NCBI GenBank assembly: GCA_950295325.1
Contig: OX485805.1
Location: forward strand, 5,330,501-5,394,500
DNA length: 64,000 bases
DNA from: Polytrichum commune
Lineage: Eukaryota; Streptophyta; Polytrichopsida; Polytrichales; Polytrichaceae
Direction of reading: 5' to 3'
In this document: positions 1 to 64,000 of the stretch, in pieces
How the letters are laid out: each line of letters opens with the position of its first letter
How positions within the stretch are numbered: position 1 is the first letter of the stretch
Position numbers and translations under genes: made by a program
Notes under the pieces: model-generated
What the model was told of the DNA's origin: nothing
What the model saw: only the letters and a program-made list of their open reading frames with translations
Database searches by the model: none

Positions 1-1830
1 TGGGGGGGGGGATCTTTTCTCTAGTATAAAGCCATCTTTTGTTTGCCATGGGTATTGTTGGATTGCACATGTGCATTCATTGGGATGGTCTGCAAGGTCT
101 GAGCATAAGGGGGTTTGTCTACGGAATGGTTCTTCTTGTATGGAGTGAATGACTTTTGCAATTTTGTCCGGGTGTGTTGCGATTTTTTCATCTTTATCTA
201 CTAGGCAATCAAGTGGTGCAGCATCTTGTGGGTTAAAAGATTATTTTGTGTATTTTTTTTAAAATTTTATTTGGTCTAGAAGATACGTAATAATAATGAC
301 ATTTATCAATATGCCACTGATTTCTTTGAAAGGTCATCATAAATGATTAATGCGTGACATTCATGACTTTATGACATCTATAAATTTTAATTGCCCTTTT
401 ACAATTTTGGTTTGTTTGTAGGGTAGTGATTTTTGAGCTTCAACTTTGGCAATATTGGATGTGTTAGTTAGGGTGTCTAGCCAAGTTTGTAATTCTTGTT
501 GATCATTAATAGTGGGTGGAGAGGGTGTGTTTGGAATGTTGTTTATATTTTGTGTTTCAAGTTTATGGTGCCAATTTGTGGGGGTTGGAAATGTGGTATT
601 TCTAATAGTTGTTTTGATGAGGTGGTAGATGTTGAAGTGTCTTTCCCATTGTTTTGGGGGTTTGCGAGGGAGGAAACCGCCTTGGCATTTTGTTTGTGCA
701 CTGAGGGCGATGGGGAGAGGAGGGGTGCTACACGTGTTTGTATAGCACATTCATTGATGGATTGTATGATGAGGTTTACATTATTTTGCGTTTCTATCCA
801 TTTGTCGGGGATAAGTGGTAGGGCATGTTGGAGTAGGTCAGTAAGTTTTTGTACTATTGTGAAGTGTAGTTTGTCAAATGTAGTAAGAAAAGCTTGTATG
901 TTATTTTCTAGTTTGGGAATTCTATATTAAGGGGGTGTGTCTATTCGCATTACATAAGATCTATGAACTAAGAATTGGGAGGGGGGGTTGGAGGATTATT
1001 GGGAAGTGGCTAGAATTGAGGTGGAGTTGCGTGTTTGTGCTACATGGGTGGTGGGTTAGGTGGTTTTAGAGATATATAATCATCTATTACGCTAGTGTAG
1101 TTGAATTTGGGTCCCCCTTGTCTTGTAAATTTTGTTGTGTTAGGGATTGGCGTTAGTTGGAGATTAGCGGTAAAGGCTTGCCATTCTTTGTCTTCACTTG
1201 ATAATATGGTTAGGGAATGAAGATTGTGACGTCCAATGAGAAAGATGCCACAATTGAATTCTCCTTTGAGCATTGGGAAGTATGTCGGTGTGGATGCGAT
1301 GGTTAGTTCTATTGTTCATTGAATGAGTAGTATTTTGTGTAAATCTTCTTTGTGTGTTTGCATATACAAATGCAATAGTAGGATGGGAGTGAGGGGTTCA
1401 TTGACTATTGTTAATATTTGTAGGTAGGGAGAGAGTTTGATAGGGGTTAGTATTTTGGTGATATTGCCGGAGAATGCTATTCATTTGTGGATCATGGTGA
1501 TTAGGACCCCTTTGTGGGGGTATAGTGCATGTATGGCCGTCTTAGGCATGTGTAGCATCTATGGTCTTGGTGTATATGATTTTGAAAAATGAAAATATGT
1601 TTGTTTATATATAGACTTATCTTTAGGGATTTTTGTTTCTTAGATAATTACGAGTAGTGATGGGGTGTCATTTATGATGGTGAGTTGATGTATGTCTTGA
1701 AGGCTTGTGTTAATGTGTCTACAGTTCCATGTTAGGCATGTAATAGGGTCCGTGTATGTTTCAATGGGACGGTTTGTGTTTGGTGGGATTATTGGGCTAG
1801 GGCTTTGATATGTTTGAAGGGAAAAAAAAA
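1..1830 (-). mobile_element. Decayed LINE (non-LTR retrotransposon): endonuclease domain and linker toward RT
   Basis: Read on the minus strand, about 1830 down to 1040 is an AP-type endonuclease domain broken by a few stops. It has an opening LTWNCRHIN segment, a stop just before ETKIP, a GEFNCGIFLIGR segment matching the GDFN motif, and a closing block FTRQGGPKFNYTSVIDDYIS matching the 'TR..S.ID' end of LINE endonucleases. About 1-235 reads as the linker before reverse transcriptase: a 'HPDKIAKVIHSIQEEPFRRQ' block, then a CTCAIQQYPW segment. The order (endonuclease at high coordinates, linker at low ones) fits a minus-strand L1-type element. RT itself would lie left of the window. The open stretch 361-750 between these blocks is part of the same element. 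Clade not assignable by eye. Confidence 0.72.
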
Positions 1831-2929
1831 CCCCCAGGTATTGGGTTTAATATTTCCCAAAGAATTATTTTCTTTTTTCAAGTAAATCTCCAACCATGTG
1901 TTTAGGGAGTAGTACCCCCAATCTCAAGACTATAATCTAGTCTTGAATAACATTAGGGGTTAACCCCTAAGTGCCTACACAACCAAGGATAGATAGGGAT
2001 TTGTCCAGTCCAAAAAATTAGGCCGGGGGTACCTTCCTCCATAAGCTCCTAGGTACAACCTTATAACCTATATCCCTTGCATATAGATGAGCTCCCCAAT
2101 TGGACCCACTTTGCCATGTCCTTGTCTATTGTCACATGTCCCATGTATTGTAGCCACAGTCGTCAAATTCTATTGGGAGGAAAAAGAGAGTAGGTGGGGT
2201 TGATTCCGCGTGCGAAATGGCCAATCCATGTCGCATCCAAGAAAACTTTTGAACCAAATACTCTCAAGATGTGAGCACCCACAAGTTGTAACCCTATTTG
2301 GCCCAACCCAGCTGATGAATGTTGTTATTGCACGATCCCACCTAAAATCAACCTTCGCAAGGGTTTGTCCAAAAACTTGTCCACTTGTGAATCCAAAGGC
2401 AATGTTAGGCATTTTGCAAAGAATTTCCAGAGGCCAAACCAAAAATCGAGGGAAGTTTAGCAAGAATCCTTTGTGCATTCATACACTATGAGCAATGGCT
2501 CAACCCAAAGAGATATGCACAACAATGTTGAGCGTTGGCTCCTGGATTTGAGTGTTAGCGAGCGAGTGAGGGGGGCAAATCATGAAGGCCCTTGATCATG
2601 TTAGATTGAAAAGTTATACAAACCTTCACATTGGAATGTGAGGCTCGGAAGGCTCATTCTCCCTTGCATAAGGATGTCTAGAGGCGCAATACTACGGCAA
2701 CGCTAGGGTGGCATGGGCGAGGAGAGTTCCCTAATTTCATAGACAATGTGCTTGGGATCCATTGGCTGGGGGGGGGGGGGGGGATGACTTGTGACAGTGG
2801 GGAGGAATTTGGCAAGGGCAAAAGAAAATGTAGTAATAGCCAGGGCATGGAAAGGGAAGTGCAAGTAACTTGGTTGGATGTTCTAAACTTGAGGTAAACC
2901 TTTGAACTCAATCCTTTATGATTTCAGCC
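1831..2929. other. Non-coding stretch, nothing recognised; contains a G16 tract
   Basis: I recognise no gene here. Two overlapping open frames around 2170-2490 lie on opposite strands and show no motif. A run of 16 G lies at 2768-2783. Similar homopolymer G/C runs occur at 2-11, 10193-10206 and 12010-12021. Confidence 0.5.
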
Positions 2930-3300
2930 CAAGCATATTTGCAATGTGGATATTGATAAAAACAAATCTTGAGGTGAACCTCGGTGAATTTTTGTGAGGT
3001 AAACTTGGTAAATCTTTGAGGTGAACCTCATTAAAATTTTAACGTGTCATCTCAATAAAAATCTAAGACAATTCTTGGGAAAATTCTATGAAATGACCTT
3101 AGTAAATTTATGATAGGAGCCTCAAAAAAACATTGTGAGGTAAACTCAATGAAGTTCCGATGTGAACCTATTTAAATTTCCAATTTAAAACTCGGCCATT
3201 TTCTATTGTGAAATTTTGTTGTAAAATTTTTCATGTGAACCTTGGCAGATTTCCAAAATGAACCTCAATAATTTACTACATTCAACCTCAATAAAAAAAG
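2930..3300. repeat. Degenerate minisatellite (GTGAACCTCAATAAA-type motif)
   Basis: A short motif resembling GAGGTGAACCTC..TAAATTT recurs about every 30-45 bases with many substitutions, for example near 2972, 3018 and 3265, with weaker versions between. It looks like an old, strongly diverged tandem array. No coding potential seen. Confidence 0.55.
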
Positions 3301-4099
3301 ACAGCCCACAATAACTTTTAGTTTACTTAGGCTCAGTTTCATGTTACCTCAGGTGACCCTAGATAAGAAAACCTAACCAATACATAAGACCGTGCAACGT
3401 AGAGGTGATCCCATTGGTTAGGCTTTTGTGAGGAGTAGTCCATGGTGTATGTGAAGACTTTCAACTCATCATCATAATATAATGGCCTTGAGTCACAATT
3501 GTGTATACCTTGTTGTGTTGTAGCGTTCAAATCGTATCATCTAGTTGTGTGAGATGTGTGTTAACTCATGTCGAGCCCTAGTTAGCCATGACTAGGGTTA
3601 ACAAAAAAATCACTACTATGAATTTGTTCACTTCTCGGTTACTTCTAAAGTAATTTTGAGAATGTGTCTTGGATTTCATAGTTGCAATGGCCACAACCAA
3701 TCCACATTCTTGATTTGGAAATGGGAGTCAATGAAACTAGGGATGATTTTGACGACTCCATATGAGTGTTGGGGACCACATTGAAAATATTTTGTGGACA
3801 ATAGATCGTTAGAAAACATGGTCGGAGTGGAACTCCCAAACAATGTTGTAAGTTTGACTTAGAGAATTGTTGAGTTTCTCCCTAAGAGTGGAAGGGAGTG
3901 CGAACAATGATTATGATGAAGAAGTCATGCACAACACATTACACCTTGGGTATGATGAAGAGGGCGAAGATTACAATGAAATTGGTATGTTTGGAAACTA
4001 ATTGATGATGACAACATGGATGAGGAAGTGGATGATAATTTCGTGTGAGGTGAGGGGAAGTACATTAAATATGATATTTAGTGTCCTATGGCATCTAAT
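3301..4099. other. No gene recognised
   Basis: Only short unsupported open frames (for example minus 3339-3530). No motif, RNA gene or element end recognised. Confidence 0.4.
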
Positions 4100-4600
4100 G
4101 TCACTGCGGTAACTTTTTTGTGACACTTTCTATGAATAAGTTTACAAACACTTTCATCCCAACTTACTTTCAGTTCATCCAAACACCAATTATTGAAACA
4201 AAGTTTGGCATAATTTGCAACCTAACAAATTTGTGATGAAATATTGTTATGGATGATTGAAATTTGGATGAAAATCACTTCGTAAGTGATAATACTTGCA
4301 ACACTGTAAATTTGTAATACCCAAAAAACATTTACAAGGAATAGCAAACACTGTTAGGTTAACATTTAGTGTTGGTGACACTACACCGCGGTTTACAACT
4401 AATATTGAGCAAGACAACGCAGTGGATGAGTGGTGGCAGGAACGGAAGGAGATCAGGGGAGGAGGGTTACATTAGTCAAATCCGACGGTCGAGAAAGCAC
4501 AGGCAACGTGGCCTCACCAGAAGCCAGAAGCTGCTTTCATCGCCCATAAACTTCTTCTTGATTAGAATTGGTGACACTAAATATCATAGTTAGTGTAGTT
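4100..4600 (+). repeat. Dispersed repeat R1, copy 1 (MITE-like)
   Basis: This stretch shares ordered blocks with 12600-13000: an ATGAAATATTGT.ATGGA block, a CAAATTTGGATGAAAA.TCACTT block, AAGTGATA.TACTTGCA, ACATTTAGTGT, and a closing GAATTGGTGACAC.AAATA block. The same order at both sites indicates a dispersed non-coding element of about 400-500 bp. Ends and target duplications were not resolved. Confidence 0.5.
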
Positions 4601-7600
4601 CTAGATGTTGGTGAAAGCAATGGGGAAAGGGTAGTGGGTCCAAGTGACCTAAACCCCCGCATTTGAGAGAGGGTTATGGTGACTCCACATGGTCACGAAA
4701 TTCCATTTCTTTCGATCCCTTGCCCGGACCCTTTACATGCCAATGGCAAGGGCCCAAAAGGAATAAGAACAAACCCTAAAGCGTCAACGATTTGTTCAAC
4801 AAAATTGTGTCTCACAAGTGACACCCTTCCCAAGATTGTGAACGAAACAAATTTGATGTACACCAATGAGATGGTCGTAAAGGATGTCACCATGAGGGGA
4901 TCTAGGAAGAGAAACAAGTTTGAGAGGAGGCAAGGGTTGGAGGCCATTGGAGGTGGTGGAACTAAAAGCATGTTATGCTATAAATATCTACATGGGCATA
5001 AAACATATCTTAATGTTCACTTGTATTGGTTTAAGACTTCACCTCTACTTCACCTTGAACCTTGTACTACTTGTTGGGCGTTTCATTAATATGGTACATC
5101 CCTTGGTAATTTTTTTTTTGGGAAAGAAACATCCACATATAAAACACGTCACCAACACTAAGTACTTCGTTACAAAAAGCTTTGAGTAACAAGTAAGGCA
5201 AAGTCAATGTCACCAATAATGAGCCTCGACTACTTAATTGTTGCTTGCAATTTGGATTTTCTTGGAAAGGATCGCTACAAAAAAATACTGCAACTATTGC
5301 ATTAGATAATAATGCGTAATGATAATTGAGCACATTAAGAATACCATGAGATTCAAACAAAATTCATGAGACAAAGAAGCAATCAAGCAATCAAGCAACC
5401 TTCAATTGTCAATGAAGCTTCTAATATTTTGTCATGATTGTTACAAACTTTATGAAGTGCTTCCTCTTTCACAATGCATATTATCTCTTTAAGCTTGTGG
5501 CTCAACTCAACAAACGTGTTGAATTAGGGCTGAAATGTTTTAGCCATAAAATCTTGACTCCTCAGTAGGCAACCTTGAATTTCTTGAAGGTAGGAGACAT
5601 TTCTACATCCACTGGCACAATCCACAAAAACTATTATCGACAAGCACATGACATTTGAAGTTAGTTTAGGATTTGAAGAAAGAGATTCCAAATAGAAGTC
5701 ATGAAGCAATGATGATCATGCAACCTTCAATTGACATCAAGAAATTTCCTCACTCATTTGCCTACATAATTACAAACTTTATGAAATGTTGCCTTAATTC
5801 GACCTACAAGCAACTTCTTACATTTAGGATTCAAGGGATACAAATAAGGATTGAAAACAATCCAAGTGAACTGACAACATTCAAATGTCAACAGAAATCC
5901 CATGCACTTCCACATTCTCAACACACCAACTTTGAAGATTGTATCACAATTCAACAAGAATTTTGACGGTGAGAGGAAAAATATGTGAAGATTATGACAA
6001 TCAATATCAACATATATAGCAAGTTTAGGAGCAAGAGACAAAACACTCAATAATCAACATTCTTGAAAAATTGATTAAAACCTTCTACTAAGACTAGGAC
6101 ACTTAGTATAATCTACACCACACTAAAAACATTAAACTAAACCTAACCATGAGTTAACTTACCATGGTAAAGGAGAGTTACCACGCTCCACGTTTTAGGG
6201 TTTTCAGTGACCTAAAGCTGCCATTATACCCTACTAAACCAATACTTAAACCCTAAGCTCCTCCATGTGAAAACTCTTTTACATGCTTGAAAGAGCAAAC
6301 TCTGGGCTTAGAATGTGGATACAAGACTAGTGTGGAGGTGCATGGTGTTTGGTGTACTAAAGATTGTTAATATCCAAGAAGTTACACAATATGGCAAAAG
6401 AGCAGGTTTGTATACTCATTGTTTTTGTAGTGAGTATTGGTATTTACAAACAGTCAATGGACTTTACAGGTGAGGTAAATGTGTGATATGGATTGCAACT
6501 AAGCTTAGCTGAAGACAACTGACACACGCCTTTCTAACACACAATTGTATGTTTGGGTTGGCACGGGTGCAGGTGAGGCTAGCTCTTCACATTTTTAACA
6601 CCAACAATAATACATTACTCATGTTTGGATATTCTTTCACTTTATGATCTTATACTTATGAAAGTTACTATTTTACTTTGAACTAGTATCTTGATATGTA
6701 CACAAACTCTAGAAAGTAGTTGAGATATTGAGAATACATACAAGTGAGGTATTTAAGTTTACATATTACATCCTTAACTTATTACTTGGTTGTAACAATA
6801 GTTGTTATGCACAATGTAGTGACATACTAGACTATGTTTTGAACTTAGCTGCCATATGTAATGTGTTTTTGTGAACATGACACACATCATTACATTTTAG
6901 TATTTTATGCTATCAAACTTTGAGTTGAAAGTAAGGAAACTTGATAACATATCTAACCACTCTAATGAGAATACATACTCCTTGTTGAAAGTTCAAACTA
7001 CTTCATATGATGTAGAACATATCACTACATTCATGGCTACAATGATAAGTACTATGTTTTGGTGAGAAATAGACTTGTGATGAGAGAAAATCCGACCCAC
7101 CGATCTTATTTTGATGAAGAATAGAATGGAAAAGGCCTCTGAAAATAGGAAGATCAAGCTTTGAAAAAAGCTTTGAAAAAAGACAACTCTCTCTCATCCG
7201 CAAGAATCTCAATGACCATTGCCTTCCTTTCTTCAATCTCTTTGATGTTGACGCCACAGTCTTTACGAATTTTCTTTAAGGCAATGGTAAGTGAAGAGGC
7301 AATCAATCCCTAGTGAGATAATGGCAACTTTTAATTTGGTGATTATCCTCGCCGCCTTTCAAATATGAGAATTGCAAGACACCGCCACTTGGCAACACCC
7401 GAAATAACAATCCACGTTAAGTTCCCCCACCCTAACCAATACCAACATTGCTTCACCCACAATGAGGGGGTTTTGAAATAATCACCAACGCTTAGGGTTA
7501 GTTGGCCGAGGGTGGATTGCACTTAATGGTAAGTTCTCTCTTTATATACATATGAAAAAACAAACTAATAACAATCTATCAAGCATTGGTGTAATATCAT

Positions 7601-7639
7601 CGACGTCAATGAGAGCCCATTGGTTGTAAGGTCGATGGG
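4601..7639. other. No gene recognised
   Basis: AT-rich sequence with only short overlapping open frames on both strands (for example 4676-5089 plus with 4693-4971 minus, and 5673-5966 plus with 5754-6050 minus). None shows a domain, a splice structure or a codon pattern that I can support. I see no RNA gene or element terminus. Confidence 0.4.
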
Positions 7640-8360
7640 TCTTAAATAGTTATTTTCATTGAATGGTCCATTTCTCCTAGGATAAGAAACATGCGATTAG
7701 CACGAGGTGGTTATCAAATCCAAGTCATGGCTTTAGCCACTCTCCTCATAATTCTTGGAGCTCATATGACTATCTTTTTATTATGAAAGTAAAGATTCTC
7801 ATGTTCATCAAATGGTTATGTATAATATACCCCTAGAAAAGAAATCAAAAAATTATGTTGAGGATTGAGCACAAAGTCTAGTTTCTTATGAACACACACA
7901 CACACACACACTCTCTCTCTCTATATATATATAATTTGGTATCGAGTCTTGAAGCCACATTTAGCCACGTACAACTCAAATATAGGTTTCCTATTAAGAA
8001 AAGTACCAAAATAAGGGGCGTGTCTACCTTATTCTCGTCCACTTCTTGTAGGCTATGAAATACGCAATCTATGCGAGATGATCATCAAATCCAAATAGTG
8101 CCCATAGCCATTCACCTCATTAATGTCAGAGCTTATATGAATTCTTGTTCATTTTCAAAGTCAAGTTTCACTATCTCATTACATCATCATAGAGGTCCCC
8201 AACAATTATGTTGATTATTTAGTCTAGAATGGGTAACAAATTACTAATGAGCACATAGTCCAGTCTCTTTTAAACACATAATATCTTCTTGGGTATTCAT
8301 TCTTAGATGCATGCCTAATCACACACCGCTCAAAATTAAATGTTTGTTAAAGAAAAGAAA
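7640..8360 (+). repeat. Two tandem copies of dispersed repeat R2 (MITE-like) with a compound microsatellite
   Basis: Two head-to-tail diverged copies (about 7680-7990 and 8070-8350) share the blocks TATCAAATCCAA, ATGTTGA..ATT, GAGCACA.AGTC.AGT and AACTCAAATATAGG/CTCAAAATTAAAT. Related blocks occur at 14110-14310 (plus), 15960-16260 (inverted), 22360-22420, 27740-27860, 31100-31220 and 32700-32835. A (AC)n(CT)n(TA)n microsatellite at 7892-7933 sits inside copy 1. Confidence 0.5.
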
Positions 8361-9006
8361 CCGAGTAAGATCCGCAAAAGAAATTGAATTGTTCTCTTGG
8401 AAAAAAAATTAGGGAATAGATTTGAAAAAAGTGTGTTGAACCTACACAAAAAAATTAAACCAGTAATAAATTAGGAATTTATATGCAACCCATGGAAATC
8501 ACACAAAGCTAAATGTTGGAATGGAACCTTTTACCACCAATATGATCCCCATTGTTCAATTTCTGATCATATGCTAGGAGTGTATCATACATATTTAGAG
8601 TTTCATTTGTGGTTACCAATCCTTTGTGTAGAATATCTTTATGAAGTAGAGATGAACTCTTACTAGAGGTGAAGAGTTAATGGAAGTAAGTATTTTCATG
8701 TGGTTGTTGAAAGTACATCATCCTCGAGAGTGGAGTTGAAGTGCTAGTCATGAGCATAATCATGTGTATTTCTTTTATTAACTAGGGGTAGTAACTTGAG
8801 TTCTATATTAGTTGGTTACATCATTTCATACCTTGGACACTTAACCAACTAATTCAACAATTAGTTAACTAGTTGCCTTTCATAATTATAAAAGATCTAG
8901 TTCACTATAGTTATATATATCTAGTTAAATAAAATTTAGCGCAACGTGTTCACAGAATTATGTTGTAGTGTTGTAGTGTCACTACAGTAGTGTGTTATTT
9001 GTGTTG
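8361..9006. other. No gene recognised
   Basis: AT-rich sequence without a supported open frame. Short palindromic CTAGTTAA-type motifs recur around 8850-8940. Nothing further seen. Confidence 0.4.
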
Positions 9007-9150
9007 ATGATGTACATGGAGGTTGTTCCGGAGCCTAGCATTGTGAGTGATTATATAAAGGCGTTTCTTGATGATCCTCAGTGGCCCGAGCATATTAAAG
9101 ACCCTCAACTGAAGCAAATCAAGAGACGGACTTCTTCGAATATAGAATAA
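9007..9150 (+). CDS. Short orphan ORF (47 aa), possibly an isolated exon or gene fragment
   Basis: ATG at 9007 to TAA at 9148-9150 gives a 47-residue peptide with a balanced, protein-like composition (segment EVVPEPSIVSDYIKAFLDD, then a basic tail KQIKRR). The flanks are AT-rich and this short block is visibly richer in G and C. I do not recognise the family. It could be an exon left from a decayed gene. Evidence is composition only. Confidence 0.2.
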   Translation: MMYMEVVPEPSIVSDYIKAFLDDPQWPEHIKDPQLKQIKRRTSSNIE

Positions 9151-12100
9151 TACTCGGAAATTTTCTAGTTAACTATGGTTGTTCTTGAAAATGTCTTGAA
9201 AAACATCTAGTAAACTATAGTTATTTTGGCAGTTGTTCAAGGTCTGCATTATTGCTTCTTGCATACGTTTATTTTTTTCTTAACATACAATCAAAAATTT
9301 GGAACTTATCATAACATTATTCAATTGCACATTTGTGTTCCGATCTATATTTAGCATCTAACATGGGCCTCCACTATCTTACCTTCATGGGAAGAAACTT
9401 AGAAAATAGGAAGAAATTAACATTGGTATAAATAATGAATAGTAAGAAAATTGTGAACATTGTTAGTATTTTCAATGATAGTGTTGTTATGAATAGTACT
9501 TTCAAATGAATAATTCTTGGATGAACAGTGCTTCCTATGAATAATATCAGAATGAACAATGCTTCCTATGAAAAAATTTGGGAGTATAAATCCACCCAAA
9601 TTTTCAAGTGTCAGCCTAGATGTATGAATAGTGAACAAATATTTTTACTTTGTTCGGGGGCCCACAAAATATGATTGACATATTCCAAGGTCATGGAACC
9701 GACCCTTATGGCTGAATAATGTTATGATTAAAGCTCCAATAAACCGTTTGTATACTAGGATAGTGAAGAACCTAAAAAAGCATATGGTGGAAAAGAAGGG
9801 GCAGAGAGGAGATGACAATTAGGAAGAGGGAGTGGGGAGGGAGGATTGATTTCCTCTGATTTTGTTACATTTACTTGATTCTGATCCTGTTCAATTAGGT
9901 TGCCAATTTTATGTAAGCTTGCACTCAATTGGAGAAGGAATAAGCATTGGTTAGGAGTGAGAGATGAGGAAGGATCTCTAGTGTTCCTTTGAAAATATCC
10001 CTAATTTCTCTCATCAATTAGAATTTTTTTACTGATGTGACACTTTCCAACTTGTAAATTTTTGTAAATATTTTTGGATGGCACCTAAGCTGGTAGTTTG
10101 AATTGATATGTATGTTCATAGGCTTTCACCACGTTTTTAATTACTATTGAATGATGCATACATATACATGTTGTATATGGAGGCAAGGAGAAGGGGGGGG
10201 GGGGGGTCCACTAATGTTGGATTGTTAGATGAGAAGGTCACCACAAAATTGATCTTATAGCGTGTGAGATTGTTGTATTAAATCAAGATATTATGAACAC
10301 TTTTTGTTGAACGCTTCTTACACTACCTCACTTAGCAAGTAGATCCTAGATTAGACATTACGTTTGGCCAGAGTTGGTGCTCTTCTTAAAAAGTTCTTAG
10401 ATCCTTCTTATCCCACCACTATGATTGGCCGAAATGGTGCTATTTTGTACTCAATGTTGCAATTGATGGTTTATTTTGGCTCACTTAGTGCACCGTCGCA
10501 CTCTTTTGTTGCAACTTCGAGAATGAAAAATAGGCATGGTTGTGAGGTTGCTGATACTTTAGGCACATATACCTTAAGTGGCCTATTGTGGGCCTTGTTG
10601 ATCCCACACATAATGTTATAGTTGGATCAACTTGTGGATGTTCTCATCTGGTTACCAATTGCAGAGCACCAAAAACATTCGTTCAACCTTCAGAGTCATT
10701 GGAGTTGAGATGCAAAAACAAGAAGAGGTCAAAGAAGATACATAACATTGTTCAGATCCGTAACAATGTTCTATTGGACTGACAATATTCAGATCCTTCT
10801 CTTTTAATAATTACACACTGGTCCTAGGTTCTTTATGATTCCAAGGAAAAAAAGAAAGACTACGACACCTTCATTTTGGTTGAAATTTATGTGTTATAGG
10901 TGATCTTAAGACAACACTTATTAGTTTAATAAAATAATAAAATAAAAATCTCGAGAACAAATACACATAACTCTAGATATATCCTACCCTAATCCATCCT
11001 ATGGTTCTATGCAATAATACGTTTTAAGTGATTTTGATATTTAAAAAAAAAATACAATCGATTTACTATATGACGTGATGGAGAGGATTAGTATACCACG
11101 TAGGAAATTTCTTGGGCATTCTTACAACTTGCATTGAATTTGGAACACTTTCTCATCTCCACTAATGTGTTACACGTGTGTTTCATGACGCCGCCACAAT
11201 AGGAGTGATTCTCCCAACAACCTTTCGTCAAAAAGTGGATGCTATGACACCACCTGCCAAATGAGCTGTATTAAGTTATTACGCGGAGGGGAAACTTTGT
11301 GAATGCGAAACCTCTTAAGGTAGGAGTTCCTTAAAGTAACACCTCCCTTTTGGTGACACCTATGTTTCGTCCTTAAGCCGTCAACAAGTGAGTGCAATGG
11401 TGCCATCCAGTACGTCATTGTTGAAAGCGATCAATCATATGTAGTATTAAAAGTATAGAATAACACCGCTTTGGCCATTCATGGCAGTGGTGTAAGAAGG
11501 ATGGCAAGAACACTTAAAAAACAAGCAGCAACTTTGGCCAGTCACAATGGTTAATTGGGGATCTATCTGCTCAACACGGTGGTGTAAGGTAAAAAAATTG
11601 GAGAAAACGGTGAATGACCACTACTGGTGCACTAGACTAGGAGTAGAATGATTCTTGTGTGGATCCAAATTGGTTGATTGTAAAAGTGGTGGCTTAAAAA
11701 GGATGTTGTGATAGGCTGGATGTAGTGATTGGCCACGTAGGTCTTGTTTCACATCATTGGGGTTCACTTTTAGGTGCTAGTGAGTTAACCGTTTTGTGTG
11801 CATTCGTATGCAAAGTGTGATATGTTGATGCTCAAATTAGGGAAACTCTAATGTGCAAGTAGGGGGTTTGACTTACTTGCCTCTTTCGGAAAATGCAACT
11901 AACTATTTACAAGAATAAAATTACGAAACAACTTGCATTCCTCACCATTTCCTCTACTCCAACTCTATCATTCATGGTGATCCTTACCTAGCAATTCATC
12001 ATCAATGGACCCCCCCCCCCCATCCCCACCCCCAGTGGAGAGTAAAATACTCATTTCTTAAAACAACTTTGCAAAATTCTATAGGCTGCAAATGAACTTA

Positions 12101-12599
12101 TTATTTTTGAAAAAAAATCTATAGACTCTTCATAGGCTTGCTATAGAAATGTTTTTTTAAAGAAATTTCCAAGCTCTACAACCTACCTAAAGTAGCAAAA
12201 GTTTCATAAAGTGTCGTTTTAAGCTCAACTACCTTATTCTCTACAACACTATTTCAATTTTGCACACTAAGGAGAATCTCTCTCTCCCTTGTTCATCCAA
12301 TTATTTCTACAGAAGTGGTCTCCTGTCATGTTACCCAATTACATAAAGTATAACAAGATTGTAGTCTTATTTCTACACCACGAAGGGTGGCTTAAACCAC
12401 AAGGCCTTAACGTGGATCCCATGTGAACTCCAACATTAAGCCATAGTGAACCATAGTATTTTCAACCAACCATGTGGGAACCTAGGGACTAGGATTAGGG
12501 CTAGGGCTGGGCTTGGGGCTTGGGCTTGGGGGAGGTCGGTGCCGGCTTGCTGGTCTATGCTTGCTCAAGATGTTCATCTTTGAAAGGAAGCACCACATT
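9151..12599. other. No gene recognised; G14 and C12 tracts
   Basis: Mostly AT-rich. An unsupported open frame of 85 codons at 10364-10621 (plus) has no motif I know. A G14 run lies at 10193-10206 and a C12 run at 12010-12021. A short GGGCTTGGG-type repeat lies at 12500-12535. Nothing else found. Confidence 0.4.
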
Positions 12600-13000
12600 G
12601 GATACTGTATGTATTGTCATATGGTATTTTGTCACTACGATAACTTTTCTAATGGCACTTCTTAATTATGAATTAAGTTTACAAGTATTGTCATGGATGA
12701 TTCAAATTTGGATGAAATCCATGTCAACAAAATTTGGTATAATCTGCATCCTAACATTTTCTGCAATGAAATATTGTCATGGACGATTCAAATTTGGATG
12801 AAAAGTCACTTAGGAAGTGATAGTTACTGCACATAGTTATTGTAAATCAATAAAGCCCAAACAAATTTACAAGAAATGATAAATAATGTGAAGTTTACAT
12901 TTAGTGTGCTTGACTCTACACAGGCGATTTATAATTAGCATTATAGACAGACAATTAGAATTGGTGACACCAAATACAAATATTTTGTGTAGTCTTCAGG
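12600..13000 (+). repeat. Dispersed repeat R1, copy 2 (MITE-like)
   Basis: This is the partner of 4100-4600, with the same block order. It carries an internal duplication of a TTGTCATGGA.GATTCAAATT block at about 12692 and 12776. It ends at the shared GAATTGGTGACACCAAATA block. Non-coding. Confidence 0.5.
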
Positions 13001-14421
13001 GCCTTCTATTTCTCATAATGTAAATTCAAATGAAAAATCACGTAGACCGACTCGAAAATGAAGCAACACCACAATTCACGCCAGTGGCATTATGGTGTCA
13101 CATAATCAGTCATCTTTCTTCCTCTCTACACCATAAATATCCAATAGAGGAAAATGAAAAATTCATGAATGCAAGGTAAATGGCATACACACAAAACGCT
13201 GTTTGGAAATGGATGATGCTGAGCCCCACTTCACCAAGCTCTTGGTGTACAAAACTCCTTCAACTATATTCACATCAAATAAATCAATATAAAGCACATG
13301 CAATTGACAGCAGTCATCCGCTACCTCCTTAGTAGTAACTTAACTTCACAGGTTCAATTATCTCCACAAGGCTGTAGAAGTGCTGCTTCGTACTCACTTA
13401 ACCCGATGTGTAACAATCCAACCTGTGACTTGATAATTGTAACCTAAAAAGAATGCCAGTGCTTCTATTCCCTGATAATAGTGGGGTCTTCCGGTGTAGA
13501 TCAAAGGTACAAAAAAGTCCCTTAAAAATCCTAATCTGCCTACTATGCTTTCAAAGGCCAGTGACCCAAGAGCACAATTTATAGAAGTCGTCAATAGCTC
13601 TTTGTGCACACTAGAAGAACAACTTGGTCGAAGTTTTCAAGCACGCTTGGGGTTTTACCAGCCACTATTCTACCCACCTCCATGATGTATGCCAAATGGT
13701 GGAGGCATTCTCTGCCTTGCCAACTATTCTGAGCTTACATAACTGCACAGTAAGATTCACACAAATTCATAACCAAGTCTAGTAACATCTCCAAATACAT
13801 TTTCACCAATAGTCATATACATAGAAAGTATCTAGATAGATACTTCATATACAGGGACACATGTCCAATGGCCACCACTGGAAAACTGTACATACTTATA
13901 AGAAAATGCACCAGGATTTTATCAACTCAAAATAACAGATTCAAACTTCAGAGCATCTCTACTGGTCCCCAATAATTCCACACTACCATCAGCTTTTTGG
14001 GCAATTTTGGGGAAGGCTTATGTGCCATGATAAAGAGTTCTTGGAGACTTCCAGTAGTAGTGTGGCGATTTGAGGACTACGCCGCTTTAAGGTATTTAGT
14101 GTCACATGTGTAATAGTGTTACTTACCCTACTTTGAGGCATATGCTAGGTTACTCTAATGATTATAACTTGGACTATGTTAATGAAGTTTGAAGACATAG
14201 TCCAATCTCTTATTAACATGTGTCTTTTGGTGCTCGTTCTTTGATCCTCACCTAACCACACACCAATCAAATATAGGGACCTGTTTGAGAAAGCAACCAA
14301 TTAGCACCCACATACCTTAAAGGCACAGGATTGCTAGTGGATGTCCATTCTACACTCGGCCTTTTATTGGTGAAGAGAAAGCAAGGTGTTGACTACAATA
14401 TGACACGAAAGGAAAAATGAA
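13001..14421. other. Downstream flank of the OTU gene; includes an R2 repeat copy
   Basis: This lies beyond the last exon I can place for the OTU gene on the minus strand and may contain its 3' UTR or a short terminal exon. An R2-type repeat copy occupies about 14110-14310 (block TTCTTTGATCCTCACCTAAC). A minus-strand open frame at 13394-13609 shows no OTU C-terminal features. No other gene recognised. Confidence 0.4.
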
Positions 14422-17400
14422 CTACATTGTTAAAAACAAGTGACTAAACTTACCTCCAAGTGGGTAAATGGAATTGTAGTGAATTTCCGACCAAAAGCTG
14501 AGATATATCCCTGCAGTCACATCAGAATAATATGAGAGATGTTCGTTGCGCAAACAATTCTCTGTACCTTGGAGCAACCACAAATCACGTCCTTATTAAG
14601 TTGTTTCTGTAAGGGAATCGGGTCTAATAAAAGGGAGAGGGAAAACTATCATGTGCCTCATCCCCATGACCTTCAAAAAACGGAAGCAAATATCATGTGC
14701 AATTCCAGGCCAGAATCGATGTTCTACTGTAAGGGGTTGGGTTGGGTTTAGGATTTATAGTTTAGGGGACCCTAAACCCTAAACCCTAAACCCTTCCTTA
14801 CATGTACAAGTGCCTAACATAGGGACCATCTAAGGTGATGCTTTGCAAGTATAAGACAAGTGTCTTCTTTCCTTCGGTAAGGATAACTACCAGAAGAATG
14901 CCTTCCTAATTAAACCATTTCATGCAAATCAAAGCATCAAGCAGCCCCCTTTCACCAATTTCAATCACAATGATAGCTTCCAAAATTTTGGGATGCAAAG
15001 TGACCTCGATTGAACTTCTGCTGTGCGGGTATGATCTCAATTTTGCAGGTGTCCTTGAAGGAGGTGATCAATGTAATTTTTGCTCCAAACTGCCATCCAA
15101 ATGCAACTCTCAAATTAGCTCTTGACACAAAAGATTCTCTGCTCTCAATGTCCCGTCAGAGTGGTTCTTGTGTGGTTCCTGACATTCATTTCTCGCTAAT
15201 TTCCACTGTTTCTCTGTGGAGATAAGAGAGAAACTATATCATCTACATCCAAGACACAAATACAGGTGCTGCATTTTGAGACTATTTTAATCAAAAGTTC
15301 CTTGCATCACTTTGTAGACCAGATCAAAACTGAGAGCTGTGACACACACATGTGATCTTGTTCTGCAACTTGTCTAGGTGTGAACTGTTCATGATCTGCA
15401 TGCAACTCAGTCACTGCATGTTGCTGAACTATTTTTCACTTTTTCTTGCAGTCTGAGTGACAAATTAACAACCACTCTCCTGATACAGGAGAGTGATAAA
15501 CATAGACATTTCCATCTCATAATCCACCTTCATTTAAAACCAACACAACCCTCATAAACCAGATCATACCCAATTGACTAACTAGTTATTGAAGTGTCTG
15601 GAAATTGGGGAAATTACAAGATCAGCAGCAGCTTGCAATGAAACATGGTCACCCCATTCTCCATCCCTGCAGCCAGGTACTGTTAAGAATGCTTGAAATA
15701 CTTGAAAGTGCGTGTCTGTAAAGAGAGTGCAAACTGATGCATAGATTGTGAATTGAAATTCAAGAGCAAACTCATCATTAACCACATACCTGGCCATATT
15801 CTCTAAGTACTGACTGTACTCCATTGGGACATATTCAGAATACATGTCTTGATGTGTTGTTAGCTGCACCAACCACCATAACAAAGTGACTGATATAATC
15901 TCAACATTTCTCGTGTTGCAACATCTAATTTCACACCAATCTGCTTCCAGTTACTAACATTTTCTGACAGCAGATCTATATCCAATAGAATATGCACATG
16001 TAATCTAAGGTAGACAACCCTAATTCAGTTACTTCTCTTGATTGAACACCTATATTTGAATGGTATGTGGTTAGGTGTGGCTCCAAGAACAGATACCAAA
16101 AAGATGTCTGCTTAAAAGAGATTGGACTACGTGCACAAAAAATGATAACCAGTCTAAGTTCAGTAGTGAACATAGTTGGAGGGACCTTATGACCATTCAA
16201 TGAGCACAAGCATCTTCACTTTGATAATGAATAAGATATTCATACGACCTCCCAAAATTAAGAGGAAAGTGACTACAGCCTCAATTTAGATTTGCTAACC
16301 ATCACGTACCAATCACGTGTTTCATATCCTAGGAGAAGTGGGCTAGTTGGAAAAAAGTAACCATTTCACACCCATCTACGTTGGCACTTATAATATCACA
16401 ACTGCGTAATAATCAGCAACATGGAAGTGCTCATACATTTTGACCTTGAGGGGAAAAAGGAAATGACAGACTAGATTTCTTAACTCTCCTATCAATGTAC
16501 ACCAAATGAGAATAACACTTGATATATAAACTAACCTGCCATACCACTCTCCTCCTCACAAACATGTGCTTATCTGGTGTCCCAAACAGCTGGTCTGATA
16601 AGGCTCGAAACTGAAATCCAAACAGAGAAATACATGAGACCAAAATATTGATAAGCAAGGAAGAATCTAGAGCCAACAAAGACACCAACATTCACCTCAC
16701 AATTGCAAACCCCCTGATCACCCATATATCTCACTGAAGATCCAAGTACTACTTGGTACTATATACAATTCTAAAAGAGACTTTATAGAAGGTAAATGTC
16801 TATAGCCAGATATATAATCAGCTGTAAATTGCAAGCGTCCTGAATTAACATTAACTATCACAGCGAGTCCAAATTGTAACCATAGTCAAGTCACTATCAA
16901 GAACAGGTCCTGGATCAAAAAATCCGAGAAAATTAGTATAGTGGGCCATATTTGCTTCCCACCGCCCAGAAATGTTTATTGCTTGGGCACAATTATTGCT
17001 TAACCACAATTTTGCTAGTACATAAGCCCTTGAGAGTTACAGACTCCCAATTTAGGCCAACAAAATTCATATTCGTGCTGCCACTTTTTAAAATGTAGAA
17101 AGAAGATTATCTGTCAATTGGCTGTGAGCAGGACTTTTTGACAGACTTGGGCAGTTATTTTTAAATCCATTAGCTTTTGAACAAAAAAATTGTAGTCAGA
17201 TCAAGGGTTAACCAGAACTTTGGTGTTAAGAGATTCTGTGAGCACCTGACAATTCCCATCGCCTTCCATTTTGTTCTCAGACAGTCCACATTTTGATAAC
17301 CTGAACAATCACATGATCTGGTTAGCCTATCCCAGGTGCATCTTACTTATCAAGCAAAAAACGAGAGCAATGTCCACCTGTGTTTCCTTGCAAGGGCAGC

Positions 17401-19128
17401 TTATAGCAAATTGTTATCAACTTCAAAGAAATGCAACCTACTCTTCAACAATCAAAAAAGCAACCTTTCATTATCACCTGTCTGCTAGACGTTGTTTAGC
17501 ATCTGAAGACGACTCTTGTGGAATCTCACCATTTACCCTTGGCACATGCTGCACACATGAAGCGCTTGTCAAGTAACTGACTTAGGAGGGGTGGTTTGAT
17601 GCCATGAAATTAATAGTCATGCGCACCAAATTTGAACCTAGAAGCAATTTCCAATCAACATATATGAGACTCAAGGCAAAGCTTAAAGGCTTTGACAGAA
17701 CAATGATATAATCTTCTAAAGCCAGAGGCAGGAGATTTTGGAAAAAAAATTGCCAACTTCCTTGAAGGCAAATCTGAAGGATGGAGCTTAGAGGTATGAT
17801 TTCTGATACGATATTATTGTAGCTGAAGAGAATTAAGCAAACGGTGTCCGTGCTTACTGGTGTTGTGTCGAAATCATTGCAGCGTGTTGCCAGTTCTTCG
17901 ACTAGAGGGTCCTCTTTAGAAAGTGCCAGCGCGATTTGCAACTCATGCTGCTCAGCGTCCTCATCCTCCTCACCTTCAGCACTGTAGATCCTCACATCCG
18001 CTGTTTCACATTGCTCATCCCAATACTTGGTCTCACCAACTAGCCCCATATATGTAGGACACTCGACGCTCTTAGTTGTTGCAAAAAAGGTGCTGAAGTC
18101 ATTGGGGTACACCTGGGCAGACAACCAGCCGGGGGTTGATGACATTATGGTCTGAGGGTGTGAGAGTCATAAAGGTTATCTTTTAACTCAAAGGGACTTT
18201 TCGTCGGGAGTTGGTCCCCTATGAATTTCCATTGATTATTTTGTATCCAATATCAGTAATTTCTTTCCACTTGTGATGGTGCATGCTCGGAGGTACTGTT
18301 TGAATTTAAATGATGAGTGACCTATATCAGTTCAATTAGGGACCGACCTCATTTCAGCACCTCTTGGCATGCCAAAATGAGTTTGACCCTCAATGAACTG
18401 ATATAGAATGTTCTTTGCTCAAATTTCCACACTACCTCCCAACATGCACTGAAAACTTACTGAACTTACTGAACATGGAAGGTGTTGTATGGAAAGCCAC
18501 CAACTCCCAACCAAAAGTCATGTCGAGATAGAGTATGTCTCTAATGCGCTTCAAAAGGAAAGAAAGCTGCCTGGAAATTTTCACATATCAAACATACACC
18601 TTGAAAGAAGCTTCCCTAACAGGTCTAACAGATCAAACCTGGTCAATCATCCTCCCCCTTCTCATTAATTTAAAGTTCCGTCCTCGATATACTTATCTCG
18701 ATTTAATGTGGTACACCCCAAAGTAGAACACCACATTATTTTACTAAATAGAGAAATAAATGTAGTGTGCAAGACATTGCATTTCAAAGTTTAGCAGGAA
18801 AAAAATTCTAAAACACACTATTCACGTCAAGCCATCGCAGCATCAAGGCATGACCAGCCATCTTGAGATTTTTAGAGATATTGTTCACTTTGAGACTAGT
18901 GGTAAGTCCATCGATGGCGGAATCCCACCCCGTGACACATGGGTTGACAATTACTTTATTGTGCCCCTTTATTTCGCAAAAAGATTGAAGTGCCTATAAT
19001 TAAAGTGGGCCAACCTCATATGATTGGACATTATTGAGAGACCGCACTAGATGGAAGGAGTGTGAACACCTTACCTGATATAGCTCAAAGGCCGGGCCAC
19101 TGGCACCCTCGTAATTAGCTGTGCCCAT
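14422..19128 (-). CDS. OTU-domain deubiquitinating cysteine protease (plant OTU9-12-like), 9 coding exons
   Basis: Predicted ubiquitin protease of the plant OTU9-12 group. Coding exons on the minus strand: 19128-19075, 18151-17858, 17548-17478, 17300-17246, 16610-16536, 15863-15790, 15666-15618, 15089-15005 and 14510-14454. Phases agree across all eight junctions, and introns follow GT..AG. ATG 19128 is preceded by an in-frame TGA. Residues about 60-84 are acidic then ALALSKED, a ubiquitin-interacting motif. The OTU domain starts at GDGNCQFRALSDQLFG, giving Asp154 and Cys157. It continues through YVPMEYSQYLENM, GEWGDHVSLQAAAD and ITSFKDTC to SFWSEIHYNSIYP (His263), so the catalytic triad is complete. 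About 271 residues are placed. The end is unsure: either GTAAGT at 14453 leads to an unseen last exon, or reading through stops at TAG 14422-14424. No lesion seen, so likely a functional host gene. Confidence 0.9.
14770..14793. repeat. Interstitial plant telomere heptamers (CCCTAAA)3 in an OTU-gene intron
   Basis: Three perfect CCCTAAA units run from 14770 to 14790, followed by CCCTT. A partial TTTAGG/TTTAGGGG on the same strand lies just upstream (14748-14768), so the two can pair as a small inverted structure. It lies in the intron between the exons ending at 15005 and starting at 14510. The heptamer is the plant telomere type; telobox function here is not shown. Confidence 0.7.
15960..16260 (-). 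repeat. Dispersed repeat R2 copy (inverted), inside an OTU-gene intron
   Basis: This copy contains both R2 halves in inverted orientation: CCTATATTTGAATGGTATGTGG...GTTAGGTG, then AGATTGGACTACGTGCACAAAA, and TTCACTTTGATAATGAATAAG. It is the most complete copy in the window and the best query for defining the element's ends. It lies in the intron between exons 16610-16536 and 15863-15790. Confidence 0.5.
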
Positions 19129-20260
19129 TGCAGCTCAGCTCCAACAGCAAAGTCTTCCTCCGATGCCGGTGCCTAAAATCCCTCTGTAAGAACTTCTCCC
19201 AGATAATGCTGTACATGAGCAAGTTTCAAACAAAGCTAACAATCCAGTGTATGGTTTAAGCAATAAACTACTCGAAGATTAAACAGAAAATGATCAAACT
19301 TGTTTCCGAAGACGACAACCTCTATACGTACTTGTCACTTTGAACCTGATCAAGAATTTTGTCACAGTCTCGTCAATAATTTCAGCTGCTCTGAGCCACT
19401 TACAAAACCTGTTCCCAAAGAACATCAACACTTCAATTCGGCTAATTTCTTAGAGAAGATGCCACGGTCTGCTCTGCTCTTCCTCCCTTGTCTATCCAAT
19501 GTCCATTAACCAATCCTCGCAGTTATGGTGTGCGACATCAAAACCGATCTGCATCATAAGAAGGATGATTTTAAATGAAAAAGCTAAGGTGTACCAATTT
19601 CAGCTCAATTTCACCAAAACATTCAAAAACGAAGAGTTCCATTCAACAAATACTTGAATAGTAAAATAAACAGAACAGCCTTACAACACCAGCTCCTCAA
19701 CAAAAACACTACCAGAATTCATCCCTGCTTTAATCACACTATTCCAACGGTCAGAAAGGCTTTCTCGCCTCCGAGCCTCTCATTTAATTCACAACGAGTC
19801 TCTTCACATGCCATGTCAAATCTTCTGAACTTAAAGCTTCAACCATTTGGCTGTTCATCTTCAATTCCTGTTTGAGCTACTCAGACTGATCGAATTCCAA
19901 CAAAAAATTCCTTTTATCATCAGTTCCTGATTCAATCACCAAAGATAAAATTGCGAATAAATTCGCAGCAAGGGTTTCGTATTTTTTAAAGAGATTGAGT
20001 GAGATCTCTGCCACTTTCAGTACTTCAATTAACCACTTCCTCAACCTCACACGATTCCGATCCCTCAAATTACGAGCCGAGGATACTTACACGGTTGCTT
20101 GGCACGATTCACGGTACGTTCCACACGAATCTGCGACAAACCATTGGTGCTGTAACCCTAATATTTAATGGTAATCGCGATCGCTTGTGTGTATACGAGA
20201 GAGCTCAGCACGCAATGGCGAAGAAGGAGAACATGATGGATGATTGCAGATGAGAAACCT
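19129..20260 (-). promoter_or_regulatory. 5' UTR and promoter-side region of the OTU gene
   Basis: On the minus strand an acceptor CTTACAG at about 19186 precedes the start-codon exon, so the 5' UTR is split. A likely upstream leader exon ends at a GTGTAAGT donor around 20090-20095 and reaches back to about 20250. The segment is less AT-rich than its flanks. I saw no clear TATA box. Leader-exon limits are inferred, not demonstrated. Confidence 0.45.
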
Positions 20261-20754
20261 ACAACGCAGGAATGGGAGTGAACGACATTCGTCCCCGTTG
20301 TCGATGACATTCGTCCCGTTGTTGATGACATCGTCAACAAGTCATCCATTTCAGCCTTTCGTCAAATGAGTCCAGTTTCTGTACGGGGCACAGGTGGGAC
20401 CCATTTGATGAAAGATGTTTGAGTAAAATAATGCCTTAAGAAGTCTTGACCAGCCGTAGTGTAACCACCTACAGGAGAAGTGTATTGGACAACTTCACCA
20501 AGGGAAGAGGTTCACCGGACTACTTCACAAAACAATCAAAGCCGGCCATAGTAGAAACCTTACCCCCTAAATGACCATTGTATTGATATTTTAAATAATT
20601 ATATTGATAAATGAAATAAAATGAATATGGAAATGTTTTAGAACTTCTTTCATGAAAATAATTTATTTGAAAATGTTCCACCTCTATAATACATCCAAAT
20701 TAATGTAAATAAGTAGGTAACATTATCTTCTTATTTATTTTTAAAGAAATTACA
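20261..20754. other. No gene recognised; possible upstream promoter
   Basis: This holds a short direct repeat (GACATTCGTCCCGTTGT.GATGACAT, two copies at 20282-20332) and blocks (CTTGACCAGCC.TAGTGTAA) related to 21780-21900. No open frame supported. It may include the OTU promoter. Confidence 0.35.
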
Positions 20755-21185
20755 TGTTGGTATAGTCCAACCTCGTTAATACGACACTTTTTTATACGAC
20801 ACCCTCAATATTACGACACATTTTTAGAGAGCTCTTTATATTTTGGTGTTAATGAAATTATGAGTTTCCAAAAGCTAGATGGGAATTTAGATAAGATGAC
20901 AGTTGCTAACTTGAGTAGGCAACACCAAAGATCTTTGGACTCTTATTTTAAGAGTTCATAAGAATATTTGTAATTGTTTGGAGTTATAAGTTATTATTTT
21001 GTACCATCTATATTGCTTAAACTTGTTGTATATATTTTTAAGCTCATATTACTTATGTTTTTGTATTCCCTCAATAGTATGACAACTTTATGTCATTTGT
21101 CATAGTGGTCATAGTAATGAGAAGACGACACCTCGATAATACGACTTTTCTTGTGTTTACCAAACGTGACATACCAAAGAGGGAG
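20755..21185 (+). mobile_element. Pogo/Tigger-like DNA transposon remnant (terminal repeats plus transposase C-terminus)
   Basis: At about 20763 the terminal-type motif AGTCCAACCTCGTTAATACG is followed by three spaced TACGACAC units. Such 'CCTCGnTAATACGAC' ends are typical of pogo/Tigger elements. A short open stretch at about 20860-20960 ends in QHQRSLDSYFKSS-stop, resembling the LDSFF-type C-termini of these transposases. A second CACCTCGATAATACGAC block lies at 21127-21144 in the same orientation. I read it as an internally deleted element; the right terminus is not resolved. Confidence 0.45.
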
Positions 21186-21654
21186 AACAATAGTGCACAA
21201 ATCTCTCTTGGGGTGATCACACCCCCTTACGTTTCATAACCACATGCGATAAAAGTTTGCTACCCTATATTATATGCCATATATAATTTTGAAAATTATG
21301 ATATTTTTTCCACATATGCATAACCATTGATAATATATTTTTATATTTTTTTGAAACTTTTGAGCATCTTAATTTTTGTAGTAATTGTTTTAGTTCAATT
21401 TTGCGTCATTCTAGTTAGAAACGGTATTTTTATAAAATCTATAAAAAAAATCATCAGATTTGGTTATTATTTTTTACTATGTAATAGATACCGTGCATAT
21501 CTACTCATGAAAAACAATTGATAAAATTTTGACCCATTTTGGTGATGCTTTATGTAAAAAGTAGATTTATTTATCACACACGGTGTTCAACTTGACAATG
21601 GAGTGCACCCCCCAAGAGATTTCTCTAAGGAAGAAATATTTTATTGAAGTTGGA
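21186..21654. other. No gene recognised
   Basis: Very AT-rich sequence. A 64-codon hydrophobic open frame at 21327-21521 is typical of AT-rich noise and is not supported. Confidence 0.35.
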
Positions 21655-21722
21655 GTTCTCCGGAGGCCAAGTTTGTTGTCCGAGGCTTTGAGGTTGCCCA
21701 AGAAACTTGACCTCCGGAGAAC
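21655..21722. repeat. 20-bp inverted repeat (strong hairpin) with GC-rich arms
   Basis: Arms at 21655-21674 and 21703-21722 pair with one mismatch (GTTCTCCGGAGG... with its reverse complement), around a 28-base loop. The segment stands out from its AT-rich flanks. It could be a MITE core or fold-back element. No coding sequence supported. Confidence 0.65.
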
Positions 21723-23001
21723 TCGCCTTGGAAAAAGTGTGGCCACGTTGCCAACCATGTCATTATTTCATCCATGTACAAAGTTCTCCACCAAATGACT
21801 CTTGGCCATAGTGTAAACCACCACCGGACAAGAGTGTCACTCTCAGCCAATCAAATTTCAGAATTCCCCTAGAATTCTTGACCAGAGGACTTCTCCACTG
21901 TAGTGTAAAGCGGCCCTAACTTAAGGAGGTGAAGTGATATGAAACATAAAGCCTCCTTGCCATTGCCAATAAGAATAAGGGCCACTTCACACACGAGACT
22001 GAGAGCCCATGACCATTACACGTCAAGCACTTTCATTGGTGGAAAAGGTGAAGCCGGTCAAGGTTTGCTTTAAACTACGCTTGAGGGACCAACAGAGTAA
22101 GTGAATGCAAGATGGATGTAAAGTCTACGTAGATTCATACATGGCGCCCAATGGATCATGTTTCATGGTCATTTGATTATTTTCAAAGCCACTTCTTGGA
22201 GGTAGGTCTAACACAAAAACTCGGGAGACCATGGCACTTTGAAATCTCACAACCATTGATTTATTATATTTTATCATGTGTGAGGACCCCACGTGAATAG
22301 AAATTCATTGAAATAGCATATGGTTGAGGGCTCAATCACATATGAGCACACTACATGTTTACAATAGATTGGATTGCATGCTCAAAATATGATAACCATT
22401 CTAGGCTCGAAAGCCCGTCTTCCTCTCTTATTCTTTATATTTTTACTCACACATATCAATCCTTCATGTTTTCATCTCGTATTTTTTAAATTAAAAATTT
22501 TGATGACTATTTTTTCACCCACAAATTTCATGCAATTTTTTCTTTCGTAAACTATTTTCCTTTAAAATAATCTAAAATAACAAAATTTGTATGAAATTGT
22601 ATTGTATCATGCATGCATGGCATGTGCACGACATGAAATTTTCCTTTGACAACTAAAACCCCATAGTCGGGATTGGGAGCTATAGTTTTATGTAGAGTTA
22701 TGTTCGATGTCCATATCTATTGGAATCAATAGGAGATAAGATTGCACAAGCATAGACAACTATACAAAGGCATGTGAACAATGTTTGGAATGAGATGGTC
22801 TCATGCTCTCCTTGCTTTGCCTTTAATTGTTTTTTTTCTCTTCATTGGTTCACACAAACAATATGGGATAAGTCTTATCCCTCTTCGGACTAGCATGGTA
22901 GCTTTATTCTAACTTTATTTTTCTCATGTCTCTTCCACTATATTTTTATTGACTACGAGCAATCTAATTCTCTACCCTCTACACTCTCACTTTGCGAGTA
23001 G
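21723..23001. other. No gene recognised; probable retroelement 3' flank
   Basis: The part just left of the copia RNase H remnant (about 22640-23000) should hold that element's 3' end on the minus strand, but I could not identify an LTR boundary or polypurine tract. R2-related blocks lie near 22360-22420. Nothing else found. Confidence 0.35.
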
Positions 23002-23334
23002 TCAAAGGTTTCTAAAATCCATTGCCTTTGTTAATGTTTGATGCCTATCATTTGCAAATGGTTTCATTAGCATGTCCGCTATCATATCCTTCGTTGGACA
23101 ATACTTCAAACATATCTCTTTGTTTTCTAGTTTCTCTCCAATGAAGTGATGTTGTTCATCGATTTTTTTGGTGCGAGAATGGTGTGTGGGATTATGTGCA
23201 AGTGCTATGCATCTTTGATTGTCACACATGATGGATGTTGGTCCTTCTTGCACATATTCCACATCCGCCAGAAGTTGCCTAAGCCAAATCGTTTCCTTTG
23301 TACATTGGCTTCTTTGAGTGGAGCCCATCATCAA
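23002..23334 (-). mobile_element. Ty1/copia retrotransposon remnant: RNase H C-terminal part
   Basis: An uninterrupted stretch of about 100 codons reads as the end of copia RNase H: CTKETIWLRQLL, MCDNQRCIALAHNPTHHSRT, EKLENKEICLKYCPTKDMIADMLMKP, then a stop at 23002. The copia-specific blocks 'DNQSAI..A.NP..H.RTKHI' and 'T.DM.AD..TK' are clear. Everything upstream (gag, protease, integrase, RT) is missing. The break at about 23320 abuts family X copy A, which runs the other way. Confidence 0.85.
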
Positions 23335-25545
23335 TGGACAGGATGGTTTGAGTTGGTGAACTCATACTTATCGTTTCGTCATGAGGAGAATAAGATGGAT
23401 CACAAGTACGTTGTAGCGGCCATCCGCATTTGGGAGGGAATAACAATTAATTGGTCCTTGATTGTTCAACAACGAATTCAAGAAGAGATATAGACTCAGA
23501 AAGTGCACCATCCGGTGGCGATTCACCTTTATTCAATTTTATTTCATTTATTGCTTATGTGAAGAGGCAAGTTCAAAACAAAAGGCAAATGTGGATAAAT
23601 TATTAGCTTCACCTCTCCGGGCTCGCCAATGTCTCCAAGCCCCTTGGAGTTGGAGAGACATGTGGGAATTTTGATCTCAAAAATTGCCAAATTGGAAAGA
23701 CAATTGTCAGAAAGGAAAGATAGACTTGAGCATGTGCATGATAAAAGTGCCAAGTACTTGCAGCAGGTTAATCAACTTCTCCAAGATAAATTTAGTGACC
23801 ATTGTCGCTGTGAGTAGATACAAAATGTTGCGCTAAAGCTACAATTAGAAGAGCTACGACAAGACAATAGTCAACTATAAATTGAAATGAAGGACAAGGA
23901 GAGAGTTAAGACAAGTATGATTGAAAGGTCCAACAACACCATCACAACAGAACCAAAGCCAATGGTCTTTGATGATCGAGTTGTCTCTGCCTCCAACTTC
24001 ATGGACTTTAGAAATTTGTTGCAAACTCTGGAAGGTGGAGAGTAAGGTAATACCCAACTTCAACCTCCACCAATTTTACCGCTTTCAATGTGACTTATTT
24101 TTGGCGATGCTCGGGTTGCATAGCTCAACCAGGAGCAATTTTAGGCCTTGTGGACGTTTTGTGGGCTACTCAACATTGAGAATTTGTTGATTGAAATTAT
24201 AGCTCAGAAACACTTGCGATTGTTAGATCCCTTCTCAGCTTACGTGACGATGGGAGATATTGGAGCCCACATCTATCTGTATTATGCGGGGTGTGAAGGG
24301 CAATTGCAACATTGATGGATGGAAGGAAAAAAAATGAGGAATGAAAAGTGGATTGGGTAGATTATGGTACCCAAATGGCCCAACAATTCTACAGACAGAG
24401 TCACCAGACCATGTATAAGTGGAAAACGAGCTTGGAAAAAATATTGCCCCTAGTTCAAGACGAAGTTTACCTCTCGAATGCTCTTAGTTGTAACTTGAGA
24501 GGGACATATCATTTGGACCGATTGAAGGATTTCACCAACTCACATTACATCTACAATAAAGATTGGACCATTCAGACAATTCATAGGTATCTACAGGCCA
24601 TAGATATGAAGAAGGCTCCCTTGTTGTTAATGCACGGGCAAATATAGTTTTTGACTTCTCCAGCATGTTATCATCCTCCTCCTTTGAGCATCATCAAAGT
24701 ACCGGTGGAAGGATCGGTAGAGAATCGACGATACTTGGGCCAATATCAAAGGTTTTTTTTACGATGAACAAGAGTGACCTATGCCAATGTGGGCAACATT
24801 AACATGGATTTTGGAACACTATGGCCTCTCTCACACTGAGCCAATCGCAACCGATTTGATCTATAAACAAGTGAGCGGGCCATGGTCTTTCAAACCACCC
24901 CGAGCAGTGTACCCACAATATTGCCCCTGTGCGAGAAGACATAAGTGGTCACCACATGTGACAATTGCCTTTGTCGAATATAATTGGCCTCAAATCCAAG
25001 GTGCACCTGAATTTAATACTCCAACACAATGTAAGGAGACATATCATAAGTTTTTTCAAGACCATTGCGCCCACAAAGACCCGGTATGTTTTAGAGTAGC
25101 TGTATATTGTGTTGTCCTAGTAGATTGTTGCCCTTGTTGGAATTTCACAATGAACATCAATTGTTATAGTGAAACCATGCAAGAAATTTTGATGTTACTT
25201 AAATTCCAATATCGCCCTTCAAGATGGGTAAAATTGGTTGAGGCAATGGCCATAACGCATTTCATCGAGGGAGTCCACATCAACCTGGTTAACAAATTTC
25301 CATTCACAAGAACATGGCTATTTGAGAGGTTTTTGAAATGGCAGAGAAAGCATAATCCATGGGCCATGGCTCAAGATGAGGATTTATAAAAGGCCATTGT
25401 CAAGTTGGATACAAAGGAGGCAAAGGGATGACCAATACAAGGGAGTTGAAATTATTAAGAAGAAGACCCCGAGCAAGATGACGAGACAGAAGGATCTATC
25501 AAGAAAAAGAAGGTTGGCAGGGGCGCCAATCACTAAACAAGGGGC
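23325..25545 (+). pseudogene. Family X protein, copy A (unrecognised repeat-encoded protein, decayed)
   Basis: Long decayed coding region of a family I cannot name. Order: an N-terminal block with WTGWFELVNSYLSF; an acidic/basic heptad region (about 23640-24040, LERHVGILISKIAKLERQLS and on) that is probably coiled coil; a block ENLLIEIIAQKHLRLLDPFS with DIGAHIYLYY; a block ending MHGQI-TAG at 24645-24647; RRYLGQY; then the conserved C-terminal domain 24781-25389 (CPCARRHKW, VEYNWP, LLKFQYRPSRWVKLVEAMAI, FERFLKWQRK). Several stops and frameshifts. It ends just before an AAGGGGC purine tract and the LTR-like repeat start. Homologous to 56301-57614 and 59845-60371. Position suggests an extra 3' ORF of an LTR retrotransposon. 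Confidence 0.6.
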
Positions 25546-25601
25546 TATGTCATCCATATTTTTGGACAAAAGTTTTTTAAAAAAAATCTTGTTAGTTGTT
25601 A

Positions 25602-25625
25602 CACTACTACAAAACACGTCTTTTA
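25602..25625 (+). repeat. 5' terminal inverted repeat of the CACTA element
   Basis: A 24-bp repeat starting CACTACTACAAAACACG, the reverse complement of 45752-45775 without mismatch. Preceded by the target duplication TTA. Confidence 0.95.
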
Positions 25626-26768
25626 CAACTGGGTTTTCCAACTCATACAAGTGAGAAAACCAGGACTTTATTGACGTGGAAAACGACCAGTCGCTCCGGA
25701 CAAGCAGTAAAGGAATATCGGACAGGACGTTCCCAATGGATACGTTCCCAATGGCAGTGAAGTTGGACTTGCGACGCGTGCCTTACTTCATAGAGTCATG
25801 TCCTATTTCACTATGTTTTGGCAATATAAGTAAGATACGACACATGTCCATATAACTCAACGAAGTGATACAATATCACGGGCACTAGTCATGTAAGGTT
25901 TTGTTTACTTCACTGAACAAAGTAATACAATGAAAAATATGTATACATACATTCCAAATTACTAGTGAACGATAAGAACGTGGTTGAAACAAATATGTAA
26001 CCACGTGGCTAAGATTAATTGAATTAATTCTCACACATTACTTATTCCAGTAATCGCGGACAACCAAGTGGGTAGTCAATAACGTTGCGTAGTTAGCTTC
26101 TTTGACTTTAGGTAGTAAATACATACAACAACTGCATATTTTCTTACTTCACGTCGTCATGTAAACATCACTATCTGGAGTGATGTTTACCTCAACCAGT
26201 GGTTTATGATCTACGTTGTTAGGTCATGTGGTTCACGAATGTCTTTTTTGTGTATTACTAGCAGTGAATTATACATGATATTGCCAAGTGTATGTGTAAT
26301 TGTACGTAGTAAGTGTCTGTGACTACCAAGAGTGAATACATATTTAGATGGCATATATTTCTTACTTGAAGTCGAAATATCTATATTACTATGTAACGTA
26401 ATGTAGACAACAAATTCTGGTATTTTTTGTACGTTGTGAGGTTATGTGGTTTTCACATGTTTTTAGTGTATATTACTGGTACTGCAGTGAATATCGACTG
26501 CGCTAAGTGGCATAATTAGGCTGCAACTGTGCGCGTTTACTGTTACTAGTAACATGCGGCTGACTCAACATAGTCATAAATTTATGGCATTAACAATATA
26601 TTGATATTTATCATACGAGGATCATCGCAAACATGATCATTTAGTTCAAAAACCAAATCATATTCATCCAATAGTGTCATGAATGTTTCACAAATTGCTT
26701 CTAACAATGGTAAACACTGAATTCCAAATGTCTGCAAATCAACCTAGATCTACAAATCCACTCCACAC
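25626..26768. repeat. 5' subterminal region of the CACTA element
   Basis: AT-rich, with recurring ACTTCACT.TGT-type and GTAAGTGTCTGTGACT-type motifs. The block GTCTGTGACT.CCAAGAGTGAATA.ATAT at 26318-26345 recurs at 29740-29770 and 42086-42118, which ties these parts to one element. Subterminal repeats are normally the binding sites of the CACTA accessory (TNPA) protein; binding is inferred here. Confidence 0.6.
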
Positions 26769-29700
26769 TCACGTAGCCGCACATAAATTTACACATTCGC
26801 TTAACCAAAGAATGTAATGGCCCTTCGCTTTGCCAATAGTAGTCACTGGAGGGTCGTCTCCAGTGAGAGGTTCGAGCAAAGGATAGTCGTCTTCAAGTGA
26901 CTCCGTGATGGCCAATGATACATAACCATTGCCAATCACCTTCCCATGCAACATCCCACCTGCTATATTTTGAACTACACCCTTCCCAATGGTTTTCGCT
27001 TTCGAATCCGGAGAATCATAGCCACGCAGGTAAACCAAGTCCCCCGTAGTCTGCACAATTCCCACGTACATATGTTACTGTTCCAAATTTTGAGCACGAA
27101 TCATACTATTTTGCTGGTGTTGATATTTGCAGATCAAAGAAATATTTAATCCAAAGTACTAAAGTTACATTGTCGTCATATCTACTTTGCTATGTCAGTT
27201 TTTCTTTACTATGTCAAGTAATGTTTACTATGACATGTCCAGTGGTGTTTACTATGTGCAGTAATGTTTACTATTTCATGTTTACTATGTCCAGTAATAT
27301 TTACTATGTCATGTTTACTATGTCCAGTAATGTTTACTGTGTCCAGTAATGCATCATCATTTTAATTAACCCTGCAGAAATATATGAAATGTGCTTCCAA
27401 ATTAAACATATAAATCATAATGAAAGCATCAACCACCTTAAGCCGAATTAAGTAAACAAATTGCATCTTAAATCCATAATGAAGTAATTGAGAAACTTAA
27501 ATTAATGTGCTTACTTGCACTTAGCTACCAGGCTTCATTAGTTTGACCGAATGCTCACCAAATCCTGAATGGGTGATGTCTTCTTTGACGCCTTTGTGCC
27601 AAGGGGAGGTTTGTCACCCCGGCGCTTGTCCGCCATTTCCTTGCCTCCTTCTTTCTCCGTTTTCTTCGAGACCTTTTTTAATGGGCTACCCCTGGATTTT
27701 TTTGCAATGTGCAATCAAAACTACATATATTTAACAGATATTTTTCTATGTGCTCAAAATATATTAGCCATTCTAGGCTCAATAGTCAACATAATTGGGG
27801 GAATTTACGTGACCACTTAAAGAGCACAAGACCTTCACTTTGATATTGAATAACATAGTCATATGAAGTTTGAAAATCTTGAGGTTTACATGGATTGGCT
27901 TTCATCTGACTTATGGTAGTAAATAGAAACAGTTACAATGAGCATTATCTCACTATTATTTTCACTATTCTATGTTTAGGCTACCTTTCGGTAGCAAGGG
28001 ACCGGCCTCTAGAGTAAGTTTCTGTAACTCGCTGAGCCGAGTACGCTTCGGCCTGGGTCCCGAAGCCGGCTTTCCACCGTCAGCCGATGTTGCTTGGACA
28101 ACTGACGGTACGCCGCCACTGGAAACGTCCGGTGCCTACAACCAACAACAAATTAAGAGCGCATTAAAGCCCAACATTGAGCTAAAGAAGATTACACTAT
28201 TACACATGAGGTTCTGAAATTTGGAAATGATAGATTTACGTAATGGAAACATATTTATTAGATGCCAATGCTTTCCAACGGAACCAATTCAAACCTCATA
28301 CTTGTTCAGCCTCGTCATGCAATGAGGAGGCTTTCTGGGAGCCGCAGGGGATCTCTAGGCTCAGTGAGGTGACCTTCTCACCTGCACTGCCAAAGTCCAT
28401 GGTCTTGCTTACCGGCTCCTTCGACTGAGAGCGTGCGGGTGGTGATACACTCTTACGGGAGTCTGCTATGCCTTTGTGATCACTGGAAGGTTGCTCTCCA
28501 CCTGAGGGAGCGCTGGCCATTCTTGAAACTGTGATGCCAAACTTGGCCATCACCAATTCAATCGAGCTCTGCATTGCATTAAATTTGTTTTCTAGGGCAT
28601 TAAACCTAAGGTCTATCTTTGCCCTTCTCTCCTCCATTCCGGCATCCCGAGTGCGACTTACGTGCGGCGATACTCCAAACCCGCCCTCATACTGGGCGTC
28701 GCTGACTCCCCCCCTCGACATATTGGAACTGTTTGGTCGGCCGCCTTTGGACTTGGAGGTGTTCTTGTCGTGGACAAGTTCATCCTCGACCTCGTCCTGC
28801 CGAGGGTCCCTGTTTAGTTCGGATGCCTACAAGATCAATCATGAAATACTCGCATTTAGATAAATTGAACACCTATCTTTGCTCTATCCGCTGATGGTTA
28901 ACTGTACAAAGTAACATCCAGAGCCTAATTGTCACGTCTACTGTGCATAGTTATAGGTGCATAGTAACATACAATTTCGCATAGTTAAAGGTTCATAGTA
29001 ACATACAACTTAACATTAACTTTGAACTGAACACTTGTTTTCAACTATGCTAATATTTGGAGGTCACATTTATGTCTAGCACTTACCATCACGGTAAAGA
29101 ATAGGGTGGTAACAACACTAATTATAATCATCGATACTCAAATATTACAATGAATTTACACTAATAACTCAAGCTTGCTCACCAGCCGGGCTCGGACCTC
29201 CCCTTCGGAGCGTCCAAAGGTAGAGACCTTCTTAACGCACTTCCTCGCCTCCCTCATCACATTCGCTTGATAGATTTTGCGAGGATCGCGTGTCAGCTCA
29301 ACCATGTGTTGCCAGTGGTCCAATCGAATAGACTCATGTCTGCATAAACCTTTTAATATGCGCATCTTCATCTGCGCTCTCTTACTTTTCAGCTGCTGAC
29401 CTAGGTTAGATTTGAAAACTTCATACCTCAACACCCTCGTTTCTCCTCTCGAGCCGCGATACTCCCAGTTCTCCTTCATCCGTGTGAATATGTTGTCGAG
29501 AGCCATTTCGGACTGATCATTTACGTTGTCCACGCTCCAGTCCAGATCGCTGGAGTAGCCTCGCAGCGCGTTCAGCCACTGCGGCCTATACACACCGCTG
29601 GGATTGCCTACAAAAAACTATACGAATCAGCTACAAACCTCCTTCAACAAATAACAATAGTCATATGTTAAGGGCATACACATTATATTGTCACAGGTTG

Positions 29701-30388
29701 TAGTAGGCACTAACTCTACGTAGTAATCATCTGCGACTGCTCAGAGTGAATACATATAGTAATGGGTTATATCTCTTACTTCAATGAGTGATAAACACTT
29801 TACTATGTCAAGTAACGTTGACAACAAGGTCTCGTATTACTACAAGTAGTGAGGTACATATCGACTTCGCTAAGTCTATAGAATGCAAATGAATTCGGTT
29901 ACTGTAACGAGTAACATGCAGATCACTCAACTTAGTCGTATGTTTATAGCATGCATAATATGTTTACACTTATCATACCAAGATCATTGTGTTGAGTCAT
30001 ATTCTTATTGACAACATGTTATGCAGCGATAGTTCTTGAAGTTTGGATGCCTAAGAAAACATCTAATTAACATTGGATAAAATACTAAGTTGGATATGGT
30101 TTACCGTTATCGTCAAGATCGACAACAAATCTTGGCTTTCCCTCCCTTGCTCTCTCATCGAATTCATCCCGGCATGCTTTATTCGCTGCCCTCCTCTTCG
30201 CCTTCATCTGCGAGTTGCGATTAGTAGTCCTTCGCCATTTTCCCTCTCCTCCATCTTCCTCTTCATCGCTGCTATCCTCCCTCACCGAGTGGCGGCATGA
30301 TGTTAATGCCAACTCCCGTTTCATAATCAACAACTCTTTCTTTTCTATCTCTAAAGCCAGCTTGGCTGCACTACTATCCTTGGGAGTT
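26769..30388 (-). CDS. CACTA accessory protein gene (TNPA/Transposase_24-like), multi-exon, 5' end missing
   Basis: Minus-strand gene inside the CACTA element. Exons: 30388-30105 (acidic then basic, SSDEEEDGGEGKWRR), 29607-29183 (MKMRILKGLCRHESIRLDHW, then VMREARKCVKKV, resembling the Transposase_24 region of plant En/Spm proteins), 28826-28302 (coiled-coil-like FNALENKFNAMQSSIELVMA, then Ser/Pro-rich), 28135-27985 (basic, PRPKRTRLSELQKL), about 27690-27555 (lysine-rich, nuclear-localisation-like) and about 27046-26769 (GKVIGNGYVSLAI..., resembling the C-terminal DUF8039-type domain of CACTA proteins). The first four exons join in phase; the fifth junction does not match by one base, so an indel or another splice site is likely. 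The first exon was not found. Probable role: DNA-binding accessory protein for transposition. Confidence 0.6.
27225..27350. repeat. Short tandem repeat, TTTACTATGTCCAGTAATG-type unit
   Basis: About six imperfect copies of a unit near 19-22 bases (TTTACTATGTCCAGTAATG with variants) lie in an intron of the accessory gene. Scattered single copies of TTACTATGT.AAGTAA occur elsewhere in the element. It resembles subterminal-repeat material expanded in tandem. Confidence 0.65.
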
Positions 30389-30469
30389 CTGGTACCTTAT
30401 ATAGTCATATGTTAAGGACATAGAGTACAGCTTAGGGTTGCATCCATTTCAGGCCCACTTACCTTGCTG

Positions 30470-31013
30470 GAAATTAGAACCTGCACTGCAATATCCACCA
30501 GGATTCACGAACTCAAAACGCAGTAAATAGGTGACTCGCTCAGTTTGGAATGCCTCACAATCCGAGTCCTGGCAGGTTCTAGTTACTGAAGAATTAAACC
30601 AGGCTCGCAAACTTTGAGCTTTTCGACTAGCTAGTACTCTTCACCAGCAAACCTGCTTACCCACTTCAGAGGCTCCATTGCACTTGTAGAAACTGCGCCA
30701 GTACTAGAGTAAGAGCTTGATGAAAAGTCACTGTGGATCAACACATGCATAATGGAATTTATAGCTGGAAAAACCTACTTACATTGAAATATTATCCACC
30801 AGAAACTCAAAACTAGGTGACCCACCACCCAGTTTGGGGTGCCTCAGGCTCAAAGTCCACAATCTCCCAGGGGCATATTCTACTGACTGAATTAGTAAAA
30901 CTCACCGGCATAGAACTTTGGAACCCTAGTAGTCCTTCCCCAACAGCAAATCTACCCACTTCAGCATGTAGAGGTTCGAACTTGAAGAAGATGGATATTG
31001 CAGACTTACTAAA
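30470..31013 (-). repeat. Diverged tandem duplication of about 300 bp
   Basis: The halves 30470-30770 and 30775-31013 share ordered blocks: TTTGG.{1,2}TGCCTCA, CTGA.GAATTA, TACCCACTTCAG, and AATATTATCCACCAG/AATATCCACCAGG. The right half is open on the minus strand (ISIFFKFEPLHAEVGRFAVG and on). The left half is broken. Function unknown. A related third piece lies at 35591-35760. Confidence 0.5.
30964..31013 (+). repeat. Exact 50-bp direct repeat, left copy
   Basis: Identical over 50 bases to 35591-35640 (starts GCATGTAGAGGTTCGAAC). The two copies bracket the 4.58-kb block that carries the HAL3 and MVD fragments and the orphan CACTA end. Confidence 0.85.
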
Positions 31014-32405
31014 TAATGGACTAGTGTTATGTAGACACCTACATTTGAGTGGAATATGGTGACACTTGCAACCAAGAATGGACACCACCAAAACATGCGT
31101 TATGGTGAGATTGGACTATGTGCTGAAATGGAAACTATTTTTACTTCAACACATTCAAAGGGCCTATGTGATCACTTAAAAGAGGAAGAAGAATCTTCAC
31201 TTTGACCTCTTATAACTTTTGCATTTCAACTTTGATTTTGACAATTTGAAACAACAATCTTCATGGTTCACAACTGTTCACCTCATTGAATAAGGCAATT
31301 CATGGTCCCATCCAACAGCCAAAAGTGTGTGCAGTCGGAAGTAAACCTCATAAGATAATCATTAGAGTACAACCAGGAACCTACTCAAAGAGAGGCATTG
31401 TGTTATCAAATACTATACGATGGAAGAATCTTCACAACAATGTGCATGTTAGCAGATTGAATGACATATAAAGGCAGATTGGTCATGGGTTAGATGCGAG
31501 ATTGAACTGCCACCTTCTTTAAGACTTGGGACACCTATTGCCTATCATTCAGATGGGAAGGCAGAGAGCAAGAGAGATGACTCCAATGTTGCCACTGGCA
31601 TGAAGTATGGTGTTGCTTCATCTTTGAGTTGGTCTCATTCTATATGTAATCCTGAATCAGGTATGGAGATTTTCAAGGCCCTCAAAGACTATTGCCTGCT
31701 TTAAAAGGTGAACACCTTGAAAGGGTGGAGGCAAGCTGGACTGAACCTACCTATCTCCCCTAAACCCCCTAGGTTCCCACGTTGTTTGGTTGTAAGCTAA
31801 ATTGGATGCCAAAGTGATATCATTAAGTCTTCCCATAAGGCTATATTGGGCTACTTTCATACCACTTGAAAAAATCTGAGTTTACATATGTGATAAAAAT
31901 GAATAAATCTTATTTTTGCAAACAGCCTCATGAGAACCTTTATTATTAGCCTACCAAGTCTTTGTTTGATGAAATAGTCGTTTAAACCAAAACCTTACGA
32001 GGGTGAGAGGTGATGAATATGCACCATACTCTTGCATTCATTGCAGCAAATATGCAGACCATATGTCTATACATCACACTTTGCAGCTTACAATTCATAT
32101 AGCAAAATCAAAATATAAGTATTTAAAGACCCACGTCTGACATGAAAGTCAACAATTTGTAGTATTAACTTGCGAATAGCTGCAGCAAAACAATGAGCTT
32201 TTCAATCTAAAGCAACAAACACCTGAATTGCTGGACCTGACCCTGGACACTACATACCTTAGCGTAATGTCAGCCATCAGCCTATGACAATTCAATTCTT
32301 GACTAAGATCTCCACTGAGAGCTTAGACTTATATTTTCGTTCAAACAGTCAATTAAAACTGCAGAATGACAAAACTTGGAAAACTCAAACAAACGAGATG
32401 TGCAC
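31014..32405. other. Captured or unclassified sequence; one possible plus-strand exon
   Basis: Contains R2-related blocks at 31100-31220. A plus-strand open stretch at about 31500-31635 (PIAYHSDGKAESKRDDSNVA, then YGVASSLSWSHS) ends at a GTATGG donor-like site and reads like an exon. I do not recognise it. It may be another captured gene fragment. Confidence 0.3.
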
Positions 32406-33074
32406 CTTTGCAAGTGTAATAGCAGACGGGTCCAATGAGCATGGGATCAGCCCACTTGCGAAGCTCTAAGGTATGTGGTTGTTCTTCAGTTTTTTGTACA
32501 TGTTCTCCAACTTCTACCAATTAAATTAACACAACACAACCTGTGGTACATTAGCAAATCTACAATGAAGCAGCAGCAGAAATCAGATTGAGAATGGGAC
32601 CAACTCTATTTAGTTATGGTTATCAGAAGTGCAAGTTTGTTGATTCCTTAACTGATCACATAGGTCCTCCCAGATGTATTCAATATTGAGTGTGGAGTAG
32701 TTAATTAAAACGTAGTCCAACCTCTGATATATACATGTCTTTATAATGTTTGTTCTTTGATCCTCAGATAACCACACACCAATCTAATATAGGTGGTTGG
32801 TTAAGAAAAATAACCAAATAACACTCGCACACCTTATGTGAAGAATGTTGTCTCCTATTTTGCTCCAGCTTGAGGACTCATCTTCATCTGTATATAGTTT
32901 CACACTGGCAGGCAACCCACTTGTGTCCATAAAACGCAATGCAGGTTGTGAGGCCACTGCTCTTAATTCCGCCAAATCTGATAGACTATCAGCCAGAATT
33001 TCAAACTTCTTGCACCTACTCTGCCACTTGCTGCTAAAACAATCCAAGGCTGCCAAACTCCCCATTTCTCCCAC
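32406..33074 (-). pseudogene. Captured fragment of a HAL3-like phosphopantothenoylcysteine decarboxylase gene
   Basis: Minus-strand exon remnant, about 33074-32840. It begins MGEMGSLAALDCF (compare GSVAAIKF of HAL3), continues LAELRAVASQPALRFMD and ASVKLYTDEDESSSWSKIGD, and ends at LHI. A second remnant at 32465-32406 reads ELRKWADPMLI, then PSAITLAK in a shifted frame, matching the HAL3 stretch HIELRRWADVLVIAPLSANTLGK. The intron between them is kept. Lesions: an apparent extra A at the first exon's end (AAG|GTGTGC) and a 2-base loss before PSAI. The downstream part of the enzyme, including the flavin/substrate region, is absent. In hosts the enzyme makes 4'-phosphopantetheine for coenzyme A; here it is a non-functional passenger. 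Confidence 0.8.
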
Positions 33075-33196
33075 TCTAGTAGGGTTCAGGTGATCTCTTG
33101 TCCCTAAACCCTAATGACAAGATCTCAATGAAGCGGCATTGATTTTCACATCCAACATCACTTGAATTTATATCCATTGAAGATCCAACAATGAAC
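32466..33196. other. Retained intron and 5' flank of the HAL3 fragment, with an R2-like insertion
   Basis: The intron between the two HAL3 exon remnants (about 32466-32838) contains R2-like sequence at 32700-32835 (TTCTTTGATCCTCAGATAACC). That R2 copies also sit in OTU-gene introns suggests both were host introns before capture. Confidence 0.45.
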
Positions 33197-33637
33197 CTAA
33201 GAGGAAAAAAAGATTGATGGAGACCATCCGCATGTCCTTATGATATGCATATTCAATTCAATGCAGATAAATGGCATGCAAAAAATTTCAAAGAGAAAGT
33301 GAGCAGCCACATGAAAGAGATTGCTAACTAGATCATCCACAGGATCCGTGAACTTACATGATGCATTGACCAAAAAATGACAATCATTGTTCCCACTGCA
33401 TAGCTCCTTCAAAAATAAAACTCAGCACTGAGAATAGAATGCACATTTTACGCCTGTGAGCATGATTGATTGAGACTATGGCAATCAGTTGGTGACTAAT
33501 GAATGAGTTAGAATACCATAGAGTGCTTCCGCATTCGGCTTTTTAATTGATGATTGTTCTTAAACTTTTGCCACGTGGCAGTCTTACATTGTTTGAGACC
33601 ATTCAAATTCCACATGGAAATTATAGTTGGCCATCAA

Positions 33638-33682
33638 GTAGTGAAGTAGGTGTTGGAATAAAAGACGTGTTTTGTAGTAGTG
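33638..33682 (+). repeat. Orphan CACTA 3' terminus inside the element
   Basis: These 45 bases match 45731-45775 with one mismatch, including the complete 24-bp terminal repeat (33659-33682). The orientation is that of a 3' end. The flanking bases are CCT, not TTA, so it is not the partner of the 5' end at 25602. No second 5' terminus was found upstream. It looks like the tail of another family member carried in with the captured DNA. Confidence 0.85.
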
Positions 33683-33974
33683 CCTCTACACAAACTTATT
33701 ATTTCCGAAGAATGGGAGCATTTGGATGTGCATGAACTTAAGTTGGCAGCTAAAAGGCGAAAGAGTAGGATGCCCTACGTCAAAAGAAGACTTATCATTC
33801 AAAAGACACTGACAACTGCAGATGTTTTGTCTAACCTACAAGAATGAGACTACTAATCCTAATTCCTGATGCTACTGGATTTCAATTTGGACAAGAATAA
33901 AATAAAACGTAAAAAACAGCTCAAACCCAAATTTGGGTGAAGAAATGGATTGTGCGTAAAGAAAAGATGGTCAC
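33683..33974. other. No gene recognised
   Basis: A short stretch between the orphan terminus and the MVD fragment. A plus-strand string around 33745-33835 looks loosely copia-like (it resembles a T.DMLT tail) but is too short to call. Confidence 0.3.
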
Positions 33975-34137
33975 CTAAGCATGGAAAGGCAGCAGCCGAG
34001 GAAGCCAAGCGAGCAGCAGTTGTAAAGTTGTTTTCTGATGCGATATGGATGTGAATGTTGCTCCAGTCTTCTTTGCAGATGCTCTTGCTGGTGTAATCGA
34101 TTACCACTACATTGGCCCCAACACGAATCCAAAGCTC
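33975..34137 (-). pseudogene. Captured exon of diphosphomevalonate decarboxylase (MVD)
   Basis: One minus-strand exon between an AG acceptor (about 34137) and a GTGACC donor (33974). It reads [20 protein letters not shown], then [20 protein letters not shown] and AAAFPCL. This matches the plant MVD core '[33 protein letters not shown]'. The conserved [8 protein letters not shown] ATP-loop is altered to RLASSAAA, and the Pro of NNFPTAAG is Thr, so it has decayed or drifted. No other MVD exon was recognised within 2 kb. The host enzyme makes isopentenyl diphosphate in the mevalonate pathway; this copy is a passenger. Confidence 0.8.
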
Positions 34138-35590
34138 TAGTCAAATCTATCTACAAATACACATTCTCTTACAAGAGGACACTAACATATCACATAGACA
34201 TCAAGTAATCAGAGGTCATCAGAATAAATCCATCGACTCCTCAAAATGAAGTGGCCTTCAAGAATACAGCACATTGCATCATTCTGTGGCATCCACTAGG
34301 CTCCTGCAAGCACCCACCCTCACATGTTTCCCACTTTCTGTGAAATTTGACAATTTCCCCAGGACCCCACACCTGCAACCCTAAAGTTGTCTAGCGAAGA
34401 CAAGTTGTCCAGATTTTGCAAAAATTGGAGAACATGTTCAGAGCTAACAGACTGCTGTTGCACTCAAATTGCAACACGTTGTTCACATCAGTAGGCTCGC
34501 CAAGACGCCACCTTTCAATCACTGCAGACGTGGACAAAAGGGTGATGAGTCGATCAAAGGCACTCTCTTCACAGGACTGAAAACCCTGGATCTCCTGGTT
34601 GCGCTAATTTCGTAGTGTAAACAAATTTAGTATAACCTGCACTCATTTCCCACACTGAATGGAATAATCAGTGTAGTACCCGCAAGAGAAGGGCCGATCA
34701 ATGTTATGAACCAAAATTAGCAACTGTTCAAATTCTACGTAACCATGATCACAGATACAAAATATTAAGCAAACTATTTGTGATGAGAGGAGCACATGTG
34801 TATTTAAGAACGGATTCAATGTAAAGAAATCCTCACTGGGCTGCAAATCTTAAGACACATCGAAACAATGATGTCACAAGCGTCAATCTGATGAAATCCT
34901 GGAAATGGGTCAGTTGTGTTTGTCTACGCAAGTGAGTGTGCAGTAATCCAAAGAAGTCGAACAACATTGGATGTCATTACAAACTGAATTCGCTGTGGTA
35001 ATTTGTTGTTACACCAGTAAATGTGACATTGGAACAAAAATATCTACGCCGTAAGGGAATTTTGGCAGCCATCAGAAAGGCCTACAACTTCATGACATAA
35101 GCCCTTCGGCTCCAGGAACCTGTAGTGTTGCCTCCACAACGATAGTAGAACAGCTGAATGAATGAGCTTTGAAGACACCAAGAAAATAAATTGATCTGTA
35201 GGGAAGGCCAATCTAGATCTGTTCACAGTCAAGGACTCTGCATCGACATCCCAGTATTCAAATCAAGATGGTAAGCACAATTGGCCCAGCTACAAATTAG
35301 TCCAAAGGGCATCACCGCATTTCTATGACGATCTCTGGCTACGAAAAGCTTGACTAAGGTTTTAGACACTGCAAATAAGTAGAGCGTTTGTCAAATCTTT
35401 TGTCATGACTTAAAAGCCGAAGAAATTTGGAGAGACAACGTCCAGAAGAGGATGACTGTATAAGTAGACATTTTTAAGTGAACGACCTGACCGATCAATA
35501 GCTTTCTTTCAGGACACAAAAGGTGACCCACCAGGATGTACCTTTGACTCTGTCACTCATTGAAGGGAAACAATAGACAGACAATGGTCG
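34138..35590. other. Unclassified captured sequence
   Basis: No further MVD exon or other gene recognised. A minus-strand open frame at 35044-35232 has no motif. It may represent introns or flank of the captured MVD gene. Confidence 0.35.
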
Positions 35591-35640
35591 GCATGTAGAG
35601 GTTCGAACTTGAAGAAGATGGATATTGCAGACTTACTAAA
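35591..35640 (+). repeat. Exact 50-bp direct repeat, right copy
   Basis: Identical to 30964-31013. The sequence continuing to about 35760 still resembles the 30720-30820 tandem unit (GATCAA..ACA..GCAT, GAAAAAACTTACA.T). Confidence 0.85.
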
Positions 35641-35911
35641 GAAAGAGCATGAAGAAAGCCACTCCGGATCAATTACACACTGCATCGACATGGAGTTCTG
35701 GCTAGAAAAAACTTACACTGCAACATACATAATCCCCCAAGAACTTGACTCGAAAAAGGTGCAGTACAACTCGATCAAGGGAGCCAACTCCGGCCAACTC
35801 ACCAAATCTCGCTACTCCGGCGAAGACTGTGGCTGAAAAAACCCTAAGCTTTCCCTGCCCGTTGCCAACAACCAGAATTCATCCATTCCCACCTTCGCTA
35901 AATGCTGTTGA

Positions 35912-35970
35912 AACCTCAAAGCTGCACACAACCTCAAAGCTACACACAACCTCAAAGCTGCACACAACCT
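35912..35970 (+). repeat. 18-bp tandem repeat, 3.5 units
   Basis: The unit AACCTCAAAGCTGCACAC is repeated three times (one G-to-A change in the middle unit), then a partial copy. It lies in a GC- and CpG-richer patch (35740-36130) unlike its surroundings, which could be a captured promoter or 5' UTR. The encoded TSKLHT repeat is not taken as a gene. Confidence 0.75.
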
Positions 35971-36130
35971 CTGCGGTTGGGTCTCCGCTGCGTCCACGAG
36001 AGCTTCCGCTAGGGTCACCGCGTCTAGCAAGCTTCCCCTAGGGTCGGAGCCAGTCTTGCGGTCATCGTGCCCAGTCTTCACACGGTGGCATTCGCCGTTC
36101 ACACGAGAGCCCAAGGTGCTTTACGGCTGC

Positions 36131-37219
36131 AGGGCAAATTTTGCCCGTGGTAAATACTCAGGTAACATTTGACTTTTCTGACCCTTATATTTCCCCCCTC
36201 TCTCAAGGGTTTGTTGGCTCTGTTTTTAGACAGAGACTATGCATCAACTTCTCAGTTTCAAAGAGTAAATTTCCTAACCACTTTGCGTTCACACTTGAAT
36301 GTTTCATGCTATTTTTGGTCCAATTCATTGAATATGGATGTTAACTATAGTTATATACTTAGTTTTTGCTGTAGTGGCTACCTAGAATGTATTGAAAAAA
36401 ATATAGTTAACTATACTAATTGTGTTGTGTACAGTAATGAAGGCTACCATTTGGAGTGACGTGTTGCTATAACCTTTTACAGGAAACTTTTTTTAGCAAC
36501 TAAGTTATAGCATATCATTAAGTGCGCCGGCTAACTACTTATTTCATTTGTAATAGATAGGACACTCTCGGTAAAAGCTATATCAACACGGAATTCCAAG
36601 TATTAGCCCAAGTGTAGTTGACAATACAATGTACACTAAATATAATAAGATTTAATGTGTTGGTTCCAGCTTCACATGTTCTATAATTGCCCCTTCAACT
36701 GTGAAGTAATGTCACTCTTTGAAGTAATGTGATTTACTTCATGGAGTAATGTCATGTATCAAACACATACTCCTTCACTTTGGTGTATCAATCACTGTGA
36801 AGTTCTACTATGTGAAGTTCTACTATTTGCGGGCACATCTACTTAATATCTAAAATTCTTCATGAATGCAGTTGAGAATCACATTCAAACTTATACACTC
36901 ATGTCTGATTTGCTCTTCGACATATATTTCTAGGTTTTGCAATGACTTCCTAGTTTATATCTACAAATGTGTCGCCCAATGGTAAGTATCTAATTAACTG
37001 ATGAACTACTCACATTATACGATTTTGGTTATTAAATTACATATAACTACATACAGTTGTTGTTCACTGTGTCAACTACATACAATTATTACTCAACTAC
37101 ATACAGTTATTACTTAACTACAGTTGTTGTTCACTGTGTCAAGTAATGCTAATTACTACATCAAGTAACGCTGTCCGTTTTAAGTAACAAGATTTTATTT
37201 GCTGAAATACAGATTCAAA
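36131..37219. other. Leader region of the transposase/SET gene
   Basis: AT-rich CACTA internal sequence with scattered ACTACATACAGTT.TT repeats (37040-37125) and TGAAGTAATGT motifs (36700-36750). It probably contains the promoter and 5' leader of the gene starting at 37220. No TATA box singled out. Confidence 0.4.
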
Positions 37220-38102
37220 ATGGACGGATCTGCAAGGCGTGCAATGTTGGACCTGGAGCTATGGAACTTGGAGGAAAAAGAAGCAGACAGACAAAGGTTG
37301 GTTAAGTATCGATGCCCCTGTAGTATGTGTGCAGGGGGAAAGGTACTGTCTAGAGCAACCATACGAAAACATCTCCGTCAATACAAACGAGATCCCGCAT
37401 TCACGAAATCCATATTGGTAAGTGTTATATTTGTGTTCATTCAATTCTATTGTTTTGTAATTGAGGCACTTTAATTTTGATGTAATAACGATTCCATTCG
37501 TGTAGGCACAAAGAAGACCTTTTGTTGAGGAAGCAGCTAAGACGGCTATGGAAGAGTTTTTTAAAGAGATGACAACCCCCACACTTGTCCCTCAAAAGAA
37601 AACTTACATTAACGAGGAGCTGAAATTGATGAATTGGAGGGTTGATAAATTCGATGGGCAGTGGTGTGGTGGACCCATACCAAAGTTTAGTACTTTCAAC
37701 TTTCATGATAGAAAGTGGGAAGTTCAAATTTCTAAGTTTTCGTTCATGGGCTGGGGTTTATTTGCAATGGATCCCGCAAAAGTAGGCGATATCCTTTTGC
37801 CATTTGTGGGGCCTCAATACACTAGGACAAAATACCGGAAGATGAAAAGTCTTGTACCCCGCTTCAAAAGCTATGTCCTTAAAGTTGAGGATGACATTTA
37901 CATCGACGGGAGAGTGGAGAGGGGCAATGTTGTAGGATTTATTAATAGCTCCATAGGGCGAGAGGAAATCGGCAATGTAGTGTGGGAGTATAGTTTGCTT
38001 CCAAAGCCTTGGAACAAGAACGAATGGGGTTTTGTTATGACCATTGCATCAAGGGATATAGAAGTAGGAGAAGAGCTGTATGCATATTACTCCGTGAATT
38101 AA
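37220..38102 (+). CDS. Zinc-motif/SET-domain protein encoded inside the CACTA element (alternative product of the transposase gene)
   Basis: Exon 1 (37220-37417) encodes 66 residues with the CACTA-associated zinc motif CPCSMCAGGKVLSRATIRKH. Its GTAAGT donor is followed by an acceptor (GTGTAG) at 37505. Exon 2 (37506-38102) continues in phase and encodes a SET domain, ending in TAA. Total 264 residues. SET marks: GWGLFA near residue 143 (SAM-binding G-x-G), a YIDGRVERGNVVGFINSS block at about 199-216 (matching GN..RFINHSC), and RDIEVGEELYAYY at the end (matching GEEL..DY). The usual NHS is NSS and no post-SET cysteines follow, so methyltransferase activity is uncertain. There is no stop or frameshift in 198 codons, unlike the broken transposase beside it. 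Likely role, if active: chromatin-level protein methylation. Exact donor gene unknown. Confidence 0.75.
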
Positions 38103-38693
38103 AATTGTGTTATTTTCTCTAAGATATGTCGCGTACGCACTTCATTGCATATTTGAATATCAACTTGCATTACTTGACCTAGTGAACCCCAACTGAATGC
38201 AGTTAAAAACAAGTTAACCATCTGCATTCCTTATAACTATAAAATGTTACTTTGAAGTTTCATGCAATGCAATCTTATTGTAGACACATATACCTGATGA
38301 AAGTAATAAGGCATGTTGTGTTGGATAGCTTTACTTGATGCAGTAATTTGCAATACTCGACATAGTGAACTAGTACTGGATGAAGTTGAAAGTGCCAGAA
38401 GAGAAAGTAATGGTTCCTCCTGGATTTGTCGTAAACATACAAGGTTACTGGATCACAAAATGTAATGATTTCTTATTCCTGATGCAAACACATGTTCAAC
38501 ACCAGGAGGCTTCTTGTGCTGGATAGTAAGATGTCGCCTTTTGCATTACTTGTCGTAGTGAGTATCAACTTAATGCAGGTGAAAGGACTAGAAGAGAACA
38601 TGTGCCAAAAATTTAACCCACTAGATTCAACATGTTGAGACATTGGATTAATAAGAGTAAATGTATTGTTTCTTGTTGTTGATGCACATACAG
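38103..38693 (+). other. Intron between the SET exon and the TNP2 exon
   Basis: AT-rich, with repeated CTTGATGCAGTAAT and GACATAGTGAAC..A motifs. It ends at a CACATACAG acceptor (38693). Skipping from the donor at 37418 to this acceptor keeps phase with exon 1. Confidence 0.6.
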
Positions 38694-40242
38694 GATGTCA
38701 ACAACGACATCTACATTGCTAATCGTGACATATGGAATGCGACACAAGAAGGGAGGTACATGATGGTAGAGGCAAACAATGATACGGGACAAGATGTAGA
38801 TGGAGACATATTACTAGAATCAAATACGGAAACAGTGGAAGATAGCAGGGAGGGAGTGAACGAGTGTTTCAAGAGGTATGATGGATTGCCCGCACGCGCA
38901 AACACCACATCACACAATGAGGGTATGGAGGAAGAAGACGAAGGTTCACAAGAAGATGAGGAAGGGATGGCCAACATGGAAATACCTTTACTTGAAGAGA
39001 GCAATGAAGAAAATGACTCAAGTATGGAGGATTTATTGAAAGAAGCGAGAACTCCGCTCTTCAAGGATAGCCCCACCAACCGCTTGCAAGCAATCCTAAT
39101 GCTCCTTAATGTATGCAACATTTTTGGAGTTCCAAACGCATGTGTGGACGAGTTGCTAAAGTTGCTTAAACATGATCTACTCCCCAAAGAGAACACTTGC
39201 CCTCCTTCACATTACGAGGCCAAGAAATTAGTGAGGAAGTTGGGTTTAAGCTACAACACTATTCATGCGTGCAAGAATGGGCATTGCTTGTTTAGGAATG
39301 AACTGAAGGACGCGAAAGAGTGTCCTCAGTGCAAAGAATCGCGGTATATTCCCGGTAGTGACCGCATTCCAATGAAAGTGTTGCAACATTTTCCTCTTAT
39401 ACCTCGGTTGCTCTGAATGTACCGTTGCAAACGGTTGGCAGAGCTTATGACGTGGCATGTGGAGGGAAAAAACAATGACAACAAAGTGAGATCGGTAGTG
39501 GATTCAAAGGCATGGAAACACGTGGACGCAAGGTGGCCGGACTTTGCGAAGGAGCCAAGAAACCTACGTTTGGCACTAGCCTTGGATGGTGTCAATCCAT
39601 TTTCCAACCAGTCTTTAAGTCATTCAACATGGCCAGTGATTTTGTTAAATTATAATTTACCACCATGGCTAGTTACGAAACGGTTTTTTGTGATGTTAAC
39701 CCTAATCATTCCCGGAAAAGAAAGTGTGAAAGAGGAGAATATCCATGTGTATTTAGCACCGCTTATAGAGGAGCTTCAAAGGTTGTGGAAAGGCGTGATG
39801 GCAATAGATGGATCCGTTTTGGAGAAGGCGAGTTCAAGTGAGGGGAGTATTTATTCCACAAACCCAAATTTCAACTTCGTGCGATTCTTATGTGGAGCAT
39901 ACATGATTTTCCGGCGTATGGGTTGCTTGCCGGACAAATAACGAAGGGGTATAGGGGTTGTCCCCCATGTGGGCCACATGTGTCAACGAGGAGGTCCAAG
40001 TCGTTGGGGAAGAACGTTTACCTCGGTCATCGTCGTTACTTGGCAATGCACCATCCGTATAGATGCCTAAAAAATAGCTTTGATGGAGAAGAGGACCACC
40101 GAGGTCCCCCGCGGGTAATGTTTGCACATGATCAATTGCGGTTTGCAAAAGAAAGAGAAGACTGGTTGGCAAGCTCGACTGAAAACAAAGAAGGAGACAA
40201 ACTGGATCCAATCCACGAGCATGGAGTGAAGAGAAAGAATGC

Positions 40243-41025
40243 ACTCTTTACATTACCGTATTGGAAGGTACACACTAGCGATTATTGTAATACTCTGTGA
40301 AGTAATGCATGTCTATTAAACGTAAACACATTTTACTGTGTGAGGTAATGCATAATGACTAGAGAAAGTAAGTGTTCACTTATAAATGCATTTTTCTTAA
40401 TACTCTAATACTTATAGAAGTAATGGTATAGTCATATCGGACAACCATCGTTTCAACACTTTGCAACAGTTTAATATATGGGAGTAACTTAGGTCTTGCA
40501 ACAGTTCAATATATGCAGCAATTTAGGTCTTGCACTCTTTGCATTACCATATTGGCAGATACACACTAGCGACAATTGTTTTACTTTGTGAAGTAATGCA
40601 TGCTTATTAGAAGTAAACACACTTTATTGTGTGACGTAACGCATAATGACTGGAGAAAGTTTGTGTTCACTTATAAATGCATATTCCCTAATACTCCAAT
40701 ACTTATAGAAGTAATGGTATAGTCATATCGGACAATCATTGTTTCAACGCTTTGCAACAGTTTAATATATGGCAGTAACTTAGGTCTTGCAACAGTTTAA
40801 TACATGCAGTAACTTAGGTTTTGCACTCTTTGCATTACCATATTGGAAGGTACACACTAGCGACTATTGTTTTACTGTGTGAGGTAATGTATAATGACTG
40901 GAGAAAGTACGTGTTCACTTATAAATGCATTTTCCCTAATACTCCAATACTTATAGAAGTAATGGTATAGTCATATCGGACAACCATTGTTTGAACACTT
41001 TGCAACAGTTTAATATATGACATTT
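40243..41025 (+). repeat. 291-bp tandem repeat (about 2.7 units) in a transposase intron, duplicating an exon end and splice donor
   Basis: The block CTCTTT.CATTACC.TATTGG recurs at 40261, 40552 and 40843 (positions of its TTGG), a period of exactly 291. The first unit begins in the exon encoding FTLPYWK and includes the donor AAG|GTACAC. The third unit again has AAGGTACAC; the second has CAGATACAC. The units are very similar, so the duplication is fairly recent relative to the element's decay. Confidence 0.9.
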
Positions 41026-41967
41026 GACAAACAGTGTACTTAACCAAATTTTGTGTGCACCAACAGGGCGTTCTTATACGCAATACGTTGGATGTAATGC
41101 ACTGCGAGAAGAACATCACAGAAAGTCTTATGAAAACCATATTTGGGGAGAAGGATACACTCAAGGTTCGCATGGATTTACAAGAAGCCAACATACGGCC
41201 GCATTTGTGGCCCATACCGGGGAGAAAACCAGGAAGCCTCACTTTGCCACAAGCCCCATATGTGCTCACAAAGAACGAGAAGGAGGTATTTGTGGATGTT
41301 GTGCGGCAATTGAAAATTCCAACCCACTACGTGGGCCAATTGCGGAAAAGAGTTAACGTGGATGGGACATTGAAAGGATTGAAATCCCACGATTACCATG
41401 TCCTTATGCAACAAATTTTGCCCCTTTATGCATGCACAATCATGAGAAAAGAGGTGCGTATATGCATAATAAGATTAAGCCGCATATTCAAATGGATATG
41501 CGCTAAAACCATCAATCCGTTGGAAATGAATTCCTTGAGAGAGGATACGGCCATCACCTTGTGTATGCTTGAAAAAGAGAGTTTCCACCGGCATTTTTTG
41601 ATGTCATGACGCACCTTGTGGTGCACTTGATTGAGGAATTGGATATTTGTGGGCCTATACATGTCCGTTGGATATATCCTATGGAGAGGTATTTGAAGAC
41701 ATTGAAGGGCTATGTTCGAAATCGCAATAGGCCCGAAGCTAGTATGGCCGAAGGATATGCCATAAATAAGGCGCTTGGCTTTTGTACGGAGTACATGACG
41801 TCATATTCCATTACAAGTCGCAGGGTATGGGACGACAAAGAGGATCCTACAATGAACGATGAAATATTGGAAGGTGTTGGGCGACCAAGGATACTAACCC
41901 CCAAGATACGTGAGTGGATCCATGAGTTTGTGGTGAATAATGTGGTCCCCTTGGAGTCGTGGAGAGA

Positions 41968-44467
41968 GTAAGTACTTTTATGACTTATGTTCCTGGTCGT
42001 AACATTATATTCCAGGCACAATGATATGTTAATGGCATGCACATTATAATTTTACTAGTCTTACTAGGTAATAACTATACGTAGTAAGCGTCTGTGACTG
42101 TCAAGAGTGAATAAATATGGAAATTGATGCACCCCGTGGGTCGTTCCCTTGCAATTTAGCTCAAGAAGACTCACGGTGAGACATCACGTAAATTTATATT
42201 CGCTTGAAAACTACCGTGCCTCATTAATATGTTCGGTCTCTAATTAATAATCCCTCTTTTCTCCTTATAATATGAATATAATTATTGGAGTGAACACAAT
42301 CTCATTATTTTAATTCTTATTCTCAATGTAAGGCATCATTGATAATAAGAACCATTAGATTTAAAGAAAGCTTCAAGAAGTGTAACAATATCCTTGATAA
42401 TAATCTAGTGTTCAATAAATTGTATGAATCTTTAATGTTAGTAGTTCATAAACATTAATCACACAAATGATAGTAATCTTATAATGATGAAGAAGATCTA
42501 ATATTCTTGAGTCTTCTTTTTTAAATTCAAGTGTTACTACTTATAATATTGTAACTTGACATGTATGCATATAGTAGTTATAATTTCGTGAACACATCAT
42601 TGTTTGTTTTGCAATATCACGTTTAACATTCAAAGTGTTTTAATGACAAGAATAATTATAACTCTCTTGAGGTTTATTCAAGAGAAAGAACTCCTCTTTG
42701 ATTGTTAATAACATCCAACAACTCACAAAGTATCTTAAGAGAAGAAGCATTTTTACTACAAAGTGTTTCTTGATGACGAGAAGATAAACCTATCTCTCTT
42801 GAATTTTGCTCAAGAGAGAGAGAGATCTTCTCTTGAATAGATAATTCTTCAAAGTGTAATGACATCCAACAACTCACAAAGAATCTCAAAGTAAGAAGCT
42901 TCAATAACAATTGTAGTAAGTAGATTATCTTATATCAATATTACTTCATTCATATGTATTCAAACTTTGATATGAATTAATGTCGTCATCATTCTTGTTA
43001 ATCATAAGTTCAACAATCAATATGTAGTATAATATGTATAATACTTATAAGTCAATTATGTAGTTTTCAATAATAAGCTCCTCCTCTTTTGAAGGAGTTG
43101 CAATCGTTAAGTTGTTTTGCTTAAATCATAACATGCATATAATTCTTCAATCATTCAATCACATGTATATTTATAATTCTCTTTTGAGGAGATCAATGAT
43201 AAGTTCCGCTTTAAGAGATAATCTTGTTTCCTTCACTCAAGTTGACAATCGCTTTCTCAATTCAATCTCTCTCAAAGTCCCATTGATTCTCCAATTTGTC
43301 TTGAGCGCTTTGTTTTCACCCTCACACTATCTTTTGAGTTCTTTCTCAAAAGAGTCTACTCAATCTACTCTACTCTCGGTTGCTCAATCACTTAAGCTAC
43401 AAAGTACCATTGACGACTCGTAGTTCAAATTGAGAGAGGTAGAAAGATCACACGCATTTGTAGAAAAGATAAGTGTATTGCAAAAGTTCCTCGAGAGGAG
43501 AGTTACAAAAGCTTCAAGTGATTATTGACACTCAAATTTAAGATAACTTCGTTGTGTAGAAAATGAGGTATAGGTCTCCTAAAATGCTTCCCTTATATAG
43601 TCTTTTCTTCCTAACCAAAATCTATACTAAGAGTGGTTGTTAACTTCCACTTTCCTAGATAACTAACTATCTCCAATATATGTAGATGATATCTAACCTA
43701 AACGGTTATAACCGTTTCGTCACCTTGATGTTCATAATTCCAAGATTTCCCTAACTCCTTGTTGTGGCTACATTCTAGACTCTTTTTGGAGATCACTCAA
43801 TTCTTCATGTTGATTGATTAATGATCATGCTAATAGAATGTACCATATTCTCCTTAATGTCTTCATAATGTCTCCTTGAGTTCAATATCTAAAATTCCCA
43901 TATATTCCATAATCGTGCTTCCTCAAAATCTTTCATTCTACCTATTCCATAATCATGCTCAAAAATACTACATTCCTATATACTCCGTCATTATGTCTCT
44001 TCACATAGTCATTGATCTTCAAAATCTTCCATTCCTAAATACTTCCATATTGCCTCTTTAATCTCAAAATCCTATCTCCTATATATCCTAATATACTTCA
44101 TAATGCCTAATACTCATTCCTTAATACTATTGTAGTAGCCTTCTTCTTTAAATCCCAAGTTCTCCTCCATAAACCCGTTGGGCACCCATTGCCGTGGGGT
44201 AAGGGAACCTATAGCCGCGCGTAAGGTATGTAATTCCGCGGAAAAGGGCCCTAAAGCCATGGCCCAGCGCCTAAGGCCGTGGTTGAAGGCTTTCGAGCTC
44301 TTCTCCGAGCTCGTCCTCATTTCGGTGCCGCTCCTTGACTCTGTTCCGATTGTAGTACCATTTGTGTCTTGAATATGTTGTACTCAACATAAATGACATA
44401 TATTTATTACTTGACATAGTGATATCTACGTTACTATGTAAAGTAATATTAACAAAACATGAGTGAG
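41968..44467 (+). other. Last transposase intron, interrupted by an insertion
   Basis: Donor GTAAGTAC at 41968. Likely acceptor TGAG at 44464-44467, which keeps phase (W-R-E-F-E-R-Q). The intron's own sequence is element-type repeat (GTCTGTGACTGTCAAGAGTGAATA at 42090) before and after the insertion at 42120-44371. Confidence 0.6.
42120..44371 (-). mobile_element. Unclassified 2.25-kb insertion within the CACTA intron
   Basis: It is flanked by a possible 6-bp target duplication AATATG (42114-42119 and 44372-44377), with CACTA subterminal-type sequence on both sides. The left part is AT-rich with CTCTCTTGA..AAGAGAGA and TCACAAAG.ATCT repeats. The right 200 bp (44160-44345) is strongly GC-rich. 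On the minus strand this right end starts with ATGGTACTACAATCGG, reminiscent of a primer-binding-site-like start, but no LTR was found. No transposon protein recognised. Class unknown. Confidence 0.5.
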
Positions 44468-45392
44468 ATTTGAAAGACAGCACAATATTGTGTTTTTCTG
44501 CAAGCGCCACACCGCAAGCATGACACAGCGTAAATTGGATCGTGAGGAATATCGAAGGAATAAACGAAATGGCAGGATTGTCTATCCCGAAAATCTCCAA
44601 GATGAGCCCTTTCACAATTGGTTCAAGTTAGAGGTTTCACGTGCCAAAGCGGCGGGAGAGGAGATTGATGAAGATGTATTGGTCTTGTCTCTTCCACCCT
44701 CTAGCCAAACAACATCTTACCGCTCCATGTATGCTTTTGGAAACCATATCCGTGTGCGAAGTGCAGAGAGGACATTGACAACATGCGACTCTGGCGTGGC
44801 CGCCACCTTCTCACAGAATTGTCGATCAAGTGCACGTGCCAAGAACATGAAGGCGGCGAACTTGGAGTATGTGAGATGGGTGGAGGAAATATTGGCCGTA
44901 GACTATGGTCGATATGAATTGGTTGTATTGTATTGTAATTGGGTGATGGCAAATATGATTGGGTACAATGTCACCATGAAGCGAGATGAGTATGGGTTTA
45001 GCCTAGTGAATTTTGATAGGTTGGTACCATTATCTGCCGAATCTTTCGCATTTCCACTTCATGTTGAACAAGTTTTCTTTGCAGATGATTTGAACAATCA
45101 TGGGTGGAAGGTGGTTCTACGGAAAGAGTCAAGGGGAACAAGAGTTGTTTCCAACAAAGACTATATGCTGGACATAGGTTGCCTATCTCTAGGCAGCGTT
45201 GAAGAGCATTGTGGTTTGGTGCCCGCATCTTTAGAGAATGATGCAACACCAACTGACCCAATATTGGATGAGGTTGTGGTTTTAAGCAGCAACGAAGTGG
45301 TCGTAGCTTTGAACGCAATTGAGCACGCATCTCCTTTTGAAGATGAGGATGACTTTGGAATTGAAGAAGATGGAAATGTTCAAATAGATTAA

Positions 45393-45751
45393 ATTAGATT
45401 ATGTTAGTTGTGTAGAAATGCCTCACTGTATATAAATGTGTACATTCCATTATGAATTGTAAAACGAGACGCCCCTTTTTGGTGAGTACTCAGTCTAAAC
45501 CCTTGAAACACATGACAATCTGACCTGAAAATCTTTCCAAATCGACCACTTCACTACCCACAGTAATGCACGTTCCATTGGGTGTTCCCAAACACGTTCA
45601 CACGTGCGTTCTCAATTGAATTGTTGTCCTACTTCACTACCATGACTCCTCAAAGTAAATTCGGACATTGAATGAACAACATTGAATTTCGTGCATTCCC
45701 CCAATCACTCTTCATAGTAGTAAAAGACATGTAGTGAAGTGGGTGTTGGAA
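45393..45751. repeat. 3' subterminal region of the CACTA element
   Basis: Follows the transposase stop codon. It contains ACTTCACTAC.CA, CACGTTC and GTAGTGAAGTGGG motifs like those at the 5' end, in inverted sense toward the terminus. Confidence 0.6.
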
Positions 45752-45775
45752 TAAAAGACGTGTTTTGTAGTAGTG
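45752..45775 (-). repeat. 3' terminal inverted repeat of the CACTA element
   Basis: The 24 bases are the perfect reverse complement of 25602-25625, followed by the target duplication TTA (45776-45778). Confidence 0.95.
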
Positions 45776-47899
45776 TTAGCTCAAACTTCCTTTCGAAGCT
45801 TGGATTTAGTATTGAGATGTTGAAATTGGTGACTTCTAAATGAAACGATGGGTTAGTAAGCTTCAGAGTCTAAAGTTCTAACTATTGTCACAGAGATAAC
45901 AAGGGATTTTGGTTAAGTGCTATAGACATGTGCATAATTAAAAAAAAAACTTTTTGGAGCTTGGCTATGGTCAGACACATCTCTTTTTAGCTGAGTCCCT
46001 CTATGATATTTTGAAGACAGTTATTGTCTGAGGGAGAGGAAACCCACTATATATATATATATATATATATATAATAAAAATAACAACGTAATTTTGAGCC
46101 TCTCGTGAAGATAGAAAATTTTCTTTGTGCTAAAGGCTATGATCTGATGGCGCAAAGCCCAATTCTTTCTCTCAAAATTTGTGTTGTGAAGTTTCAAGTT
46201 TATTAATTACCCTTATCAAATTGTCTCACTCTTGAGAAACGAGTCAATTCTCAAGTTTGTTGCCAAGTTTGTTCAATATCATTGACTAAATAATTTGTTG
46301 GGTGTGAAGCCCAACTACTTTGTAAAGCACTTATGATACTAGTTGGTTGGGTGAGGTAATTCTCTTAAAAGCCTTGGGAGAGTCAATTGTTGGAGTTCTC
46401 GTGAAAGGAATGTAATGTTTATGCATGGAGTTCGTCTAGATTGGGAACGTCCATTTGAGAAAATGCTCTATTATAGCGATTCACAAAAGGTCAGGTCTCC
46501 TAGGAATTGGCTGGAGGTTAACAACAATATCCTGGAAGTTTTTAGGCATAGTCAGTTAAGACCCTAGTGATTCCAAATCCAACCGATTACATGTTGATAT
46601 CTTCTGGTTTTGCTTTATCCATTTGAGGTAGATTCTATAGATTCCTCTAAAATGATCGGTAAATTTCTTGAAGTCTTGAACTTCAATCGGATATTTGTTT
46701 AACTCAATTGTTTCATCTACAAGTAACCGCCCATTTTTTTCTGCACATAGGTTGGTAATTATCCATTTTGAACAAGAAATATATTGGTGTGAGTAGGTAA
46801 TTAATCATAGTCGTCGAGAGAATTGTAGCCTTAGCTTCACCAATGGATTATGAAGCCTCTGAAGGCAATAAAATATAACAAAGGAGGGGGAGATTATAGT
46901 TTGTATCTAAATTATGCGTTCCTAAATGAGCGAAGCCCTGGGTATAGGGTTGCAATGAAATATTGATTTTCGTGAGCACATGAACCTTAAGGGCAAGCAT
47001 ATAAACCATTGCCTTATGAGATGAAGGTGATCATTGCATGTACAATGAACTAAGATTGGAAGAGATAAATAATTTGCATAGAGTAGGCCATTAACTTGGT
47101 ACAAAAACCACGAGAAATTCCACAGGATGTGAGATCCTATGAGTTGATTTTGAAGTTGGATCAAGGTGTAGAATTTGTTCCAAGAGAAGAAAAACCTATA
47201 AGCTACAGTGATCTAGGCCCCATAAACTTGGAGAAGGAGAACCTTTCCTTAGCTTACATATGCCCTAAATGTGTCCAAAACAATGAATTAAAGCCGCAAA
47301 TATATTCTATATGAAAAGATATAGACCATGGTCAAAACCAATAAGTTGTTGGATGACATAAAAAACCCGGGGTTGGGACTATTTATCAAGGAAGGAGGCC
47401 AATGTACATAAGGAGTTCATCTTCGGGGACTAAGGGGTTCAGTCCCGGACGTTGCTTTAAAGGAGACTTGAAAGACTACTCCTTGAGTACACTTGACTAT
47501 AGACCTTCGAAGACCATACGCTTCACCTAGGCCATTGACCTCTTTAGAGTTGAGGTGACAATTGGGCTACTATTGCTATTCCTGAATGAAGTTGTTGTGT
47601 TCCCAAGCGACTGAGAGCCACGTAACTTGATCTATTTTTTTACATTTTGTTCCAAAAAATTCTACCATGATTGATTAACTTTGCAATTGTGTCACAATCT
47701 ATAATGGAACAAAAGGATTTATTCTAATCAACGGGATTCTAATCAACAAACTAATATTAATTTAAATAAACCTAATGAACACTTGAGGGGTAGTTGAATC
47801 AAACTAAAAGGACTTGTTAGTGCCCCCTAGTATAATCATATAGACTAATATGTTTTGGCCTATGGTTTTGGAGACTCACAGGGTGTTGTCCTTCAGTCG
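45776..47899 (+). repeat. Probable continuation of the copy A LTR-like repeat, split by the CACTA element
   Basis: Removing the CACTA element joins 25546-25601 (LTR-like start after the AAGGGGC tract) to this stretch. Its opening (AAACTTCCT, then TTATTGTCTG.GGGA) resembles the start of the copy B repeat at 57654 (TTAAACTTCCT, CATTGTCTGGT). A (TA)n microsatellite lies at 46048-46074. Similarity fades after about 46.1 kb, and I could not place a right end. No gene supported; an open frame at 47096-47314 is unrecognised. Confidence 0.35.
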
Positions 47900-47989
47900 G
47901 TCTAGGTAAGGAAAGTAGTCTCACTACTTCATTAAATCAGAAATAATTCAATGAACGCATATAACCTGTGGGGTTTGTAGATAGGATTT

Positions 47990-48560
47990 TTTCTTGGGTT
48001 CAATTTTATATAAAATACCCTAGGGAAGACTGAATGAGTGTCAGATTGTTAATCTAGATGTCACTCTTAGGTTAATTGATAGTTCCTAGTTGTTAATGTA
48101 GGTGATTTACGCACACAACCCAAGGAAAACCTAACTTTTAGAGTTGTTTTAGGGTTAAATTATGATGTTTTGTGGCTTAGGGACTCTCAGGTTCGTACAT
48201 GCATTTGCTCAGTCTCTCCCTCACATCCATTGTCTAGTAGTGACCATGTGTTTAGATGTTTTGGGGATTTTTATGAGGCAGGGAGTCACGGCTCAACAAT
48301 AGTCTTTTTGAGTATCAAGTAACCACAATTCATCAGAGCCAAGGGCATTCTGATTATTTCCATAATCTCTCCTTAATTAATTTGTGCCTTTAGTGGATCA
48401 AGAAATACGGTAGTAACAACTCCTAAGAGTTGTTGTCCCTCCTTAATTAAATATGAGTTTTAATTTGGCAATATAATCAATGGATTGCACCCCAAGCTAA
48501 GTTGGTGGTACTGGGACCATCATATTTTAATCATATTTTAATGCCATTAATTCATATATT
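47990..48560 (-). repeat. Diverged family X LTR-like end, inverted (left arm of a large inverted repeat)
   Basis: The block GGAAGACTGAATGAGTGTCAG and those that follow (TTAGGTTAATTGATA, GTACATGCATTTG, TCTCTCCCTCACA, CAACAATAGTCTTTTTGAGT, AGCCAAGGGC) match the reverse complement of 50560-50990 in the same order. They also resemble, more distantly, the inverse of 62160-62554. Confidence 0.7.
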
Positions 48561-50559
48561 TATTCCATAATATTGAATTCCTTAATATTTCTTTTACTTA
48601 GATTTAGAATTCACTTCTAAATAATTCTTAAGTTCTAATATTCTTTGTTTTTTAACACATACCTTATTGTTTTTTGCAGCTTGTGAAATTGTTTTAAAAC
48701 ACTTTCACAGTGTTGTACAATTTAGCACTGAATTTATGTATACTTATTGCAATGTTGGATGCCCATGGTAGTGTTTAAATGATTCAAAAATTTACTTCTT
48801 AAATATATTTGCAAAAAATTGTGCTTACCTGTTGTTATGTTGTTTGCAGATTTTGTGTTCCAGGTTCCAAGTTCCAGGGAGATGAGCTGTGGTTGAGAGC
48901 TGATGTAGACAAATGTATTTGTCTCAATTCTTCGTCCAAAGGCCTTTATGGTTGCACTGCTTCGTCGTCCCAAACCATATGGGATTAACCCTTCGGCTCC
49001 CAATAGTTCCTTCTCTTCGATGCCGAAGGCTCTTCGATCCTCAAACGATTTTCTTCAATTTGTCATTTCACGAGTATTTTCCTTAGCCTCCCCTCAGTCA
49101 ATCAACAACAACAACGACCCACAACCACGACGTGGGATCGATTTGCCACCTCTAATCCGTTTAGCTAGAACCTCGTTGCTCCAAATGGACGTGTCCAGAT
49201 GCATAGTTCCATCGTTGATGAGACACTAAGATTTCTCAAGGGAGAGGACAACCATCAACCTTGCAGACACGCGTGAAATTTATCCAGGATGGAGAAATTG
49301 TGAGTATCTCCTTGGAAGACGGGTAACCAGTACAATTTCACAGCGCAAGATCATGTGTTGGATGTAGAGAAGGATGAATCGACAAGTTGCAATTCAAGGG
49401 AATGGATTAGGATAGGGTTCGGAGGGGAAAGAAAGAGATTGAGGAGGTGGCACAATTGAATTTCAACTGGTTATATCTCAAACTCAGCCCCAATTTGCGA
49501 CAGAAGCTTTAATCATGCACCGAGTGACAACTCAGGGTTGAACCCGTTGCGGAATCCCGCATAGACCCTGGAATTTGCGACACTCTCGCCGTCGTGTTCG
49601 AAATTACGTTCCAGTTTCAATCTCAATCCCATCTGAACTCGAAAGCCTAAGTTGACTGGAATTATGCCATGTGGATGCCGTGACGTCTTCTCTCTACACT
49701 GAGGCACAGGGTTGGATTTCTGCCACTTGGTGTCAAGGCTGCGGGATTTTAATGTAAATTTATCATCCCCATGTATAAAATTTTCCTCACTCTCTTGATG
49801 TCTGCTCAATTGTCCTCGCGAGTGTTTGATGCGAGCGGGGAAATGAGGTGCCCAAACTCGATTGCTCGGTCACTCCCCTTTTTGCGAGCGTGCTCCTTCA
49901 AGACTCCAGACAACACTCCAGAACTTCCAATCACTCCTACACTAAGACGTATGTTTATGGTTGCAAGCAAATGAAGTTAAGCAATTCCACAAGTGAAAGA
50001 TTGATTCACAAATTCAATGAGACCACAAGCATTCATTCGCAAACCAAAGGGCTTCACACCCGAATACTTGAAATTATAATAACTTTTTATTCCAACACAA
50101 ATTCACTCTCTTCACGAGAGGTTCAAGTTTCTTTCACACAAAAACGCTTTAAGAACGGATCGCACAAACAAATCACTCTCTTCACGAGAGCTCAAATCAT
50201 TTTTTTGCTTAAATGTATTTTTTGAAAATTACAAAAAAAATGCGGTCCAACTTCCTCGTCTTCTTCCCTCTTACCCTTTTGCGGAGGTTAATTAGGCCAT
50301 TTGCCGCACCGAACCTCTTCACAATGGGTGTGGCCATCCAAACCTAAGTTTCTAAGAGCTTTGGTAAATTACCAAATGCCCCATTTATTTACTAAATAAA
50401 AATTTAGCCTAGTTTTTACCTTTTTACTTAGGCTAAGCTATTTTTTCACTTTTAGTGATTAATCTCACCATTTACTCACTAATTTCTATTTCCTAACTAG
50501 ATTTAAATCCTAATTTTCCCTAATTTAGGGCTTTGAGCTCTCGGAGCCAAAAAATTGGA
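48561..50559. other. Spacer between two inverted LTR-like arms; no gene recognised
   Basis: About 2 kb. Contains a CpG-richer patch (48850-49850) with unsupported open frames, and two copies of TCACTCTCTTCACGAGAG at about 50103 and 50168. Because it lies between LTR-like arms it may be the remains of a rearranged element. Confidence 0.35.
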
Positions 50560-50990
50560 TTACAGGGTTGCTCTACGATATCTCATGATCCATTAAAATC
50601 CTCAATAAAATAAAGAGAGACTATTGTTCACATTGGGGCGCCCTCGGCCTTGATTAAATGTGGTTATTGAACACTCAAAAAGACTATTGTTGACTGTGAC
50701 TCCTTGCATTGAAAACAAACAAATGTATAGCGAGTCGTGACTACTAGAGTATTTGGTTGTGAGGGAGAGACCTCGAATATGCATGTACTGCACTGAGTGA
50801 CCCTAATAATCCCCTCCTTAATCTTTTAATTCCATAAAATTCACGGCAAACAAGGTCTAATTCATGGTTGGCATCTTAAATTCACTCTAAAATCATTACG
50901 ACTTATTAATTAACCTAATTGTAGCAACTAGAGTTCAGTCTGACACTTATTCAGTCTTCCTTGTGTGGTTTTGTTGATCATAACTCAATC
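50560..50990 (+). repeat. Diverged family X LTR-like end, direct (right arm of the inverted repeat)
   Basis: This is the partner of 47990-48560 on the opposite strand. Blocks in order: GGGCGCCCTCGGCCTTGATT, AAAAAGACTATTGTTGACTG, GTGAGGGAGAGACCTCGAAT, ATGCATGTACTGCA, TAATTAACCTAATTGTAGCA, and CAGTCTGACACTTATTCAGT. Confidence 0.7.
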
Positions 50991-51429
50991 TAAAAAAATA
51001 TCTGCAATCTTAATAAAAGTTATTTCAAATTTTGATAATATATTAGCACACTATATATTACCCCATGGTTATTGTTCAAAAACAATCTTAGTCAATCAAG
51101 TTGTATAACTCTAGCATTGAAATGCTTCAAAAAAATCACATAATAATCATCAACACTATGGACAGTTTTGTTCATCAAAATATATTCAGAGCCTCCTGCT
51201 CCATTGCTTTCCTTTTGAGTTGTCTTTTTTCTAGTCTCCTCCCGATTTGTAAGTTCAGACTTTTTCCAATCAGACTTAGGTCATGTTTTTTACAATCCTA
51301 GAGTTATAAAATGTTCATACTTGGCTGCTAGGAATTTTCTAGTACATTTGATAACCTTTTCCCACCTAATTTTTGTTTTAGATCAAAAATCAAAAAATAA
51401 TTACCATGTTGGTTAACTAGATTAAATCC
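50991..51429. other. No gene recognised
   Basis: AT-rich flank between the LTR-like arm and the copia remnant. Confidence 0.35.
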
Positions 51430-53010
51430 AATATATTTTTAGGTTGTTGAAGCCAAAGAACTTCCTTAGTTGCATTTGTGAAAGCCATATGTTCCGCTCT
51501 CCGTCTTTGAAAGGGCCACCATTGGTTTTTGTTTTACTACACCAATTTGTGGCCCCTTGACCTAGTCGGAAACAATATATGGTGTTGATACACAACCATC
51601 CATATCACCCGCCCCCTTAAGTGCCTTCTTTGTTTGTACTTGAACCATAATACACTCCAAAGGTACTTCGTAATTAGCTTGACAACACTCCAATCTTAGA
51701 TTGTTGGATCCTTTAGGTATTAATTAAGGGTATCATTTGCAAAGGCAGTATCAGGTTAGGTACAAAACATCCTACCATGCTTTGGTATGGAACATTGGCC
51801 ATGGATTTCATTTCTTTATGTGTTTGGAGGTATGTGTCTCTTGATAATTCAACATTGGCCTTCATATGTGTAATTGGAGGTTTAAATTTTCATATTAAAC
51901 CTCTCAAGTAGATCTTGTATATATTTTGGTTGACTTAAATTGATAGTTATATTTTCTTTATCATGTACAACTATAAACCCAGACAATATTGCACATTGCT
52001 AGAATATTTCATTTTGCTTTGTTGAGAGAGGATTTTTTTTAGCAAACTTCAATAAATCTACAATGTTGGTAAATAAAGTAGTATTATATTTATATAAGGC
52101 CAAAATAACATATGACTCTCAAAAGACTTTGTATGAGTTTTTAAAAATTGAGTAGAGGATGGATCCATGTTTTTATGGCATGCATGTTGAGCTTATTGAG
52201 ACCATATGACCATTTGACTAGTAAACACACTAAATACTCATGACCATCAATGACATATTCCTCCGGTGGATCCACAAAAATAATTTCTATGAGATCCCCA
52301 TCAATGATAGCCATTACATAATCCATTTGATGGATTTCTAAATTGAATATTGATGCTAAGGCCAAAAATGAAGGGTTGTAATTATGACTATGAATGAAAA
52401 AGTTCATGATAGTCTATGCCCTTGATTTAGGAATAACCCTTTGCTATAGGTCTAGCCTAGCAACAATCAAATTGGCTATTAGCTTTGGTTTTTAATTTTA
52501 AAGACCCATTTACAACCAACCGTTTCACGACCATGAGGAAATTTAGAAAGTGTCCATATCTTATTTCTTATGTAAAGATAAATATTCGGCATGCATGGCC
52601 TTTTGCCATTCATGAGCATTGGAACCATTCCATGCCTCTTTGATGATTTGGAATATGTACCTTTTGTTATGTTTAAAAAAAATCTTTAACGAAGTCCAAA
52701 GAAAAGGAACTTATTTTTTAGGTATATGCTAATGGACTTGGACTTGGCCCAAAAATGTTGGAAAGGTTGGCATTTACTAACATGCTACGAATGCACTCTA
52801 TTTTGGTATGGTTTTTATGCTCAACTACTCCATTATGTTTAAGAAGATAAGGGATAAACATATGTCAAACTATACTATTGTCTATAGAAAATGTCTTAAA
52901 TGCTCCATACATGTATGTCCCACCTTTGTCTATCCTTCATATTTTGAATTCTTTCGTGTTTATAGTTCTACCATTGTTTTATAAGACTTAAAGGCGTCTA
53001 ATACCCCATG
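51430..53010 (-). mobile_element. Ty1/copia retrotransposon remnant: integrase end, RT and RNase H fragments
   Basis: Read on the minus strand from high to low coordinates. The integrase end HNGVVEHKN (compare QNGVVERKNRT) lies at about 52840. The block before RT has a WQKAMHAEYLSLHKK-type string and ETVGCKWVFKIK at about 52500. The RT core LEIHQMDYVMAIIDGDLIEI, PPEEYVIDGHEYLVCLLVKW and SYGLNK is at 52141-52407. RNase H-side text (HKEMKSMANVPYQSMVG, then a diverged tail) is at about 51900-51450. Many stops and frameshifts. The DVKTAFLNG motif is altered to DYVMAIIDG, so the copy is old. It ends at about 53010 against an LTR-like sequence. Confidence 0.85.
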
Positions 53011-53600
53011 TAGTCTAGATTTTGGTTATGACAAACAACCAGGGAACAATCAAGGTAGACTCAAAGGTGATTCATATAACATCTACGTGTCACAACTAAG
53101 TTTTATTAGGACAATCACATAATCATGATAGATTATTTCATATTTAATAAGCATTATTGTTTCATATTTGAATAAAATGATTATAAAATCACTCATGCGA
53201 TGTATAAGCAATCGTGACAGTCTCTCACCTCACTCTAATTGCCTAGGCAATCGTCTGGCAATGAGTTCATTTTAATTGGACCAAGTGCGGTGCACAAGCA
53301 AAGGCACATCCATAGTCAATGGTATTGCGTAAAGTATCTCATTTTTGTCTCTTTACCAAAGCCAAGGGCACTTTAGTGTGGTCAATAGTCTCGTATTAAT
53401 TAATTTCATTTATTGTAACTTGAGATAACCGTGTGGTCATTCTTTCAAGATTTCAGTCTTCTTTGATTTAAATGTGATTTGAATTCTATCGTCCGACAAT
53501 AGTCTTTTACCTAGTCTCGGCCGAGGTAATTATAATTTCTCCAAATGCGACAATAAGCCATGCCACGTATGCGGGTTAACATTTCAAAACACCTTTCACA
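53011..53600 (-). repeat. Family X LTR-like 3' end, inverted copy
   Basis: Starting TGTAGTCTAGATTTTGGTTA, it is the inverse of the repeat ends at 59844 and 62554 (..TAACCAAAAA.C.AACTACA). It continues through the inverses of ATCTAAGACACCTAGATG, GAGACTGTCAC and GTGCACCGCACTTGGTCCAA in the same order. Confidence 0.75.
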
Positions 53601-56300
53601 AATTTTATTTATTTAGTGCTTGCAATCGGATTGGAAGTTTGATGTTCATCTTCCTAAGAACAATCACCTATTCACATGTTCATTTCATTTATTTTTCAAA
53701 AAAATTTGAATAAAGCACTCAATTTAATTACCATCATTTACTTATTCAAGCCTTATTTCCCCTTATTGAAATTCGGTATTAATTATTGGATTTATTATCA
53801 GAGCACTACAAACCCCACATCCCCTTCAATCATAACTTTTAAGAGCCTCATTGATTTGAATTCACTTATTCAAGTCTAAATTACTGCAAGCTTATTATCC
53901 CAGCAGATAATAAGTGAATTGGAATAACTCTATATAGACGAAGAGAACTCACCCGAATCAGGCCACTGAGATTTTTCGTCTTCTTCTCACAAACCCGATT
54001 TGCGGACATGTTATATCCTCCCCGGACAGGTAAATTCAAATAACTTTAGAAGTTCATGTATCAATCCGTCTTCATACATTATTTTTAGTTGAAGCAAATT
54101 AAGATGACCCATCCTTCAAAGCTATAATTTTACATTGGTAAACTTTATATCATTCATAAGTACAATGTCATTATATTGTATAGACTACAATACACATTAT
54201 TACTTGTATTGATTTTTGTATTTGCTAAATTTTGTTTAGAATATGGAATGTTTTATGTGATTTGCTATTGTATCTTCCTTCAATATTTTCAATGTATACA
54301 AATATATATTGTAGTTTATTTTTGTACATGGAAGATTTTATATATGTTCGTTAATATATCCCAAACTTTCTTTACAATTTGGCACATATTTCCATATGAA
54401 AGTTAAACATCTTCTAAAGCAAGTAATATGCTAACTTTTGTCTTACTATCTTTCTTATCCCATGTTGGTTGATTATCAAAGTTGTCGGCCGTATTTCCAA
54501 GCCATCTGAATTTTTCATGTATGAAAATTTATGCCATCAAATTGATTGATTTGATGCGTATCAATAGATGAGGATGCCATAGTATTCTACATTTTATAGA
54601 ATATTAAAATATATTTTGACGAAAGTGTCACATGTTTGCAATAAACATATTTTATTTTCATGCAAGATTAAATATATGATAAAATTTATTATCTTTATTG
54701 ATTTTCTTAAAATTTGGATGAACTCATATTCTTGATTATTTTGCAAGTGTCTATAGTTCATGGTTTTATTTTTATATTGGTTCTATGTGCATTACTAATG
54801 ACAATGAATCATTTTTTACTTACTTCTTCTTAAATACATTATATCTTATGTGATTTATGTTTTAAATTGATAACATATTAAATCCTTGACTTTACACATG
54901 TCAAAACAGAATGAAATAAAGCTTCACTACTTGACTAGGCAGCCTTGAATAATATAATTTTTCAATAGAATGGCTTATTACACATGAACATAAGCCATAA
55001 GACAAGGCTTTATATATTTAAAATTCTTAGTCGACTTGATAGTCACTTTCGGAACCTCCTCCCCTTCTTTGACATTTAGAAGGTGTCTTACTACAAGGTA
55101 ATAGTTGACACGAGTTAGGCCAACCAAATTCTTGAAGGTCTGCTTTGTGAGGGGTTTGAAAACATATGGCTTCTCCTCGAATGGTGAATATGTTTTTTTC
55201 TTCTTGTGACGAGCTTGTCATTTTTGCTGAGCCTCTAAGTATGTGTGTCATTTTTTATCTCAATCATCAAAGTTTCTTTCTTGTGAGCCATAAATATCTT
55301 CTTCCACAATTTGGACATTTCATCTATGACCATAATCAATGTTAGTTCAACATTAAGGTTGGTGTGAGTGAATTTTGTTGCAATAGCTATGAAAGAGGCC
55401 TCCATGCTAGTCATGAAATTCTATAACTATACCATCAAATTTTTGATTGATTAAAAAAATGCATTCATCATTGACAGTTTTTATGTTGAGTGATAAAATA
55501 ATAGGTGTTTAAGATATTTATTTATTATATAGAGATTTGAATTTTAAGTAGAAACTCTAATTTTAAATGGCTAATTTGTATGAGAGGCTTATGGACTACA
55601 AATTGGCTTTGATTTTGGTTGTTGGCCCAATAAAGGTGGAAATATGATGGGATAAAATTCATAAAGGTTTACTAAGGCCAATTATTTACCATCTATTATC
55701 TTCGATAATTATTTATGTTGTCTACATTCTTTTTTGGGATATCTAGCAAGATTGTCTGAAAATTGAGAATTGTCTTAGATTATGGGCACGAGCAATTATA
55801 GTAAAAAAATCATTTGATTTGAATTTTAAAGTGCAACTAAAGAAATTGATATATTTATTGATTAGAAATTTCTTCCAAATTGTTGACAAGTTTGTTAAGA
55901 CTATGACTTGTCTCGTAAACTTTTTAACAAACAAATATAATGTCATTTTTATCCATCATTTGAAATTCATACTCAGTTTCATATTCAAGTTATAGGATCA
56001 CACAGAAAATTCTATTTCTTTCCATTTCATGAGATGAATATATTTGTAATTTATCGCATAATATGTGGCATGTATGTACTTACTTCATTGCATACGATCA
56101 ATCTATGGATTATGCTACTCCTCAAATGCTAATTAATAAACTATACCTATGTTTGTTTTAATACACAATATTCAACATTTAAAATGAATTTCATGTTCCT
56201 TCAATGAACATCTTCTCATCTGAATTGATTTTTATACAAATCAACAAACATCGCCAACCGTCTTTTAACCAATACAACCTTAATTTAAACAATAGAATGT
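53601..56300. other. No gene recognised; very AT-rich
   Basis: The left part may be the rest of the inverted LTR-like repeat, but similarity is lost within a few hundred bases. Open frames here are short and AT-biased. No element end, RNA gene or regulatory site recognised. Confidence 0.35.
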
Positions 56301-57614
56301 TTGGGTTGTCTTTGGTTCCACCTATTAAATATCCATAAGAAATTTGCCTGGATTGACCATATGATGTTTCAACAAGTTTGGAGACAGAGTATTCAGTGGG
56401 GTGTAGAGAATCTATTGGCTGAAATTTTAGCTCGTAGACACTTGAATTTATCAGATCCATATTCGGCCTTTGTAGTCTTGGGAGATTTGGGGGCCAGAGT
56501 GTTGCTTTACTACCCTGCTTTAGAGAATCAGTGGCTACTAAGGTACCAAACCCCTTTGCAGGTAGAGAGAAGGGAGGCTTCTTGGCAAGACTATAGTCCA
56601 CAGGTGTTGTCCCAGTTTTACAGTCAACCTATAGATAGCAGTTGTCAGTGGCAGGAGGTTTTGAGGACTCTGTTAGCACTAGATAATTTTTATGGATAGG
56701 GTAGGCAATAGACTTGAGAGATATCTGCGAGAGGTAGCTAGTAAGAAGAAACCTTTGCTAAATCTCCATGGTCAGGTCTAGTTTGAGCCGCCCCCAATTA
56801 ACTTTGTACCTACCCAACAAATTATAGACTAACTTGTTATGGCAGTCCACTTACTCTACGTTACCTGGGTCAATATGTGAACATGTTTGATTCCCCCATG
56901 GAAGAGCCTATCCCAACTTGGAGTGCTATTGCTTGGATACTAGAGGATTACGGGCAGTCTCGGACCGAGGACATGCCAGCAAATATTTACTATAGGAGGA
57001 TTTCCAGACAGTGGCCAGTTGAACCTCCAGTAAATGTGAAAAATCATCCACATTTATGTCCTTGCCCCATAAGATGTAAATGGGATCCAGCAGCTACTAT
57101 CTCCAGTGTGGAGTATAATTGGCCTCTAATACCGGGTCCAAAAAGCACGGCAGAGGAGTGCAAAGTAACTTACAGACAATTCTTTCAGGCTCATGTGCTG
57201 CACCGAGATCTAGTGTGTTTTAGAGCAGTTGTTTTTGCTAATATTCTCTCAGATTGGTGCGGACAATGGAATGTCACAATTGATATTAATCGATATCATG
57301 AGAGCCACCATGAGTTTTTGTTACTACTTAAGCTCCAGTACCGGCCTACCATATGGGTGAGGTTGGTTGAGGCAATGGCCCTGACACATTTCATTGCTGG
57401 TGCTCACAGATGTTTGATAAATGAGTTCCCATATACTCGGGAAGGGCCTTTTGAGCGATTTCTAAGGTGGCAACGAACTAATGCTCCGGAGTTGGTCGCT
57501 CGAGATGAAGACTTGTTCAAAGCAGTGGAAAAAATGGAGAACAGAGAACTCAAGCGAGCAGCCGTGGAAGCTGCACAACACAACAAGCCTCCCCCAAAGT
57601 TGCTGAAGAGATGA
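56301..57614 (+). CDS. Family X protein, copy B (best-preserved copy; 5' truncated)
   Basis: Two long open stretches of one coding region. 56301-56699 contains VENLLAEILARRHLNLSDPY, GDLGARVLLYY and an aromatic-rich tail. 56850-57614 contains RYLGQY, then a domain with CPCPIRCKWDP, SVEYNWPLIPG, FRAVVFANILSDWCGQWNVT, LLLLKLQYRPTIWVRLVEAM, FERFLRWQRTNAPELVARDE and a charged C-terminus ending PPPKLLKR. Between them is a TAG (56779-56781) at the same place as the one in copy A, then further breaks. The 245-codon C-terminal part is uninterrupted. No known domain recognised. A purine tract (AGTAGGGGGC) and the LTR-like repeat start 40 bases downstream, suggesting the 3'-most ORF of an LTR retroelement. 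Confidence 0.6.
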
Positions 57615-57653
57615 ATTTGCTGAGGGAACAACAAATAGATTAGTAGGGGGCTA

Positions 57654-59844
57654 TGTAATGACAATTTTTGATTTTTCAAAGCAAAAACAATGTTCAAGTG
57701 AGAAACATACTATTTTTAAACTTCCTAAATGAAAACCAATAAGTATGAATAGGGCTATAGTCTGGTAGATCAGAAAAGTAACTGCCAAGGGTTATAGTCT
57801 GATGCTAGGAGGCTTCAGAGAAGGAGAGAGGCCATTGTCTGGTAGGTGGAAGGTTGTGGTGGTTGTCTTGGAATAGAGAGTTGTTTTTCTTGGGTGAATA
57901 TAGCCTTCTGTAGCAGGTAGGGAGTAGGCTAGGCTGGGAGAGCCGAAGGTGAACAGAAAATCTACCGAGTTCGAATTGCCTGAATTATTACAGGATTGAG
58001 TTTATTGTGGAAATTGTCCCTGTTATTTTGTGTGAATCTGTGAATGTGTTTTGAGTTCCCATATCACTCAAGGCAGTTATTAATGAAAGTAAAGTCTATG
58101 TTTCCATTGCACTATAATCTACAGTCTATTGTCTTGTGGCGGTGATTGTGGAGGTATATTGGTTTTACACCATAATTATTGTGTGAGGCATATTTATAGT
58201 AAATGGAAATTATAGTTAAGTAATTCTAAATGGAAGTGATTATCTGAGTCTACTGCATCAAGGTTGTGTAAGGGACTGATAGCAATGATAGTTGCAGTAA
58301 TTAAAATATGTGTTTGTTCATCTCCTGAATGAAGTGTGATAATCACAGGCAATTGGGCATGAATCTGATGAGTGAGAGGGTTATTGAACTCATAAAATTA
58401 TAAGTCTATAGTTTGTTTTGTATAGAGAGGTCTCACATTGAATTAGGTTGTTTCACTAAGAGTGTTCAGGCAGGGAATCATGTTCGTTTTCATTATTATT
58501 ACTGGGATTGCTCAAAATACTAATGCTCTGAAACCTTACCCCATCATTTCTATTGTCTAAATCTATCGAAAGGCCTTATCACAATTGTCTCCAAGCAATT
58601 GTCCACGGATGACCAAATGAAAGAGAGTCAATATAGACACTGATATTAATCACTGGGACTCGTCTCTGGAGAATTAATGCCGCTAAGACTATGGTCTGGA
58701 ATCATTGAGAGAAACTTGTCTGGATCAGTAGTCTACGAGAGTATAGAGAGGATACTGTAGGTGGAATTACAAAACTCTTTTATGCCCCGAAATTTCTGAT
58801 TTCTGATTAATAATGCTTAACGTTTTCCCATCGGAAATCCAAATAATTTATCAATTTTAATTCTAAAATGAGATGATCTCGTGTTAATCACATTTGAAGT
58901 CCCTAAAAACGAATTCACTCCGTGAGAATCCATGCCACTTAGAGAGGTTAGGATGAGTAATCCAGGAAATTGAGTTCATTATTGCATGTAGTTGTTTGGT
59001 GTTATAAATAAGAAAGTCTATTGTCGTTGTAGTGTAAATGAAGAAATTGTTCTCCACTAACCTTTCATGAAGGATGGAGCATTGAAGGGGAGAGGCTAGT
59101 GTCTGCGGAGGAGACCAAAGGCCGCGGTACTTACGGCATCCGTAAGTTTTGATGACTTATTGTAATCTTAATTGAATTGAGGATCCTTTGGAAAATTACC
59201 ACTCTAAGAATTGAATTATTAAAATCTAATTGAGGATAAGGTAAAGCATTAATGAAATGATTCCTTTAACGTTAAAGTGGTTTTGATCAATTGCCTTGAG
59301 GAAAGACGTTATTGTTACTTTAGCCAAGACTCGGTAAAGACTATGGTCGGATAATATCATCTAAAATGAAATGATTAATTAAGGAACTTCAACAGTCCTG
59401 AGAGGATGACGGCACCGCTTATTTCAAGTTCAATTAAAAGGGATTAATTAAATGCCAGATTATGGACGATATCAAAGTGCCCTCGACTTTGATAAACAAG
59501 ACTACAATGGGTTACTTTTGCAAATGACTATGGTCGATGGCGAGTCCTATGATTGCGCACCGCACTGGGTCCAATTAAAATGAACTCACTGCCAGACTAT
59601 TTCCTGGGAAATTAGAGTGAGATGAGAGACTGTCACCTTTGCATGTACTGACATGGAGTGGTTTTTAAAGTTTTTATCCCTTACCCGTAAACCAATTGTC
59701 AGTCATAATCCAAAGTGAAGTGATATACCCTTGTGTTTTCCCTAATAAATCTTATCTAAGACACCTAGATGTTGTACAAATCACCCTTTAAGTCTTCCCT
59801 GATTGTTTCCCTGGGTTTTGTTTGTAACCAAAAAGCTAACTACA
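57654..59844 (+). repeat. LTR-like repeat, 2.19 kb, downstream of family X copy B
   Basis: It begins TGTAATGAC after the purine tract AGTAGGGGGCTA and ends CTAACTACA at 59844. It is similar along its length to 60411-62554: opening 'ATAGG.C.ATAGTCT...AGATC.AGAAA', then a well-conserved last 400 bases (GTGCACCGCACT.GGTCCAAT, ATGAACTCACTGCCAGAC, GAGACTGTCAC, CTTATCTAAGACACCTAGAT, AAGTCTTCCCTGA). The TG...CA ends, purine tract and matching pair support an LTR. Boundaries are by eye. No gene inside. Confidence 0.65.
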
Positions 59845-60371
59845 TGCGGCGACATTGTCAACTGTAGAATATAATTGGCCTCTCATACCCGGACCAAAAG
59901 CTACAGCTGCATAGTGCAAAATTACATATGGACAGTTTTTCCAGATACATATCCATCACAAAGATCCAGTGTGTTACATGGTTGTTGTGTTCGCTAACAT
60001 ACTTTCAGATTGGTGTTCCCAGTGGAATGTCACGTTGGATGTCAATCAATTTTGTGAGAGCCATCACGAGTTTTTATTATTGCTCAAACTGCAGTACAGG
60101 CCAACCAGATGGATAAGACTTGTTGAGGCAATGGCTATTACTCACTTCATTGCCAGAGCACAGAAGTGCATGATTAATGAATTTCCAAATACCAAAGCAG
60201 GGCCTTTTTGAATGGTTCTTGAGGTGGCAACGTACAAATGCTCTAGAGTTAGTAGCCAGAGACAAAGACCTTCTAAAAGCAATTGCAAAAATGGAGACCA
60301 GGGAGTTCAAACAGACAGCTAAGAAAGTTGCGCATCACAATACGTCTCCATCAAAGTTGCTGAAAAGATGA
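59845..60371 (+). pseudogene. Family X protein, copy C (C-terminal domain only)
   Basis: It starts abruptly at the LTR-like end, in the middle of the domain (TVEYNWPLIPGPKATA), and runs through VVVFANILSDWCSQWNVTLD, HHEFLLLLKLQYRPTRWIRL, MAITHFIARAQKCMINEFPN, FLRWQRTNALELVARDKDLL to PSKLLKR and a stop at 60371. It is much closer to copy B than to copy A. One in-frame stop replaces the E-E of AEECK, and at least two frameshifts are present (about 59940 and 60208). A purine tract and a second LTR-like repeat follow directly. Confidence 0.65.
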
Positions 60372-60410
60372 AGTTGCTGAGGGACCAACAATAGTTTCAG
60401 TAGGGGGCTA

Positions 60411-62554
60411 TGTCGTAGAATTTTCTTGTTTTTTTTAGTCAAAACTGAAGTGTAATGTGAATATGGCTTAGTTGAACTAGAATATTGAAATCCACTTGGT
60501 GTAAATAGGCCATAGTCTCACAAATCTAGAAATTGGACTAAGTAGGGCAATACCATGATAGTAAGAGTTACATTGATTGGAATCTGTAAGTTTGGGGGGA
60601 GAGGATATATCAAGCAGGGATTTTGGAAGACGGGTGGGATTTCTATATTTTGTGAACTCATGCCGAAACTCTGTTTTTGTGTGGATATCATTTAAAATAT
60701 ATTCATAGCCCTTGTTGTTTTGCGTATCATCTTAATTGAACTAGTTGAGGTGTGTCAATTGTCTGGGGTGACTTACAATTATTTGTGGAATCCAGGGGGC
60801 TTGGACTGGATATCTTTTGCAGTAAACAAATGAATCGGTCTCAGTTATTGTTGTATTAACTTTGTGAAATGTACATGGAGGGATTCCCATGTTGGTTGAT
60901 ATGAAATTGTGTGAATGTCATTGCTCAAATAACTGTTAAGTGACTATGGTCTGGGATAACCAACCTTAATAAAATTTGTAAATCGTAGCAGTTTGTTACC
61001 CGATTTTGCTTTACGGGCACTGGATTAAAACACACCTGCCAAGTCGCGGTATTTAATGTACAAAGTATACGTGACTTATGTGAGAAGACTGAAGTGTAGT
61101 ATCTGTTAATGTTATAGTAAACAGAGCCAACTTGATCTGGTGAAAGCAGTATAGTTTATCGAATCAAGGCTGAAATTATTTTCTGTATAGTTAATATGAT
61201 AAGGCCTGAGAGCATGAAGCCTAGGACTATCGTCTGATTAAGAGCTAATTGAGGCATATGATTAACTTAATGCACTCCTTGAAATTCACATGTGTCCATA
61301 GACTGAGAGAGGTTGGGACTAAAGTCAAAGGTCTAATCGTCCAACTGTAAGAGCCTGTGCTGGCATATATATCTATACAACATATATGTATATATCATTC
61401 TGAATTCTATCATTTTAATATGATTCTAAACATGCCGCCAATGAATGCATTATCAGGAGGTCGGACAATTGTCTAATATGTTTGGTAATTGAGTTTGATT
61501 AAGGGTGGTGTTATTGAAGTGAAAGTCAATTTATCCCTTAATTTATATGGTCTGTGAGGAGAGATTCCTCAAGTCCCCAAGGGTAAATTGCACATTAACG
61601 TGTTATTGTTGAAGGCTATCATCTCGGTGGAGATGAACAGTTGCATTTCCCGGGTGCTAACCTTTCAGAGAATGCGAAAGGGCAACGGGAGGTGACAATC
61701 GCACGAGGAAGACGGGAAGCGGTTTGGGGGTAGCCGAAAGGATTTGACGCCTCCCGGGTCTAGTAAGTCGTGAGATTGATTTAAAGATTTCGAAAGGGAA
61801 GAGTCATTCTAAATAGTAAGATTCTAAATTATTAATAATTGAAGTGTTAATAATCCTTCCACATGGTTATTCTTTAGAAAATTAAAAATTTCAAGAGATT
61901 AAGATAGGAGAGTGTCATCTAAAAATAATACGTATTCAAGAAAACTCGAATCGGATAATTGAAGATTTATAAGAGATTAGTTTGACGCTTATATGTGGTA
62001 TGGATTATGGCGATAACCAAGGGAATAGTGTTTGCCGAAGATCAGGTTTGGTAAGAGATTATTGTCAGACTTTGCAATTAAGATCATATTTAATTAAAAA
62101 AATGACGGAAACCCCTATGGGGACAACAACACGGACTTTTCAACTTGCATTAAAAGGGCTAAATTAATACAAGGTCATTGACCACACCAAAGTGCCTATG
62201 GCTTTGGTACCGAGACAAAAATGGGTTACTCCTGCAAGACAATTGACTATGGTTGTGCCTATGTTTGTGCACCGCACTTGGTCCAATTGAAATGAACTCA
62301 CTGCCAGACGATTGTTAGGGTAAATAAAGTGAGGTGAGAGACTGTCACAAATGCATGTACTGTTTTGGAGCGTGTTCAAAGTTTTCCCTTGTATCCTTTG
62401 TTTAATTATCAATCTTAATCTGAAATGGAGTGAAATAACTTTGTAATTCCTTTAACCAAACTTATCTAAGACACCTAGATGATATATAAATCACCTTTTA
62501 AGTCTTCCCTGAGTGTATCCCTAGGTTTTGTTCATTAACCAAAAATCAACTACA
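60411..62554 (+). repeat. LTR-like repeat, 2.14 kb, downstream of family X copy C
   Basis: It starts TGTCGTAGA after CAGTAGGGGGCTA and ends CAACTACA at 62554. Partner of 57654-59844. The two enclose only 566 bases, which hold the copy C fragment, so this is not an ordinary complete retrotransposon. Unequal recombination or tandem truncation is likelier. No gene inside; the open frames at 61982-62412 are LTR sequence. Confidence 0.65.
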
Positions 62555-64000
62555 ATGCCAAAGAAGGGGGGGTTATCATAAATCAACGGATAAGAGACAT
62601 ATGCAAATTACGAAAAAAAAAAAGAGCAATGAGGGATGAATCAATGATGAGCAACACCGAGGACGCAACCACCACAAAGGTTGAGTCACAAGGAGCCAAA
62701 CCATCAAAGATACAACCATAGGGATGGAACGACCCAGGAATGAACCACGAGGACAATCACCAGTGAAAACCTAGGGCATTCAATCAACCAAAGGAAACAT
62801 GCAGGGCGCCATGATTGGCAAGGGTGTAGGGGGATACAAGAGGGAACAAACTAGGGCCACAAACCCAGGCCTTAGCCAACCATTAAAAATGGACCTCGAC
62901 CAACTATTAAAGTTGGGCCTCAACCGATCATGGAAATCGGGTATCAACCAATCATTGATCTGACCACAAACATGTATGGTTGCCTAGGTATCACGATGAT
63001 AATGAGGCCTTTACAAACCACAAACCGCCTTAATTAGTAAAGTTGTCATTAAGTAATGGGCATGTTTAGCTAGTAAGGCTATTTAGAGATCAATGAGCCA
63101 TCACTATATTAATATGCTACTTGGAATTTAGCACGCCACGTTCGCAAACCACTTAGGATTAGTGGTCGTTGTTATTAGTAGTAATACTTAACCCACGCAG
63201 GTGAGGAAAAGCAGAGGTGGAAGGGAACGAGGACCAAGAAATGACTTTTTGGCTATCCTTATGAAATCCCCCAAATCTAGATAGTGATGTCGATTTTTGA
63301 ACAAATGGTACCATATTTTGTATGTAAAAGAAAATAGAAAATATGTGTTGTCTTTTGAGGATTTCAAATGAACACTCTTTATCTTCTTTGAAAAAAGGGA
63401 AATTTAGCAATCTAGGAGAGAGACACATAGATGGAGCCGTCTCTCACTACATATAGAGCTAGGATTAGAGTTTACATAACTTATTCACAAAGATAGGCTA
63501 CAAGAGCTAGGTCCTTTGTACCTTTACCATTTTTTAATGCAAAAGCCTAGACTTCAAACTTATTCTATAGTTATTCAAGGTAGAGACAAAGTAATTGATA
63601 GCATAAGTACTATCAAGTTGAGAGGTTGTGCAAGAGATACTTCCTATTGCTTGAAGTATGCTATGCATAGAAACTCACATGAGGTGAGAGTAGTTGCACG
63701 AGTTGAGGAGATCTAACTCGTGTGAGAAATTGATTCTAGAATTACAAAGTAAGTGAGTGATAATAGTTATTTGAGAGTCTCGTATCAAGTTGAGGAATTT
63801 CACATGTGTTAGTGATTACCAATTGGAGTGGAAAGACTTAAAAGTGAGGGAGGGTTATTTGAAGATACCAAGATAATTAGCGAGAGAGAATACATATTTA
63901 AATAATGTTGTTATAAGGTAGGAGTTGTGATAGGGAGAATGAGTGTTCATAGTGGAAAAATACGTGCAAGGACAAGTGGTACTTGAGGATATATATTTCT
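62555..64000. other. No gene recognised
   Basis: Begins with a purine-rich, A/G-biased stretch (62560-62800). A 66-codon open frame at 63516-63716 (plus) has no motif I know. The segment after 62554 should hold either the target-site flank or a primer-binding site of the LTR-like element, but I could not recognise one. Confidence 0.35.

Follow-up and report, generated by a model that had tools for sequence, protein, structure and literature searches.

The question raised by this locus of Polytrichum commune is whether a CACTA transposon can provide, from one gene, either its transposase or a SET-domain protein that begins with the same exon. An original prediction had placed three exons, here called exon 1, the SET exon and the TNP2 exon, in the window (the whole 64,000-nucleotide stretch analysed, G000:C3:5330501-5394500), and these coordinates proved right to the base (Table 1). 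Taken as a whole, it is probable that a clade of CACTA elements uses SET, lodged in intron 1 of the transposase gene, as an alternative last coding exon that gives a zinc-motif/SET protein.

The assignment to CACTA (En/Spm) made in the original prediction is borne out by several features. The terminal inverted repeats start with CACTA (CACTACTACAAAACACGTCTTTTA at both ends), a 3-bp target site duplication, TTA, flanks both the window element and one complete relative, and the transposase is of the TNP2 type (Transposase_21 in Pfam, E 1.7e-41 and 1.6e-25), followed by DUF4218 and DUF4216. No Harbinger family was found in Pfam at E values up to 1. The plus-strand gene of the element contains exon 1, the SET exon, the TNP2 region and the two DUF regions. 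An in-frame stop at 39414-39416, absent from all 11 relatives compared, interrupts its TNP2 part, and the reading frame changes near 39830-39860; the window copy would therefore be able to make the SET protein and not an intact transposase.

Table 1. Parts of the CACTA element and their positions in the window.
Feature	Position	Strand	Remarks
Whole CACTA element	25602-45775		20,174 bp; inverted ends and TTA target duplication
Left terminal inverted repeat	25602-25625	+	24 bp; CACTACTACAAAACACGTCTTTTA
Right terminal inverted repeat	45752-45775	-	24 bp; exact reverse complement of left
Target site duplication TTA, left	25599-25601
Target site duplication TTA, right	45776-45778
Second gene of the element	28296-29617	-	open frames 28296-28826 and 29156-29617
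Exon 1	37220-37417	+	zinc motif CPCxxC...H within a Transpos_assoc-like domain; 66 codons
Intron 1a, between exon 1 and SET	37418-37505	+	88 bp; donor and acceptor conserved
SET exon	37506-38102	+	198 codons and TAA; SET domain at 37749-38090
TNP2 transposase exon, up to end of Transposase_21 match	38694-40138	+	Transposase_21 match 39477-40138; broken
DUF4218 region, transposase gene	41582-41806	+	Pfam E 4e-28
DUF4216 region, transposase gene	44901-45116	+	Pfam E 1.2e-7

The second gene, on the minus strand, matched no convincing family in a Pfam search. Its two frames share 70% and 89% DNA identity with those of the complete relative, and the gene may have a tnpA-like role. The window contains 14 occurrences of the motif AAGTAATG where 4.28 are expected; 13 lie within the element, spread over introns and spacers. 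Chosen post hoc, it is a possible candidate for a recognition motif. Some irregularities were also observed. A second right-end repeat lies inside the element at 33635-33682, with 96% identity over 48 bp to 45728-45775 and in the same orientation, perhaps left over from a CACTA copy that was nested or rearranged. A 291-bp unit is repeated three times in tandem at 40240-41069 (100, 89 and 63%), starting where a transposase open frame ends and spanning the likely intron behind that frame. Around 2.3 kb of AT-rich, repetitive-looking DNA (42125-44390) is present in the window copy and missing in the complete relative. Outside, the element is flanked by two similar open frames, 24778-25389 (203 codons) and 56802-57614 (270 codons), which share 70% DNA identity over 182 bp and matched no confident family in Pfam.

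The SET-domain call of the original prediction stands. The exon matches Pfam PF00856 with an E value of 9.5e-9 and 36.1 bits (curated cut-off 22.4) over profile positions 1-104 of 105, and Foldseek matches indicate the SET fold. A chance reading frame is ruled out by profile, fold and relatives. Residues G82-W83-G84, N147 and Y195 are invariant in all 14 aligned rows; we take Y195 to be the last catalytic tyrosine, and the GxG and N147 to belong to the cofactor site. The fold and core motifs are held in common with Set1/MLL, ASH1L, SETD2, EZH2 and SETD8. The transposon SET differs from these enzymes in having NS or NN in place of the NH motif (serine for histidine in 13 of 14 aligned members and asparagine in one, L034), and in having no post-SET cysteine segment. 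The histidine is present in 7 of 7 aligned host SET domains. Conversely, a PxPWN stretch before the last strands is conserved in the transposon SET and absent from the host domains. As to the host SET class from which the exon may derive, PDB hits of the profile favour Set1; among 12 host SET pieces fetched, the best match to the transposon-SET profile was one that looks E(z)-like by eye (L049), and that match is weak. Within the exon, residues 27-91 (37584-37778), before and into the SET domain, match Pfam Ntox17 at E 8.3e-4 and 20 bits, below the cut-off of 25, probably by chance.

The loss of the NH histidine and the missing post-SET segment make methyltransferase activity uncertain. Together with the variable D of the ELxxDY motif among the aligned members, they are what would be expected if the domain had been kept without activity as a binding module, either one that reads histones or SAM or one that competes with the transposase by way of their common N-terminus. 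PR-domain enzymes, however, are active without the NH motif, the GWG, N147 and last tyrosine are invariant, and comparison of the subfamilies shows constraint on the frame. On balance a catalytically active SET protein stands at slightly better than even chances, and a binding module is possible but rather doubtful.

How the SET exon is joined to the gene can be read from its borders. Exon 1 starts with ATG at 37220, and its last codon, TTG, is followed by the donor GTAAGT at 37418. The acceptor TGTAG precedes 37506, the SET frame closes with TAA at 38100-38102, and the acceptor CATACAG precedes 38694. All three exons are in phase 0, so that exon 1 can be joined in phase to either SET or TNP2, as had been predicted. 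These borders were surveyed in 40 loci, the window and 39 fetched sequences chosen by SET score and subfamily; as loci with mostly open frames were picked, the open-frame counts are biased and were not used as evidence. Exon 1 was located in 38 loci, and in each of them codon 66 is followed in phase 0 by a GT donor (GTGAGT in 17, GTAAGT in 14, others in 7). An in-phase TGTAG abuts SET codon 1 in 34 of the 40 (33 by script and L039 by eye); the acceptor is mutated to TGTAT in L033, and in L029, L030, L031, L032 and L040 it is absent or the local sequence is changed. The TNP2 acceptor is in phase 0 in 19 of 19 rows of subfamilies A to C and, by eye, in three D loci (CTGCAG|GAC) and L033; it is changed in L037. 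TNP2-type sequence lies downstream of SET in 38 of the 40 loci, and the genome-wide TNP2 search places it 2.6-2.7 kb downstream in L034 and L040. The splice sites and the frame are retained through the five subfamilies, the most distant of which have only about 45% identity in SET.

These borders also bear on whether SET could be a small nested gene that is transcribed from a promoter within the intron, starts at an internal codon and is never joined to exon 1. Database gene calls (P0001-P0003, MEEFF) do start at an internal methionine, as an intron-less caller would have it, and a joined exon 1-SET query returned 16 proteins from the protein database, none of them covering exon 1. These 16 entries look like single-exon gene calls, and the absence of exon 1 from them says little. 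Against a nested gene, no start codon is common to the subfamilies: where A and B copies have the internal methionine, five C copies have isoleucine. Moreover, the residues ahead of the methionine in A and B copies are conserved as far back as the acceptor, which, taken with the isoleucine in C, argues against an internal start. The acceptor itself is widely kept, and in 33 loci its own TAG closes the upstream frame, so that the frame spans from acceptor to stop. We therefore reject an independent nested gene, for the missing shared methionine and the conservation up to the acceptor, and consider it improbable. The shared-exon gene structure, in contrast, is very probable.

A shared exon 1 could belong to either product, and its relatives suggest which. 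It resembles Pfam Transpos_assoc (21.2 bits, E 3.4e-4, short of the curated cut-off of 27.7) and is conserved in relatives. In one subfamily D locus (L020), exon 1 (1211-1408) matches the U-box better than Transpos_assoc, with 23.1 bits above a cut-off of 21.4, perhaps a coincidence of short motifs. L043, L044 and L045 are three elements for which no SET is listed, and a check of these stretches found no SET pieces. L043 and L045 have exon 1 (62-64% identity), a GTATTT donor and an intron, and then TNP2 in phase 0; the intron of L045 is about 150 bp, with its acceptor picked by eye. In L044, a more distant outgroup, a single open frame spans both the zinc motif and TNP2 and is at least 319 codons long. 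The phase in the first two and the single frame in the third imply that exon 1 is the N-terminus of the transposase, split off by an intron in this clade, and that SET sits inside that intron. On this comparison of gene structures, exon 1 belongs to the transposase and SET lies in its first intron.

The arrangement is common in the genome (408 Mb, 64 contigs searched). For the SET exon, the best 150 of 207 candidates were scored as matches, a count that takes in the window copy and broken copies, and they fall by identity into subfamilies A (~97%), B (~87%), C (~80%), D (~57%) and E (~45%). The best 150 of 583 candidates were scored for TNP2 and the best 150 of 439 for exon 1. Among the matches listed, 85 of the 150 TNP2 places are preceded by SET on their own strand, at a distance of 1.17-2.9 kb, and none has SET on the wrong strand. 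The share follows TNP2 identity among the matches listed: 17/18 at 80% or more, 27/35 at 72-79%, 32/61 at 66-71%, 9/14 at 60-65% and 0/22 below 60%. SET lies within 1.5 kb of 96 of the 150 exon-1 places (among matches listed). Among the places entered in this comparison, 27 exon-1 places have TNP2 and no listed SET, and 27 have neither; the comparison covered 127 of the 150 TNP2 places, all those at 60% identity or more apart from C4:49731272 (70%). Counting that place by eye gives 28 and 26 among the matches listed. Seen from SET, again among matches listed, TNP2 lies downstream of 90 of 150 places and exon 1 upstream of 107, many of the rest being low-scoring. The exon 1-SET-TNP2 order is present in the copies examined. 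In the protein database, the single SET sequence has 35 relatives at E 1e-3 or better and the profile has 124 at 1e-5 (120 listed), mostly on short contigs. No SET-exon relatives were confirmed in viral or prokaryote contigs, in a search from which records near the window's own genome were possibly excluded.

One relative is complete. The element of L009 (G000, C1:62686605-62703702; 17,098 bp, with TTA duplication) has ends like CACTACTACAAAACACGTCTTTTA with one letter changed, and its transposase frames are open over 566, 313 and 312 codons. It shares with the window element both the minus-strand gene and the SET/transposase gene. Their cores are mostly dissimilar, with 30382-36926 of the window (~6.5 kb) and a stretch of ~6.7 kb in the relative alike over about 110 bp only. 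In this comparison of the window with L041/L009, the slot looks as if it had been swapped for captured host DNA.

Capture of host DNA by CACTA elements is on record (PMC13317346, consulted in part). Accordingly, one may ask if SET itself is a host fragment taken up by transduplication, in the manner of Pack-CACTA, and spread without function as a passive passenger. The dissimilar cores of two closely related elements would fit such a history, and so would the weak constraint on SET between close copies. In pairs with few changes each, dN/dS is 1.0 (L036-L037), 0.76 (window-L002), 0.64 (window-L009), 0.55 (L020-L024), 0.33 (L003-L008 and window-L012) and 0.26 (L034-L032). Between subfamilies A and C (window and L015; dS 0.66-1.28), however, dN/dS of SET is 0.16, compared with 0.08 for exon 1, 0.25 for TNPn, 0.14 for TNP2a and 0.10 for TNPc, and DNA identity is 82% in SET, 74% in intron 1a and 52% in the spacer behind SET. 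By these estimates, SET is constrained between subfamilies and more weakly so between close copies. The exon also keeps the same place and the same phase down to ~45% identity, and the transposon SET rows form a single clade apart from 7 host SET domains (100/100), though with long branches between them. A recent passive capture is rejected on this depth and the dN/dS value, and is highly improbable.

The history of SET within the family can be followed in trees. Those of SET and TNP2a (21 rows) both recover groups A/B, C and D, and they place the window copy differently among B copies. In the TNPn tree, the SET-less pair L043/L045 groups with SET-bearing E members (88/90), and a branch that sets the SET-bearing rows apart from all others occurs in 4% of bootstrap trees. 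With this grouping and this support, SET was more likely lost, or gained twice, than gained once without loss; the outgroup branch is long.

What, then, would a SET ending do for the element? Most likely a single transcript has two products. Joined to SET, exon 1 would yield a 264-residue zinc-motif/SET protein, and spliced past SET to TNP2, it would yield the transposase. On the assumption that the N-terminus common to both products binds DNA, it would guide the zinc-motif/SET protein to element copies, where the SET domain would methylate a histone or another protein. A transposon-encoded, sequence-targeted lysine methyltransferase of this kind, made by alternative splicing and guided by the DNA-recognition exon of the transposase to set the chromatin state of the copies, is a doubtful proposition at present; the original prediction had raised the idea of a transposon with a targeted chromatin modifier of its own. 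As for direction, methylation would most likely keep the element expressible against host silencing, in a role comparable to that of VANC or TnpA; we offer this anti-silencing role only tentatively. The other possible direction is self-limitation, in which the protein would place a silencing mark on element copies and limit their number. The direction of a mark is unreadable from sequence, and structural relatives point both ways: EZH2 is among the PDB matches of the single sequence, and the best, though weak, matches of the profile are Set1, ASH1L and SETD2. These three are H3K4 and H3K36 enzymes, which speaks against repression, and an element would gain little by carrying a self-silencer for so long. 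Maize TNPA, on the other hand, has positive and negative regulatory roles (PMC2613891, consulted in part). Weighing these points, we consider repression unlikely.

In Phytophthora, HarbingerS and MuDR DNA transposons are reported to carry SET histone methyltransferase genes (Kojima and Jurka 2014, cited in PMC12730594); like the lineage described here, they encode SET beside a transposase. They differ in belonging to other transposase superfamilies and in their oomycete hosts, and the portion of PMC12730594 consulted states no exon shared with the transposase. The same portion reports TET/JBP carried by EnSpm elements of rust fungi, which are likewise EnSpm/CACTA elements carrying a chromatin- or DNA-modifying enzyme; there the enzyme is a dioxygenase and not SET, the hosts are fungi, and no shared exon is described. 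A splice switch of one CACTA gene, as proposed here, is known from En/Spm (tnpA/tnpD) and soybean Tgmt*, where alternative splicing gives either the transposase or a smaller regulator, DNA-binding in the En/Spm type and presumed so for Tgmt* (PMC2613891). These products are TNPA-type, with no SET domain mentioned in the part of PMC2613891 consulted. The nesting is reversed as well: the En/Spm transposase frame lies inside intron 1 of tnpA, while here the SET exon lies inside intron 1 of the transposase (PMC2613891, same part). Finally, VANDAL elements of Arabidopsis encode VANC anti-silencing factors that act on the chromatin of their own copies (PMC10398659). The likeness is one of proposed role only, an element protein acting on the chromatin of its own copies. 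Compared by description, VANC is not presented as a SET enzyme in the part of PMC10398659 consulted, and VANDAL belongs to the MuDR superfamily, unlike the CACTA element here (PMC12730594, in part).

The original prediction knew of no CACTA family described with this arrangement, and in the open-access literature no title or abstract start was found that reports a plant CACTA with SET. By word search, the whole words SET and methyltransferase are absent from the main text of a 2026 review of plant gene capture (PMC13317346), and "SET domain" is absent from a study of CACTA exon structure (PMC4158355). Transposons of other kinds that carry SET genes are already known, and so are CACTA elements with a splice switch; no plant CACTA element with a SET domain was found in the open-access literature.

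A practical consequence concerns annotation. Of 119 SET-profile matches listed in the host genome, 90 lie at transposon-SET places, counted exon by exon and not as genes (115 of the 150 SET places were entered, and the last 35 by eye meet none of the 29 other matches), so that annotation-based counts of SET-domain genes can be inflated by transposons. Since SET-bearing and SET-less relatives reside in the same genome, a direct comparison of methylation and expression data, with no new constructs, could show how the exon affects silencing and copy number, with L043 (G000, C6) and L045 (G000, C1) as natural controls. Against the backdrop of transposon and host contesting chromatin state, a chromatin modifier that is encoded by the element and has an exon in common with its transposase would bind targeting and chromatin control together in a single splicing choice. 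If true, one gene would switch between moving the element and licensing it, and the clade would have kept this device through several subfamilies.
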